Shown one piece after another: positions 1 to 64,000 of a DNA stretch of 64,000 nucleotides. The notes under the pieces were generated by a model. The model was not told where the DNA came from, searched no databases, and was given only the letters and a program-made list of their open reading frames with translations. The DNA is taken from contig CAMZHX010000006.1 of the NCBI GenBank assembly GCA_947307055.1, positions 62,001 through 126,000 of the forward strand, in the 5' to 3' direction. This DNA comes from an uncultured Selenomonadales bacterium. Its GTDB lineage: Bacteria; Bacillota; Negativicutes; Selenomonadales; Selenomonadaceae. Each line of letters starts with the position of its first letter. Position 1 is the first letter of the stretch. The translations under genes were made by a program, and so were the position numbers.

Positions 1-205
1 CCAAGAAAATTAAAAACAACAGCGGCACCCAACCATAAATATAAGCGTCGGCATAAAGATAGGTGACGCGGTTCCAAGTGTCGAGGTAATCGCGCAGGGC
101 AAAGGCTAAATGTTCGCTAAGCACGACGCCAACATAATCGAACAGTAAAAATAAAATCGGCGGCGCAACGGAACTTAGGGTCGTCGAATTTTTTTCAGCA
201 GTCAT
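1..205 (-). CDS. Partial: N-terminus of membrane sugar transferase (undecaprenyl-phosphate glycosylphosphotransferase-like), runs off left edge
   Basis: Manual translation from ATG at 205 (minus): MTAEKNSTTLSSVAPPILFLLFDYVGVVLSEHLAFALRDYLDTWNRVTYLYADAYIYGWVPLLF; TM-rich N-terminus typical of this family. Confidence 0.5.
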   Translation of the reverse strand, partial: MTAEKNSTTLSSVAPPILFLLFDYVGVVLSEHLAFALRDYLDTWNRVTYLYADAYIYGWVPLLFLIFL

Positions 206-337
206 AGTTCTTTCCTCTTGAATGGTTTTCGCCTATTCTAACACAAAATCGCCCGAAATTTTATCTGTTTCGACGGCAAATTTTTTGACAAGGCGGCGCG
301 GCGAATTTATAATCAGAAAGACTTTTGCTAAGGAGAG

Positions 338-1624
338 ATGCTCTTGAACTGGAAAAAATTTTTGGCGACAGCAATTTCAATATCACTAATAATTTTGGGC
401 GCGAAGGTCGGTGCGGTAGGAATGCCGGCTTCGGAACTCATGCGGTTAGACGAGGCTCCGCGAGGAGAAATCGCCCACCCTATGCAACAAACTTTGACTT
501 CCGAAAATTCCGGACTTAATCCAGGCTACTCAGTCACGCCGATTCAAAACAGTAGACCCGTCGCGCCCGATGACGTTTTGCCTAACGTGACGGCGGCGGC
601 GGCTATCGTTATCGAAGCGTCAACAGGGCACGTTCTCTACGAGCGCAATCCCGACCAAAGAATGTTCCCGGCCAGCACGACTAAAATGATGACGTTGATA
701 ACCGCGCTCGAAGGCAACAAGCTTGACGAAATTGTCACGGTCGGACCTGGTGCTTACAACGCGGAGGGTTCAACGCTTTGGCTTGACGTTGGCGAAAAAA
801 TTCCGTTGGGCGATTTGCTTTACGGCATGATGTTGATTTCGGGTAACGACGGCGCAATTGCGATTGCCGAACATTGCGGCGGGAATGTTCCTGACTTCGC
901 GGCGCGCATGACCCAACGCGCTCACGACTTAGGCGCGGTCAATACAAATTTCATCAACGCCAACGGCTTGCCCGACCCCAATCACTACACGACCGCTCGC
1001 GACTTGGCGATTATGGCTAAGCATGGATTTTCGCTCCCGCACTTCGAGGAAATTTGCTCGACAAAGGAAATTTCGTTTCCGTGGATTCACGACGACACAA
1101 AACTTTTGCGCAATGAAAATCAAATGCTGTGGCTGTATCGCGGCGCGAATGGAATCAAGACGGGCTACACCGACGCGGCAGGACGTTGCCTCGTGACGGC
1201 GGCTAAGCAAAACGGCGTTCAACTAATCGCGGTCGTGCTCGACAGCCTCTATATTTGGAACGATTCAATTTTCCTGCTCGATTACGGCTTTGGTCGGGTC
1301 TCGTCGCAGACTGTGATTAAATCGGGCGAGGTCGTCAAAACTTTGCCGATAACTTCGGGGCGGCGCAAGTCAATGCCAGTCAAGACGGCGGGCGAAATAA
1401 TTATGCCGGTCTTTTCGGGCGACGATAACGCCTACAATATTGTTTACGATTTGCCGGAAAGTTTGACGGCACCGATAACGAGCGGCGAGGCGATTGGGAA
1501 AATTCGGATTGTATTGCCGGACGGTCGGGAGGCGGCGTCGGTTGATGTCGTCACGACGGCGGACGTTGAGCAGAAATCTTTCTTCCGGCTGATTTTAAAT
1601 AAGATTAAAAATTTCTTTACATGA
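338..1624 (+). CDS. D-alanyl-D-alanine carboxypeptidase (serine-type, PBP5/DacF-like)
   Basis: SxxK motif ASTTKMMTLITALE, SGNDGAIAIAEH, KTGYTDAAGRCLV (KTG); N-terminal signal. Confidence 0.93.
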   Translation: MLLNWKKFLATAISISLIILGAKVGAVGMPASELMRLDEAPRGEIAHPMQQTLTSENSGLNPGYSVTPIQNSRPVAPDDVLPNVTAAAAIVIEASTGHVLYERNPDQRMFPASTTKMMTLITALEGNKLDEIVTVGPGAYNAEGSTLWLDVGEKIPLGDLLYGMMLISGNDGAIAIAEHCGGNVPDFAARMTQRAHDLGAVNTNFINANGLPDPNHYTTARDLAIMAKHGFSLPHFEEICSTKEISFPWIHDDTKLLRNENQMLWLYRGANGIKTGYTDAAGRCLVTAAKQNGVQLIAVVLDSLYIWNDSIFLLDYGFGRVSSQTVIKSGEVVKTLPITSGRRKSMPVKTAGEIIMPVFSGDDNAYNIVYDLPESLTAPITSGEAIGKIRIVLPDGREAASVDVVTTADVEQKSFFRLILNKIKNFFT

Positions 1625-1662
1625 ATAGGACAAAACTTTTCCCTTACAAAGGAGGCTAAATC

Positions 1663-2739
1663 ATGAAAAAAATCTTTTTCAACGCTCTTATCGCCGTTTT
1701 TATCGCTATCTTTCCAATAAATCACCTAAACGCCGCTTCCCGCGCAGAAATTTCTGCTATTCAAGTTCAATATGCTTCCGATTTTAAATATTGGAACGAA
1801 AATTCACCTACTCTAGCCAAAATTGTCGATTTCGTCGAAGATATTTCCAATCCGAACAGCGAAAATTACATTCCGCCTGAAGATAGGGTCGCAACTTTCG
1901 ATTTGGACGGCACTATTTACTGCGAAACCGCTCCTTACTACTTTAAACAGATGATGTTTCTGCATCGCGTCCTCGAAGATAAAAATTTTCACCCCTCAAA
2001 GGAATTAATCAAGATTGCTACCGATGTTAAGCCGCTTATCATGGAAAAAAAGCACGTTCCAGACAAACTTAAATCAAAATTGAGCTACGGTACCCGAAAA
2101 GCTTACGAAAATATGACTTACGACGAATATTGCGCCTATGTTCGCGAATTTATGGACACTAACGAGGTCGGACTCACCAATTTAAAGCGCGGCGAGGCTT
2201 TTTATCTCCCTATGGTCGAAATTATTTCCTATTTGACTAACAACGGCTTCAAAGTTTATATGAATTCCGCCGGTGAACGCGAAATCGTTCGTTGCCTCAT
2301 CGAAGGCGCAATAAATATCCCTTCCGACCGCCTTTTAGGCTCCAATATCGAATATATTTCCACTAAACAGGATAAAAATCGCGGCGAAAACTATAATTTC
2401 GACAAATATAAAGAAAAAATCGTCCGCTCTACCGGTTATCCCTACAAAAATGAGAAAAATAATAAGGTTTTCTCCATTCTCTACGAAATCGGGAAAAAAC
2501 CTGTGCTCGCATTCGGAAATTCCAGCGGCGATTACGCTATGCTCGAATTCACGCTCCAAAATAATAAATATCGCGCCGAATCGTTCTTTGTCCTGTGCGA
2601 TGATACCGAACGCGAACTCGGAAACGCTAAACGCGCCGAAAAAGATAAAAATTACGCCCTTAAACGCGGTTGGAATCCAATTTCTATGAAAAATGAGTTC
2701 AAAACCATTTATGGCGATAACGTCACACTTTCTAAATAA
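1663..2739 (+). CDS. Secreted HAD-superfamily hydrolase, paralog 1
   Basis: Signal peptide; DLDGTIYCETAP motif I; AFGNSSGDYAMLEF; conserved C-term SMKNEFKTIYGDNV. Confidence 0.85.
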   Translation: MKKIFFNALIAVFIAIFPINHLNAASRAEISAIQVQYASDFKYWNENSPTLAKIVDFVEDISNPNSENYIPPEDRVATFDLDGTIYCETAPYYFKQMMFLHRVLEDKNFHPSKELIKIATDVKPLIMEKKHVPDKLKSKLSYGTRKAYENMTYDEYCAYVREFMDTNEVGLTNLKRGEAFYLPMVEIISYLTNNGFKVYMNSAGEREIVRCLIEGAINIPSDRLLGSNIEYISTKQDKNRGENYNFDKYKEKIVRSTGYPYKNEKNNKVFSILYEIGKKPVLAFGNSSGDYAMLEFTLQNNKYRAESFFVLCDDTERELGNAKRAEKDKNYALKRGWNPISMKNEFKTIYGDNVTLSK

Positions 2740-2757
2740 ATTTCTGGAGGTTTTATC

Positions 2758-3834
2758 ATGAAGAAAAAAATTTTAGCGGCTATCGCGGCGGGTTTAATCG
2801 CTTTAAGCTCGTTTAGTGCCACAAATGCCGCATCTCGCGAGGAAATTGCCGCGATTAACGTTCAAACCGCGTCCGATTTCCAATTTTGGAACGAAAATTC
2901 GCCCATTCTAGCTAAAATCGTCGATTTTGTCGAAGATACCACAAATCCTTTTAGCCAAAACTACATTCCGCCCGAAGATAGAATTGCGACCTTCGATATG
3001 GACGGAACTTTTTATTGCGAAACCGCACCGCTTTATTTTCAAGAAACTATGTTCCTGCACCGCGTCTTAGACGATAAAAATTACGTCGCGCCCAAAAAAT
3101 ATCTCAATCTCGCTAAAAAAATTCGTCCAAAAGTCCTCGCGAAAGAAAAATTGACGCCCTCCGAAAGCAAAATGTACTTTGAAGGGCTTACTGCAGTCTA
3201 TGAAGGCATGACTATCGATGAATATCGCGCCTATGTCCGCAATTTTATGCAAGATAACGAGACCGGATTAACAAATTTGAAGCGCGGCGAAGCTTTTTAC
3301 CTGCCTATGGTCGAAATTATTTCCTATCTGACCAATAACGGCTTCAACGTCTACATTGATTCGGCTTGCAGTTACTACACGACGCGCGAACTGGTCGAAG
3401 GCGTCATTCCGATTCAATCTGACCGAATTTTAGGTTCTGATTTCGGTTTAACGTCAACAAATATGGGCAAAGAGGATCCTCACGACCATTTTTACGACAG
3501 ATTCAAGGAAAAAATCGTAATTTCCGGCAAGCCGCTCAAAGATAACGCTAAAACTCGAAAAATCTTTTCCATTCTGAATCAAATCGGCAAAAAACCCGTG
3601 CTGGCATTCGGAAATTCAAGCGGTGATAGCGGAATGCTCGAATTTACATTGCAGGATAATAAATATCGCTCTGAATCGTTTTTCGTAATCTGCGATGACG
3701 TTGAACGCGAACTCGGTAACCTTGAACGCGCTAAAAATGACAGGAAATTAGCTGAAAAACGCGGTTGGAATCCAATTTCTATGAAAAACGACTTCAAAAC
3801 GATTTACGGCTACAATGTTAAACGCGCAAAATAA
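2758..3834 (+). CDS. Secreted HAD-superfamily hydrolase, paralog 2
   Basis: Closely similar to the preceding ORF; DMDGTFYCETAP; AFGNSSGDSGML. Confidence 0.85.
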   Translation: MKKKILAAIAAGLIALSSFSATNAASREEIAAINVQTASDFQFWNENSPILAKIVDFVEDTTNPFSQNYIPPEDRIATFDMDGTFYCETAPLYFQETMFLHRVLDDKNYVAPKKYLNLAKKIRPKVLAKEKLTPSESKMYFEGLTAVYEGMTIDEYRAYVRNFMQDNETGLTNLKRGEAFYLPMVEIISYLTNNGFNVYIDSACSYYTTRELVEGVIPIQSDRILGSDFGLTSTNMGKEDPHDHFYDRFKEKIVISGKPLKDNAKTRKIFSILNQIGKKPVLAFGNSSGDSGMLEFTLQDNKYRSESFFVICDDVERELGNLERAKNDRKLAEKRGWNPISMKNDFKTIYGYNVKRAK

Positions 3835-3922
3835 AATTTTTAATATTTTTACTGCCTAATGGCAGATTTTTTTTTGCATATGTGTTATAATGGGCAAAAT
3901 AATTCATAGGAGTTGATTTATC

Positions 3923-4762
3923 TTGAAGAAATCGATTTTGGCGGCAATCTGCGCGGCTTGTTTGCTGATAACGGGTTGCGGCGGCGGAGAAAATGCGCCT
4001 AAGCCCAAAGAAAATGCTAAAATCGGCGTTATAACGCATTTGACCGCCAGCGAAACTGAATACAACGATATTATGAGCAAATTGGAGAAAAGTTATCGCC
4101 CATCGAAGGTAAGTCTCGACGCGACTTACAAATATTTCGACAGAATGAGCGAAATGCAACTCGCGCTTGAATCTGAGAAGATTGATATTCTCTCAACTTA
4201 TCAAAGCGTCGCTGATTACATGCTGCAAAATTCTTCCGACAAAGAAATTTTGCCGACAAATAAAAATTTGAGCGATTCTTTTTGTTTTGCACTGCGCAAG
4301 GGCGATACTGCGTTGAAAAACGACCTGAACAAGGCGATTAAGGAAATGTCAGCCGACGGCACGTTGAGTAGGCTTTCAAAAGAATATATAATCGAAATTA
4401 AAAATGGTTATGAGCCGCCCGCAGTTAAAATTGCCAAAATTGAGGGCGCGGAGACGATAAAAATTGCTGTCACTGGCGATTTGCCACCTTTCGATATGAT
4501 TTCAGCGGACGGGACGCCGACAGGTTTTAGTACAGCGGTTTTGGAAGAAATTTCAAAGCGAATCGGGAAAAATATCGAGATAATTAGCATAGACAGCGGC
4601 GCGAGGGCATCTATTTTGACTTCAAAGGGCGCGGACGTTGTATTTTGGGTAGCAGTGCCGAAAGATAGCACGTTAATTCCCTCTGAAATCGACAAACCAA
4701 GCGAAATCGACGTAACTGACCCGTATTATCACGATAATATCGTTCACATTATCAAAAAATAA
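3923..4762 (+). CDS. Lipoprotein, amino-acid-type ABC transporter substrate-binding domain (SBP family 3)
   Basis: Lipobox LLITGCGGG; IKIAVTGDLPPFDMISADGTPTGFSTAVLEEISKRIG. Confidence 0.8.
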   Translation: MKKSILAAICAACLLITGCGGGENAPKPKENAKIGVITHLTASETEYNDIMSKLEKSYRPSKVSLDATYKYFDRMSEMQLALESEKIDILSTYQSVADYMLQNSSDKEILPTNKNLSDSFCFALRKGDTALKNDLNKAIKEMSADGTLSRLSKEYIIEIKNGYEPPAVKIAKIEGAETIKIAVTGDLPPFDMISADGTPTGFSTAVLEEISKRIGKNIEIISIDSGARASILTSKGADVVFWVAVPKDSTLIPSEIDKPSEIDVTDPYYHDNIVHIIKK

Positions 4763-4780
4763 ATTAGGAGGTTGTTTTTT

Positions 4781-5269
4781 ATGAGTTTTATAAATAAATT
4801 TGCGGTTATTTGCTGCATTATGAGCGTAGTTTTAATTGCGAATGGCTGTTCGGAAGGCAATGTGAGCTTTGAGGAGAAATCGTCGGTAGAAGTAAGCACG
4901 TCATCGGGCATAAATTTTTCTTCGAGCTACAGCGAAACTAAATCTTCTGCGAGCGAACCTTTCACATTTAAAATAAATGACGCGAATATTCTCGACGGAA
5001 AAGTTGAAATTTACACAAGCATAACGAATAACGGCAATCGCGACACTACTTTAAGGGAAATGTCGCTAACTTTTGTAGCAAATGATTCAAACGGAAAAGA
5101 AATTACGAATGGCACAATACATTACGATAATATTTCGGTAAGTCTTCCGCAAAATACGGAAATTTATCAACTTTTCGTGATAGAAAATCCAGAATACAAG
5201 AGATATGACGACGGATTCAACATCAACTGCAATTTTGATAATATAAAGGTAGATCCTGACATTCAGTAA
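4781..5269 (+). CDS. Putative lipoprotein of unknown function
   Basis: Lipobox VLIANGCSEG; Ser-rich linker; beta-rich C-terminal domain; ATG 4781 within ORF 4772-5269. Confidence 0.6.
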   Translation: MSFINKFAVICCIMSVVLIANGCSEGNVSFEEKSSVEVSTSSGINFSSSYSETKSSASEPFTFKINDANILDGKVEIYTSITNNGNRDTTLREMSLTFVANDSNGKEITNGTIHYDNISVSLPQNTEIYQLFVIENPEYKRYDDGFNINCNFDNIKVDPDIQ

Positions 5270-5290
5270 ATATTTTTTAGCAATAAAAAG

Positions 5291-5319
5291 CCCTTCGGCG
5301 GAGTGTCGGAGGGTTTTTT
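5291..5319 (+). terminator. Rho-independent terminator (CCCTTCGGC-GGAGT-GTCGGAGGG-T6)
   Basis: 9-bp stem including two G-T wobbles followed by T-run. Confidence 0.75.
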
Positions 5320-5321
5320 CG

Positions 5322-5350
5322 TTGACGGAGGGAATTTTTTTTGCTAAAGT
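5322..5350 (+). promoter_or_regulatory. Sigma70-like promoter TTGACG-N17-TAAAGT
   Basis: Exact 17-bp spacing; same architecture at 5907-5935 and 7896-7924. Confidence 0.65.
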
Positions 5351-5369
5351 GTATTCGGAGGCGATAAAA

Positions 5370-5606
5370 ATGACAGAAACGATAAATATAACAGTTGACA
5401 GCGAGGATTTGAAGGAATTTAAGGAAACAACCGGAATGAGCATAGGCGATTGCATTAAAATATTAGTGAACAGCGTAAAATACGGCGGGAAATTGGAATT
5501 CGACCCGTTCTGGAGCGATGAGAACATGGCGGAACTTAAAAAGATAGCTGAAGATGCAAAACACGGGCGTAATATGCATGAACACGACTTGATTGAGGTG
5601 GAATAA
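5370..5606 (+). CDS. Type II antitoxin, RelB/DinJ family
   Basis: MTETINITVDSEDLKEFKETTGMSIGDCIKILVNSV...; stop overlaps toxin start; ATG at 5370. Confidence 0.75.
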   Translation: MTETINITVDSEDLKEFKETTGMSIGDCIKILVNSVKYGGKLEFDPFWSDENMAELKKIAEDAKHGRNMHEHDLIEVE

Positions 5607-5869
5607 TGAAATTTCTGTGGCACGATATAGCTTGGGCGAGTTACGTAAAATGGCAACGTGAAGACAAAAAGACATTGAAACGAATAAATAATCTGTTGCA
5701 AGACATAGACAGGAACGGATATAATTGCATAGGCAAGCCGGAACCACTGAAAGATAATTATTCTGGTTGGTGGAGCGTCCGAATTGATGAAAAGAACCGC
5801 TTGATATTCAAAATCGAGAACGAAATTATAGAAATATATCAATGTGGCACACATTACGGCGACAAATAA
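5606..5869 (+). CDS. yoeB: Type II toxin, YoeB/Txe family mRNA interferase
   Basis: LKRINNLLQDIDRNGYNCIGKPEPLKDNYSGWWSVRIDEKNRLIFKIENEIIEIYQCGTHYGD: characteristic YoeB signature. Confidence 0.88.
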   Translation: MKFLWHDIAWASYVKWQREDKKTLKRINNLLQDIDRNGYNCIGKPEPLKDNYSGWWSVRIDEKNRLIFKIENEIIEIYQCGTHYGDK

Positions 5870-5876
5870 TAAAAAG

Positions 5877-5904
5877 CCCTTCGGCGGTTGTCGGAGGGTT
5901 TTTT
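5877..5904 (+). terminator. Rho-independent terminator, same family as 5291
   Basis: CCCTTCGGCGGTTGTCGGAGGGTTTTTT. Confidence 0.75.
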
Positions 5905-5906
5905 CA

Positions 5907-5935
5907 TTGACTACTATAATTTTTTTTGCTAAAGT
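5907..5935 (+). promoter_or_regulatory. Sigma70-like promoter TTGACT-N17-TAAAGT
   Basis: Repeat of the 5322-5350 architecture. Confidence 0.65.
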
Positions 5936-5956
5936 GTATTCGGAGGCGAAAAAAAT

Positions 5957-7015
5957 ATGCGTAAGAAGATTTTAGCGGCGATAACAGCGGGATTGATAGC
6001 GTTTAGCTCATTCGGAGCGGTTGACGCCATGCCGCGCGACGAAATTTCCAAAATTCAAGTCAAAAAGGCTAAGGATTTTAAATATTGGGCGAAAAATTCG
6101 GTCGCGAATCAAAAATTGGTCGAATATGTGACGGACGTGACGAATAAGAAGAGCAAAAATTATATTCCGGTGGAAGATAGAATCGCGGTTTTCGACGTTG
6201 ACGGCACGATTGCTTGCGAAACTGCGCCATTTTGCTTTGATTTTATGATGTTCGTATATCGTGCGCTCGACGATCCGAATTATATTGCTTCCGCGCAGGA
6301 CAAAGCCAATGGCGAACTTGTCAAAGCGGCGATTTACGCTAAAAAAATGACAAATGACGTTCGCCGCAAGCATTGCGAGTCGAATGCAAACGTTTTCGCG
6401 GGCATGACGGCTGAAGAGTTCGCCGATTACACCAGAAATTATTTAAAAACGCCAGTCGAAGGCTTTGACAACTTAAAAGTCGGCGAGGCGTTTTATTTGC
6501 CGATGATTGAAGTAATTTCGTATTTAAAGGCGAATGATTTTAAAATTTTCCTTGTGAGCGGCGCGGATAGGGATTATATGAGAACTTCGGCGGAAATTTT
6601 GCCCGTTGACGGCATGATTGGCACGGATTATAAATACGTGGCGACGAATCAGGGCGAAATTGACGGCATGGACTATACTTTGAAGCCCGAAGATAAAGTT
6701 ATTCGCGGCGAATTCGTCAGCAAGGACATAAATATGAACAAAGTCAGCAATATGGCGCGTGAAATTGGCAAAAAACCGGTTTTAGCGTTCGGAAATTCGA
6801 GTGGAGATAGTTCGATGATAAATTTTTCAATGCGCGGCAATAAATATCGGACTGCGGCATTTTTTGTAATCTGCGACGACTTGGAGCGCGAATTCGGCAA
6901 CCTTGACAAGGCGAATAAATGCGTAAAGCTTGCTGACGACAACGGTTGGATAAAAATTTCGATGAAAAACGACTTCAAGACGATTTACGGCGACAATGTA
7001 AGGCTTTCGAGATAA
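5957..7015 (+). CDS. Secreted HAD-superfamily hydrolase, paralog 3
   Basis: DVDGTIACETAP; AFGNSSGDSSMINF; WIKISMKNDFKTIYGDNVRLSR. Confidence 0.85.
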   Translation: MRKKILAAITAGLIAFSSFGAVDAMPRDEISKIQVKKAKDFKYWAKNSVANQKLVEYVTDVTNKKSKNYIPVEDRIAVFDVDGTIACETAPFCFDFMMFVYRALDDPNYIASAQDKANGELVKAAIYAKKMTNDVRRKHCESNANVFAGMTAEEFADYTRNYLKTPVEGFDNLKVGEAFYLPMIEVISYLKANDFKIFLVSGADRDYMRTSAEILPVDGMIGTDYKYVATNQGEIDGMDYTLKPEDKVIRGEFVSKDINMNKVSNMAREIGKKPVLAFGNSSGDSSMINFSMRGNKYRTAAFFVICDDLEREFGNLDKANKCVKLADDNGWIKISMKNDFKTIYGDNVRLSR

Positions 7016-7032
7016 AATTCGCAAAAAAAAAT

Positions 7033-7074
7033 TAGGGCTAAGCTCCGAAAATGGAGTTTAAGCCCATTTTTTAT
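7033..7074. terminator. Probable bidirectional terminator
   Basis: gggctaagctcc-gaaaat-ggagtttaagccc flanked by A-run and T-run, between convergent ORFs. Confidence 0.7.
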
Positions 7075-7253
7075 TGCTTATTAAGTTTTTTTAGTTCGCG
7101 ACGGCGTTTAAGTTCGCGATTCTTCCTAATTTTTTCGGTTTCTAAGTCTAAAAGGCGTTTCCACTCATCAGCGAGATAGAAGAAAATTTTGATGATATAA
7201 GCGTTAGGAGCGTTGTTAATGATACGAAGAGTGCGTTCGTCGTCGAAAATCAT
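7071..7253 (-). CDS. Small basic hypothetical protein
   Basis: 60-aa ORF MIFDDERTLRIINNAPNAYIIKIFFYLADEWKRLLDLETEKIRKNRELKRRRELKKLNKQ preceded by ggaggtgaaatt RBS; fills an intergenic gap. Confidence 0.5.
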   Translation of the reverse strand: MIFDDERTLRIINNAPNAYIIKIFFYLADEWKRLLDLETEKIRKNRELKRRRELKKLNKQ

Positions 7254-7437
7254 AAAATTTCACCTCCGAGAGCGATTTTTTCGATTATAACACGTGAAAA
7301 TGGGTTTTGAAAGGCATTCATTTTTCGGAGCAGACTGCAGAAAATTTTTTGCTAAAGTGTGTAACGAAATGGGATTTCAAACGTATAAGGGACAGAAAGA
7401 AAAAACACAATCAAAAATCAAAAGGAGACTGATAAAA

Positions 7438-7806
7438 ATGGCAAACAGAGAAGAAAACATCAAAAAAATCGACGCGGTGCTCGAAGCAATGAGCGATGAG
7501 GAACTCGACCAGGTCGCAGGCGGCACTTGGGCGGAAACGGCGGCGGACAGTCGCTTCCTAAACAGCTTGAACGGCTCAACCGACCGCTACGGCGCACTCA
7601 GAATTGCGTTTACTCCCGGCAACAAAATCCAAGACGAAATTAAGGCCGGTTGGGCAAAGGTCGGAATCACGTTTACCGCGCACAACGGAGCAATAACCGG
7701 CAATGAATACTACCTAGACGGCAAGAAAATCACCCAAAGCGAAGCACGCAGGCACGCAATGGAAGTCGTCGGCAAGGTCATGGACGTAAAGGATTGGGAT
7801 TGGTAA
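7438..7806 (+). CDS. Double-glycine (bacteriocin-type) leader peptide precursor/secreted peptide
   Basis: MANREENIKKIDAVLEAMSDEELDQVAGG|TWAETAAD...; ELDQVAGG is the classic GG leader; RBS aaaggag. Confidence 0.65.
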   Translation: MANREENIKKIDAVLEAMSDEELDQVAGGTWAETAADSRFLNSLNGSTDRYGALRIAFTPGNKIQDEIKAGWAKVGITFTAHNGAITGNEYYLDGKKITQSEARRHAMEVVGKVMDVKDWDW

Positions 7807-7865
7807 GCTAAACACAGTATCGACAGCTAAAATGCGGTGTCACGGTCGCAATCTATGATGAAAAG

Positions 7866-7893
7866 CCCTTCGGCACATGTCGGAGGGTTTTTT
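7866..7893 (+). terminator. Rho-independent terminator, same family as 5291
   Basis: CCCTTCGGCACATGTCGGAGGGTTTTTT. Confidence 0.75.
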
Positions 7894-7895
7894 CG

Positions 7896-7924
7896 TTGAC
7901 GGCGCGGAAAATTTTTGCTAAAGT
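7896..7924 (+). promoter_or_regulatory. Sigma70-like promoter TTGACG-N17-TAAAGT
   Basis: Third copy of the terminator-promoter cassette. Confidence 0.65.
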
Positions 7925-7945
7925 GTGTTCGGAGGCGATAAAAAT

Positions 7946-9028
7946 ATGCGTAAAAAGATTTTAGCGGCGATAACTGCGGGATTGATAGCATTTGGCTCGT
8001 TCGGAGTGGTTGACGCGATGCCGCGCGACCAAATTGCCAAAATCCAGGTCAAAAAGGCGTCCGATTTCAAGTATTGGACGAAAAATTCAGTCGCGAATCA
8101 AAAATTGGTTGAGTATGTAACCGACGTGACGAACAAGAAGAGCAAAAATTATATTCCGGTCGAGGACAGGCTCGCGGTGTTCGATATGGACGGGACATTT
8201 ATCGGGGAGAGTATGCCGTGCTATTTCGAGTGGATGCTTTACCTTGAACGCGCCCTTCACGACGAAAATTATACGCCGTCAGCGGAAGATTTGGAGTATG
8301 CGCGCATGGTAGACGCCGAAATTCGCGCAGGGCACTTCATGACGGGGAAATTTCCTAAAGGAATTGACTTAGGCGAGGCGAAATCGCAAGAATCGGTCTT
8401 CGCGGGCATGACGCCTAAAGATTATGAAGCATACGTGCGCAAATTTATGGAAAAACCGGTGGAAGGTCTCACGAATTTAAAGTGGGGCGAAGCATTTTTC
8501 CTGCCGATGGTCGAAGTAATCAAATATTTGCAGGCGAATCAATTCACGGTGTACGTTGTGACGGGTTCAGACCGCCCGGCAATGCGCGTAATGGGTTCGG
8601 AAGTGCTGAAAATCCCTTACAATCAAATAATCGGGACGAATCCGGAGATAATAGCGTCGAATCAGGGCGACATTTCGGCCGATGATTACGCTTACAAGCA
8701 CGATGATTATCTGATTCGTGGCGGGCTGACGAAAAAGAACTTGAAAATGAATAAAGTCGTCGCGATTGAGCATGAAATAGGCAAGCAACCGGTTTTAGCG
8801 TTCGGGAACAGCGGCGGCGATACTTCCATGCTAAATTACGCGATAACGGGCAATAAATATAAGAGCTTGAGCTTCTTTGTCATTTGCGACGATTTGGAGC
8901 GCGGATTGGGCAATCAGAAAAAGGCTGACGGTTGCGTTGCGCTTGCCGAAAAGAACGGCTGGATAAAAATTTCGATGAAAAACGACTTCAAGACGATTTA
9001 CGGCGACAACGTCAAGCGGACGGAGTGA
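7946..9028 (+). CDS. Secreted HAD-superfamily hydrolase, paralog 4
   Basis: MRKKILAAITAGLIAFGSFGVVDAM signal; DMDGTFIGESMP; AFGNSGGDTSML. Confidence 0.85.
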   Translation: MRKKILAAITAGLIAFGSFGVVDAMPRDQIAKIQVKKASDFKYWTKNSVANQKLVEYVTDVTNKKSKNYIPVEDRLAVFDMDGTFIGESMPCYFEWMLYLERALHDENYTPSAEDLEYARMVDAEIRAGHFMTGKFPKGIDLGEAKSQESVFAGMTPKDYEAYVRKFMEKPVEGLTNLKWGEAFFLPMVEVIKYLQANQFTVYVVTGSDRPAMRVMGSEVLKIPYNQIIGTNPEIIASNQGDISADDYAYKHDDYLIRGGLTKKNLKMNKVVAIEHEIGKQPVLAFGNSGGDTSMLNYAITGNKYKSLSFFVICDDLERGLGNQKKADGCVALAEKNGWIKISMKNDFKTIYGDNVKRTE

Positions 9029-9033
9029 TTTTT

Positions 9034-9396
9034 ATGTTTCGATTTGCTCACAACAACTTGAACGTGTTGGATTTGGAGCGGAGCAAGAAATTTTATGCAG
9101 ACGCGTTGGATTTGCACGAAGTTGGCGGGATTGACGGTGGCGAAGACTTCAAAATAGTTTATCTCGGCGACAATTTCGGCAGTCATCACAAATTGGAGCT
9201 TACATGGCTCGCTAAAAAGAAAACGCCCTATGAATTAGGCGATAATGAAGTACATTTGGCGTTCACGACGAAAAATTTTGATGCGGCGCACGCTCGGCAC
9301 GAGAAAATGGGCTGTATTTGTTACGAGAACAAAGAAATGGGCATTTATTTTATTGAAGACCCCGACGGTTATTGGTTGGAAATTTTGCCCGAATAG
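9034..9396 (+). CDS. VOC-family/glyoxalase-like protein
   Basis: NNLNVLDLERSKKFYADALDL...GIYFIEDPDGYWLEILPE. Confidence 0.88.
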   Translation: MFRFAHNNLNVLDLERSKKFYADALDLHEVGGIDGGEDFKIVYLGDNFGSHHKLELTWLAKKKTPYELGDNEVHLAFTTKNFDAAHARHEKMGCICYENKEMGIYFIEDPDGYWLEILPE

Positions 9397-9561
9397 CATA
9401 AAAAATTTACCCACTTAGTAAAAAAATCCCTTCGGCGTAGTGACGGAGGGAAATTTTTTTTAAAAGTGCTTGACAAAGTTGTTTTTTTTAATAGACGGGC
9501 AAAATGCTTTAAGACGATTGCATAAATACTCTCTACGAAGATTCTATTTAACTCATAACTC

Positions 9562-9981
9562 TTAGGGAATTGCAATGCGATAATTTTTAAGCTCAAGAGT
9601 ATCATTATCCGAATAGCGATAACGGCTTACTATGCTGAGTTTTTCTGGAATATTAACGTTTATTCGATACTCGTCCTTTATTAAGAGTTCTTCCACATAG
9701 ATGAGGTCAGGATCCATATACGCTTCCTCTGTAGCGGAAAGAACAATTTCAATGACATCTCCTTGCGCGTCACGCTTTATCAAACGATACTCGGTTTGAT
9801 CGTCAAAAAAATGGCATTCAATCGGAGTTTCTCCCGACAGGTTTTCTTCGCCGTCATATACCAATTCACCGTTTTTTATTTCATAGCGTTTAAATACCAG
9901 TTGTTTCTTAAAATACAAAAGCATTATTCCTTTTGGCGGCAACTTTTCAAGCGAAATCTCCCACATCATCATTCTCCTCCA
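9562..9981 (-). CDS. Csx19-like (type III-D accessory, TIGR03984-like) protein
   Basis: Last gene of the Cas10/Csx10 operon, overlaps the upstream ORF; C-terminal FFDDQTEYRLIKRDAQGDVIEIVLS...VSRYRYSDNDTLELKNYRIAIP resembles Csx19. Family assignment from memory; exact start uncertain (several Met codons). Confidence 0.45.
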   Translation of the reverse strand, partial: WRRMMMWEISLEKLPPKGIMLLYFKKQLVFKRYEIKNGELVYDGEENLSGETPIECHFFDDQTEYRLIKRDAQGDVIEIVLSATEEAYMDPDLIYVEELLIKDEYRINVNIPEKLSIVSRYRYSDNDTLELKNYRIAIP

Positions 9982-11701
9982 GATTTTCACGATACCAATT
10001 TGACATAATTTCCATTGGCAACGCGGGATAATATGTATTACGCAAATAATCGAAGATAGGTGTCGGCAACAATTCCTCTACGGGAACACCTGCTTGATAG
10101 TCACTTTTGTCGATAAAAGCCAGAAATTTTATTTGCTTCTTTAGGAGGCTTAGCAAGACATAATGAATCAGTTCAGCTCCCAAATTAATATCGCGAGTGG
10201 ATAAACGATATTCCGTGGCAAATTTGGCGGGTTCTAGGTTTTTTGCTAACCGATAATATCCATCTCGTGCGGGATAGGCGGCTATTTCTCCATAACCATT
10301 TCTTGTCCATTCTCCAAAAAAAGCGTGAAGTATGGGGGCAATGTCTATCGGCTCATTGTCTTTGGTGCAGAAACGTACCACAGAACCAGCCTTAAGACAA
10401 CGTACGACAGCACCTTCTCGTTCCCATTCTTCATTTAATTTGAAATCTTTTTGTATATCCGTACATTCACCTTCCACTATAAGCTTACCTGATACACCGA
10501 GCAAACGTTCTATCTGTGTCAAAAGATCTTCCGTGCTGTAACTGGGCATTCCCTCATCATTTATTATGAGTCCGTCGGAAAGACAAGCTACATCAAACCG
10601 CCGCGACAATACCTCGCATTGAGGATTTTTTTCGCGCAACCTGATTGTCTGCAAGTATATTTCGCCGTATCCTTCCTCTGTGAGCAGACCGATAGAAAAG
10701 AAACCGTTCTTGTCAAAAAAAGTCGCTAGTTTCCGTAATTCTTCATCGGAACCGTATATCGTTCCCGTTAAGGTTTGTCCCTCTGCCAGTGCATCATACA
10801 TTTTCCCTGCGCCAGATGTTATACGCACAATTTCTGGACAGACATAACGCACCAATTTCGTTTCAAAATCTCTGGTGTAAGCGTTTCTCACGTTTACAAC
10901 CTGTTCTGGCACTTTGAGATTTTTTTCGGCGGCGAGCTTGTATCTCAGTTGCTCGTGGTCAAGTTTCACCACTGACATACAAAGTGGCATTGGAAAGAGG
11001 CGTTCACCCTCATTCATGATGTAAGCGTTGGTAGCTGTCAATTTTTCTGCGGCGTTCGGCAAAATTTTTTCACACAAATTTTTTCTGACAACCGCACCAG
11101 GGGCATATAAATAAGTAACTTGCTCCGAATTGTAAGGCGCGAGAAAACACACGGGAGAAATAAGTTGCATAGAATAATCAAGGGCATAATACTCAGATGA
11201 CGTTGACAAATTTGCCGCATTGTTATCCTGCGACCTCGTTTCTAAAGAGCATTCCACCTCGCCAGAGATGTCGTCATATTCGATCCCTATGCGTTTAATA
11301 TTCCGCAGAAAAGCTTCCATTTCCTCATATTTATCCTTATCGAACTCGACGGAGGCGAAAAAAGTTTGTCCAGCCTTCAAAGAACAAATTCTGCTCATAC
11401 TCTTTTTGTCGAAGCGATCTTCCATAAAGAAAGAATTGATATGCAATGTACTGTCTTTATTTGCGCTTTGCAAATCACGAGTTGCTTGTATGAGTCCCAA
11501 ATAGCCTTCGGGATGAGCGCGTTTCATTTTTACTCCCGCAAACGGCCACTTTCTGTCGCCTAATATTTCCAAAGGCGAGATATACGGCATACCTGCCCGA
11601 TCCTTAGGCACATCACAGGAATAACCCCGTGCGGCTGTAGTTGGATAAGCAAAAGACACTTTCCCCAAAAGTTTTATGCGAACCATGAACATTGAAATCA
11701 A
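9947..11701 (-). CDS. Csx10-like RAMP-superfamily protein (type III-D Cas5-like)
   Basis: DRAGMPYISPLEILG N-terminal RAMP block, SLKAGQTFFASVEFD, Gly-rich loops EEGYGEIYL and RNGYGEIAAYPARDGYY. Confidence 0.65.
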   Translation of the reverse strand: MISMFMVRIKLLGKVSFAYPTTAARGYSCDVPKDRAGMPYISPLEILGDRKWPFAGVKMKRAHPEGYLGLIQATRDLQSANKDSTLHINSFFMEDRFDKKSMSRICSLKAGQTFFASVEFDKDKYEEMEAFLRNIKRIGIEYDDISGEVECSLETRSQDNNAANLSTSSEYYALDYSMQLISPVCFLAPYNSEQVTYLYAPGAVVRKNLCEKILPNAAEKLTATNAYIMNEGERLFPMPLCMSVVKLDHEQLRYKLAAEKNLKVPEQVVNVRNAYTRDFETKLVRYVCPEIVRITSGAGKMYDALAEGQTLTGTIYGSDEELRKLATFFDKNGFFSIGLLTEEGYGEIYLQTIRLREKNPQCEVLSRRFDVACLSDGLIINDEGMPSYSTEDLLTQIERLLGVSGKLIVEGECTDIQKDFKLNEEWEREGAVVRCLKAGSVVRFCTKDNEPIDIAPILHAFFGEWTRNGYGEIAAYPARDGYYRLAKNLEPAKFATEYRLSTRDINLGAELIHYVLLSLLKKQIKFLAFIDKSDYQAGVPVEELLPTPIFDYLRNTYYPALPMEIMSNWYRENLEENDDVGDFA

Positions 11702-13245
11702 TCCCCCAGTTCTGCCGGAAGAAAATCTGCCAATTCTGCTGCGTCAAACCAAAAAGCGTATTGCGTGCCGTCTATGTCCCGATACAGTGGCTCTCCCAGC
11801 CATGCTTTGAAATCGACGCCTCTTTCTTTTTGGAGCTGGAGCCATTGGGAAAATTCCTGCTTATTCATCTCATAAAGTTGCCGCATAATATTAACTTTCC
11901 GAATGACAGAAGGAAGTTCCCGAATATTTTTCACCCTTTGCAAAAGTTTTCGATACGAACGGGCGGTGCCCTCGCTCTCTTTGTCCAGGCAGTAAGGACG
12001 CAATCCCAGATGAATACCCGCGTTTGTGGTATAGACTTTATCTCTGAGCAGGGAGAGCCTTTGCGCGTAGGGATTTTCGGAAATCTGATAGTCTATCCAG
12101 TTTCCGGCCAAACCGTTCCGCAGATTATGTGATTTTTTCGCCTCATTTTTGGCACTCTTGCAACATTCTTCCGCCAGTCGGTAGGCTGAATGAAAATCAT
12201 AATCTGTCGTCACGAAAGCCAGCCCCGCAGAGATATAAAACGGAATTTTAAGCTGCGGCGTATTCCAGATAAATTCTCCTTCTAGATTTTTATAAAAAAA
12301 CTCCAAAAAGGGGAACATCAACCTGACGCTTCCCATGTAGTTTAAATCGTCACCGCCTTGGTGCAGTAGCTGAAATTCACGAGGGAAATTTTCCACTCGT
12401 CCAATATTGGCAACATAGAAATTTTCAAGATCCGTCATTGTGCGGCTTACGAGGCGTTTATAGCCGGATTCGATATGGAAATTTATTTGGCGTCTGGCGC
12501 GAATACCCTCTCCATATTTGAAAGTGCCTTGAAGAATACGGTTTATGGTAACGCCGAAATTATTCCCGTCTAAATGCATAACCGCCCAATATTCCTTTTT
12601 ATCACGGTGTTTGGTCACGGGAATTTTTGTCAGTTTTGTCGTGTCTCCATGATTACGACTCTCCAATCTGCGCAGTTGCGATGCCCTTGAGATATAGTCC
12701 CCTCGTTCTTGATCAAAGGTAATAACCGGCATACCAGTTTTTTCTTCGCGCATTATCACTGGCAACGCGTCCATCGGCTCCAAAGTATGAGCTGTAGCTT
12801 TGATTTGATCTAACTTTTGATATAAACGTAAGACATCATTTCCCATGTGATTTGTCTTTTCCACAACAGCCGCTATCATGTTTAGAGAATAGGCGTGATT
12901 CAAATAATAACGCGAGACCTTGCGGATAATTTTTTGCGCTAATGCCCCAGTGCGTATAATCAAGAGAGCCTTTCCGGCACTGCAGAGTATTTGTTGAACT
13001 TTTATATTCTTATCGTCAAAATAAGGAATGGGTGCGTCGGGATTGTTTGAGAGGTCATATTCTTCCGGTTGTAAGGGCGTATCAATATGACTGAGAGCAA
13101 ACCGAATCCCGTCTTTGAGTATACGACTAACGAGCATACTGCCCCCACAAGTATCAACAAAGGAATTGTTAAAAAAAATATAGTTCTGTATTTGCCGAGT
13201 GGTCAAAGCGCATAGAACTTCCTTATCCATGAGACTTAGATTCAT
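11698..13245 (-). CDS. Compact Cas10-like polymerase/cyclase (palm domains, intact GGDD; no HD domain recognised)
   Basis: AVMHLDGNNFG (12553-12570) and LLHQGGDDLNYMG (GGDD at 12346-12357); N-terminal palm-like TTRQIQNYIFFNNSFVDTCGGSMLVSRIL and SAGKALLIIRT. Confidence 0.8.
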   Translation of the reverse strand: MNLSLMDKEVLCALTTRQIQNYIFFNNSFVDTCGGSMLVSRILKDGIRFALSHIDTPLQPEEYDLSNNPDAPIPYFDDKNIKVQQILCSAGKALLIIRTGALAQKIIRKVSRYYLNHAYSLNMIAAVVEKTNHMGNDVLRLYQKLDQIKATAHTLEPMDALPVIMREEKTGMPVITFDQERGDYISRASQLRRLESRNHGDTTKLTKIPVTKHRDKKEYWAVMHLDGNNFGVTINRILQGTFKYGEGIRARRQINFHIESGYKRLVSRTMTDLENFYVANIGRVENFPREFQLLHQGGDDLNYMGSVRLMFPFLEFFYKNLEGEFIWNTPQLKIPFYISAGLAFVTTDYDFHSAYRLAEECCKSAKNEAKKSHNLRNGLAGNWIDYQISENPYAQRLSLLRDKVYTTNAGIHLGLRPYCLDKESEGTARSYRKLLQRVKNIRELPSVIRKVNIMRQLYEMNKQEFSQWLQLQKERGVDFKAWLGEPLYRDIDGTQYAFWFDAAELADFLPAELGD

Positions 13246-13631
13246 TATGCCTCGCCTCTTTTTGTGAAATAATCATAGTCTCTAAAACGCTCAAAAACAA
13301 AAATAGATGTCTTTTCGTTTGAGCCGTCGGGAAGCTTTCTTTCGATCGTCCGACGCTGGGAACAAGTGCACATAACCTTGATTCCGTCTTGCAACAGTTT
13401 GTCCACCAACATAAAAATAAAAGTAAACTCTCCTGCTGCCATAACTGCTGTGGGTTTCATTGCCTCTATTTTTTCCACGCACTCCTGTACGATTTTCCTC
13501 AGATCTTCCGTATCCATATCGGGAGTAATTTGAGGAAACGGAAAATCCACTACCTCGCCATATTGTTTTGCCGCTTCCTTTTGCTTTTCTATCCATATTT
13601 CATAGGGATGATTTGAGAAATTTATCAGCAT
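13245..13631 (-). CDS. Small single-domain CARF/Rossmann-like protein (Csx20-like, candidate ring nuclease)
   Basis: TAVMAAGEFTFIFMLVDKLLQDGIKVMCTCSQRRTIERKLPDGSNEKTSIFVFERFRDYDYF; adjoins cas10-like start; strong RBS aaggag upstream. Family assignment by recall. Confidence 0.5.
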   Translation of the reverse strand: MLINFSNHPYEIWIEKQKEAAKQYGEVVDFPFPQITPDMDTEDLRKIVQECVEKIEAMKPTAVMAAGEFTFIFMLVDKLLQDGIKVMCTCSQRRTIERKLPDGSNEKTSIFVFERFRDYDYFTKRGEA

Positions 13632-13650
13632 AGTGTAAACTCCTTGATGT

Positions 13651-15000
13651 TTAACAGTGTTGCCATATGCATTGCCTGCCTTTTACGAAAGCCATAAGCC
13701 CCCAAAAAATCTGTGTGATTAAGATTCCCTGCCAAACGCCTGTTATCCCAAAGTCCAATACATACGCAAGCAGAAAACTCGCTAACGGGTTTACAATCGT
13801 CACGCAAACGGAAGCAATTTGTCGAGGTATTGTCATTTCCCCAACTGCACGCATTGCCGCAATCATGATTATTCGCTCGATTTGAAAACAAGTGATGCTT
13901 GCTATGAAGTAAACCGCTGTACGACCTTGGATTATGTAAGTTTCGTCGGTGAAGTATGCGCCGAAAAATAAATCGGACATTGAGACGTAAATTGCGCTAA
14001 GGATTAAAGACACTACCAATCCCGTCTTAAGAAACAGCCGCAGACGGGCTTTTACGACTGTCATATTTCCCATTCCCGCGTTTTTACCCAAAATCGCTAC
14101 TGCCGCGCTTTGCAATCCGTCGCCGCAAGCAAAGGAAAAATTCATCAGCAACATTCCGACGAAATACACGGCTGTATCTTTTGACGGGAACAGGGACACA
14201 ATGACTCCGCAGATTAGGAAGCCGAGACGCATGGCGAGATTTTCCAGAACTATATTTCCGGCTTTAGATTTGATGTCAGCGAGAATTTCCGATTTTTTGA
14301 AGCTATGAGCAAAAAAATTTTTAAAGCTCAAAAATTCTTCTTGACGAGTTATCGCCATGAAACTTACAGCCAAAGATGCCACACTGCCCAGCACTGTAGC
14401 TATAGCGTTACCCGTTACTTCAAGACGTGGAAAACCGCAATGACCTTCTATCAAAAGATAGTTAAACAAAATATCCACCAAGCCCAAGGTAAGACTGGCT
14501 ATCAGAGTAACATGCGTCTTTCCCAAACCACGCAAAGCACCGTTCAAGATAATCGAACTAACCTGAAAAATCATAAAACCCATGATGATGCTGAAAAATT
14601 CGGCAGAAAGTTCTATCGTCTCTTCTTGTCTGCTACACAGCTCCATTACCGGACGAGCAAAGACAAAAAGTAGTGTACCAAAAACGACAGCACCGGTTAT
14701 TCCTATCTTCAGCACAGAAAAGAGGTATTCTTTAGCCTCCTCCCTATCGTTTTTACCGTACGCCCGAGCGATAAAGAACGAAAGTGCCGTTCCCAACGCG
14801 AAGAAAACGGACAGAACAAACACTTTCGGCTGAGCAGTGAGAGAAACGGCAGAAATAGCCTTATCTCCCAATACGGCAATCATCTTGGTATCAATAACGG
14901 CTACAGCCACTATCACCAAACTTTCCAGCATTGCCGGCACAGCGATTTTCGCTATTTCAAAAAATGGCGGAAGTTTATCTTGATTGAATCTCATTTGCAT
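13651..15000 (-). CDS. MATE-family efflux transporter
   Basis: ~12 TM; FFEIAKIAVPAMLESLVIVAVAVIDTKMIAVLGDKAISAVSLTAQP; paired repeat organisation. Confidence 0.88.
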   Translation of the reverse strand: MQMRFNQDKLPPFFEIAKIAVPAMLESLVIVAVAVIDTKMIAVLGDKAISAVSLTAQPKVFVLSVFFALGTALSFFIARAYGKNDREEAKEYLFSVLKIGITGAVVFGTLLFVFARPVMELCSRQEETIELSAEFFSIIMGFMIFQVSSIILNGALRGLGKTHVTLIASLTLGLVDILFNYLLIEGHCGFPRLEVTGNAIATVLGSVASLAVSFMAITRQEEFLSFKNFFAHSFKKSEILADIKSKAGNIVLENLAMRLGFLICGVIVSLFPSKDTAVYFVGMLLMNFSFACGDGLQSAAVAILGKNAGMGNMTVVKARLRLFLKTGLVVSLILSAIYVSMSDLFFGAYFTDETYIIQGRTAVYFIASITCFQIERIIMIAAMRAVGEMTIPRQIASVCVTIVNPLASFLLAYVLDFGITGVWQGILITQIFWGLMAFVKGRQCIWQHC

Positions 15001-15400
15001 TTTTCTTTACAAATTTTTTTCGCATATTTTCTACAGTATTCGTAGTGTAAATGATTATATGGCAAAAATCAATAGCAACAGAGTTGACACGCATAAATGA
15101 ACGCATTGGAAAAACGAGTCGCCCGTAATAAACTTAATACTCATTATCGGGTGACTTGCTCCGATACATTGACGAATAATTAAGCGGCATCCTGAAATGT
15201 CTCTTGACGAAATTAACGCAGAAATTTCAGCCGTTCGCGCCAAATCAAGATTTTATCGTTACGCTAGCGCAAATGATTTCTATCCTTGAAAGTAAAAACT
15301 AAAACTCTCCGCCCGATTTCCTTCGAGCAGGGAATTTTTTTATTTCTCGCCATTCAATTTACTTGACCGCTACTAAAAAATCAAGTAGAATTGCTACGAG

Positions 15401-16069
15401 GTGATTGTTATGATGACGACGAAAGTTTTTCAGAGAGTTTTAGCGATTTTTCTTGTCGTAGCCGCCATTTTCTTCGCGAACGGGTTAAACAACGTAGCAA
15501 ATGCCGAAATAGTTCAAATTTACGACGGTAATGTAAACGATATTCTAAATACAATAAGAGAAGTTGGCAAAAATTATAATTTTTCAATACGTGGAACTCA
15601 TTACTACACTGGAACAGACGGTTTCAGGTATTGTGAATCTTATTTCGGTGACAGCGACAAAAATCGTCTCGTCTTTCAAGTCAACAATAATGGTGCGGTA
15701 TCTTCTGCTTGGATTATTGCTCCTATGAATACTATGTCAGGAGAATATAATCAACAAGGCTCAGAGATTTCAGGATTATTGCTTAGTTCAATACTGATTA
15801 CAGTTGAATTGAATGAGAACGAAGTTAGAAATCTTATTGACAATTATAAGAATTGGCATGAAAATAATAGTAGAATACTTTCTGAAGCTAAACAAGCTTT
15901 AGATAAAAATAATCCTAAATTAGCTAAACAAAAACATAACGAATATGATAGTAATTATCCTAAAACTTTCTCTGTTTGGTGCACAAAATCTAAAAGATAT
16001 ATCGACTTAAATTTTCCACGCGATGACTCAACAGAATTTGTGAAATTTTTTATAACAGCTCATACTTAA
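15401..16069 (+). CDS. Secreted hypothetical protein
   Basis: Signal peptide VFQRVLAIFLVVAAIFFANGLNNVANAE; followed by terminator. Confidence 0.6.
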   Translation: MIVMMTTKVFQRVLAIFLVVAAIFFANGLNNVANAEIVQIYDGNVNDILNTIREVGKNYNFSIRGTHYYTGTDGFRYCESYFGDSDKNRLVFQVNNNGAVSSAWIIAPMNTMSGEYNQQGSEISGLLLSSILITVELNENEVRNLIDNYKNWHENNSRILSEAKQALDKNNPKLAKQKHNEYDSNYPKTFSVWCTKSKRYIDLNFPRDDSTEFVKFFITAHT

Positions 16070-16096
16070 GCTTAAAATCAATGTAAAAACTAAAAA

Positions 16097-16126
16097 CCCT
16101 TCGGCGTCTTGTCGGAGGGTTTTTTC
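16097..16126 (+). terminator. Rho-independent terminator, same CCCTTCGGC..GTCGGAGGG family
   Basis: CCCTTCGGCGTCTTGTCGGAGGGTTTTTTC. Confidence 0.75.
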
Positions 16127-16403
16127 GTTGAAAATTTCTTCCTGCAATGCAGTTGCCACGCTCAGCAAGGTTAATGTGAGTTGCGATTCGGTAATAATTT
16201 TGTATTCCCATGACCATTACCACTTTATTGACTATTGTAAACTTTATCAACGCCGTAATGAAGAATTTCCTGCGGCTTTTTTTATTTAATAAAGACATAA
16301 CAAAGTAGAAGTAATAACAAACATTTACGGCTATGTAAAATTTTTGGGAAATTTTATACTTTGCTCGTAACGAAGGATTTTGGAGGGATTTTAGTTAGAG
16401 AAA

Positions 16404-17264
16404 TTACCAACCGTTGACGCCGCTAAGATGTCGCCCCTTTGCTTTTAGTTTTTTTCGGTAATCGCCGGGACTTATGTCATATCTTTTGCTGAACGCTTTG
16501 ATAAGTGATTCACTTTTAGCATAGCCGCAAGAGTAAGCGATTTCCGCTATTGTCAAAGTAGAAGACTCCAAAAGAGCGCGAGCCTTAGTCAAACGGCAAT
16601 TTTGAATGTAACTTTTAGGAGACATGCCAACTTGTTTTGTAAATATCGTTGTAGCGTAACTTCGCGCAAGCTTGACATAATCGGCTACATCTTGTACGGA
16701 AATATTTTCTTCAATGTGGTGGTTAATATAGTTCATCATGTGCGAAACGTAAGTATTAACGTCAGTTTTGGGCATGAATTCCTTTTGAGCATCAGCAAGA
16801 ATCGATATGAATTGAAAAAACAATCCCCAGCGATAATAAATATCCGAAAGCATAAAGTCATTCTTCTTGAGCATTTCGAGAACAAAATTTTTCAACTTTT
16901 CGCCGCCTTCAGGATTGCAGGAGAAAATAGGGTTGTCTTTCGATAGCCCAAGGGAATCGACGACAGTTTTTGCTACATGCCCGTTGAAACCGACCCAAAT
17001 ATATTGCCAAGGCTCGTCAATGTCGCTGGTGTAGACGGTCTGCAGATTCGGCACAATTAAAAAGCCTTGTCCCTCGCGAAGGCGATAGGTATGCTGATTG
17101 ATTTTAAAAATTCCCTTGCCGGAAAGGATATAATGTATTAAATAATAAGGGCGCACGGCAGGACCGTAGGTGTGACCAGGATAAGTAAACGAATGCCCAA
17201 ATTTCACGAGGCAAAATTCATCTTCATTGTATAGAGGCATATTTACTGCTTGCCGATTTTCCAT
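16404..17264 (-). CDS. AraC-family transcriptional regulator of the galactose/lactose operon
   Basis: N-terminal cupin-like sensor; C-terminal double HTH VQDVADYVKLARSYATTIFTKQVGMSPKSYIQNCRLTKARALL. Confidence 0.9.
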   Translation of the reverse strand: MENRQAVNMPLYNEDEFCLVKFGHSFTYPGHTYGPAVRPYYLIHYILSGKGIFKINQHTYRLREGQGFLIVPNLQTVYTSDIDEPWQYIWVGFNGHVAKTVVDSLGLSKDNPIFSCNPEGGEKLKNFVLEMLKKNDFMLSDIYYRWGLFFQFISILADAQKEFMPKTDVNTYVSHMMNYINHHIEENISVQDVADYVKLARSYATTIFTKQVGMSPKSYIQNCRLTKARALLESSTLTIAEIAYSCGYAKSESLIKAFSKRYDISPGDYRKKLKAKGRHLSGVNGW

Positions 17265-17405
17265 TTAGCTCACTCCCAAAAGTATTTTTCTTCGGACAAT
17301 GATAATTTGTTTCTGGCTTGTGTGCAAGGAAGGAGAAATGCCATGTTTTGAAAACATTTGAAGAGGATTTAAAAACAACAAAAAAAGCAGAGGAGGTTTA
17401 TTTGT

Positions 17406-18827
17406 ATGAGCAGTAAATTTATTCAGCGCGTCGCTTATGCTTGCGGCACTTTCGGGCACGATGTTTTTTATATGATGCTGGGTAGCTATTTTATGATTTT
17501 TGTTACCAGTAATCTTTTCAACTCGACCGATGCCGAAGGCAAATTGCAAGATGCTTACATGATTGGCGTTGTCACGACGATTATTTTAGTTTTGCGCGTC
17601 GGCGAACTTTTAATCGACCCGTTTATCGGGAATATGATTGACAAGACTAAAACTCGTTGGGGGAAATTTAAGCCGTGGGTTTTAGTCGGCGGCGTCGTCG
17701 GAGCGGTCTGCTTAGCGATTTTGTTCACGGACTTTGGCGGGGCGGCTATAACAAATCCCATGACTTACCTAATCGGATTCGCGATAGTTTATCTGATTAT
17801 GGACGTTTTCTACTCGGCTAAAGACGTTGCGATTTGGTCAATGATTCCGGCTCTAAGTTTCGACAGCCGCGAGCGCGAAGTTACTGCAACTTATGCTCGT
17901 ATCGGTTCAGTTTTCGGGGCGCAGTTGGTAACGGTTATGGTTATGCCGCTGGTGCTTTTCTTCTCGATAAATCAAAATGGCGGCGCGGGCGACCCTCACG
18001 GCTGGTTTGCATTTGCCTGCATTGGCGGCGCAATATCTGTTATCGGCGCAATCATTCTCGGTATCGGCACGAAAGAAGAACAATCAGCTCTGCGCGAAAA
18101 TAAGGAAGAAACCGGCTTCAGTGATGTTTTCAAGGTGCTTTCTCAAAATGACCAGCTTATGTGGATTGCTTTTACATATTTGATTTACGGCTTGGGCGCA
18201 AATATTGTCAACAATTTCAACTTGTATTATTTCATTTACATTCTGGGGGACTCAACGCAATTTTCTTTTCTCGGCATAATAAACGTTGTTATTGGGCTTG
18301 CAGCCGTTGCGCTCTTCCCGACTTTGACTAAAAAATTCAGCCGCAGAGGTTTATTCTTCGTATCAATTAGCATTATGATTATCGCCCTAATTTTTTACGC
18401 CTTCGCGGGTAAAAGCGTAATGATGACATTGTTTGCGGCAGGACTTTTCGCGCTCCCGCAACCGCTTATTTTCTTAGTCGTCTTGATGACGATTACTGAC
18501 ACCGTTGAATATGGGCAATTAAAGCTCGGTCACCGCGACGAGGCACTTGTACTTTGCGTGCGTCCGCTGATTGATAAACTTTCCGGAGCAATTACAAGCG
18601 CGATGGTTGGTTATACGGCGGTTTGGGTCGGCATGGTTTCAGGCGCAACTGCCGATTCGATTTCTGCTGACGGCGTTTTACATTTTAAGTTGATAATGTT
18701 CGCCGCGCCGGTTATCTTGATAGTTATTGCGGGGCTTTTCTATCGCGCTAAAGTGAAACTTACTGAAGGAGAGCACGAGCGCATTGTTAAAGAGCTTGAA
18801 TCGAAATGGGCGGATATGAACAAGTAA
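17406..18827 (+). CDS. GPH-family sugar:cation symporter (MelB/LacS-like)
   Basis: MSSKFIQRVAYACGTFGHDVFYMMLGSYFMIFVTSNLF; DPFIGNMIDKTKTRWGKFKPW. Confidence 0.9.
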   Translation: MSSKFIQRVAYACGTFGHDVFYMMLGSYFMIFVTSNLFNSTDAEGKLQDAYMIGVVTTIILVLRVGELLIDPFIGNMIDKTKTRWGKFKPWVLVGGVVGAVCLAILFTDFGGAAITNPMTYLIGFAIVYLIMDVFYSAKDVAIWSMIPALSFDSREREVTATYARIGSVFGAQLVTVMVMPLVLFFSINQNGGAGDPHGWFAFACIGGAISVIGAIILGIGTKEEQSALRENKEETGFSDVFKVLSQNDQLMWIAFTYLIYGLGANIVNNFNLYYFIYILGDSTQFSFLGIINVVIGLAAVALFPTLTKKFSRRGLFFVSISIMIIALIFYAFAGKSVMMTLFAAGLFALPQPLIFLVVLMTITDTVEYGQLKLGHRDEALVLCVRPLIDKLSGAITSAMVGYTAVWVGMVSGATADSISADGVLHFKLIMFAAPVILIVIAGLFYRAKVKLTEGEHERIVKELESKWADMNK

Positions 18828-18845
18828 TTTTGAGGAGGTTTTGTT

Positions 18846-20015
18846 ATGGAAGTTTTTGATGTTATCAAGGAAGCGTTTGAAGAGACATTCGGCGCGGCGG
18901 ATACTCAAAAATATTTTTCGCCTGGTCGAGTGAATTTAATCGGCGAGCATACCGACTACAACGGCGGCAATGTCTTTCCCTGCGCAATTTCGCTGGGCAC
19001 TTATGCTTTGGTCGCGCCTCGCAAGGATAACATGACTAGAATTTATTCCATGAACATGGCGGACAAAGGCGTTATTGAATTTGAAATGAACGGCTTAAAG
19101 TACAATCGCGCTTACGACTGGGCAAATTACGTTGCGGGCACGATTGCCACGTTTGAACAGGCAGGGCATAAGACGACTAATGGCTTTGACATTGTAATTT
19201 ATGGCACGTTACCTGCGGGAGCCGGTCTCAGTTCGTCGGCGTCTCTGGAAGTTTTAACCGCCGTCATTTTGAACGAAAATTTTAATTTCGGGCTTGATAT
19301 GGTCGAAATGGTTAAGCTCTCGCAGAAGGCGGAAAATGAATTCGTCGGCATGAATTGCGGCATTATGGATCAATTCGCGGTCGGCATGGGCAAGAAAGAT
19401 TGCGCTATCCTCCTCGACTGCAACACGCTAAAATATCGCTACAGCTCGGTTAAGCTCGACGATTGCGCGATTGTCATAACGAATACAAATAAGCCCCATT
19501 CGCTAGTTACTTCCGCTTACAATGAACGCCGCCAACAATGCGAACACGCGTTGAAAGAAGTTCAAGCCGTAAAGCCTGAATTAAAAGCTTGGGGCGAATT
19601 GACTAACGAAGAGTTCGACAAATTGGCGGAGTATATCAGTTCGCCGATTGAAAGACTTCGTGCGCGTCATGCAGTTCGCGAAAATCAGCGAACACTTGAG
19701 GCAGTCTCCGCGCTTGAAAATAATGATTTGGAAAAGTTCGGGCAACTTATGCACGATTCGCACGTTTCTCTTCGCGACGATTACGACGTAACAGGAATTG
19801 AGCTTGACACTTTGGCCGAGCTTGCTTGGGGCGTCGAGGGTTGCATAGGTTCGAGAATGACGGGTGCGGGCTTTGGCGGTTCGACCGTCAGCATTGTAAA
19901 AAATTCTGCGATTGACGAGTTCAAAACTAAGCTCGAAACGGGCTACAAGAAAAAAATTGGCTACGCGCCGAGCTTTTACGTTGCGAGTATTTCGCAAGGC
20001 ACGCACAAAATTTAA
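18846..20015 (+). CDS. galK: Galactokinase
   Basis: PGRVNLIGEHTDYNGGNVFPCAI; GTLPAGAGLSSSASLEV; TGAGFGGSTVSIV. Confidence 0.97.
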   Translation: MEVFDVIKEAFEETFGAADTQKYFSPGRVNLIGEHTDYNGGNVFPCAISLGTYALVAPRKDNMTRIYSMNMADKGVIEFEMNGLKYNRAYDWANYVAGTIATFEQAGHKTTNGFDIVIYGTLPAGAGLSSSASLEVLTAVILNENFNFGLDMVEMVKLSQKAENEFVGMNCGIMDQFAVGMGKKDCAILLDCNTLKYRYSSVKLDDCAIVITNTNKPHSLVTSAYNERRQQCEHALKEVQAVKPELKAWGELTNEEFDKLAEYISSPIERLRARHAVRENQRTLEAVSALENNDLEKFGQLMHDSHVSLRDDYDVTGIELDTLAELAWGVEGCIGSRMTGAGFGGSTVSIVKNSAIDEFKTKLETGYKKKIGYAPSFYVASISQGTHKI

Positions 20016-20027
20016 GAGGTGATTTTA

Positions 20028-21017
20028 ATGGCAATTTTAGTATGCGGCGGCGCGGGCTATATCGGTTCGCACGCAGTTTATCAGCTGGTGAAAGCCGGCG
20101 AAGATGTTGTTATCGTCGATAATCTCCAGAACGGTCATCGCGGCGCAATCAATCCTGCCGCAAAATTTTATCAAGGCGATATTCGCGACGCCAACATTCT
20201 CGATAAAATTTTTACAGAGAATAAAATCGAAGCCGTGATTCATTTTGCTGCCTACATAGAGGCGGGAGAAAGCGTCGAAAAGCCGCTAAAATATTTCAAT
20301 AACAACGTTTACGGAATGCAAATCTTGCTGGAATCAATGGTGAGAAATGGCGTTGATAAGATTGTTTTCAGTTCTACGGCGGCGACTTACGGCGAGCCTG
20401 AAAAATTCCCAATCGAAGAAAACGACAGAAAGCAACCGATTAACCCTTACGGCGAATCGAAATTGATTATGGAAAAAATGATGAAGTGGGTTAGCCGCGC
20501 CAATGGTATCCGCTTTGTAAGTTTGCGCTATTTCAATGCGGCGGGCGCGGTCGAGGACGGCTCAATCGGCGAAGACCATCACCCCGAAACGCATTTAATC
20601 CCGCTGATTTTGCAAGTGCCGCTCGGTAAACGCGACCACATTACGATTTTCGGCGACGACTACCCCACGCCCGACGGAACTTGCCTACGCGATTATATTC
20701 ACGTTATCGACCTTGCCGACGCGCATATTTTAGCGTTAAATTATCTGCGTAAGGGCGGCGCGTCAAATGTTTTCAATCTCGGCAACGGGCAGGGCTTTTC
20801 CGTCAAGGAAATGATTATCGCGGCTGAAAAAGTTACCGGACAAAAAATTAAAACGGAAATGGGCACGCGTCGCGCAGGTGACCCCGCTCAACTCATCGCC
20901 TCCAGTGATAAGGCTAGAAAAATTTTAGGTTGGACGCCGCAATTTACCGACGTGGAAAAAATTATCGAGACCGCTTGGACGTGGCATAAAAATCACCCGA
21001 ACGGCTACGGGGATTGA
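20028..21017 (+). CDS. galE: UDP-glucose 4-epimerase
   Basis: [60 protein letters not shown]. Confidence 0.97.
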
Positions 21018-21029
21018 AAGGAAAAGATT

Positions 21030-22550
21030 ATGATTAACACCGAAATAAATCGCCTGTTGAATTTTGCTAAGCAACAAAATCTTATGGCGCAAAGTGATGA
21101 TTATTACGCCGCTAACAAGTTAATTGATTTGCTTGGCGTGCCCGAATTCGTTCCCGAAAAAATCACGGAGACTTTGGAGACCGCTACGCCGATTCTTGAA
21201 AATATACTCGACTACGCGGTTGCGGAAAAAATTATCGACGACACGATTAACGAGCGCGACCTTTTCGACACGCGGATTATGGATTGCGTTATGCCGCGTC
21301 CCAGCGAAGTTATACGCAATTTCAGGAGCGATTACGAAAAATCGCCCGAACTCGCGACGGATAATTATTACAAGTTCAGCATCGCCTCGAATTACATTCG
21401 CAAGGCGCGCATTGATAAAAATATTTTCTGGAAGTCCGAGACCGAATACGGCGCACTTGATTTGACGATTAACCTTTCCAAGCCCGAAAAAGACCCTCGC
21501 GACATTGCAAAGGCTAAAAGCGTCAAGGCGACGGGTTATCCGAAATGTTTGCTTTGCCGTGAAAATGAAGGCTTTGCCGGTCATGCAGGGCACCCCGCCC
21601 GCCAAACTCATAGGATTATTCCACTTAACTTTCATGGTCACGAATGGTTCCTGCAGTATTCGCCCTACACCTACTATAACGAACATTGCATTGTTTTGAA
21701 TACTCTGCACGTCCCGATGAAAATCAATCGCGATACCTTTGAAAATATCTGCGACTTCATAACGGAATTCCCGCATTACTTTGTTGGCTCGAATGCGGAT
21801 TTGCCGATTGTCGGCGGCTCAATTCTCTCGCACGACCACTATCAAGGCGGGCATTATACTTTCCCAATGGAACTCGCTCCGATTGAGGAAACTTACAGCT
21901 TTGCAGATTTCCCCGAAGTCGAAGCGGGGCGCGTTAAGTGGCCTATGTCAACTTTGCGTTTGCGGTCGGAAAATCGCAAGCAACTAATTGACCTTGCCGA
22001 AAAAGTTTTGCAAATTTGGCGAGGCTACAGCGATGAATCTGTAGAAATTTTAGCACAAACTGACGCGCCGCATAATACGATAACTCCGATTGGTAGGAGG
22101 CGCGGCAAGGCTTACGAATTGGATTTAGTTTTCAGAAACAATCGCACGAGTGAAAAGCATCCGCTCGGCATTTTCCACCCGCATGACGAAGTTCACCACA
22201 TCAAGAAAGAAAATATCGGCTTGATTGAGGTTATGGGCTTAGCGGTTCTTCCTGCGCGGCTGAAAAGCGAAATGACGCAAGTCAAAGAAAATTTCCTAAG
22301 CGGTGCCGAAGACATTTCCGGCATTGCCGACATTGAAAAACACGCCGCTTGGTACAAGAAAATTCGCTCTAAGTACAAAAAGATTTCAGAGAAAAACGTT
22401 GACGAAATTATTCGGGCGGAAATTGGTCACGTGTTCAGCGAAGTTTTAGCACATGCGGGCGTATTCAAGCGCAATGAAAAGGGTTTGGCGGCGTTCGATA
22501 AATTTATTGAGCTTTGCAGAGGAGGAGATTTCTTTGGCGTTCAACCTTAA
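21030..22550 (+). CDS. galT: UDP-glucose--hexose-1-phosphate uridylyltransferase (class II, Firmicutes type)
   Basis: Operon context; HEWFLQYSPYTYYNEHCIVLN; GGSILSHDHYQGGHYTFPME. Confidence 0.95.
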   Translation: MINTEINRLLNFAKQQNLMAQSDDYYAANKLIDLLGVPEFVPEKITETLETATPILENILDYAVAEKIIDDTINERDLFDTRIMDCVMPRPSEVIRNFRSDYEKSPELATDNYYKFSIASNYIRKARIDKNIFWKSETEYGALDLTINLSKPEKDPRDIAKAKSVKATGYPKCLLCRENEGFAGHAGHPARQTHRIIPLNFHGHEWFLQYSPYTYYNEHCIVLNTLHVPMKINRDTFENICDFITEFPHYFVGSNADLPIVGGSILSHDHYQGGHYTFPMELAPIEETYSFADFPEVEAGRVKWPMSTLRLRSENRKQLIDLAEKVLQIWRGYSDESVEILAQTDAPHNTITPIGRRRGKAYELDLVFRNNRTSEKHPLGIFHPHDEVHHIKKENIGLIEVMGLAVLPARLKSEMTQVKENFLSGAEDISGIADIEKHAAWYKKIRSKYKKISEKNVDEIIRAEIGHVFSEVLAHAGVFKRNEKGLAAFDKFIELCRGGDFFGVQP

Positions 22551-25500
22551 AAATTTGCCGAATCCCGAATACTTTCAAGAAAACAGATTGCCGGCGCATT
22601 CCGACCACAAATATTTTGGTAGCGTGGCGGAACTCGCAAGTGGGCAGTCGAGATTTTTCCTCTCGCTTAGCGGTCTGTGGCATTTTGCCTACGCGCCAAA
22701 TTTAAATTTCATTCCGCCCGATTTTTATAGCGAACAAGTTGACTGCCACGACTGGCAAACAATCCGAGTTCCCGCGCATATTCAAATGGAAAATTTCGGC
22801 AAGCCTCATTACACGAACACGACTTACCCTTGGGACGGGCACGAAGTCATTAAGCCCGGCGAAATTCCTGCGCGTGATAATCCCGTCGCTTGTTATGTGA
22901 AATACTTCAACGCGCCCGATTGGAAAAATTTCTTCGTGAGCTTTCAAGGTGCGGAGTCCGGAATTGCGATTTGGCTTAACGGAAATTTTGTCGGCTACAG
23001 CGAAGACTCATTCACGCCGAGCGATTTTGATTTGACGCCGTTTATCAAGCAGGGCGAAAATAAATTGGCGGTTGCCGTCTTCAGATATACGAGCGGTTCT
23101 TGGCTTGAAGACCAGGATTTTTGGCGATTCAGCGGAATTTTTCGCGACGTGATTTTATATAGCAAACCCGCCCTACACGCCGAAGATATTTTCATTCACG
23201 CCGCGCCCATTAACAACTACACCGACGGCAATTTGAAAATCGAAACGCTTTGGAACTCCGACGTGGAAAAAGTTGTTGAGCTGAAAATTTTCGACCAAAA
23301 TAACTCCTGCGTTCTTGACGACACAAAAACTTTCAGCGGCAGGGAATTTACTTTTGCGTACGAGCTGAAAAATATTTCGCTGTGGAGTGCTGAAAAACCC
23401 AATCTTTATCGTGCCTTGTTCGTTGTGAAAAATTCTGCGGGCGAAGTCGTCGAAGTCATTGCGCAAAATATCGGCTTCCGCGAAATCAAACTTGAGGACA
23501 CGCTGATTAAAATTAACGGCAAGCGAATTGTCTTCAAGGGCGTAAACCGTCACGAGTTCGATTGCTTTAACGGTCGCGCAGTTTCTCCCGCCGATATTGA
23601 AAAAGATATTATCGCACTGAAGAGGAATAACATAAACGCCCTGCGCACTTCCCATTATCCCAATCCCTCGCGCCTTTACGAACTTTGCGACATTTACGGC
23701 TTGTACATGATTGACGAAACTAATTTGGAAACGCACGGCTCGTGGATGAAAAATGGCGGCTGTTATCGCGATGAAAATACCATTCCCGACGGCAATCCAA
23801 AATGGTTCGCGGCAGTCCTCGACAGAGCAAAGTCGATGCTTGAGCGCGATAAAAATCACCCATCAATTTTAATTTGGAGTTGCGGCAATGAATCTTGCGG
23901 CGGGCAAAATATCTTTGAAATGCACGAATTCTTTAGGCGGCGCGACCCAAATCGCCTTGTCCACTATGAAGGTATTTTCTGGGACAGAAGATTCAATGCG
24001 ACTTCCGACTTTGAAAGCCAAATGTATCCGACCGTCGCGAATATCAAAAAATTTCTCGCCGAAAAGCGCGACAAGCCTTTTATCTGTTGCGAATACTCTC
24101 ACGCGATGGGCAATTCTTGCGGCGGCTTGAGCAAATACACTAAACTTGCTGACGAGGAAAAACTTTATCAGGGCGGCTTTATCTGGGATTTTGCTGACCA
24201 AGCGATTGCGAGCAATGGCGGCTTGAAATACGGCGGCGACTTCGGCGACAGACCGAGCGATTACAATTTCAGCGGCAACGGATTATTCTTCGCCGACCAC
24301 ACGCCAACGACTAAGTTGCAGGAAGTTAAATTCTGCTATCAAAACTTTGAAATCCTGCCGAGTGAAAGCGCGGTCAAAATCATCAACAAAAGTTTGTTCA
24401 CGAATGCGGCGGACTTCGATTTGAAGTTGAAACTTCTTCGTGACGGCGTTGAAGTCTGGACGAAAATTTTAGACGCGCCAAATATTTTGCCGGGCGAAAA
24501 TGCAGACGTCAAGATTGATTTGCCGAATTACGGCGCGGGCGAATACGTTTTGACGGCGTCGCTTTGTCTGAAGTCGGAGAATCTTTTTGCCGAGCGCGGC
24601 TTTGAAGTTGCATTCGGTCAAGGAGTTTTCAAAAAATCCAATTCAATTTCAGACGTTGCGGCTTGGCTGAACAAGAAAAATATTTATGTGCCGGTTGCGT
24701 CGCTGAAAAATATTCGTCCTGTGCGCGTGGTGCAAAGCGATATAAATTTAGGTGTGCAGGGCGAAGGCTTTGCCTTTATGTTTTCGAGCGCGGCGGGAAA
24801 TTTGACTAGCTACAAGTTTAACGGCGAAGAATTTATTTCGTGCTTGCCGACGCCTAATTTCTGGCGCGCTCCGATTGATAACGACTACGGGAACGGGCAA
24901 AATCTCGACGCGGCGCAATGGAAACTTGCCAGCCTCTACAAAAAGTGCGCGAAGATTGAATACCGCACTGCCGAAAAAGATTTTGTCGCTGTGGAAAGGT
25001 TTTTTGGCGAAAAATTTACCGGCGAGTTCGCGGCGGATTTTGTCGAAGTCAGATTTACTTACGAACTTTTTACTACGCCGAAAAGTTTTTGCGCCGTGAC
25101 TTACAAAGTTAATCGCGACGGCTCCTTGAAAATTTCGCAAGATTACAAGAAGGTTGAAGGGCTTGGAGCTTTGCCGGATTTCTCTATGCTGTTCACTGTG
25201 CCGAAGAAATTTAATCGCATAAAGTTTTACGGCTTAGGACCGCTCGATAATTATCGCGACCGGCTTGAAGGTGCGCGGCTTGGTATTTTTGAATCGACAA
25301 TTTTTGAGGAAGTCGAGCCGTATTTGTTGCCGCAAGAGTGTGGGAATCATTGCGGATTGCGTTGGTTTGAAGTGCTGGACAATCGCGCACGCGGCTTGAA
25401 AATTTTTGCCGAGAATCCTTTTGAGGCGCAAGCACTGCCCTATAGCCCGCACGAATTGGAACTTGCGCGTCATCAAGAGGAGTTGCCTAAGCAAAGTTAT

Positions 25501-25629
25501 ACTTTCATAAAAATTTCTTCGGGGCAATGCGGCATCGGCGGCGATGATTCATGGGGTGCGCCCGTTTTGGAGGAGTACAAGATTAAAAATTCGGATAAGC
25601 ATTTCGAGTTTTGCTTAAAAGTAATTTGA
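22534..25629 (+). CDS. lacZ: Beta-galactosidase (GH2)
   Basis: TTG start after gaggagg RBS, overlapping galT 3' end; NRHEFDCFNGRAVSPADIEKDI, IWSCGNES, CCEYSHAMGNSCGGL. Confidence 0.95.
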   Translation: MAFNLKNLPNPEYFQENRLPAHSDHKYFGSVAELASGQSRFFLSLSGLWHFAYAPNLNFIPPDFYSEQVDCHDWQTIRVPAHIQMENFGKPHYTNTTYPWDGHEVIKPGEIPARDNPVACYVKYFNAPDWKNFFVSFQGAESGIAIWLNGNFVGYSEDSFTPSDFDLTPFIKQGENKLAVAVFRYTSGSWLEDQDFWRFSGIFRDVILYSKPALHAEDIFIHAAPINNYTDGNLKIETLWNSDVEKVVELKIFDQNNSCVLDDTKTFSGREFTFAYELKNISLWSAEKPNLYRALFVVKNSAGEVVEVIAQNIGFREIKLEDTLIKINGKRIVFKGVNRHEFDCFNGRAVSPADIEKDIIALKRNNINALRTSHYPNPSRLYELCDIYGLYMIDETNLETHGSWMKNGGCYRDENTIPDGNPKWFAAVLDRAKSMLERDKNHPSILIWSCGNESCGGQNIFEMHEFFRRRDPNRLVHYEGIFWDRRFNATSDFESQMYPTVANIKKFLAEKRDKPFICCEYSHAMGNSCGGLSKYTKLADEEKLYQGGFIWDFADQAIASNGGLKYGGDFGDRPSDYNFSGNGLFFADHTPTTKLQEVKFCYQNFEILPSESAVKIINKSLFTNAADFDLKLKLLRDGVEVWTKILDAPNILPGENADVKIDLPNYGAGEYVLTASLCLKSENLFAERGFEVAFGQGVFKKSNSISDVAAWLNKKNIYVPVASLKNIRPVRVVQSDINLGVQGEGFAFMFSSAAGNLTSYKFNGEEFISCLPTPNFWRAPIDNDYGNGQNLDAAQWKLASLYKKCAKIEYRTAEKDFVAVERFFGEKFTGEFAADFVEVRFTYELFTTPKSFCAVTYKVNRDGSLKISQDYKKVEGLGALPDFSMLFTVPKKFNRIKFYGLGPLDNYRDRLEGARLGIFESTIFEEVEPYLLPQECGNHCGLRWFEVLDNRARGLKIFAENPFEAQALPYSPHELELARHQEELPKQSYTFIKISSGQCGIGGDDSWGAPVLEEYKIKNSDKHFEFCLKVI

Positions 25630-25652
25630 CACATGAATTTAGAGGTTCGGTA

Positions 25653-26684
25653 ATGGATATTCAAAAATTTAACTTCGGCAAAACGTCTGGCGGGCGAGCG
25701 GTCGACGGCTTTAAATTGAAAAATTCGAGCGGCACGACGGCGAAAATTATCACTTACGGCGCAAGACTTACGAGCTGGATTTTTAACGGCGTTGAAGTCG
25801 TTTTGGGCTACGATAACATTGCCGATTACGAAAAGGACACGAGTTACAAGGGCGCGATTGTCGGACGGTGCGCCAACAGAATTGGCAATGCAACTTTCGC
25901 GCTGAACGGAAAAATTTACAAACTTGATAAGAATGACGGCGGGAAAAATCATCTGCACGGTGGCTTTAACGGTTTCGAGAAAAAAATTTGGTCGACTGAA
26001 ATTACTTCCGACGGCTTGAAACTTTCGCTCGATAGTCCCGACGGCGAAGGCGGCTACCCCGGAAATTTCAAAGCGTCCGTGATTTACACTTTGACGGACG
26101 ATAACGCGCTTGAAATTTCTTACGCGGCGACTTCCGATGCGGACACCCTCTGCAATCTGACTAACCATACTTATTTTAACCTGGACGGCGGCGGCGATAT
26201 CCTTCAGCAGAAAATTCAAATCTTCGCGGACGCATACACTTGGGCAAATGCTGAATCCGTTCCCGACGGCAGAATTTTACCTGTTGAGAATACGCCAATG
26301 GATTTGAGAAAATTGCAAGCGATTGGCGAACATATCGACGACAACTTTGATCAGCTAAATTTTGGACATGGCTACGACCATAATTTTTGCGTTGGCAAGC
26401 TCGGCGAGATGAAAAAAGTTGCGCGGGCGGAATCTTCCAATTCAAAAATAGCTTTGGAAGTTTTCACGACGCAACCTGGTCTTCAATTTTACACGGGAAA
26501 TTGGCTTGACGATAAAAAATTTGGTAAACGAACTGGCTTTGCCCTCGAAGCTCAATTTTATCCCAACGCTATAAATTTGCTCGCCTTCGATACGCCAATT
26601 TTAAAAGCTAATGAAACTCAACATTCTAAAATCGTATATCACTTGTGCCCTTTAGCTTGTCTTGGTTTTTCTGGTGCATTTTAA
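25653..26684 (+). CDS. galM: Aldose 1-epimerase (mutarotase)
   Basis: GAIVGRCANRIGNATFALNGKIYKLDKNDGGKNHLHGG; NLTNHTYFNLDG; VFTTQPGLQFYTGN. Confidence 0.95.
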   Translation: MDIQKFNFGKTSGGRAVDGFKLKNSSGTTAKIITYGARLTSWIFNGVEVVLGYDNIADYEKDTSYKGAIVGRCANRIGNATFALNGKIYKLDKNDGGKNHLHGGFNGFEKKIWSTEITSDGLKLSLDSPDGEGGYPGNFKASVIYTLTDDNALEISYAATSDADTLCNLTNHTYFNLDGGGDILQQKIQIFADAYTWANAESVPDGRILPVENTPMDLRKLQAIGEHIDDNFDQLNFGHGYDHNFCVGKLGEMKKVARAESSNSKIALEVFTTQPGLQFYTGNWLDDKKFGKRTGFALEAQFYPNAINLLAFDTPILKANETQHSKIVYHLCPLACLGFSGAF

Positions 26685-26713
26685 AAGGAAGTTTTATGGC
26701 AGGCGGCAAGGGG

Positions 26714-28702
26714 TTATTCTGTGAAAAGCTCCACTAAACCTTTGACCTCTGTCAGTTTGTCCGCAATCGGCTCGCATTTAAAGGCTTTCTCTGACACAAT
26801 GAGCGCACAAGGAAAATCTTTCCAGTATATGGCTCCGATTCCTTTGATTTCGTTATTGAAAAGTTGCAGTTCGTCCCCGCTTCCAAATTTCCGGAACAAT
26901 TTCTGCAGTGTCTCGGCTATATCGTGATTTTGCACGTTCCCGTACAGCTGAACCGCCTTGCGACTTTCCAAAAATGCCGCTGCAACGTCCACGGTACCGG
27001 AACCTAGATTTTCAATCAACGGCTTTACGTTCCAATACAGTAGATGAACTTTATTCCCGCCTTCTGTCAATTTTTTTGCGCAATAATAGGTATCCAACGT
27101 GTAAAATTGCTCGTACACCTTCGCGTTTACTTCCAATTCGGGCATCGTAGCTTTTTTTTCGTCGATATAAGCTCTTACTTCGTTTGCTTCGGCGGGATAG
27201 TTGTCGTCAAGGTAATCCAGAATATCTTTCAGCTCTTTGGATATAAAATCTTCGTATTTTTTCTCACCGACAACAGATTTATAAATTTGTCGCTCATTGC
27301 TCGGAATTCCGATTATAAATTCTATTCCGGAAGCCATTCCGTCACGATATGCGGCGTGCATGTCCAACGGAATCAATTTCCCGTCGCGTGTCGGACCGGA
27401 CGCCAAGTCTAATGCAAGCTTTTGTTGCGCTTCTTTCAATTTTTGCGTCGAAAGTTGCATAAGTTCTTCCATATTCGTTGTCGAAGTCTCTTGCAGAAGT
27501 TTTTTCGCCAAATTTCGAGATGTTTCCGGCGTAGAATAAGTGAACATTGGGTCGCCGTAAAATATGAACGCTTTTTGGAATAATCCCTTCGCCTGCTCGC
27601 ACGCCGCAAGTAAACTTAGGCTTAATGCTCCCGACTCAAAGCCCATAACGGTAATTCGTTCGGGGTCGCCGCCAAAAGCGGAAATATTTTCTTTAATCCA
27701 GCGAAGTGCCGCGATTTGGTCGAGTAAGCCGAGATTGAGCGCGTCGGGATAATCCGCGCCGCCTGGAATTTCGGAAAAATCAATGAAGCCGAAGATGCCC
27801 AAACGATAATTGAAGGTGACGCCAACGCTGTCCGGATAAATTTTTATAAAGTCGTCGCCGTGCAACAGCGGGTCGGCTGAGCCGCCGTATGTAAAATCGC
27901 CGTGATGAAAAAATACGATGACCGGCTTTTTCTGCTCCTTGCTTTTGCTCCCAATGCAAATATTCAGCGTCAAACAATCTTCGCTTTGTCTATGGAGCTT
28001 CAAGAATGAACCGTCGTAATCGACCTGAATCGCGGACGCGCCAAAATTTTTCGCCTCGAACACATCATTTGATTCTGGCAACGGTTCAGGAGCTTTCCAG
28101 CGAAGTTCGCTGACAGGGGGCTTGGCGTAGGGAATGCCGGAGAAAAAAATTGTATCCTTTGCTTTTTGCCCGACGAAAACGCCCGTTTTTGTTTTTACCG
28201 CACAACCCTCATCAAATGCGCCGTGAATTTGCTGATTCTGTCGATTCAGTTCATCAAGGTCGCTTTTTTTCAGTTGCCCGTCAAAAACAAAGCCGTCGCT
28301 CCCGTCGCCGTAACGTTCGCGGATTTTTTTGATACGATACCAGCGAAGTGCCATATTGAATGCAAATCCCAAAATCGCCGGAACGACCAGATACGCATAA
28401 CCTTCCAGCGCGTAATCGTTAACGGATATTTCTTTCCATGACAAAAAGGCGTATTGAATCGCAATACAAAAGAGGATATACGCCGAAAAAAGCAAAATCC
28501 TGTTAGTCGTACTGCTTTGCACTGTTTTGCTGAAAACAACGGTTTTCGCAATTTTGTCCAGCGCGACACCGACAATTAGACAGATTAAACCGCTTTGCCA
28601 TTCCGCGTAGCCAAGCATTGTCGGAATTTTAAAGCCCAATCCATAGCCAATTCCCGAAATGCCAGCAACTATAAAATCGTCAATCGTAAGTAATTTCCTC
28701 AT
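26714..28702 (-). CDS. Membrane-anchored carboxylesterase type B-like protein with altered catalytic motifs
   Basis: N-terminal TM segments then ESL domain (YAKPPVSELRWKAPEPLPES); elbow reads VMGFESGALS rather than GESAG. Confidence 0.8.
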   Translation of the reverse strand: MRKLLTIDDFIVAGISGIGYGLGFKIPTMLGYAEWQSGLICLIVGVALDKIAKTVVFSKTVQSSTTNRILLFSAYILFCIAIQYAFLSWKEISVNDYALEGYAYLVVPAILGFAFNMALRWYRIKKIRERYGDGSDGFVFDGQLKKSDLDELNRQNQQIHGAFDEGCAVKTKTGVFVGQKAKDTIFFSGIPYAKPPVSELRWKAPEPLPESNDVFEAKNFGASAIQVDYDGSFLKLHRQSEDCLTLNICIGSKSKEQKKPVIVFFHHGDFTYGGSADPLLHGDDFIKIYPDSVGVTFNYRLGIFGFIDFSEIPGGADYPDALNLGLLDQIAALRWIKENISAFGGDPERITVMGFESGALSLSLLAACEQAKGLFQKAFIFYGDPMFTYSTPETSRNLAKKLLQETSTTNMEELMQLSTQKLKEAQQKLALDLASGPTRDGKLIPLDMHAAYRDGMASGIEFIIGIPSNERQIYKSVVGEKKYEDFISKELKDILDYLDDNYPAEANEVRAYIDEKKATMPELEVNAKVYEQFYTLDTYYCAKKLTEGGNKVHLLYWNVKPLIENLGSGTVDVAAAFLESRKAVQLYGNVQNHDIAETLQKLFRKFGSGDELQLFNNEIKGIGAIYWKDFPCALIVSEKAFKCEPIADKLTEVKGLVELFTE

Positions 28703-28716
28703 TCTTCACCTCAATT

Positions 28717-29364
28717 TCATTGTTCCAGATCAAGTTCGGCGTACAACTGACTGATTTGCTCTTCCGTGTAATGTATTTTTTCATAGGTGTCCGAAAAAAT
28801 AACTTTGATACTTGCCAAACGCCCCGCAAGACGCTGTTCTTTCCGAAGCTCGCGTCCCGTAATGAACAGATATTCAAACATTCTGTCACCGAAAAACCAA
28901 AAGAATACAATAAAAATTTCGCGCGGTACTTCGTCAAGAGAAACTGTCAACCACAAAAGTAATCCGCTAATGATTACCCCGATGAGCATAAAAATAAACA
29001 TTTTGAATTCTTGATCCTGTTCCTTTTCGACAAGACCGAGCCTGTAAAAAAAATCATCACGAATAATTTCCTTGATAATTTTTTTCTCGTCTGCCGATAA
29101 GCAATCCCCAATGATATTCAAAACGAGAGGACATTCATCGGGAATTGGTCCGGCGGCGTCTTGGAGAAAATCTACAAAGTCCGGATTCAAACTTTCTTGG
29201 TCCTTTGCGCTGTATGTGTTGATTATGTCGTTGTAATTGGAAATACAACAATGTACCGTTGCAATTCCGTTCTCAATATAATCACGTTTTATGCGCGAAT
29301 CTATCCGGCTTCTTTTTCGCTCAAATAATCGAATAAAATTGCGTTTCTTCATATTGCTCCTCAT
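28717..29364 (-). CDS. Hypothetical membrane protein between two esterase genes
   Basis: Two TM segments FKMFIFMLIGVIISGLLLWLTVSL and REIFIVFFWFFGDRMFEYLF. Confidence 0.6.
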   Translation of the reverse strand: MRSNMKKRNFIRLFERKRSRIDSRIKRDYIENGIATVHCCISNYNDIINTYSAKDQESLNPDFVDFLQDAAGPIPDECPLVLNIIGDCLSADEKKIIKEIIRDDFFYRLGLVEKEQDQEFKMFIFMLIGVIISGLLLWLTVSLDEVPREIFIVFFWFFGDRMFEYLFITGRELRKEQRLAGRLASIKVIFSDTYEKIHYTEEQISQLYAELDLEQ

Positions 29365-29421
29365 TTCGCCGCAAGTGAAAGGCAGAGAGCCTCAACTCCC
29401 TGCCCGCAACTTGCTTACGGC

Positions 29422-30990
29422 TTAAAGCATGTAATATTTTGTAAGTGAGTATGTTCTGTCCCAATCGACGATTTTTCTGGCGGATTCTTTTTCGGGGTGA
29501 ATGTCGAATTCGTCTAAAACCATAACTTGCTTGTTCTCGGTGTCGTAGAGCGGCCAATTTTTTTCCTTGCCGTCGGGGGAAATGTTCGCGCTAAGTGACG
29601 GATTGCCGGTCTTGGCGAACTGAATCCACATTTTGCGCATGGTCTTGCAGAAGGTCGCGTCGAATTCTCTGCCCGTGTCGCCGCTCATATCCGAATGATT
29701 GAAAACAACCGCAAGTTCTATCGCGTGTCCGCATTTCATAATCGGCAACGAGGATTCGGGCGTGAAGTAATAGGCGTAAGATTTGCCGCCGCCCTTAGTC
29801 AGACTCTCCGCCAATTTGATAACCGGCCCATTAAACCAAATCTGACTAAACAGACGGCTGTCGCGTTCCCAATCTTCGCATTCCATGTCGTTCCAGAAAC
29901 TTTCGGCAAGTTTTTTCTCCGCGTCGGTGAATTGGGCAAATTTTTTCGCCTTGCGGTCAGCCGCCCACGTATTCCAACCTTCCAAACCGAAACTGTACAC
30001 GAAGAAATTCATTTCGTCTTTGTTGCAACCGATAAGAAAATCAATGTCCTTCGCCGCGCCGTTTGCATAAGCCTCGAAAGTATCCAACGGCAAATATTTT
30101 CCGTCACGTTCAGGAAATTGGCGCATGAAGAGTACTGATGATGCTTCAAAAACTTTTTGAGCGTCGACCTTGAGCAAATCGGCGACGGTCTTGCAACCAA
30201 GCACTCCCAACAATTCATTCGTGCAAGCGATACATTGTTCCGAAGACCTCGTTTGATTGGGCGCGCCGCTTTGAGCAATGACGCGTTTAAAATATTTTTG
30301 CGAGCCTTTGATTAACGGCAACAGGGTACAACTTCCCGCGCCTGCCGATTCGCCGAAGATTGTCACATTGTCAGGGTCGCCGCCGAAATTGGTAATGTTC
30401 TCGTGAACCCATTTCAAAGCCGCAATTTGGTCGAGCAAGCCTAAATTCTGCGCGTCGGGATAGTCTTTGCCGTCCGACAGGTGCGACAGGTGTAAAAATC
30501 CGAAGACGCCGAGCCTGTACGCGATTGTAACGACGATAACATCAGGATTTTCTTTAACGAAATTGTGACAATCGAACATCGGGTCGACCGTTCCGCCCGC
30601 TTCAAATGCTCCGCCGTGAATCCACACCATAACGGGTTTTGGTTGCGCAGGCGTATCGTCCGCCTTCCATACGTTCAGATACAAACAATTTTCATCTTGA
30701 TAGAAAAGGGAGCCAATCTCGAAGTCTTCGTTCCCGTAGGCACTTTTCGCGTTGTGATACGCCTCATAAACGCCGTCATCGGGAATAACATCCACCGGAG
30801 CTTTCCAGCGCAAATTTCCGACGGGTTGTTTGCCGACAAACGGAATGCCCCTGTAAGCAATGATATTTTCCGTCTTCTTGCCGACAAAGGTGCCGTTTAC
30901 GCATTTGACCGCCAGCGACTTGTCAAAATTGCCGTCGGTAATCTTGTGATTTTCGCCGTATTGCGCTCTCAGTAGTGCTTTTACGTCCAT
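29422..30990 (-). CDS. Carboxylesterase type B
   Basis: Intact VTIFGESAGAGSCTLLP and CGHAIELAVVF; YRGIPFVGKQPVGNLRWKAP. Confidence 0.92.
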   Translation of the reverse strand: MDVKALLRAQYGENHKITDGNFDKSLAVKCVNGTFVGKKTENIIAYRGIPFVGKQPVGNLRWKAPVDVIPDDGVYEAYHNAKSAYGNEDFEIGSLFYQDENCLYLNVWKADDTPAQPKPVMVWIHGGAFEAGGTVDPMFDCHNFVKENPDVIVVTIAYRLGVFGFLHLSHLSDGKDYPDAQNLGLLDQIAALKWVHENITNFGGDPDNVTIFGESAGAGSCTLLPLIKGSQKYFKRVIAQSGAPNQTRSSEQCIACTNELLGVLGCKTVADLLKVDAQKVFEASSVLFMRQFPERDGKYLPLDTFEAYANGAAKDIDFLIGCNKDEMNFFVYSFGLEGWNTWAADRKAKKFAQFTDAEKKLAESFWNDMECEDWERDSRLFSQIWFNGPVIKLAESLTKGGGKSYAYYFTPESSLPIMKCGHAIELAVVFNHSDMSGDTGREFDATFCKTMRKMWIQFAKTGNPSLSANISPDGKEKNWPLYDTENKQVMVLDEFDIHPEKESARKIVDWDRTYSLTKYYML

Positions 30991-30996
30991 AATACC

Positions 30997-32661
30997 TCAT
31001 ACTCCATAAACTTTTTTGCCTTCAAAGTAAGTCGCCGCAGGTTTTGCAGTATGAATTTCTGTAACCGGACAAGTCAAAATATCTTTTGTCACAAGCAGGA
31101 AGTCGGCATATTTGCCGGTTTTGATACTGCCGCGTTCGTTTTCAAGGAACATTTGCTTTGCGACGTTGATTGTAAGGGCTGTGATAGCCTGTTCGCGAGT
31201 AATCAGCTCTTCAGGCCACCAAGCTTTTCCGATTTCCATGTAACATTGCCCGGTAACTGCAATTTCAATAATGCCGAACGGGTCGTCGGGACTGCCGCTC
31301 AATGCGGGGAAATCCGAGTGCGAAGTCACATTAACGCCGTTATCGAAGAACGATTTCATAGGATAACTTTTGTCGCCCATGCCTTCGGGAACCATTTCGG
31401 GCAAAACTTTTTGAACTTCGTCGTCTTGATGATGCCAAAGCATTCCTTCGGTCACGTAAATATTATGGTCCGCCATTCGCTTATAATCCGGCTGAAAAAC
31501 TTGGTGAACATGCACAAGAGTGTTGCGAAGTTCATTTTTTCCGCCGTTGACATATGCATTGACGGCACGATTGACCGCTTTGTTGCCCATCGTGTGAATA
31601 TGCATGCTCAAGCCTTTTTCGTTAGATTTTCGCGTGATGTAGGTGACTTCATCTTCCGACCAGTTAGCGATTCCTTGCTTGCCGCCGGGATACAGCGGTT
31701 CAACAAATCCGGTGCCGCTCTCAACAGTTCCGTCCATGAAAAGTTTAACCCAGTTGGTTTTCACGTGCTCGGAAGAATATTTTTGAACGTCAAGTGCTTT
31801 TTCCAAGTTTTTATCAATATCCATCCAACTTTCAAGCTCATAACTCAAGCCCAAGACGAAATGCAGGTCTCCAGCCTTATCTCTTTGTTGCGCGGCTTTA
31901 AAATAGCTTTCGTTGAAGAAATAATTGCCCCAGCCGTCAATGTACATCGTGTAGCCTTCCGATAACAGATGATTTTCAATGTCGAGCAGAGTTTTTTCGG
32001 CTAAATTGACGGAAAAGAGGTTGTCATTATCCAAGAAAGAGCGCGTGTAAGTGCCTGCCTGTTCCTTAAGAAAACCGGTCGGGGTGCCGTCGTCGCCCAT
32101 GACGATTTCGCCGCCGCGAATGTCGTTGCCTTTTTTGAGAACAGTGCCGTCCGCCGCCATAATGCCCGCTTTGACAAGCGCAAGAGTGTTCGTCAAGCCT
32201 TTGTGACCTTCCTCGTCGGCAAAGTACATGGGAATATCGCTACAAATTTTATCCAAATCTTGACGAGTAGGCATATTTTTTTCAAAGAGCAGGACTTCCC
32301 AGCCGAAACCGAAAATAGCCGTTGCGCCGGTTTCCTTTGCCTTTTTAACCGTAGCGGGCACCGTTTCCGCCAAAAATTTTTCCGGAGTGATTTCTCTGTC
32401 AATCGCCATTCCAACTTTCGGAATGCCGTGACCGATTGAATAATGCGCGTGACCATTGCCGCAAGTGGGCATTACAAGCCCTTTGCCGCTGTAATCGATA
32501 ATTTCAGTTTTGCCCTTGTCGATAAAGGCTTCGACGCCTTTTTTGTCGCCGACATAAATAAATTTGCCGTCCTTAACCGCGAACGCCTCGACAATTTCGT
32601 TATTGCCTTCGGAAGTAAAAATTTTTCCGTAAACAACAAGGTCTGCTAAGCTTTTTTCCAT
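30997..32661 (-). CDS. Amidohydrolase family 3 (YtcJ-like)
   Basis: DYSGKGLVMPTCGNGHAHY; GKYADFLLVTKDILT. Confidence 0.88.
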   Translation of the reverse strand: MEKSLADLVVYGKIFTSEGNNEIVEAFAVKDGKFIYVGDKKGVEAFIDKGKTEIIDYSGKGLVMPTCGNGHAHYSIGHGIPKVGMAIDREITPEKFLAETVPATVKKAKETGATAIFGFGWEVLLFEKNMPTRQDLDKICSDIPMYFADEEGHKGLTNTLALVKAGIMAADGTVLKKGNDIRGGEIVMGDDGTPTGFLKEQAGTYTRSFLDNDNLFSVNLAEKTLLDIENHLLSEGYTMYIDGWGNYFFNESYFKAAQQRDKAGDLHFVLGLSYELESWMDIDKNLEKALDVQKYSSEHVKTNWVKLFMDGTVESGTGFVEPLYPGGKQGIANWSEDEVTYITRKSNEKGLSMHIHTMGNKAVNRAVNAYVNGGKNELRNTLVHVHQVFQPDYKRMADHNIYVTEGMLWHHQDDEVQKVLPEMVPEGMGDKSYPMKSFFDNGVNVTSHSDFPALSGSPDDPFGIIEIAVTGQCYMEIGKAWWPEELITREQAITALTINVAKQMFLENERGSIKTGKYADFLLVTKDILTCPVTEIHTAKPAATYFEGKKVYGV

Positions 32662-32676
32662 AATTTAATCATCCTG

Positions 32677-33735
32677 TTATATTTTGCGGGTGTAAACCCA
32701 TTCGCCGCCAATCATTGTGCGCAAAACTTTCGCGTCGGTGATTTTTTCAGGCTCGCAAGCTGTTATATCCGAATCAAGAACGACAATATCAGCTTTTTTG
32801 CCGACGGTTATGCTTCCTAGCATGTTTTCGCATTTAAATTGGTACGCGCCGTTCAAAGTCGCCGCTTTAATCATCTGCTCGACCGTAACGCGCTCCGACG
32901 GATACAACAAAGTCTCCGGTTCGCCTGGAATCTGACGCAGAACCGCAAATTGAATGCTCTCAAGCGGATTTGGAATCTGTGTGACGGGATAATCGCTCGC
33001 TTGAGTGACGACAACGCCCTTGTCAAAGAAACTTTTCAGCGGGTATTGCTTTGCAGCGCGTTCCTCGCCGACAAATGAGGCAGTCATAGTATAGGTTGCG
33101 TCCTCTTTCAAGAACCAATAGGGATTTGCCACTGCCACAACGCCTAATTTCGCCATGCGCTCAATGTCAGACGGCTTCACAATCTGCAAATGAGTTAGTG
33201 CGGCGCGATTTTCGGGTTTTGTATGCGCTTTTTCCATTGCATTCAACGCAAAATTGATTGCGCCGTCGCCGATTGTGTGAATGTGCATGAGAATATCCAT
33301 TTCGTTGGATTTTTTTATTGTGGCGCTCAAAGTTTCCAAGTCAAAGCGCAACATTCCGCGATAACCGTCGTTGCTGTCGCTGTATGGCTCGATAAGATAC
33401 GCCGTCCTGCTTTCGATAACGCCGTCAAGCAAAATTTTTATATTATCCACAGCGAAACGGTCGCCTTTGAACTTTTCACGGCACTTTATCGCATTTTCCA
33501 CGTCCGCGAGCGGATTTTTATCGACAAACACTTGATAACCGCCGTGCACGCGAAGTTTCAATTTATTTTCGGCGTCAAGCTGATGATAAGCTTCCATTAC
33601 GTTTTCCGAGCCGTAATCATAGTTCACCATAGGGTCGAAAGTCGCAGTTATGCCGAGTTCAAGGAATAATTTTTGATAGGCCAAAAGAGCTTTCTTGTAT
33701 TCCTCAACCGTGAAGTGATAAAGTGGATATATAAT
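32677..33735 (-). pseudogene. 5'-truncated amidohydrolase family 3 (YtcJ-like)
   Basis: Homology to the neighbouring YtcJ-like gene starts only at about HFTVEEYKKALLAYQ; the metal-binding N-terminus (GxxHxH region) is missing; alien sequence upstream. Confidence 0.75.
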
Positions 33736-33775
33736 GAAAAAGTGGACACAAAAAAAGACGTATATTAGTGGACAC

Positions 33776-34174
33776 CCCGCCGCGTCGATTAACACTTTCG
33801 GCGAGGCTTACGAGATTATTCAGGCTGTCGACATGGATAACGTCGGCATAACGCTTGACTGTTTCCATTTCCACGGCATGGACTCGAAAATCAGCGACTT
33901 AGCACAAGCTGACGGCAAGAAAATTTTCATAGTGCACCTTAACGACACGGAAGATTTTCCGATTGGCGCATTGCTCGACGAAGATAGACTTTGGCCGGGC
34001 ACCGGTTGCATTAACCTTGACGAAATTTTCCAGACGCTCAAGAAAATCGGCTGGGCGCAGGACGTTGTTTCGCTGGAACTTTTCCGCCCCGAATATTATC
34101 GCATGAACCCCAACGACGTTTACAGAATCGGCAAAGAGCACGCCGACGCCGTTATCAAAAGGAATTTCGGTTAA
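33776..34174 (+). pseudogene. 5'-truncated sugar phosphate isomerase/epimerase (xylose isomerase-like TIM barrel)
   Basis: NTFGEAYEIIQAVDMDNVGITLDCFHFHGMDSKISDL...IFIVHLNDTEDFPIG: only the C-terminal half of the TIM barrel. Confidence 0.75.
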
Positions 34175-34195
34175 TTGAAGTCAGGAGGCAAAATT

Positions 34196-35203
34196 ATGCT
34201 TAACGTAGGAGTAATTGGTTGCGGCGGTATGGGTCGCGACCACATCAAAAGAATCACCGAACGCACTCAGGGCGCACAGGTCGTCGCGGTTGCCGATATG
34301 GTCGAAGCTCTGGCGCAAAAAGGTCAAGCCATCGCCGGCGAAGGTTGCAAAATTTACAGCGACGGCAAAGACTTAATTAATGATCCCAACGTCGAGGCGA
34401 TTTTCATCGTTAGCCCCGGCTTTGCACATAAAGAAAGCTTGCTCGAAGCCATTAAGGCCGGCAAGCGTATCTTCTGCGAGAAACCGCTTTGCACCACTGC
34501 GGCGGATTGTTTGGAAGTTATCGACGCCGAAATTAAATCCGGCAAACATTTGATTCAGCTCGGTTTCATGCGCCGCTACGACAAAGGTTATCGCCAAGTT
34601 AAAGCAGCTATTCAATCGGGCGAATATGGCGAACCGCTCATGGTTCATTGCACGCATAGAAATCCCGTCGTGCCCGACAGCTACACCACTCGCATGGCAG
34701 TAGATGATACCGCAATTCACGAGATTGACGTTATTCACTGGCTCGTTAACGACGATTTTGTCAGCGCACAAGTTCTTTTCCCGCGCAAGACCAAATACGC
34801 CGCAGACCACCTCTACGACCCGCAAATTATGTTACTGCGCACGAAGAACGGCATTTGCGTCGACGACGAAGTTTTTGTCAACTGCAAATTTGGCTACGAC
34901 ATTAACTGCGAAGTTGTCTGCGAAGACGGCGCGATTAAAATGCCGCAACCTTTGTATCCGAGCTATCGCAAAGGCGCGCAGGTCGCCACGACCATTGACA
35001 CTGATTGCTTTGTCCGCTTCCACGACGCTTATGACGAGGAAGTTCAAGACTGGGTTAATGAGGCTGCCAAAGGCGTAGTCAGCGGTCCAAATGCTTGGGA
35101 CGGCTACCTTGCCGCGATAACTGCCGATGCTCTCGTCAAAGCTCAAGAGACCGGCGAAGTCGTTCCCATCACAATGAAAGATCGTCCCGACTTCTACAAA
35201 TGA
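34196..35203 (+). CDS. Gfo/Idh/MocA-family oxidoreductase (inositol 2-dehydrogenase-like)
   Basis: MLNVGVIGCGGMGRDHIKRITERTQGAQVVAVADM; IFCEKPLCTTAADCLEV. Confidence 0.92.
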   Translation: MLNVGVIGCGGMGRDHIKRITERTQGAQVVAVADMVEALAQKGQAIAGEGCKIYSDGKDLINDPNVEAIFIVSPGFAHKESLLEAIKAGKRIFCEKPLCTTAADCLEVIDAEIKSGKHLIQLGFMRRYDKGYRQVKAAIQSGEYGEPLMVHCTHRNPVVPDSYTTRMAVDDTAIHEIDVIHWLVNDDFVSAQVLFPRKTKYAADHLYDPQIMLLRTKNGICVDDEVFVNCKFGYDINCEVVCEDGAIKMPQPLYPSYRKGAQVATTIDTDCFVRFHDAYDEEVQDWVNEAAKGVVSGPNAWDGYLAAITADALVKAQETGEVVPITMKDRPDFYK

Positions 35204-35242
35204 TTCGCAACCAAAGACCCTAATCCAACAAATATTTAAAAT

Positions 35243-35276
35243 CGGCTCGCCTTGTAAGTGAGCCGCTCTTTTTTTA
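35243..35276 (+). terminator. Rho-independent terminator
   Basis: cggctc-gccttgtaagt-gagccg followed by ctcttttttt. Confidence 0.7.
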
Positions 35277-35403
35277 CCGGCTCCACAACAGGTCGGCTTA
35301 AATCCCATGATTGAAAACTTATTGAATAGCTCCAAAAAACGAATTGATTCAATTTGCGAAGTCTCTTAGAATAAGCATGATTGGAAAAAGGGAGGCATTT
35401 AGC

Positions 35404-35697
35404 ATGATGAGTTTCGGCAAGCCTGGCAAAGAAAACGGCGTTTTTCTGTGGGCGAAGACGTACGAGGACGGCAAAGAAATTTTCAAGCGTGCGATTGAAC
35501 TGGGTATTAACTACTTCGACACGGCAAACGTCTATCAAATGGGCACGAGCGAGGAAATCACCGGTCGCTACATCAAGGACTTTGGGCTTGACCGCGATGA
35601 AATTGTCGTGGCGACGAAGGTCAACTTTGAAATGCGTCCCGGTCGTCCGAACGGCGGCGGTACTTCCCGCAAAAACGTCATGGCGGAGATTGACTAA
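35404..35697 (+). pseudogene. 3'-truncated aldo/keto reductase
   Basis: MMSFGKPGKENGVFLWAKTYEDGKEIFKRAIELGINYFDTANVYQMGTSEEITGRYIKDFGLDRDEIVVATKVNFEM...MAEID*; stops at about one third of the usual length. Confidence 0.8.
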
Positions 35698-35702
35698 AGA
35701 AC

Positions 35703-35876
35703 CCGCCAAAAATTTCTTTCGGCGTGAAATATCTTCCGCTCATGCGCGAGGGCAAGCAGCTTTACAGGAAGTATTACGCATTTTGGCGCGCCGATACCCT
35801 CAAGAATTATATCGAGGAGTTCGCTCAAATTTTACGTCCGCTTTTTCCCGAAGAACAAAAGGAGGTCATCTCATGA
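35703..35876 (+). pseudogene. C-terminal remnant of an unidentified protein, translationally overlapping the next gene
   Basis: NPPKISFGVKYLPLMREGKQLYRKYYAFWRADTLKNYIEEFAQILRPLFPEEQKEVIS*; TGA overlaps the SDR ATG (ATGA). Confidence 0.5.
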
Positions 35877-36706
35877 AGGAAGTTGTAGTATTGGTCGGCA
35901 CTGGTTCAATCGGTCAAGCAATCGCTCGCAGAGTCGGCGCGGGCAAACACGTCGTGCTTGGCGATTTGAAAATTGAGGCGGCACAGGTGGCGGCAAAAAT
36001 TTTTGAAGGCGCAGGATTTGAGACTTCGGCAATCGCCGTTGACATTTCAAACCGCGAATCAATTTTGAAACTTGCCCTTCACGCTCAAAAATTCGGCGCG
36101 GTGAAAAATTTAATTTGCGCGGCGGGAGTAAGTCCCTCTCAAGCACCAGTCGAAAAAATTTTGCAAGTCGACTTGTACGGCACAGCGGTTTTGCTTGAAG
36201 AATTCGGCAAAATAATTGCACAAGGCGGTTCGGGCGTAATAATTTCTTCGCAAAGCGGGCACAGACTAGGAGCCTTGACGGAGGAACAAAATTTTCAGTT
36301 GGCAACAACGCCGACCGAAGAACTTTTGAACTTGCCGTTCCTCAAGGCGATAACCGACACTCTCAAGGCTTACCAATATTCCAAGCGGTGCAATGTTTTG
36401 CGCGTAGCCGGTCAAGCGACGTCGTGGGGTAAACGCGGCGCGACGATTAACTCAATCAGTCCGGGCATAATCATTACGCCACTTGCTGCCGACGAACTCA
36501 AAGGACCTCGTGGCGAAGGTTATCGCAAAATGTTGGAGGCGTCGCCCGCAAAAAGAGCCGGTACCCCCGATGAAGTCGGCGACCTTGCAGAATTTTTAAT
36601 GAGCAGTCGCGGACGATTTATCAGCGGCGCAGATTTCCTAATCGACGGCGGTACTACCGCTTCTTATTGGTTCGGCGATTTGCAATATCTCAAGCGAACT
36701 CATTAA
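35873..36706 (+). CDS. SDR-family oxidoreductase
   Basis: VLVGTGSIGQAIARRV, NSISPGIIITPL, FISGADFLIDGGTTASYW; ggaggtc RBS. Confidence 0.85.
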   Translation: MKEVVVLVGTGSIGQAIARRVGAGKHVVLGDLKIEAAQVAAKIFEGAGFETSAIAVDISNRESILKLALHAQKFGAVKNLICAAGVSPSQAPVEKILQVDLYGTAVLLEEFGKIIAQGGSGVIISSQSGHRLGALTEEQNFQLATTPTEELLNLPFLKAITDTLKAYQYSKRCNVLRVAGQATSWGKRGATINSISPGIIITPLAADELKGPRGEGYRKMLEASPAKRAGTPDEVGDLAEFLMSSRGRFISGADFLIDGGTTASYWFGDLQYLKRTH

Positions 36707-36872
36707 GCTTTCAAAGCTTTTGCAAGCTCACTTTGCGCTTGCGGGTAAAATCTTTTTGTGGCTCGGCGACGTACTGTTCTTTATCATTTGTTAAGCAAAA
36801 AATTTTTCCGTGCGAATCAAAAAGCCGAGAGCGTTTAAGCTCCCGACTTCTTTTTTTGCTTAGAAAATGATT

Positions 36873-37598
36873 TTAGAAGAGACCAGAACATTTAGCGACA
36901 AAGTAAGCTAACGCGCCGCCGCAAAGAGGACCAGCAATCGGTACCCAAGCATAGCCCCAATCGGAGCCGCCTTTGCCAGCAATGGGCAGAATGAAATGAG
37001 CAATGCGCGGACCCAAGTCACGAGCCGGATTCATAGCGTAGCCGGTGGGGCCACCGAGCGATAAGCCCAGAGCGATAATCAAAATGCCGACCATGTAAGG
37101 ACCATAGCCCGGAACGAGTTGACCGACCGGTTCGCCGAAAATCATCCAGATAACGAACATAAGGAAGAATGTCGCGATAGTTTCGCAGATGAAGTTCGCG
37201 CCGGGACTGCGGATAGCGGGACCCGTTGCAAAGACGCCGAGTTTAGCGGCAGGGTCTTCAGTTTTCTCCCAGTGCGGCAGGTATGCAAGCCAGACGATAG
37301 CCGCGCCTAAAATCGCGCCGACAAGTTGCGCGGCGGAAGTCGCTAAGAATTGCGCGGGCGTGTAAATGCCGACCATAGTTTTGGCGAGCGTGACGGCGGG
37401 ATTCAAATCGCCTTGAGGAGCACCGAGCGTCGTAGCGGTGAAGACGCCCAATGTAACTGCGAATCCCCAGCCGAGAGCTATGCAGACCCAGCCGCCGCCT
37501 TGTCCTTTCGAGTTCGTTAAAGTCATGTTCGCGCAAACGCCGCAACCAAAGACAATCAGAACCATTGTTCCCATAAATTCGCCAAATAAATTATCCAT
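36873..37598 (-). CDS. glpF: Glycerol uptake facilitator (MIP/aquaporin family)
   Basis: GEFMGTMVLIVFGCGVCAN; DLNPAVTLA (NPA); AMNPARDLGPRIAHF (NPA). Confidence 0.95.
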   Translation of the reverse strand: MDNLFGEFMGTMVLIVFGCGVCANMTLTNSKGQGGGWVCIALGWGFAVTLGVFTATTLGAPQGDLNPAVTLAKTMVGIYTPAQFLATSAAQLVGAILGAAIVWLAYLPHWEKTEDPAAKLGVFATGPAIRSPGANFICETIATFFLMFVIWMIFGEPVGQLVPGYGPYMVGILIIALGLSLGGPTGYAMNPARDLGPRIAHFILPIAGKGGSDWGYAWVPIAGPLCGGALAYFVAKCSGLF

Positions 37599-37616
37599 GA
37601 ATAATTCCTCCTTGTT

Positions 37617-37687
37617 AAGGGAAAAGGGAGATGGGAAAAGGGAAAAGTCTTATCCCTACTTCTCCCTTCTCCCATTTCCCTTACCCC

Positions 37688-37688
<1 letters not shown>
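37617..37688. repeat. Heptanucleotide-periodic imperfect palindrome (GGGAAAA-type) between glpF and glpK
   Basis: aagggaaaagggagatgggaaaagggaaaag / ccctacttctcccttctcccatttcccttacccctt. Confidence 0.8.
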
Positions 37689-39247
<1,559 letters not shown>

Positions 39248-39261
39248 TTACTATCGCCTCC

Positions 39262-40464
39262 TTAAGCATAAGCCAAAGCTAAAATCTCAATCGGGTGGCA
39301 GGGCTTAATGTCGGTGCCGTGATGAATCTGCATTCGACAAGTCCCGCAATCTGAAATGACTTTATCAAAATCCTTCTGCTTAACGCGCTCGAAAAGTTTC
39401 GCGCCAATCTTCATGGAGATTTCGTATTTATCTTTGCGAAAACCGTAATTGCCCGAAATGCCGCAACAACCCGCGTCCGCCGTCTGAACTTTAACGCCAG
39501 CTTCTTCCAAAATATCAACGGCGGGAAGTCCGATAGCTTGCGACTTCAAATGACATGGCACGTGATATAAACACTTTTGATTAAGTGGCTTTAAATTTTC
39601 ATTGAACTCGCCGCGCTCCTGCAATATTTCTAAGAATTCAAACGCGTCGTAAACATTCTGCGCGGCCTCGTGAAATTTATCTTCGCCAAAAAGTTCGTGA
39701 TACTCTTCCTTGAGCATGAGCGAACAACTTGTGCAAGGCGTCACGACAGGAATCCCTTTCTTTTTCCAATCGAGAATTCTCGCGACGTTGTTATCAGCAT
39801 GTTGCCGAGCCTCGTCCAAATAGCCCGTCACGACTAGCGGCGACCCACAACAATTAAAGCCCTTATCAATCAAAACTTCGTAGCCGTTGGCGTTCATGAC
39901 TTTTATAAAAGCCTCGCCGACTTGCGGTTCATTGTCGTTTACAAAACAGCCCGTGAACATTACAATTTTTTTGCCGGTCGCAGTCTGCTTGATGTGATTG
40001 AATTTATCTTTAAAAGCTGTCGTAGCGTAGGCGGGCATATTGCGTTCGCCGGCGAGTCCGAGCTTGTTGAAAATGCCCAGAGCTTTGCCGAAACTCATTC
40101 CGACATTCGAGAAGGTCGCGCCGAAAGGAATTTTGCGAATCAAATTGGCCATGCGCTCGCCGTGAGCTATCATATCTTCAACTTGCGTGTGCGGGTGAGT
40201 TTTGTAATAATCTGCGCGGCGGAGCATGTTGAGAGTCGAGACGGCCACGCCCGAAGGACAAGCCCTATCGCAACTCTTGCAGTTGGAGCAGAATTCTAAA
40301 CTGGTTTCGATGTCCTCTTGCGAAAAGTGCATACGACCATGCGCGGGGCCGACGAGCTTTGGGCCGCGATAGTCTTTGATAGCCGCCATAACGGGACAAT
40401 TCGCCATGCAACTCGTGCACGACAGGCAACGGTCGCCGGTGAAAATTGCTTTGGTGTCGCTCAT
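39262..40464 (-). CDS. glpC: Anaerobic glycerol-3-phosphate dehydrogenase subunit C
   Basis: Two CxxCxxCxxxC Fe-S motifs (CLSCTSCMANCP, CSNCKSCDRACP); two CCG domains. Confidence 0.93.
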   Translation of the reverse strand: MSDTKAIFTGDRCLSCTSCMANCPVMAAIKDYRGPKLVGPAHGRMHFSQEDIETSLEFCSNCKSCDRACPSGVAVSTLNMLRRADYYKTHPHTQVEDMIAHGERMANLIRKIPFGATFSNVGMSFGKALGIFNKLGLAGERNMPAYATTAFKDKFNHIKQTATGKKIVMFTGCFVNDNEPQVGEAFIKVMNANGYEVLIDKGFNCCGSPLVVTGYLDEARQHADNNVARILDWKKKGIPVVTPCTSCSLMLKEEYHELFGEDKFHEAAQNVYDAFEFLEILQERGEFNENLKPLNQKCLYHVPCHLKSQAIGLPAVDILEEAGVKVQTADAGCCGISGNYGFRKDKYEISMKIGAKLFERVKQKDFDKVISDCGTCRMQIHHGTDIKPCHPIEILALAYA

Positions 40465-41648
40465 AAAATCGCCCCCTTGTAAGCCGATGCAATCGCTATG
40501 CCGCCCATTGAACGTTCGAAAATTTTATCGACGCCGCCGAGATTCGCGCCGACCACGTGCAGATTTTCGTAGAGAACTGCACCGTTCTCATCAATCGGAT
40601 TCAAGTTAGCGTCGGTCAAAATGCCCGTCATGGAAAAACCTTGCGGCTTATCGCTGAAAAGTTGCACGTTGCTCCAATTATCCGCGCCCGTCGGGAAGAA
40701 GACCGGCAAATCAAAAATCGGCTCGCGTGGGTTGTCGAAGTCGCGCATAACAATTCCGCCGCTATAAAAGCCGCCCGTCGCTAAAATTACTTTCCGCGCA
40801 GGGAAAATTTTTTCGCGAACGGCATTTTCAACAACGACACCCTGAACCGTTTTGCCGTCGACGACGCCGCGAATAACTTTGGAGTTCTCGAAAATCTTGA
40901 CGCCCGATTTCTGCAGATATTTTACAAAGGCGCGTTGAAGTTTGATACCGGGCGGCGATGGCGGCAAGCAAGTCGTCTCGATAAGTTCTGCGCGGAGTTG
41001 CGATTTGATTGCGGCGCGTAATGAATTTCCTTCCAAGCCCAAAATCGGCGGAATGATAATCACGTCGTCATCGCTTGCAGGTAAAGTCTTCAAGGCGTCG
41101 GCTAAAATTTCTTCCGTCAAAATTTGCGCGGCGTCCATGCAAGTAATGTCGCGCCCGCCTAAAAGTTCAACGTCGAGCTTAGCGACTTCAAAAGTTTTAT
41201 CGGGGAAATATTTTTTGAGATTGTCAGCGAGCATCGCGGCGTAAAAATCCTTCAAGCCCGTAATGTTCACGACAAAAATTTTCTTCTTATCGGCAAGGCG
41301 CGAGGCGTCCATACTTTCGGGCACCAGCGCGGAATATTTCAAAGTTCCAACCGCCGTCACAATCGGGATTTGCGCACTAAGTCTGCCGTTATAGGGGAGG
41401 TCGGCTTGGGCGGCAATGTCGCAGAAAAATTTAGCCGCCGTGTCGCAATTCTTTAAACCGATTTTCTGATAGGGGTGATGCGCGGGAAGATTTTCAAACG
41501 AGCCAAAGTCAATCGCGCCGCTCGCCAATGGCAACGAGCCCGACCCGTAAGTCAGCACAGCAACTTTTTGCCCGCGATTTGCCGCGACCGCCGCCGCCAT
41601 AAATCCCGCAAGCCCGCCGCCAATAACGATAACGTCAGAAGTTTTCAT
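40461..41648 (-). CDS. glpB: Anaerobic glycerol-3-phosphate dehydrogenase subunit B
   Basis: SDVIVIGGGLAGFMAAAVAANRGQKVAVLTYGSGSLPLASGAIDF; ATGA overlaps with both neighbours. Confidence 0.92.
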   Translation of the reverse strand: MKTSDVIVIGGGLAGFMAAAVAANRGQKVAVLTYGSGSLPLASGAIDFGSFENLPAHHPYQKIGLKNCDTAAKFFCDIAAQADLPYNGRLSAQIPIVTAVGTLKYSALVPESMDASRLADKKKIFVVNITGLKDFYAAMLADNLKKYFPDKTFEVAKLDVELLGGRDITCMDAAQILTEEILADALKTLPASDDDVIIIPPILGLEGNSLRAAIKSQLRAELIETTCLPPSPPGIKLQRAFVKYLQKSGVKIFENSKVIRGVVDGKTVQGVVVENAVREKIFPARKVILATGGFYSGGIVMRDFDNPREPIFDLPVFFPTGADNWSNVQLFSDKPQGFSMTGILTDANLNPIDENGAVLYENLHVVGANLGGVDKIFERSMGGIAIASAYKGAIL

Positions 41649-43291
41649 TGCGCCTCACCCCCTGAAGTTTCATTACGCATTACGCATTGCGCATTTCGCA
41701 TTGCCATTGACAGTTCGTAAATTGAGCGTGTCATTTCGGTTTCACGGAGCGTCCTGCCCAAAAGCACCGGTCTAATTCCTTTCCAACGCCCTTGCAAAAA
41801 TTCTTTCATGCGGGTTAGTGAATCTTTCGCGGTCGACTCGACGCCCATATCAGCGAAGACTGCCGCCGCCCTCAAAGCGCAGAAGTTGCCTTGACAAGTA
41901 CCCATGCCAATACGAGTTCTGCGTCTAACGTCGTTGACAATAAAGCTTGTGTCGTCTTTGCAAATTTCCTCGACCTCTGCGCGGGTAACATTTTCACATT
42001 CGCAAACCAATTCGCGGCTTTCGGGGTCAGCTTCCAGACGCTCAACAACTTTTTTGAACCGGTCAACACCTAAACGAGTTGCCGCAAGGTTGACGCCATA
42101 AGACGGGAAAAATTTTCTAGCGCGGTCAATATCGGCTTGCAGAACTTCTTCGACAAGTGGTTCCTCAGCAGTTCGGCAAGGCGTGTTGTTGCCGAGCTTG
42201 GCGCAGATTTGATTGCACATTTTCTCCGCCATAAGTCTGTACGTCGTGAACTTGCCGCCGACAATCGTAAACAAGCCCTTTAAACCGTCCTGCTCATGGT
42301 CGACGATTGCAAAACCTCTCGACGCGCTACGACCAACTGCGCCTCCCGGCGGAATGTAAAGCGGTCTGGAACCCGCGAAGGTGCGCAAAATCCTAAAGTC
42401 GCGCAAGTCCTCAAAAGTTTGCTCACCGATTTTCAAAAGGCTCTCGACCTCTTCGCGACTAGTGCTCGTGTCTTCGGGATTCGGGACGCTCACTGACGAC
42501 GTGCCGAGAATTGTAATCGAGCCGTGTGGAACAAAAATATCGCCGTCGGAAGACTTATGCAACCGATTGACGACGTGATTGACGATGCGCTGATTGAACG
42601 CAATCAAAGTTCCTTTGTCGGGCTGAACGCCGATTTCAACGCCGGCGAGTTTTCCGACAAAACCTGCCCAACCGCCCGACGCATTGACCGCAATATCGCA
42701 AGCAATTTCGTAAGTCTCGCCGGTGAATTGGTCGCGAACTTTGACGCCGCGCAATTCGCCATTGACGGTATCAAAGCCGATAACCTCTGTGTAAGTCTTA
42801 ACCTGCCCGCCGTAACGTTTCGACGAATCGACGAGTTGCCACGCCATACGGAAACCGTCAACTGCCGCATCGGGCACAAGGTACGCGCTTTTAACGTGCT
42901 TGCGAGAAAGTCGCGGCTCCAATCTGAAAGCTTCCTCAAGAGTTATGGGAGTTGCCTCGATTCCGCTATCCGCGCAGCCTTTGACCCAAAGTTCCTCGTA
43001 AGCAGGGTCGTCAATGTCGAGCCGCGTGAACATACCGCCGCAAGGTTCAACGCACGACTTGCCGATTTTGCGCATGATTTGATTTTCGATAATGCATTCC
43101 CGCGCCGCCTCCTGGTCTTTGACGGCATAACGTCCGCCGCTGTGCAGGAGTCCGTGATAGCGCGAGCTTGCACCGTTGACCAAGTCATTTTTCTCGACCA
43201 GCAGAGCCTTGACGCCGCGCATAGATAAATCGCGCAGGATTCCAAGCCCAGTAGCTCCGCCGCCGATTACAACGACCGTTGCCTTTTCCAT
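41645..43291 (-). CDS. glpA: Anaerobic glycerol-3-phosphate dehydrogenase subunit A
   Basis: MEKATVVVIGGGATGLGILRDLSMRGVKALLVEKNDLVNGASSRYHGLLHSGGRYAVKD; BFD-type CECENVTRAEVE..C. Confidence 0.95.
   Translation of the reverse strand: MEKATVVVIGGGATGLGILRDLSMRGVKALLVEKNDLVNGASSRYHGLLHSGGRYAVKDQEAARECIIENQIMRKIGKSCVEPCGGMFTRLDIDDPAYEELWVKGCADSGIEATPITLEEAFRLEPRLSRKHVKSAYLVPDAAVDGFRMAWQLVDSSKRYGGQVKTYTEVIGFDTVNGELRGVKVRDQFTGETYEIACDIAVNASGGWAGFVGKLAGVEIGVQPDKGTLIAFNQRIVNHVVNRLHKSSDGDIFVPHGSITILGTSSVSVPNPEDTSTSREEVESLLKIGEQTFEDLRDFRILRTFAGSRPLYIPPGGAVGRSASRGFAIVDHEQDGLKGLFTIVGGKFTTYRLMAEKMCNQICAKLGNNTPCRTAEEPLVEEVLQADIDRARKFFPSYGVNLAATRLGVDRFKKVVERLEADPESRELVCECENVTRAEVEEICKDDTSFIVNDVRRRTRIGMGTCQGNFCALRAAAVFADMGVESTAKDSLTRMKEFLQGRWKGIRPVLLGRTLRETEMTRSIYELSMAMRNAQCVMRNETSGGEAQ
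41671..41706. repeat. Heptanucleotide repeat (AATGCGT-type) inside the 3' end of glpA
   Basis: cattacgcattacgcattgcgcatttcgcattgcc; encodes the GlpA tail MAMRNAQCVMRNE. Confidence 0.85.
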
Positions 43292-43425
43292 ACTGCTCAC
43301 CCTCGTTAAATTTCTCCTGAAATTTTTATGTAAGATTCTATCGCACATTTGAACTTTGGTCAACCATTTTGGGAAAAATTTTCTGACAATAAAAAATCCC
43401 CTGCGCTTTGCAAGGGAAAATTTTT

Positions 43426-43755
43426 TCATTTAAGGAAACGTCTGCAAATAAGCTCGCCGATACACCAACCAGCTATCGCCGCGACAAGTCCGCGCCAACC
43501 GTCGCACCAAATGCACCACGTCACGACCGGAACGAAAATTATCGTCTTGACTTTGAGATTCGTGTTATGTCGGAAGAAATTTATAATGCGCGGCTTGTAT
43601 TCCTTCCAATTATAGATAAGACCGCCAATGCACCAGCCGATTATCGCCGCGAGTACGCCCAGCCAGCCGCTATACCAATAATTAACTAAGATGAGTAACG
43701 AGAAAAATAAAATCATAAAGCGCGTCCTGCCGAGTCGTCGTAAAAATTTTTTCAT
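43426..43755 (-). CDS. Small membrane protein with internal duplication
   Basis: WYSGWLGVLAAIIGWCIGGLIYN and WCDGWRGLVAAIAGWCIGELICR repeats. Confidence 0.65.
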   Translation of the reverse strand: MKKFLRRLGRTRFMILFFSLLILVNYWYSGWLGVLAAIIGWCIGGLIYNWKEYKPRIINFFRHNTNLKVKTIIFVPVVTWCIWCDGWRGLVAAIAGWCIGELICRRFLK

Positions 43756-43827
43756 GATGTGCTCCTCTCTAGCCGAATAAGAAAGCGCGGGGGGGAACCT
43801 CGCGCCTGATTTTTTGCTGATTACAAA

Positions 43828-43974
43828 TTACTTTTTCTGACGTTCGCAAACTTGATTGCCGACGGTGCAACTAGTCTTGCAGGCCGATTGGCATGAGGCT
43901 TGGCACTCGCCGCAACCGCCCTTTTTGAGCGTGGCTTGGAGAGTCGGTTTGTTGATTGTCTTGATGTGTTTCAT
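43828..43974 (-). CDS. scfA: SCIFF ranthipeptide precursor (six cysteines in forty-five residues)
   Basis: Manual translation: MKHIKTINKPTLQATLKKGGCGECQASCQSACKTSCTVGNQVCERQKK*; preceded by gaggaggaatttt RBS; below the length cutoff of the supplied ORF track. Confidence 0.88.
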   Translation of the reverse strand: MKHIKTINKPTLQATLKKGGCGECQASCQSACKTSCTVGNQVCERQKK

Positions 43975-43993
43975 ATAAAATTCCTCCTCAAGA

Positions 43994-44034
43994 ACTAATC
44001 CCTAGTTCCTAGTTCCTAGTTCCTAGTCCCTAAA
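43994..44034. repeat. Heptanucleotide repeat (CTAGTTC-type)
   Basis: ctaatcc-ctagttc-ctagttc-ctagttc-ctagtcc-ctaaa. Confidence 0.85.
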
Positions 44035-44035
44035 T

Positions 44036-44992
44036 TTATCTTGTGCGGTCGACGATAAAATCTGCAACTTGCTCAAGGGCTCGCGCGACCGAAGGTTTTA
44101 GCGTCAGCGGCAAATTCACTCGCGCCGATTCGATATGCGCTTCCGCTCGCGTCCTGCAGTAGTCAACCGCATCCGTAGCTTGAATAATTTTTATCGCGGC
44201 GTCAACGTCCTGTCCGCTCGTGACGATTTCCCTAAGCTTTGCCGCCTCGTTGCTGACTTCCAAAGCTCGAAGAACCGGAAGAGTTATCACGCCGCTTTTG
44301 AGGTCGCCGCCGCGAGGTTTGCCCGTAATTTTCTCGTCGCCGAAAAAGTCTAACAAGTCATCGATAATCTGGAAGGCAAGTCCTAAGCTCGAACCGTAAG
44401 CCGTGAGGTTTTCGACTTCGCGCCTGTCCATATCGGAAACAATCGCGCCGAGCTTGCAACACGTCGACAAAAAAATTGCCGTCTTGAGATTTATCCGCGT
44501 GTAGTACTCGCTAAGGGTCGGCACCTCGTAAAGCGAGCGGTCTTGCATAATTTCGCCGACGCAGAGATTTTTAACGAGCTTAGACAAAGTGGTTGAGACT
44601 TCCGCGCCGTAATCATTTTCCGCGACGAGTTGGAAGGCTTTAGCGAAAAGATAATCGCCGACTAAAACCGCAATTTGCGCGCCGTATTTGGAATTGGTTG
44701 TTTCGACGCCGCGCCGCTTTTTTGACGTGTCAATAATATCGTCGTGAACAAGGCTTGCCGTATGAATCAATTCCAAAGTCACAGCAAGCGGCATAGATTT
44801 TTCGGGCGGGAAATTACTTTTGGAATTGGCGCACAGCAGGAAAAGCATCGGGCGCAATCTCTTTCCGCCTTTGAACAGAGGCTCGCAAGCCTGAAATATG
44901 AACGGGTCTTCGCCGATTGCCTGTCTTATTTGCTCTTCCAATGTCAGCAAATTTTTTGCCGCTACGTCGTTCAATGCCGCTACGAAATTCAA
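44036..44992 (-). CDS. Polyprenyl (long-chain) diphosphate synthase
   Basis: GGKRLRPML; LVHDDIIDTSKKRRG (DDxxD); FQIIDDLLDFFGD. Confidence 0.93.
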   Translation of the reverse strand: MNFVAALNDVAAKNLLTLEEQIRQAIGEDPFIFQACEPLFKGGKRLRPMLFLLCANSKSNFPPEKSMPLAVTLELIHTASLVHDDIIDTSKKRRGVETTNSKYGAQIAVLVGDYLFAKAFQLVAENDYGAEVSTTLSKLVKNLCVGEIMQDRSLYEVPTLSEYYTRINLKTAIFLSTCCKLGAIVSDMDRREVENLTAYGSSLGLAFQIIDDLLDFFGDEKITGKPRGGDLKSGVITLPVLRALEVSNEAAKLREIVTSGQDVDAAIKIIQATDAVDYCRTRAEAHIESARVNLPLTLKPSVARALEQVADFIVDRTR

Positions 44993-45118
44993 TCATCTCA
45001 CCCGCTCCAAAAAATTTTCCGTCATTCTATCACAGCATAAAGACAAAATCAATTAGTAATGTGGAATCAAAAAAGCCCCGACCAAAGTCGAGGCAAAATT
45101 TCTATGTAAGAGCAAATT

Positions 45119-46864
45119 TTAATACTGGAATTTCTGCAGAGAGTTCTGGAGGTCTTGAGCGAGGCGAGCAAGTTCATCAGCCGCAGAGGAAATTTCTTCA
45201 GCAGATGCCGATTGCTGTTGAGCCGCCGCAGAAACACTTTCCATTTCTTTTGAAACGCCAATGCCTTTGTCCAAAATCTTCTCGGAACGGTCGCGGATAA
45301 CGTAGGTAAGTTTTTCGACTTCCTTGAGTTCGTTGACCATGTTCTTTGCTTCCTTTTCGACGTTCTGGGAAGCAGTGCTGATGCTGTCGAAGGTGGAGCG
45401 CAGTCTTTCGACCGATTGAGTACCTGTACGGACAGCGGCGTTACCTTTTTGCATGGAGTCGACCGCGTCAGTTGTATCGGATTGAATGTCGCCAATTAGC
45501 GTGCCAATCTTCTGCGCGGCCTCTTGCGATTCTTCGGCGAGCTTGCGGACTTCTTCGGAAACGACCGCGAATCCGCGACCATGTTCACCAGCGCGAGCCG
45601 CCTCAATAGCCGCGTTCAATGCAAGCAAGTTAGTTTGTTCAGCAATGCCGCTGATAGCCTCGACAATTTGCCCGATTTCTTGCGAGCGTTTGCCGAGCTT
45701 GTCGACAGTCAAAGCCGAATCATTAACGATTTTCTCAACGCTGATAATCTGATTAACTGCAGTCTCGACAGCTTCAGTACCGGCAGTCGCCTCGTTGTTA
45801 GCGTCGGCAACGTGCGCGGAAACTTTATCAGCGGTCTTGGTCAAGTGGTCGATAGAATTGAGCGCGTTGTTGATAGCGTCCATAGCGTCATTAACGTAGG
45901 TTTGCTGCTCGACGACTGCGCCCGCCGAATTGGTAACGGATTGCGCGACCTGCTCGGAAGCCTGCGCGGATTGATGAGCACTAGCAGTAAGCTCTTGAGA
46001 GGACGCCGCGAATTGGCTTGAAGAGTCGCTGGTCTGGTGAATCAATTTGCTGATAGCCTGGCGCATTTCGCGAACAGCAAGAGCCATAGCTCCGAACTCG
46101 TCGCCGCGGTCAGCGTCAAGCAAATCGGTGCGGCGGAAGTCGCCATCTTTGAGCAGGTGCAGAGCTTGAACCATATTGCTAAGCGGATTGGTAACAGCTT
46201 TGGTGATTGAAACGCTCATAAGAATCAAGATAACGAAAGTGCCGCCGAGCGCGATAAACAAATTGCGAACGGAAGCCGCAATGCCTTCGTTACTGGCTTC
46301 GATTGTCTTGTCGGAATCTTCATAGGCCTTTTGTTGAATGACTAAGATAGCATCGCCGCAAGAAACTGCATAGGGCATAACTTCATTTTGATAGAATTCA
46401 AGCGAAGCATTTCTATGCGCGGCAATAGCTGAGGTGTCGCCCACAGGAGATTTCATTTGGAACATTTTATCCGCGCCGGTTTTGAATTTAGTCCATTCAC
46501 GTTCGGCCGCGTCGACCTGCGCACGAGCTTGCGGGTCGTCCTTAACAATTTCTTCGTAGAGTTTCAAGGACTCTTCCAACTCTTTAACGCCGCCGTTGTA
46601 CTTATCGAGGCGGGATTGATAAAGTGCAGGGTCGACCGTCAAAGGAGCCAAGACCGCTTGAACTTGAGCATAGCGGACGGCGTGACGGCAACGACCAATT
46701 TCAAAAATGCCTTTTAAGTAGGTCTGACTGATTTTGTCCAAATCGCTTTGAGCCGTCATTACAGCGAAATATCCGACAAGCCCGATGACAATCATACCAA
46801 TTAGCGCGATAACGTTCAGCAATAATAGTTTGTAGGCAACGCGCATGTTGTTCAACCAAGACAT
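45119..46864 (-). CDS. Methyl-accepting chemotaxis protein
   Basis: 4HB_MCP-like N-term, [48 protein letters not shown]. Confidence 0.95.
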
Positions 46865-46879
46865 AAAAACTATTCCGTT

Positions 46880-47240
46880 ACTGAGAACTTATAAAAAGCG
46901 ATAAGCTTTTAAGTCCCATTCCTGCTTCTTAGAGTCCGCTTTCGCCTTCGCTACTCACGTTTGCTGTAACTCTCCACAGGCGTGAATTCCCCGCTAACGA
47001 ACGGGTACATATTGCAAGTGTCGTGTTGGTGACTACCTTGCAATACCAGCAACTTTTGTCCTTTCGTAATATTCAGCAAAAAGTCTGTCTGTCCAATGCA
47101 CATTCCATCATCGCTTGGTTCTCGCTAGGTTTGTGCGGGGTTACAGGTGCCGGTCCCGGCTCGTGCTACATTTGGTAGTCTCAGCTTCGGCAGTTACGTC
47201 CCTCGTCGCACCACCTTATAACTTTATAAGGCTTTTATTT
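46880..47240 (-). mobile_element. Putative non-autonomous IS200/IS605-derived element (PATE-like)
   Basis: Bounded by subterminal hairpins cttat-aaaaagcg-ataag (46888-46905) and ccttataactttataagg (47214-47231); internal minus-strand sequence resembles the tnpB 3' end (GEFTPVESYSKRE / gaagcaggaa); several internal stem-loops; no transposase ORF. Confidence 0.4.
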
Positions 47241-47579
47241 TTTATTTAATCGTTTTCCGCCCCCTCCCGAAAGCGTTCCTTTCCGCGTTATTTTTTAAAC
47301 AAATCGATTGTAATTTAACGTAAAAGGAATGTCAAATATTTGTGTCGCTTTGTCAACAAAAATTGGCGACATAATCAATCCGTGCTATGATAGCATAAAT
47401 GGCGGCACTAAGTCTAGGATTTTAAAAAATTTCCTTTTATTGGATTGTCAATCAAGCTTTGTCACATATGTATTGTAATTCTACGCGGCTTTGGTACGGA
47501 AAAAACTTGAAAACGGCAACAATAAGTGATAAACTATCGCTGGTTTTATTTCTGAATTATTTTTTGGAGGTAGTTTATT

Positions 47580-48596
47580 TTGGCAAAGACTTATTACGAC
47601 CAAGATGTCAACTGGGAAATTCTTAATGGTAAGACCGTCGCGATTATCGGTTACGGCTCGCAAGGACACGCACACGCGCTTAACCTTAAAGAAAGCGGCG
47701 TTAATGTCGTTGTCGGTTTGTATGAGGGCTCGAAGTCCAAAGCTGTCGCTGAAAAAGCCGGCTTGAAAGTTCTCAACGTCGCCGACGCAGTTAAAATCGC
47801 TGATATTACGATGGTGCTTATCCCTGACGAGAAACAGGCCGACGTTTACAAAAACGAAATCGCGCCCAATCTCAAGAGCGGCTCCGCATTGGCATTTGCG
47901 CACGGCTTCAACATTCACTTTAAACAAATCGTTCCGGCAGCTGATATTGATGTTTTCATGGTTGCTCCCAAAGGTCCGGGTCATTTGGTACGCAGAATTT
48001 TTGTTGAGGGCGGCGGCGTCCCCGATGTCTTCGCGGTTGAGCAGGACGCTTCGGGTCATTGCTTCGACATTGCCCTTGCTTATGCTCGCGGTATCGGCGG
48101 CACCCGCGCAGGCGTCCTTCAAACCACGTTCAAGGAAGAGACCGAGACAGACCTTTTCGGCGAACAGTGCGTCCTTTGCGGCGGCGTCACTCATTTGATT
48201 CAAAACGGCTTTGAAGTTTTGGTCGCGGCAGGTTATCAGCCCGAAATCGCTTACTTCGAGACCTTCCACGAGATGAAACTTATCGTCGACCTTATGTACG
48301 AGGGCGGCATGGCGAAAATGCGCAAGTCCATTAGCGACACCGCCGAATATGGCGACTACACGACCGGTCCGAAAATCATTACGCCGGAAGTCCGCAAGGC
48401 TATGGAAAAGGCATTGGCGGAGATTCAAGACGGTAGCTTTGCTCGCAACTGGCTCGTCGAAAACAGAGCGGCGGGTCGCGCCAATTTCCTTGCACAACGC
48501 AGAATCCACGCCGAACATCAAATCGAAGTCGTCGGCAAAAAACTGCGCGGCATGATGAGCTGGCTTAAAGACGGCTCTGACCTCTCGAAAGACTAA
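47580..48596 (+). CDS. ilvC: Ketol-acid reductoisomerase (NADP+)
   Basis: [40 protein letters not shown] start after ggaggt. Confidence 0.97.
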
Positions 48597-48680
48597 TTTT
48601 ATTACGGTAAATACTTTGGGAGTCGGGAGTAAAATTTTTTGCTCTCGGCTCTTTGCTGTTATATCGGGAGAAATTTTTTT

Positions 48681-49925
48681 ATGAGCGATGATAACTTATT
48701 TTATCGGCGAATGAATATGGCGGATACCTTTTTAAAGCTACCGCCCGAATTTATGGCAGATATTGATTTGGCGGAGTGGTATCCCGATTTTTGGAAACTG
48801 GTCGGCTTGCATTATCACAAGACAAAATTTTCTGCGGAGGAAAAAGATATTTGTCAGCGAATTCTCGACGTGGCAAGCAGTGAAAAAAATCAAATCCGCC
48901 GACAATATTTCGCGCTGATATTTCTTTTGTTCGGCAAGTTTCAAGAGTTCTCCAAGCTTGTCAATCAAAGCTTTTGGTCGGCTCAGCTGAAAAAAGATTT
49001 CGCGGCGTTCGTAAAATGGGATTCGATTATAAATAGCTCTCTGACTTCGGAGGCGCGGAAAATTATTTTGTACAATAAGGAAATTTCGGCATTGTTGCAA
49101 GAAAAATATTCCGCGCTGATAAAAAAACATTCGCAAGCCGTCATAAACAAAAAATCTTGTCCGCAGGTTTCGGATTATAAAATTTATTATTGCTGGCTGC
49201 AGGGCGAAAAAAATTTGCCGCCGATTGTCCGTTGCTGTTATAATTCTCTCAAGCAAAACGCCGGACGTTATAAAATCGTTTTCATTGACGGACGAAATTT
49301 TTCAAACTACGTCGACATTGCGCCGCACATTTGGGATAAGTTCCGAGCTGGCAAAATTTCTCCCGCGCACTTCTCTGACATCTTGCGCGTAAATCTTTTG
49401 GAACGTTACGGCGGCTTGTGGCTCGACTCGACAATTTTAGTCACGGTGTCTTTGGAGAATCACAGAAATTTTTGGCAGTTGCCGTATTTCACGCAGAAAT
49501 TTTTGCACGCGGTCGATTATCCTAACGCCTACAACAAAATGCTTAACTGGTGCGTTTCCTATGCTCGTTGGGCGACCTTTATTCAGGGCACGGCGATTAT
49601 TCATAATCCGCTGTTCGCCTTCGAGAAAGATTTTTATAACGAGTACTGGCGCGACTTCGACAGCGTGATTGATTATAACCTTATGGATTTTATGATGAAT
49701 ATCGCTTACGAAAATATTCCAAGCGTGAAGAAAATTTTTGACGACGTACCGATTAACAACGTCGAAGTCTGGACTTTGCTAAATCATCTGACCGATAATT
49801 ACTCGGAATTCCCTTTCGACAAAATTTTAGGCGATACTTTTCTGCACAAATTGAATTGGAGAGACAATCCCGAAATGACGCCGAAAAGCTCGGTTATCAG
49901 AGAAATTTTGAGGCGTTACGCATAA
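48681..49925 (+). CDS. Capsular polysaccharide synthesis/glycosyltransferase (Caps_synth-like)
   Basis: [39 protein letters not shown]...[20 protein letters not shown]. Confidence 0.85.
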
Positions 49926-49947
49926 AAATTTTAGGAGAGTGATACGA

Positions 49948-51216
49948 ATGGCAATGACAATGAGCGAAAAAATTCTCGCCCGTCACGCAGGGCTTGAGAG
50001 CGTCGAGGCGGGACAACTAGTCATCTGCGACTTGGATTTAGTAATGGCAAACGACGTGACGGGGCCGCCGTCAATCAAGGAGTTTGAAAAAATTGGGCGA
50101 CCTGTTTTCAATCCGGAAAAAATTGCGCTGATTCCAGACCACTTCCAACCCGCAAAGGACATCAAAAGCGCAGACTTGGCTAAGATTATGCGCGACTTCG
50201 CCCGCAAAAATAAAATCGTGCACTACTACGAACAAGGGCGCGTCGGCATTGAACATGTCATCTTGCCGGAATTCGGAATCGTCGCGCCTGGCATGTTGAT
50301 AATCGGCGCGGACAGTCACACTTGCACTTATGGCGCAGTCAATGCTTTTTCGACGGGCGTCGGCACAACAGATTTAGCCGTCGGGCTTGCGACCGGCAAG
50401 GCGTGGTTCAAAGTCCCCGAAACGATTAACGTCCACTTGACCGGCAAGAAGCCTAAGAACATTTGCGGCAAAGATGTTATCTTGACGCTAATTGGGAAAA
50501 TCGGTGTGGACGGCGCACTTTACAAAGCGTTGGAGTTCACGGGCGAGGGCGTCGCGGAACTTTCTATGACTGACCGCTTGACGATTTCAAACATGGCGAT
50601 TGAGGCGGGTGCAAAGGCGGGCGTCTTCCCGTTCGACGAGGTCACCCAACTTTATGTCTCGCGCCGCGTCAAAAAATTATTCGAGCCCGTCACGCCAGAT
50701 AGCGACGCTAAATACTGCGCGACCGTCGAAATAAATCTTAGCGAGCTTAAACCGGTCGTCGCCCTGCCGCATTTGCCCGAAAATGTCAAGACCGTCGAGG
50801 AGCTCGGCGAAATCAAAATCAATCAAGTTGTTATCGGCTCGTGTACAAATGGCCGCCTTGAGGATTTGGGAATTGCGGCGGGGATTCTGCGCGGGAAAAA
50901 AGTTCATCCCGATGTTCGTTGCATAATCATTCCGGGCAGTCAGGAAATTTACAAAGAGGCGATGCATTGCCATTGGATTGACATTTTCATCGACGCGGGC
51001 TGCGTAGTGAGTTGTCCGACTTGCGGGCCGTGCTTGGGAGGTTACATGGGCATTTTGAGCGCGGGCGAACGTTGCGTCTCGACGACCAACAGGAATTTCC
51101 GCGGGCGCATGGGTCACGTCGACAGCGAAGTTTATTTGGCAAGTCCATTTGTCGCGGCGGCGTCCGCTATCACTGGGAAAATTTCTACTCCGGAAGAAGT
51201 TATTGATAATGCGTAA
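49948..51216 (+). CDS. leuC: 3-isopropylmalate dehydratase large subunit
   Basis: [47 protein letters not shown]. Confidence 0.95.
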
Positions 51217-51228
51217 TGCGTAATGAAA
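51208..51228. repeat. AATGCGT heptanucleotide repeat at the leuC stop codon
   Basis: aatgcgtaatgcgtaatgaaa; shared with 41671-41706 and 58499-58586. Confidence 0.8.
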
Positions 51229-51241
51229 TGAGGAATTGGAA

Positions 51242-51727
51242 ATGGAAATAGAAGGCAAAGTTTGGCGTTACGGCGACAACATCGACACCGACGTTATAAT
51301 CCCCGCGCGCTATCTCAACACGTTCGACCCGACCGAGTTGGCTAAACATTGCATGGTTGATATTGACGAAACTTTTGCCGCGAATGTCAAGGCAGGCGAC
51401 ATTATGGTTGGCGGGAAAAATTTCGGTTGCGGTTCGAGCCGCGAACATGCTCCGGTTGCAATCAAAGCGTCGGGGATTCCGGTCGTAATCGCGGCGAGTT
51501 TCGCGAGAATTTTTTATCGCAACGGAATCAATATTGGCTTACCGCTCCTTGAGATTGGCGACGACGTAGAAAAGATTCACGCCGACGACGTTTTGAAAAT
51601 CGACACGTCGACCGGCACTATTGAGAATTTGACGACGGGCGATATTTTCCACGCGCACCCGCTGCCAGGTTTTGTTCAGGAAATCGCCAACGCCGGCGGG
51701 CTCATAAATTATATCAAGACTAAGTAG
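51242..51727 (+). CDS. leuD: 3-isopropylmalate dehydratase small subunit
   Basis: [37 protein letters not shown]. Confidence 0.96.
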
Positions 51728-51739
51728 GAGGTTTAAGCA

Positions 51740-52504
51740 ATGATAAAAGTTTTAGTGAACGGCGCGCTCGGCAGAATGGGTCGCACAGTCGTAGCAGCAG
51801 TCAAAGCCGATGCTGATTTGGAATTGGTCGGAATGGTCGACGCTTTTGCGGGCGAAGTCGACGGCATGAAGGTCGAAACGAATCTTGATGCCGCGTTGAA
51901 AAAATTTTCGCCAGAAGTTATGGTTGACTTCACGCGCCCCGATGTCGTTTTCCAAAATGTGCTGACCGCGTTGGCAAATAAAGTTTCGCCGGTCGTGGGC
52001 ACGACGGGTTTGAGCGACGACGCTAAGGAAAAAATTCGCGAGGCCGCAGAAAAAAATCAGACGCCCGCATTTATCGCGCCGAATTTTGCATTGGGAGCGG
52101 TGCTCATGATGTTGACCGCGCAGAAAATTGCAAAGTACATGCCCGACGTTGAGATAATCGAACTGCACCACGATAAAAAATTAGACGCGCCGTCCGGTAC
52201 CGCCGAGCTGACTGCCAAAATGATTGCTGAAGTTCGCCCGTCTCACAAGCAAGGGCACCCCGAAGAAGTCGAAAACCTTCCGCACGTTCGCGGCGCAGAT
52301 TTCGACGGCATAAAAATTCACAGCGTCAGATTGCCTGGTTACGTCGCTCATCAGGAAGTTATTTTTGGCGGGCTAGGTCAGACTTTGACGATTCGTCACG
52401 ACTCGACGGGCAGAGATTCTTTTATGCCTGGCGTGGTGTTGGCTTGCAAAAAAGTTCGCAACCTGCGCGGCTTGACGATTGGTCTTGATAAACTCTTGGA
52501 CTAA
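51740..52504 (+). CDS. dapB: 4-hydroxy-tetrahydrodipicolinate reductase
   Basis: IKVLVNGALGRMGRTVVAAV; ELHHDKKLDAPSGTA. Confidence 0.97.
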   Translation: MIKVLVNGALGRMGRTVVAAVKADADLELVGMVDAFAGEVDGMKVETNLDAALKKFSPEVMVDFTRPDVVFQNVLTALANKVSPVVGTTGLSDDAKEKIREAAEKNQTPAFIAPNFALGAVLMMLTAQKIAKYMPDVEIIELHHDKKLDAPSGTAELTAKMIAEVRPSHKQGHPEEVENLPHVRGADFDGIKIHSVRLPGYVAHQEVIFGGLGQTLTIRHDSTGRDSFMPGVVLACKKVRNLRGLTIGLDKLLD

Positions 52505-52516
52505 GGAGCGGGTGTC

Positions 52517-53119
52517 ATGAAAAAATTTTTGGCGATAATCATCTTTTCCCTTATCCTTTGTCCCTTGTCCCTTTCATGTGGCAGTTCTGCAGAGAAAACT
52601 CCGCCCGCGCCCGAAAAATCTTCCGAGCAATGCGCAATGCCCGCCGATAAAATTTTGGTCGCCTACTTCTCCTGCACCGGCAATACCAAAAACGCCGCTA
52701 TGGAAGTCGCCGAGCTTCTCAACGCGGAAACTTTTGAAATTGTGCCGACTCAACCCTACACGACCGCCGATTTGGATTACAACGTCGAGGACTGCCGCGC
52801 CAATCTTGAACAAAAAGATTCAGCCGCTCGACCCGCCATTAAAAACAAAATTGAGAATTTCGCGCAGTATAAAACGATTGTGATAGCTTATCCGATTTGG
52901 TGGGGAGCCGAGCCACGCATTATTGACACGTTCATTGAGAGCTACGACTTCGCGGGCAAAGTTATTGTTCCCGTATGCACTTCGGGCGGCAGCGAGATTG
53001 AAGCTAGCGTGATAAATTTGCGCGACATGTGCAAAGGTGCCGACGTTAGAGACGGCAAGCGGCTCGGAATTATTTCAAAGGACGAAGTTAAAGCCTGGCT
53101 TGATTCCCTTAAACTATGA
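52517..53119 (+). CDS. Flavodoxin-like lipoprotein
   Basis: Lipobox LSLSCGSS; KILVAYFSCTGNTKNAA; YPIWWGAEPRIIDTFIES. Confidence 0.88.
   Translation: MKKFLAIIIFSLILCPLSLSCGSSAEKTPPAPEKSSEQCAMPADKILVAYFSCTGNTKNAAMEVAELLNAETFEIVPTQPYTTADLDYNVEDCRANLEQKDSAARPAIKNKIENFAQYKTIVIAYPIWWGAEPRIIDTFIESYDFAGKVIVPVCTSGGSEIEASVINLRDMCKGADVRDGKRLGIISKDEVKAWLDSLKL
52543..52576. repeat. Heptanucleotide-periodic CCCTTGT tract inside a signal-peptide coding region
   Basis: cttttcccttatcctttgtcccttgtccctttc. Confidence 0.6.
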
Positions 53120-53781
53120 GAAATTTTTTGGTCGACGTAATTTTAATTGTGTTGTTCGTAGCGGAGTTGAGTTTTCATCATCTGCCGAAAGTTTTGCACG
53201 AAATTTTAGGCTTGGCGATGTTTGCGCTGATAATTTTCCACGTCGCGATAAATTTCCGGCGGGGCATATCGCTCGCAAAAAAAATCACCCCGCGAAAATT
53301 TTTCTTCTTGGAAGTGGACGTGGCTTTATTATTGATAGCGGCGTTAATCTTCGTGACGGGCGTCTGCATGTCGAATCATCTTTTCCCGAACGTCGCAAGC
53401 TCGGCATTGCGCCACAGTATGACGCTTCATCAATTACACGTCTCCGCGCCCTACGCCATGATGATTTTAATCGGAATGCATTTGGGCTTTCATTGGCGCG
53501 AGTTCTGGCAGAGATTCTTAAACTTATTCGGGCTGACGGAATTTTATCAGCGGCGCAAGGAATTTTTCTACACAGCGGCGGCAATCTTATCGCTAATCGG
53601 CGTTGCGGGATTTTTTCTGAATCGGCTAGCGGCGCGGCTCACGATGAAACACATTTTCTCGACGCCCGCGACTGATTTACCCGCCGCAATTTTTATGTTG
53701 CTGATAGTTGGGGGCATAGCGTTTTTCGCAGTGGTCAATGTTTTCCTCGACCGAAAATTTTTGACAAAGGAGCGTAATTGA
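53116..53781 (+). CDS. DUF4405-like (cytochrome b-like) membrane protein
   Basis: Multiple TM; HEILGLAMFALIIFHVAINF and LHQLHVSAPYAMMILIGMHLGFHW with conserved His. Confidence 0.65.
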   Translation: MRNFLVDVILIVLFVAELSFHHLPKVLHEILGLAMFALIIFHVAINFRRGISLAKKITPRKFFFLEVDVALLLIAALIFVTGVCMSNHLFPNVASSALRHSMTLHQLHVSAPYAMMILIGMHLGFHWREFWQRFLNLFGLTEFYQRRKEFFYTAAAILSLIGVAGFFLNRLAARLTMKHIFSTPATDLPAAIFMLLIVGGIAFFAVVNVFLDRKFLTKERN

Positions 53782-54726
53782 GTGGAAGCAAAAATCATAC
53801 AGGGAATGCTTTTGGGCTTAGCGACGGCTGATGCGTTGGGAGTGCCGGTCGAATTTGAATCGCGCATGACTTTGAGAAGCGAGCCCGTTATAAATATGCG
53901 CAGTGGCGGCTCGTGGGGACAAGAGGCCGGCACTTGGTCGGACGATACGAGCTTGACGATTGCGGCTATGGAAAGTATTTCGCGGCGCAAGGTGATTGAC
54001 TATCGCGACGTTATGGAAAATTTTTTGAAGTGGTACGAGCGCGACGCCTTCACCGCGACGGGCGAACGCTTCGACATTGGCAACACGACCCGCGCGGCTA
54101 TCGTCCGATTTTCTAGGAAACTTTTGCCGCCGGTCAAATGCGGTGCGACCGAAGAAAATTCCAATGGAAACGGCTCCTTGATGAGGATTTTGCCCGCGAC
54201 GTTTTATCTTTACGCGACGGGCGGTGGGCAACTCAATGCCGACGCGCTCAAAATTATTCACGAGTTCTCCGCGCTGACTCACGGGCATATTGTCAGTCAA
54301 ATGGCTTGCGGGATTTATTCGCTGATTGCCGCGCAGATTCTCAACAGGAAAAATTTATCTGAAGCTTTCGCGCTTGGCATGGTCGACGCGCAAAAATTTT
54401 ACGGCAACGACGATACATTTAAAAAGTTCTCGCGGCTGTGCGACGAAAATTTTGCCGCGCTCCCCGAAGAAAAAATTTTAAGTTCAGGCTACGTCCTCGA
54501 CACTTTAGAGGCGGCTCTGTGGTGTCTACTCAATACTGACAATTATAAATCGCTCGCGCTAAAGGCCGTAAATTTGGGCGGCGATACTGATACGGTTGGC
54601 GCGGTGGCGGGTGGACTTGCTGGAATTTACTACGGCGCGGAATCAATCCCGACTGAATGGCTCGCGACTTTGAAGCGGCGCGATTACCTCGAAAAAATTG
54701 CTGAAGACTTCGCCGCCGTCCTATAA
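53782..54726 (+). CDS. ADP-ribosylglycohydrolase (DraG family)
   Basis: MLLGLATADALGVPVEF; TWSDDTSLTIAAM; GGDTDTVGAVAGGLAGIYYG. Confidence 0.93.
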   Translation: MEAKIIQGMLLGLATADALGVPVEFESRMTLRSEPVINMRSGGSWGQEAGTWSDDTSLTIAAMESISRRKVIDYRDVMENFLKWYERDAFTATGERFDIGNTTRAAIVRFSRKLLPPVKCGATEENSNGNGSLMRILPATFYLYATGGGQLNADALKIIHEFSALTHGHIVSQMACGIYSLIAAQILNRKNLSEAFALGMVDAQKFYGNDDTFKKFSRLCDENFAALPEEKILSSGYVLDTLEAALWCLLNTDNYKSLALKAVNLGGDTDTVGAVAGGLAGIYYGAESIPTEWLATLKRRDYLEKIAEDFAAVL

Positions 54727-54737
54727 AAAAATTTTAG

Positions 54738-54766
54738 CCCCGACAAATGCCGAGGCTTTTTTATTT
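54738..54766 (+). terminator. Rho-independent terminator
   Basis: agccccgac-aaat-gccgaggcttttttattt. Confidence 0.65.
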
Positions 54767-54789
54767 ATTTATGAATCTGTTATCGGTTT

Positions 54790-54866
54790 TGGTCGGAGCA
54801 ACAGGATTTGAACCTGCGACCCCCTCGTCCCAAGCGAGGTGCGCTACCGGCCTGCGCTATGCCCCG
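54790..54866 (-). tRNA. tRNA-Pro (anticodon TGG)
   Basis: Reverse complement CGGGGCATAGCGCAGGCCGGTAGCGCACCTCGCTTGGGACGAGGGGGTCGCAGGTTCAAATCCTGTTGCTCCGACCA: cloverleaf, GGTTCAAATCC T-arm, encoded CCA. Confidence 0.95.
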
Positions 54867-54878
54867 ACGCCGAAAATT

Positions 54879-55367
54879 TTACACAATCGCCGCCGCCATG
54901 TCAAGGAGCGATTTATTCATAAGGGTCAAGGTAACGTCTAGGTCGCTTTGAAAATCTTTAATGGCGCGGACGGCAACTTTAAGCGCGTCGCTAGGAGGAT
55001 AGCCGTAAATGCCGCTTGAAATGAGCGGGAAGGCGATACTTTTCAAATTATTTTCGGCGGCAAGTTTCAAGCTGTTTATGTAGCAGTTGCGCAGGAGATT
55101 TTCTTCGCCGAACTGCCCGCCCTGATAAATTGGTCCTGCCGTATGGATAATAAATTTCGCGGGCAAATTGAAGCCGGGCGTTATGACGGCCTCGCCCGTT
55201 TGAATCGGCGCAAGTTTATTGCAAGCCGCTTGAAGTTCGCGATAACCTGCCGCACGGAAGATTGCGCCGCACACGCCGCCGCCCGCTAAAAGTTGAGTGT
55301 TCGCCGCGTTGACTATCGCATCGACTTTCAAAGTCGTGATGTCCGCGTTCAAAAATTTAAGCGTCAT
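54879..55367 (-). CDS. Macrodomain protein (O-acetyl-ADP-ribose deacetylase-like)
   Basis: DITTLKVDAIVNAANTQLLAGGGVCGAIF; PLISSGIYGYPPSDALKVA. Confidence 0.94.
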   Translation of the reverse strand: MTLKFLNADITTLKVDAIVNAANTQLLAGGGVCGAIFRAAGYRELQAACNKLAPIQTGEAVITPGFNLPAKFIIHTAGPIYQGGQFGEENLLRNCYINSLKLAAENNLKSIAFPLISSGIYGYPPSDALKVAVRAIKDFQSDLDVTLTLMNKSLLDMAAAIV

Positions 55368-55383
55368 AAAAATCCTTCCTATC

Positions 55384-55409
55384 ATTCCTAACTCCTAATT
55401 CCTAATTGC
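55384..55409. repeat. CTAATTC heptanucleotide repeat at the uvrA stop
   Basis: attcctaactcctaattcctaattgc; encodes the UvrA tail QLGIRS*. Confidence 0.8.
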
Positions 55410-57904
55410 TTTTTCAACGCTTGACCGGTGTAGGAATTTTCGACGCAAGCGACTTCTTCAGGCGTGCCGCATGCGACAATTTCTCCGCCCTTATCGCCGC
55501 CGTCGGGTCCCAAGTCGATAATGTAATCGGCGCACTTTATCACGTCGAGATTGTGTTCAATGATAATGACGGTATCGCCGCGCCCGACAAGTCGCTGAAT
55601 CACTTCAATTAATTTTTTCACGTCGTCGAAGTGCAAACCGGTCGTCGGCTCGTCCATAATATAAATATTCGCCGCCCTGCCCAAAGGTCGCGCCAATTCG
55701 TAGGCAAGTTTGACGCGTTGAGCCTCGCCGCCGCTAAAAGTATTCGCGCTCTGTCCGAGTTCGATATAACCTAAGCCGACATCGTGCAGGACTTGCAACA
55801 TGCGCTTAATCGCCGGCACGTTCTCGAAAAATTCCAAAGCCTCGTCGACCGGCATGTTCAACACGTCGGAAATATTTTTGCCCTTGTATTTGACTTCCAA
55901 AGTCTCGGCGTTAAAGCGCGTCCCCTTGCACACGTCGCAAGTAACGTAGACATCGGGCAGGAAATTCATCGGGATTTTCAAAACGCCATTACCGCCGCAA
56001 CTTTCGCAACGCCCGCCCTTGACATTGAAACTGAATCGCCCCGCCTTGTAGCCGCGCATTTTCGCGCCGGTTGTCTCGGCGAAAAGTTTCCGGATATGGT
56101 CGGCGACGCCCGTATAAGTCGCAATGTTTGAACGCGGCGTCCTGCCAATCGGATCCTGGTCAATCATCGTGACTTTATCAATCGCCAACTCCGCCAAGTT
56201 GCCGTTGCTCTTGAGATTTTTGAAGCAAGGGTAAATGACTTCCTCGACGAGCGTAGACTTGCCCGAACCCGATACGCCCGTTATCACCGTCAAAATTTCG
56301 GTGTGAATCTTGACGGACGGGATTTTCAAATTGTTGACGGGCGGGCAGATAATTTCTATCGTGTGCCAAGCTTCCCTACGAGTTTCGGGCACGGGGATAA
56401 TTTTTCTGCCGCTCAAGTAGTCGCCGGTCAGAGAATTTTTTTCGGAGGCGATTTCGTCAGCAGTGCCTTGCGCGATGACTTCGCCGCCCTCCTTACCTGC
56501 GCCGCGTCCCATGTCGACAATTTCATCAGCGGCGCGGATAGTTTCTTCGTCGTGCTCGACAACGATTAGCGTATTGCCCAAGTCGCGTAGATTTTTCAAG
56601 GTCGCCAAAAGTTTTTGATTATCGTGCTGGTGAAGTCCGATTGAGGGTTCGTCGAGGACGTAGAGGACGCCGGTAAGAGCCGAGCCGATTTGCGTTGCCA
56701 ATCTGATTCTTTGAGACTCGCCGCCAGAAAGCGTCGCGGATTTCCTCGACAAACTCAAATAATCCAAACCGACGTCGCATAAAAATTTAAGCCGCGCATT
56801 GATTTCCTTGAGAACCTGCGCGGAAATTTTTTTATCAGTGTCATCGAGTTCGAGCGCGGCGAAAAATTCTTTGCAAGCGTCGACCGACATATCAACGACC
56901 TGCGCGATATTTTTTTCGCCAACCGTCACGCTCAAAGCTTCGGGATTTAATCTGTGACCGTGACAGGCAGGACAAACGTCTTCGGGCAAATCGGTATTTT
57001 TGAACTCGTGGACGGCCAGCATCCATTCGTACATCGTCGACCAGTCGCGCACGTCGAAAACTTTGCCGAGCCCATTGCAAGTTTTGCAAGCACCCTTCGG
57101 ACTGTTGAATGAAAAAAGTTGCGGCGTAATATCAGGCAGACTTATCCCGCAATCGACGCAAGCATTTTTCTCGCTGAACGTCAAAGTTTTTTCGTCGGTC
57201 TCTACAAAGACAATCCCGTTGCCGAATCTCAACGCCGTCTCCAAAGAATCGGCTAGGCGCGACCTTATATCGCCGCGATTAACCAACCTGTCGACAATCA
57301 AATCAATGGAATGTTTTTTAGTTTTGGCGAGGGAAATTTCTTCGTCTAGCTCGCGAATTATTCCGTCGACCTTGACGCGCACAAAACCTGCCGCGCTAAG
57401 TTTCTCGAAAATATCTTTGTGAGTGCCTTTTTTCTGATTGACAATCGGCGCGAGCAGACTAAAGCGCGTACCTTCGGGCAAGCTCAAAATCTGCGCTAAG
57501 ATTTGGTCGACGCTCTGACTTTGGACGGGCTTGCCGCATTTCGGACAATGAGGCTTCCCAATTCGCGCAAACAAAAGCCGCAAGTAGTCATAAATCTCTG
57601 TGACGGTGCCGACGGTCGAGCGCGGATTATTATTTGTCGTCTTCTGATTGATAGCTATTGCCGGACTCAAACCCTCAATCAATTCAACGTCGGGCTTATC
57701 TGGCAGTCCGAGAAATTGTCGGGCGTAACTCGACAGCGATTCCATATAACGGCGTTGCCCTTCGGCGTAAATGGTATCGAAGGCGAGCGAACTTTTACCG
57801 CTACCAGATACGCCCGTTATCACAACGAATTTATCGCGCGGAATCTCGACGCTGATATTTTTCAAATTGTGAACGCGTGCGCCGCGAATTTTTATCGAAT
57901 CCAA
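55388..57904 (-). CDS. uvrA: Excinuclease ABC subunit A
   Basis: [39 protein letters not shown]; two ABC ATPase units with Zn-finger CxxC motifs. Confidence 0.98.
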
Positions 57905-58030
57905 AATTTCACCTCAGAAATGATAGTGTTTTTAATCCTACAACGCCTGCGCTTTGCTGTCAAGGAAGGCTAAGGTTGTTCCTTTTAAAGTCTTGACGGT
58001 TCGCGCTTTACCGAATAAAATGGTTTTATT

Positions 58031-61000
58031 ATGGAAAGGAGCGATTATATGAATTTGAAAATCGGCGAAGAACTTAACGGTTTCCGCTTGAAAAATTCCT
58101 CCGAAGTCGCGGAGCTGGGCGCGAACACTTACGAATTTGAACACATAAAGACCGGCGCGAAACTTTTCTACGTCGCGGCAGATGACGACAACAAAGTTTT
58201 TTATATCGGATTCCGCACGCCGCCTAAAGATGATACGGGCGTCGCTCATATCGTTGAACACTCGGTTTTATGCGGCTCGAAAAAATATCCGCTCAAGGAG
58301 CCGTTCGTCGAACTCGTCAAGGGTTCGCTGAATACCTTTCTGAACGCGATGACTTATCCCGATAAAACCGTTTACCCCGTCGCGAGCCGTAACGCTAAAG
58401 ATTTCCGCAACTTGCAGGACGTTTACCTTGACGCGGTTTTTAATCCGTCGATGCTCACTACGCCTGAAATTTTAATGCAAGAGGGCTGGCACTACGAAGT
58501 AATTAGGAATGCGCAATGCGTAATGCGTAATGAAAAGAAAGATGAAAGTAATAATTACGAATTACGCACTGCGAATTACGAATTGCAATACAGCGGCGTC
58601 GTCTATAACGAGATGAAAGGCGCGTTGTCTTCGCCCGACGACATTTTAACTCGCAACCTTCAACACGAAACTTTCCCGCAAAATTGCTACAGCTTTGAAT
58701 CGGGCGGCGACCCCGAAGCCATTCCCAACCTTACGCAGGAAATGTTTATCGCCTTCCACCAAAAATTTTATCACCCGTCGAATAGTTTCATATATCTTTA
58801 TGGCGACGTGGACATTGCCGAGCAGTTGGAATATCTCGACCGCGAATATCTTTCTGCCTTCGACAAAATCAAAGTTGATTCGGAAATTTCATTGCAACCG
58901 ACCTTCGCCGAGATGAAGCGCGTTGATGAAGTTTATCCGGTTGGCGAGGAGGAATCCGACAGCGAAAAAACTTTCCTTGCAATAAATTTTGTTGTTGGCA
59001 ACGTCGATGACACGCTGAACAATTTGGGCTTAGGGATTTTAAGTCACGCGCTGTTTAGCAGTCCTGCCGCGCCCGTCCGCAAAGCTCTGATTGATTCGGG
59101 CTTGGGCAAAGATGTTGACGTTAGCTTGGAAGACGATTTGCGCCAGCCGACTTTTACTATCACGCTCAACGGCTCTGAAAAAAATCGCGTCGATAAATTT
59201 TACGACCTCCTCAACGCTGAACTTCAAAAGCTCGTTGACAATGGCATTGATAAAACTTTGCTACAGGCGTCGATAAATTTAATGGAGTTCAGATTGCGCG
59301 AGGCTGACTTCGGACTTGCGCCAAAGGGTTTGATTTACGGCTTGCGGCTTTTCAAAACGTGGCTTTACGGCGGCGACCCCAATGCTTATCTGCGCTACGA
59401 AGACGACCTCGCAAAAATTAAGCGTGGGCTTGATGAAAATTATTTTGAAGGGCTGATTCAGAAATATTTCCTTGACAATCCGCACAAAGTTTTGATGACG
59501 CTCGCGCCCGATAAAAATTTCGCTAAGCAACGCGATGCCGCGCAAGCTCAAAAGCTCGCCGAGATTAAAGCGCAGTTGACCCCCGCGCAGATTCAAGACA
59601 TTATCGACACGACGCAGAAATTAAAAATCCGCCAGCAAACGCCCGATTCACCCGAAGCCCTCAAGACAATTCCAATCCTCAAGCGCGAAGACCTCAAGAA
59701 GGAGCCCGAACATTTGCCGTTGCAATTCCGCGACATGAGCGGCACGCGAATTCTTTTCAGCAACATCGACACGCACGGGATAATTTACCTAACCTTCTAC
59801 TTTGACGCGCTAAAAGTTCCGCAGGATAAACTTTGTCATGCCTACTTACTGACCGAACTTCTCGGCAACGTCGACACTAAAAAGCATTCCTATGAAGAAC
59901 TTGCAATCCTTACAAACTTGAATATTGGCGGCTTTAGTACGAATCTCCGCGCAGATTCCGAAAAAGATTTGCCGAATTCCTTCGCGCCGCGCATGAAAGT
60001 TATCGTCAAGGCGTTAGGCTCCAAGCTCGAAGAGATGACCGACATTCTCGCCGAAATTTTCAACGACACAGTTTTTGATAACAAAAAACGCCTGCGCGAA
60101 CTCGTCGAACAGGAACAGTTAACTTTTGAACTCAATCTTCAAAATATGGCATTGCAAATTGTTTCCGCGCAACTCGCCGCCTACCAGAACAAAGCCGGTG
60201 CTTATAATGCCGCCGCCCTCCTGCCCTATAACAAGTTCCTGAAAAATTTGCTCGCCGATTTCGATAATAATTTTGATGAGCTCGTCGCCGATTTAAAAGA
60301 CGTGTTCAATCGCCTTGTCAATCGCAACGGCTTGATTATCAGCATCACCGCGCCCGAAGAACTTTATAAAAAATTCTCGCCGCACCTCTACAAACTTTTG
60401 AGGAGCTTGACTGTCGACGAATACCAGCGCGAAAATTATTCCTTCCCGTGCAAGCCAAAGAACGAAGGCATTTACAGTCAAAGCCGCGTGCAATACGTCG
60501 GCAAGGGCGCGAACTTTATCGAGCTCGGCTACAAATACACCGGCGCGATGAGTATTCTTGAAACGATTTTGCGCTACGAATATCTTTGGACGAAAATCCG
60601 CGTGCAGGGCGGCGCGTATGGAGCCTTTGCGCATTTTGCTCGCAACGGCAATTTAGTTTTCAGCTCGTACCGCGACCCGAACCTCGCCAAAACTTTGGAG
60701 ACCTTCGACGGCACAGCCGATTTCCTGAAAAATTTCAACGTCTCTGACCGCGAAATGGATAAGTACATAATCGGCACGTTGAGCAAATCTGATAAGCCGT
60801 TGACGCCGTCGCTTAAAGGGCAAGTCGCCGCTGATTTATGCCTTAGGAATATCACTTACGCCGACCGCCAAAAATCTCGCAACGAAATTCTAACGGCGCA
60901 GCAGGAAGATATTTGCGCCTTATCGAAAATTATCGCCGACTGCATGAAGCAAAATTATCTTTGCGTCTTCGGCAACGAGGCAGTCATTAAGGAGAACGCT

Positions 61001-61036
61001 AAACTTTTCGGCGAAATCAAAGCGGCAACAGAGTAG
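58031..61036 (+). CDS. M16C-family metallopeptidase (presequence protease-like)
   Basis: GVAHIVEHSVLCGSKKYPLKEPF (HxxEH); SGVVYNEMKGALSSPDDIL. Confidence 0.93.
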   Translation: MERSDYMNLKIGEELNGFRLKNSSEVAELGANTYEFEHIKTGAKLFYVAADDDNKVFYIGFRTPPKDDTGVAHIVEHSVLCGSKKYPLKEPFVELVKGSLNTFLNAMTYPDKTVYPVASRNAKDFRNLQDVYLDAVFNPSMLTTPEILMQEGWHYEVIRNAQCVMRNEKKDESNNYELRTANYELQYSGVVYNEMKGALSSPDDILTRNLQHETFPQNCYSFESGGDPEAIPNLTQEMFIAFHQKFYHPSNSFIYLYGDVDIAEQLEYLDREYLSAFDKIKVDSEISLQPTFAEMKRVDEVYPVGEEESDSEKTFLAINFVVGNVDDTLNNLGLGILSHALFSSPAAPVRKALIDSGLGKDVDVSLEDDLRQPTFTITLNGSEKNRVDKFYDLLNAELQKLVDNGIDKTLLQASINLMEFRLREADFGLAPKGLIYGLRLFKTWLYGGDPNAYLRYEDDLAKIKRGLDENYFEGLIQKYFLDNPHKVLMTLAPDKNFAKQRDAAQAQKLAEIKAQLTPAQIQDIIDTTQKLKIRQQTPDSPEALKTIPILKREDLKKEPEHLPLQFRDMSGTRILFSNIDTHGIIYLTFYFDALKVPQDKLCHAYLLTELLGNVDTKKHSYEELAILTNLNIGGFSTNLRADSEKDLPNSFAPRMKVIVKALGSKLEEMTDILAEIFNDTVFDNKKRLRELVEQEQLTFELNLQNMALQIVSAQLAAYQNKAGAYNAAALLPYNKFLKNLLADFDNNFDELVADLKDVFNRLVNRNGLIISITAPEELYKKFSPHLYKLLRSLTVDEYQRENYSFPCKPKNEGIYSQSRVQYVGKGANFIELGYKYTGAMSILETILRYEYLWTKIRVQGGAYGAFAHFARNGNLVFSSYRDPNLAKTLETFDGTADFLKNFNVSDREMDKYIIGTLSKSDKPLTPSLKGQVAADLCLRNITYADRQKSRNEILTAQQEDICALSKIIADCMKQNYLCVFGNEAVIKENAKLFGEIKAATE
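58499..58586. repeat. 88-bp imperfect palindrome of heptanucleotide repeats inserted in frame in the M16C peptidase gene
   Basis: 34-nt arms gtaattaggaatgcgcaatgcgtaatgcgtaatg / aattacgaattacgcactgcgaattacgaattgc with a 20-nt loop; encodes VIRNAQCVMRNEKKDESNNYELRTANYELQ. Confidence 0.9.
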
Positions 61037-61045
61037 GTGATTTTA

Positions 61046-62305
61046 ATGAGCTACTTGATTAAAGATAATCGCATTGTCTTTGAAAATGGTCACGCTATAA
61101 TGGCGGAAGAATCCGAACCCGAAAATTTCAGCATGGTTGACACTTTTATAAAAAACGGTATCAATCCCGAAATGAGTAGTAAAATTTTTCGCGAAACTCG
61201 CGACCTCGAACCGCAACGCCGTCAAGCTTTAATAAGTGCCGTAAATGTTTTGTCAGACAGCAGACCATTTGTCGACGCGGCGCAAAAAATGGCGGCTTAC
61301 GATACGCTTTGCGAAAATTTATCTCAACTCAACACGATGCGCGGCGGCGTCAAAGGCTTCAAAGGTTTTGTCGGCGAACAAATGCAAGCCGCTAATGCTA
61401 CCGCCGCCGGAAGAGCTACTCGCGTCGTCAACAACAACGGCCCCATTGATTTAATCTTCGACGGCAAGAACGGTCATAAATATCCGCAACAACTCAAAAT
61501 CGGCTACAAGCCCGGACAAATTGATTTCGCCAAGTACAAGGGGCAAAAGGTTATCGTCGACAAAGGCAATCCTTATCTGCGCGAACTTCAAGCGGAAGGC
61601 GCGCGGCACGGCGTCAAAGTCATTGAAGGCACCGTCACTGAGGCGGAGGCTAAATGGTGGGCGGACGCCATGCAACTCGAAACAAAGATAACCGGCGGCA
61701 AAACTTCCGTCATTGTCCCTAAAGTGCAATGGGCGGCAAATAATCTTTCCGCAATGCACGAGGCGGGCAAGCAAGTCGGCAAGTCGGGCGCGTTATACGG
61801 CGCGGGCTTCAGCATAGGCAAAAATATCGTCGGTATGATGCGCGGCGATGTCAGCGCGGGCGAGGCAGTTGCCAATGTCGTCATTGATACGGCAGTTTCT
61901 GGTGGCGTCGGCTATGCTATGGGCGCGGTTGGTAGCGCGGTTGCTCGGACGGCAGTTGGAAGGGCGGCGGCATCTGCATTAGGCTCGGCGACAACGGCAA
62001 TATCGGGTACAGCGGTCGGCGGAGCTGTGACGGGTGCTGTTGGTTCTGCGACGGCGGCTATAGGCGGGCTTGCTACAACGGCAACGGCTGGCGCAGTCGG
62101 GGCGGTTGGTACGGCGGGCGCGGCAGTTGGCGGAGCTTTAACGGCGGCGACAGCAGGTACCGCGATAGGCGGCGCAGTTGCTACGGGCGTCGCGGGTGCG
62201 ACGGCGGCAGGTGCGGCAATCGGCGCGGCGGCAATAGCGGCGGCTCCCGTCGTAGCTGTCGGAGCTGTTATCGGTGGATTGTTCTCACTTTTCTTTGACG
62301 ACTGA
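61046..62305 (+). CDS. Hypothetical: N-terminal nuclease-like domain plus long glycine-zipper membrane C-terminus
   Basis: GFKGFVGEQMQAANATAAGRATRVVNNNGPIDLIFDGKNGHKYPQQLKIG; about 150-residue Ala/Gly repeat tail ending AVGAVIGGLFSLFFDD. Confidence 0.65.
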   Translation: MSYLIKDNRIVFENGHAIMAEESEPENFSMVDTFIKNGINPEMSSKIFRETRDLEPQRRQALISAVNVLSDSRPFVDAAQKMAAYDTLCENLSQLNTMRGGVKGFKGFVGEQMQAANATAAGRATRVVNNNGPIDLIFDGKNGHKYPQQLKIGYKPGQIDFAKYKGQKVIVDKGNPYLRELQAEGARHGVKVIEGTVTEAEAKWWADAMQLETKITGGKTSVIVPKVQWAANNLSAMHEAGKQVGKSGALYGAGFSIGKNIVGMMRGDVSAGEAVANVVIDTAVSGGVGYAMGAVGSAVARTAVGRAAASALGSATTAISGTAVGGAVTGAVGSATAAIGGLATTATAGAVGAVGTAGAAVGGALTAATAGTAIGGAVATGVAGATAAGAAIGAAAIAAAPVVAVGAVIGGLFSLFFDD

Positions 62306-62320
62306 TTCGGGGCGTTATTG

Positions 62321-62758
62321 ATGAGCGAAGAATTTATCACAACTCTTTATGATATGCACGATATGGGCGCGCCTTTCGCCAAAACGCTCGTCGTTTACGG
62401 CTTTGGCTTCAGCGTCGGCAAATATTTCGTCAGAGTACTGCGCGGCATTATTCGATTCAGCGTGGCGATTGCCGATATTATTCGCGACACGATTATAATA
62501 TTCATAGTCGGATATTTTATCGGGCTCACGGGCATTGGAGAAAAAATTTTTGGCTCCGGCGATTCGGCAACGATGGGAATTTTGCGGGCGATAGGCGGCG
62601 GCTCAACCGAATGGTTTTGGGACTCGATGAATATATTTATTGGGACGTTTCAAGCTATGGGGATAAATTTCGCCGCGCTACCGGATTTTGTCGCTACGAT
62701 GTCAGCATTGCTAATCGGCGGGCTTATCGGCGTAATCTTTGGAATTTTATTTAGCTAA
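62321..62758 (+). CDS. Small multi-TM membrane protein paired with the preceding gene
   Basis: VYGFGFSVGKYFVRVLRG shared with the upstream protein; glycine-rich TM segments. Confidence 0.65.
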   Translation: MSEEFITTLYDMHDMGAPFAKTLVVYGFGFSVGKYFVRVLRGIIRFSVAIADIIRDTIIIFIVGYFIGLTGIGEKIFGSGDSATMGILRAIGGGSTEWFWDSMNIFIGTFQAMGINFAALPDFVATMSALLIGGLIGVIFGILFS

Positions 62759-62799
62759 TGGCTAAGCTTTTCATTAAGCATTGAATTGGAGGTTTTTAA

Positions 62800-63684
62800 A
62801 TGAAGAAGTTACCATTTATCGGTTCGTGTGTCGCGATAGTCACGCCATTTGACGAGACGAGCATAAATTTCGCTGAACTCGGACGCATGATTGACAATCA
62901 GATTGAGAATCACACGGACGCGATTTGTATCACGGGCACGACCGGCGAAACTGCTACGCTCGATAACGAAGAGCATAAAGCCGCGATGAAATTTGCGGTT
63001 GAGCACGTCAAAGGGCGCGTGCCAGTCATCGCGGGCACCGGCTCCAACGATACCGCCTATGCCGTCGAGCTTTCTCAATACGCGGAGAAAATCGGCGTCG
63101 ATGCCGTCCTTTTGGTCACGCCATATTACAACAAGTGCACGCAAAACGGACTCGTCGCGCACTATCTCAAAATCGTCGACAACATCAATATTCCCGCAAT
63201 CCTCTACAATGTGCCTGGTCGGACGGGCGTCGACATTAAGCCCGAAACTTACGCGAAACTTTGCAAGCACCCGCGCATAGTTGCGACCAAAGAGGCTAAC
63301 GGCGATTTGAGCTCGATTCTTAAGACGCGTAAACTTTGCGGCGATGACTTGGCGATTTACTCCGGCAACGACGACCAAATTATCCCGATTTTATCTTTGG
63401 GCGGCAGTGGCGTTATCTCTGTCCTGTCGAACGTCGCGCCCTATGATACCCACATGATTTGTCAAAATTATTTCGACGGCAAGGTTGACGAGGCGGCGCG
63501 TATGCAAATCGATTACTGCGACCTAATCGACGCGCTGTTTTGCGAAGTCAATCCGATTCCCGCCAAAACCGCTATGAGGCTTATGGGCTGGAACGTCGGC
63601 AAGTTGCGTATGCCGCTGAGCGAAATGGAACCCGCGCACCTCGAACAACTCAAAGCCGCGCTCAAAGCTCACAACCTCTTATAA
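62800..63684 (+). CDS. dapA: 4-hydroxy-tetrahydrodipicolinate synthase
   Basis: GTTGETATLDNEEHKA; VTPYYNKCTQNGLVAHY; YNVPGRTGVDI. Confidence 0.97.
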   Translation: MKKLPFIGSCVAIVTPFDETSINFAELGRMIDNQIENHTDAICITGTTGETATLDNEEHKAAMKFAVEHVKGRVPVIAGTGSNDTAYAVELSQYAEKIGVDAVLLVTPYYNKCTQNGLVAHYLKIVDNINIPAILYNVPGRTGVDIKPETYAKLCKHPRIVATKEANGDLSSILKTRKLCGDDLAIYSGNDDQIIPILSLGGSGVISVLSNVAPYDTHMICQNYFDGKVDEAARMQIDYCDLIDALFCEVNPIPAKTAMRLMGWNVGKLRMPLSEMEPAHLEQLKAALKAHNLL

Positions 63685-63701
63685 GGAAAGGAGAATTGCT
63701 C

Positions 63702-64000
63702 ATGAAAAAATTTCTAGTCGCGTTGGCTTTGCTGGCGACCTTCTTAACGTCGTCGGTAGCAATGGCGGCTTACGAGGAGGCTATAGAGGAGGACGCCGAC
63801 CTTAGGACGATAAAGACAATGGCGGTCGGGATGCCCGATTACTTCAAAATGGAGGAGACCGAGCCGACTATAGAAGAGTTAACGAAAATGATTTACGCGA
63901 CCGGCAGAGATTATTCTTCCCACGACATAATTTCCTATGAGGACGTAGCCGCCTCGATTCGCCGCGATACGGGCATTGACATTTACGGACTTGAGGCTTT
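63702..64000 (+). CDS. Partial secreted protein, runs off right edge
   Basis: MKKFLVALALLATFLTSSVAMAAYEEAIEEDADLRTIKTMAVGMPDYFKMEE... signal peptide, aaaggag RBS. Confidence 0.6.
   Translation, partial: MKKFLVALALLATFLTSSVAMAAYEEAIEEDADLRTIKTMAVGMPDYFKMEETEPTIEELTKMIYATGRDYSSHDIISYEDVAASIRRDTGIDIYGLEA

What the first reader, a model, noticed from the sequence alone, without database searches (positions are those of the whole stretch)
9562..13631. Array-less, minimal type III-D-like operon: Csx20-like - compact Cas10 (GGDD) - Csx10-like RAMP - Csx19-like
Four genes with overlapping or abutting ends on the minus strand look like the signalling half of a type III-D CRISPR system. Seen: DGNNFG and GGDD motifs in a 515-aa Cas10-like protein, a 584-aa RAMP with Gly-rich loops, and a 128-aa Rossmann/CARF-like protein. 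Not seen in the window: repeat-spacer array, Cas6, Cas1/Cas2, a recognisable Cas7 (Csm3/Csm5/Cmr) subunit, HD domain or Csm6/Can1-type effector. Established knowledge: Cas10 palm domains with GGDD make cyclic oligoadenylates, and small CARF-like proteins can be ring nucleases. Inference: a crRNA-independent, or trans-acting, cyclic-nucleotide defence or signalling module built from CRISPR parts. It is distinct from canonical III-D, HRAMP (no Cas10) and single-gene mini-polymerase systems.
Basis: partly seen in the sequence, partly recalled or inferred. Interest (0 to 1): 0.92.

Follow-up and report, generated by a model that had tools for sequence, protein, structure and literature searches.

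The report
Array-less CRISPR-derived signalling operon with transporter
A five-gene bacterial operon has kept the signal-making part of a type III CRISPR system (Cas10 and its two closest partner proteins), lost nearly all of the guide-RNA machinery, and is consistently joined to a ring-nuclease-type protein and a MATE-family membrane transporter, which suggests a previously unnoticed nucleotide-signalling system in rumen and gut bacteria.

Summary
Profiles assign the four genes to Csx20, HD-less Cas10d, Csx10/Cas5-IIId and Csx19, with an intact DGNN/GGDD catalytic palm. Three corrections change the picture. (2) The 584-aa RAMP is structurally a shrunken Cas7-Cas5-Cas11-type fusion. Its Cas7 part is degenerate and lacks the catalytic Asp. 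(3) It is not a fragment. Eighteen orthologous Cas10s (44-57% identity) in Selenomonadaceae, Lachnospiraceae, Oscillospiraceae and other Clostridia MAGs form one 100/100 clade, under purifying selection, with the same partners. A single MATE clade sits directly upstream in 14 of 17 readable loci. No array, Cas6, Cas1 or separate Cas7 adjoins any locus. Nine of 19 host genomes, including this one and one 99% complete, have no detectable Cas1, Cas6 or RAMP at all. Best reading: an array-less, type III-D-derived Cas10 signalling module that does not depend on a canonical crRNA filament, with MATE as output and Csx20 as off-switch. Product, trigger and MATE role are inferred, untested. I found no description of it in the open-access literature searched.

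The parts
13651..15000 (-). MATE-family membrane protein (449 aa), first gene of the operon; candidate effector or exporter
   Evidence: Pfam MatE 1e-37; a single operon-linked MATE clade, 100/100 support, apart from about 20 paralogues; close homologues only in operon-bearing genomes of 189 searched
13245..13631 (-). Csx20 (128 aa), CARF-like, family of cA4 ring nucleases
   Evidence: PADLOC Csx20 3e-35; conserved NHP..W and GE(F/Y) residues shared with Csx20 of canonical III-D loci; cA4 ring nuclease activity of a Csx20 reported in PMC12409355
11698..13245 (-). Cas10d, HD-less large subunit (515 aa)
   Evidence: PADLOC Cas10d 5e-67; profile matches 8S9T_C Cas10 of Synechocystis III-Dv at 1.4e-27; AF2 model matches the same chain, TM 0.78
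12559..12570 (-). DGNN (residues 226-229), metal-binding motif of the catalytic palm
   Evidence: invariant in 18 orthologues
12346..12357 (-). GGDD (residues 297-300), cyclase/polymerase motif
   Evidence: G298-D299-D300 invariant in 18 orthologues
9947..11701 (-). Fused RAMP protein (584 aa): degenerate Cas7 + Cas5/Csx10 + C-terminal helical (Cas11-like) part
   Evidence: AF2 model best match 8S9T_A, the III-Dv Cas7-Cas5-Cas11 subunit, E 3e-23 over 741 alignment columns
11234..11695 (-). Degenerate Cas7-like domain (residues 3-156)
   Evidence: hhalign to canonical III-D Cas7, E 5e-4, probability 30%; position of the catalytic Asp not conserved
10097..11185 (-). Cas5/Csx10 domain (residues 173-535) with conserved glycine-rich loop GE.....GYGE
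   Evidence: hhalign to canonical III-D Csx10, 99.3%, E 1.7e-20
9562..9990 (-). Csx19 (142 aa)
   Evidence: PADLOC Csx19 1e-13, NCBIfam TIGR03984 4e-4; conserved in 9 loci

Best explanation
A five-gene, array-less signalling module derived from a type III-D CRISPR-Cas system. Cas10, the fused Cas7*-Cas5-Cas11 protein and Csx19 would form only the base of a III-D effector complex. This base senses a trigger without a canonical multi-Cas7 crRNA filament, plausibly an RNA bound by the Cas5 glycine loop and Csx19. Cas10 then uses its intact GGDD palm to make a nucleotide second messenger (cOA-type; cA3/cA4 guessed from Csx20). The messenger acts on the MATE membrane protein, either gating it as a membrane effector or being its substrate, and Csx20 degrades the messenger to reset the system. 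Shown: gene identities, catalytic motifs, conserved five-gene linkage, single origin, purifying selection, absence of array, Cas6, Cas1 and separate Cas7 at the loci. Inferred: trigger, product, effector role of MATE, defence function.
For: Family assignments and folds. Invariant D226 and G298-D299-D300 in 18 orthologues. 18 orthologous Cas10s form one clade, 100/100. Same partners in all loci with enough flank, and no cas7, cas6 or cas1 beside them. PF03787 RAMPs absent in 13 of 19 host genomes, Cas1 in 11, and all of RAMP, Cas1 and Cas6 in 9, including the 99% complete G169. MATE directly upstream of csx20 or cas10 in 14 of 17 readable loci; it is next to cas10 when csx20 moves (L058, L062, L068). 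Operon MATEs carry clade-invariant polar and basic residues (K39, K59, N153, E185, N254, R258) absent from or rare in paralogues, as expected for a dedicated, possibly anionic ligand. dN/dS 0.08-0.19 in pairs tested for cas10, the RAMP and MatE. In III-Dv, Csx19 sits between Cas5 and Cas10 and is needed for assembly (PMC11026444). A Csx20 is a proven cA4 ring nuclease (PMC12409355). No Csx1-type CARF effector in seven host genomes. The transporter-family protein CorA is a proven type III effector (PMC10600005 abstract; PMC12669027).
Against: No biochemistry. MATE has no CARF, SAVED or other known sensor domain. Trans-supplied crRNA cannot be excluded in the host genomes that have other CRISPR-Cas genes. 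Genome-wide array searches were not done. The Cas7 domain call is weak by sequence. The trigger is unknown. No defence-island context was seen.
Confidence: 0.5

Rival explanations
1. The MATE is an exporter: Cas10 makes a nucleotide that the MATE pumps out, so the module is an extracellular signalling or messenger-clearance system and not an abortive-infection system.
For: MATE keeps the TM1 aspartate common to transporters (D37, also in all 20 paralogues) and has clade-specific basic residues, consistent with an anionic substrate; the protein looks like an intact transporter, with PDB MATE homologues matched over nearly the full length.
Against: Csx20 already supplies messenger removal; no precedent in the papers found for a MATE exporting cOA.
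Confidence: 0.17
2. A reduced but still crRNA-guided type III-D system that borrows crRNAs from other loci in trans.
For: Cas5 glycine loop conserved; one degenerate Cas7 domain kept; 10 of 19 hosts have at least one of Cas1, Cas6 or RAMP elsewhere.
Against: 9 of 19 hosts have none of the three, including a 99% complete genome; Cas7 catalytic Asp and the following crRNA-side motif are not conserved, and Cas7-2x and Cas7-insertion genes are absent; no conserved small RNA or repeat next to the operon.
Confidence: 0.13
3. Panoptes-like guard: Cas10 makes a messenger constitutively that holds the MATE effector off, and depletion by phage releases it.
For: Precedent of a miniature Cas10 enzyme that works by inhibitory signalling with a membrane effector (PMC12657230).
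Against: A Csx20 ring nuclease in the same operon would itself trigger such an effector; in G121 cas10 is reduced to a fragment and the RAMP is split while MatE stays intact, which an effector held off by Cas10 product should not tolerate.
Confidence: 0.07
4. The MATE is an ordinary drug exporter that merely shares the promoter; the Cas module signals to unlinked effectors.
For: MATEs are common (several to more than ten paralogues in each host) and no sensor domain is present; one locus (L064) has a macro-domain gene upstream instead.
Against: One dedicated MATE clade tracks the operon across several bacterial families and is found in no operon-less Selenomonadaceae genome; no Csx1-CARF effector in seven hosts.
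Confidence: 0.1
5. Decaying fragment of an ordinary III-D locus.
For: Some copies do decay (G121, L061, L073).
Against: Conserved clade of 18 with the same gene set, dN/dS well below 1, intact catalytic residues.
Confidence: 0.03

Closest known systems
Type III-D CRISPR-Cas, including III-Dv of Synechocystis (PDB 8S9T)
   Same: HD-less Cas10d with GGDD, Cas5/Csx10, Csx19; the fused RAMP folds like Cas7-Cas5-Cas11; Csx20 occurs in canonical III-D loci too
   Different: No Cas7-2x, Cas7-insertion, Cas6, Cas1/2 or array; Cas7 domain shrunken and without the catalytic Asp; dedicated MATE partner
HRAMP / ARAMP array-less derivatives
   Same: Array-less, built from Cas5/Cas7-type proteins (PMC12669027, PMC8730458)
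   Different: Those are described with Cas5 and Cas7 homologues and nucleases (most ARAMPs also a Cas1); here an active-looking Cas10, Csx19, Csx20 and a transporter, and no nuclease
Panoptes / mCpol miniature Cas10 systems
   Same: Array-less Cas10-derived enzyme paired with a membrane protein (PMC12657230)
   Different: mCpol is a miniature Cas10 enzyme; here full-length Cas10 with RAMP and Csx19 partners, plus a ring-nuclease-type protein
Cas10-CorA (SAM-AMP) type III systems
   Same: Transporter-family membrane protein as output of Cas10, degrading enzyme in the same locus (PMC10600005 and PMC12255297 abstracts)
   Different: Those are crRNA-guided III-B or III-D loci; CorA has a dedicated sensor domain; here the partner is a MATE and Csx20
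MATE/DinF-NorM transporters
   Same: Full-length MATE fold family (best PDB matches are PfMATE and related entries)
   Different: A separate clade with its own invariant charged and polar residues, always in or beside this operon in the family searched

Membership tests
Type III-D CRISPR-Cas system | HD-less Cas10 with GGDD of the III-D type | tested here: met
   PADLOC Cas10d 5e-67; 8S9T_C match
Type III-D CRISPR-Cas system | Csx10 (Cas5-type) subunit | tested here: met
   hhalign 99.3% to canonical Csx10
Type III-D CRISPR-Cas system | Csx19 subunit | tested here: met
   PADLOC 1e-13
Type III-D CRISPR-Cas system | Several Cas7 backbone domains (Cas7, Cas7-2x, Cas7-insertion) | tested here: not met
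   only one degenerate fused Cas7 domain; none in the flanks; no RAMP family member in own genome
Type III-D CRISPR-Cas system | Cas7 catalytic Asp for target RNA cleavage | tested here: not met
   invariant D26 of canonical Cas7 aligns with a variable position; the alignment is weak
Type III-D CRISPR-Cas system | CRISPR array, Cas6, adaptation genes at or near the locus | tested here: not met
   no array on the 138-kb contig or in homologous loci, with positive controls; Cas1 and Cas6 absent from own and G169 genomes. Arrays elsewhere in the genome not tested
Csx20 ring nuclease | Sequence family membership | tested here: met
   PADLOC 3e-35, conserved motifs
Csx20 ring nuclease | Cleavage of cA4 | not testable with these tools
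   shown for another Csx20 in PMC12409355
HRAMP/ARAMP | Cas5/Cas7 homologues with nucleases (HNH, PD-(D/E)xK) | tested here: not met
   GGDD Cas10 present; no nuclease gene recognised next to the operon
Panoptes (mCpol) | Miniature Cas10 enzyme plus 2TM-beta effector | tested here: not met
   full-length Cas10 of the III-D clade with Cas5 and Csx19 partners
MATE transporter | Full-length MATE family match | tested here: met
   Pfam MatE 1e-37; PDB MATE structures matched nearly full length at about 2e-25
MATE transporter | Ion-coupled export | not testable with these tools
   TM1 Asp conserved (D37), function unknown

The most novel reading that the evidence does not exclude
A guide-independent innate signalling system in which a minimal Cas10-Cas5-Csx19 base complex senses a non-crRNA trigger and makes a cyclic nucleotide that directly gates, or is exported by, a MATE transporter: a MATE protein acting as a second-messenger effector, and an active Cas10 working without CRISPR.
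Probability: 0.4. Interest if true: 0.95.

Novelty: new variant of a known kind. Interest (0 to 1): 0.82.

Why it matters
Array-less type III derivatives described so far are HRAMP/ARAMP, built on Cas5 and Cas7 homologues with nucleases, or miniature Cas10 enzymes (mCpol). A conserved module with a full-length, catalytically intact Cas10 plus only its base partners would show how a CRISPR effector can be rebuilt into a signalling device without guides. It would add the MATE superfamily to the membrane proteins coupled to nucleotide messengers (Cam1, Csx23, CorA). It also makes a direct experiment possible: what activates Cas10 when there is no filament?

Tried and rejected
Fragment of a canonical III-D locus: rejected by a conserved clade of 18 with the same partners. 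Phage- or plasmid-borne: no relatives in the viral or phage collections, and on plasmids only distant canonical III-D. Dedicated guide RNA beside the operon: upstream and downstream regions share no obvious conserved element on inspection and Rfam gives nothing credible. Hidden effector elsewhere: Csx1-CARF family absent in seven hosts; other CARF families not searched. PDB sequence search with the RAMP profile found nothing; only the AF2 fold did. Literature searches for MATE with Cas10 found nothing relevant.
Full report
OBSERVATION. The window is bases 62001-126000 of a 138-kb contig of an 88%-complete MAG; close relatives found later are labelled Selenomonadaceae. PADLOC identifies Csx20 (3e-35), Cas10d (5e-67), Cas5_IIId/Csx10 (1e-20) and Csx19 (1e-13); NCBIfam and Pfam agree at lower sensitivity.

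FIFTH GENE. A MATE-family gene (13651-15000, minus strand) ends 19 nt before csx20. In 189 genomes of the family, close homologues of this MATE (E<=1e-60) occur only in G000, G120, G121, G122 and G169, all of which carry the operon or a remnant of it; the operon-bearing G117 gave no MATE match, and its contig starts inside cas10. Order MatE-csx20-cas10-RAMP-csx19 is kept in G169 with 12 nt between MatE and csx20, and MatE-csx20-cas10 in G120 up to the contig end.

HOMOLOGUES. A scan of 85,462 species genomes with the Cas10 alignment gave a tight set of orthologues (44-57% identity) in MAGs labelled Selenomonadaceae, Lachnospiraceae, Butyrivibrio, Ruminococcus, Oscillospiraceae and Christensenella, many from rumen or gut, and then a sharp drop to 20-26% canonical III-D Cas10s; one truncated copy, L073, scored 36%. 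Of 17 loci whose upstream side can be read, 14 have the MATE immediately upstream (window, L036, L038, L040, L058, L059, L060, L062, L063, L065, L067, L068, L069, L071). In L058, L062 and L068 MATE is next to cas10 directly, so the link is not through csx20 alone. Exceptions: L064 (macro-domain gene upstream), L066 (a MATE of another clade starting within the end of csx19, frameshifted), L061 (decaying). None of the loci has cas7, cas6, cas1 or the TIGR03986 RAMP in the flank available, up to 10 kb. By contrast, canonical III-D loci of the same family carry Cas10, Cas7, Csx10, a second RAMP, Csx19, TIGR03986 and often Cas6 and arrays.

GENOME-WIDE ABSENCE. In 19 host genomes, RAMP family PF03787 is absent in 13, Cas1 in 11, and all of RAMP, Cas1 and Cas6 in 9 (G000, G169, G384, G387, G389-G392, G395); G169 is 99% complete. 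Caveats: MAGs are incomplete, and PF10040 does not catch every Cas6. No array-like repeat was found on the complete contig or the homologous loci beyond short low-complexity or coding repeats, while six of seven canonical control loci gave arrays. Arrays elsewhere in the genomes were not searched.

STRUCTURE. Cas10: AF2 pLDDT 84; best PDB match 8S9T_C, III-Dv Cas10, TM 0.78; profile match 1.4e-27. D226 and G298-D299-D300 invariant in 18. RAMP: AF2 pLDDT 77; best matches by far are the four III-Dv Cas7-Cas5-Cas11 chains (E 3e-23 to 8e-22 over 664-741 columns). hhalign: residues 173-535 are Csx10/Cas5 (99.3%, 1.7e-20); residues 3-156 align to canonical Cas7 only weakly (E 5e-4, 30%), with the canonical catalytic Asp (invariant; D26 in III-Dv per PMC11026444) at a variable position. 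Residues 502-575 are helical, Cas11-like by position. In III-Dv, Csx19 nestles between Cas5 and Cas10 and is needed for assembly (PMC11026444), so what is kept is the base of the complex.

EVOLUTION. Minimal Cas10s form one clade with 100/100 support, separate from all 20 canonical III-D Cas10s. Operon MATEs form one clade with 100/100 support and share invariant residues that paralogues lack or rarely have, among them K39, K59, N153, E185, N254 and R258. dN/dS is 0.08-0.19 in most pairs; csx20 of L063/L065 is 0.32 on few changes. The module is rare and patchy: 6 of 383 genomes of the class searched, 2 of 397 in the family of G385. In five same-genus genomes the HAD-glyoxalase pair that flanks the operon here is followed by other genes, so it is an accessory insertion.

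MECHANISM. Shown: parts, motifs, linkage, absence of guide genes. Inferred: Cas10 makes a messenger (intact palm); Csx20 removes it (a Csx20 cleaves cA4 and, more weakly, cA3, PMC12409355); MATE is output or exporter (constant partner, only membrane protein of the operon, no Csx1-CARF effector in seven hosts). CorA is precedent for a transporter-family effector of Cas10, as are the membrane effectors Cam1 and Csx23 (PMC11229360). PDB titles show a Csm1-Csm4 (Cas10-Cas5) cassette crystallised with cA3 and cA4, so a base-only complex can at least hold the product. The retained MatE in G121, where cas10 is only a fragment, argues against an effector that Cas10 product must hold off.

NOVELTY. The 2025 classification lists HRAMP/ARAMP as array-less type III derivatives and the passages found do not mention a MATE partner. 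My searches found no paper describing this operon; subscription papers and preprints were mostly not searchable.

Noticed in passing
L059:11929-12978 and L039:3439-3966: A radical SAM protein gene follows csx19 directly in one Lachnospiraceae and one Selenomonadaceae locus; possible accessory of the module.
   Followed up: partly
L058:8223-8996: Two Csx20 domains in tandem in one ORF at the 3' end of the operon.
   Followed up: partly
L062:12419-13276: Csx20 with a C-terminal extension of about 160 aa, encoded on the opposite strand.
   Followed up: no
L066:5836-7280: MATE of a different clade overlapping the end of csx19, with a frameshift; no MATE upstream in this locus.
   Followed up: partly
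L064:4029-4562: Macro-domain gene directly upstream of cas10 instead of MATE; a macro-domain gene also lies near the III-Dv locus on Synechocystis pSYSA.
   Followed up: partly
L040:9056-12231 (G121): Degraded operon: intact MatE, cas10 reduced to a fragment, RAMP split into two frames.
   Followed up: yes
window 1663-9028: Several tandem paralogues of a secreted HAD-family phosphatase, common in the genus.
   Followed up: no
window 17406-25629: Galactose/lactose cluster: MFS sugar transporter, galactokinase, galactose-1-phosphate uridylyltransferase, beta-galactosidase.
   Followed up: no
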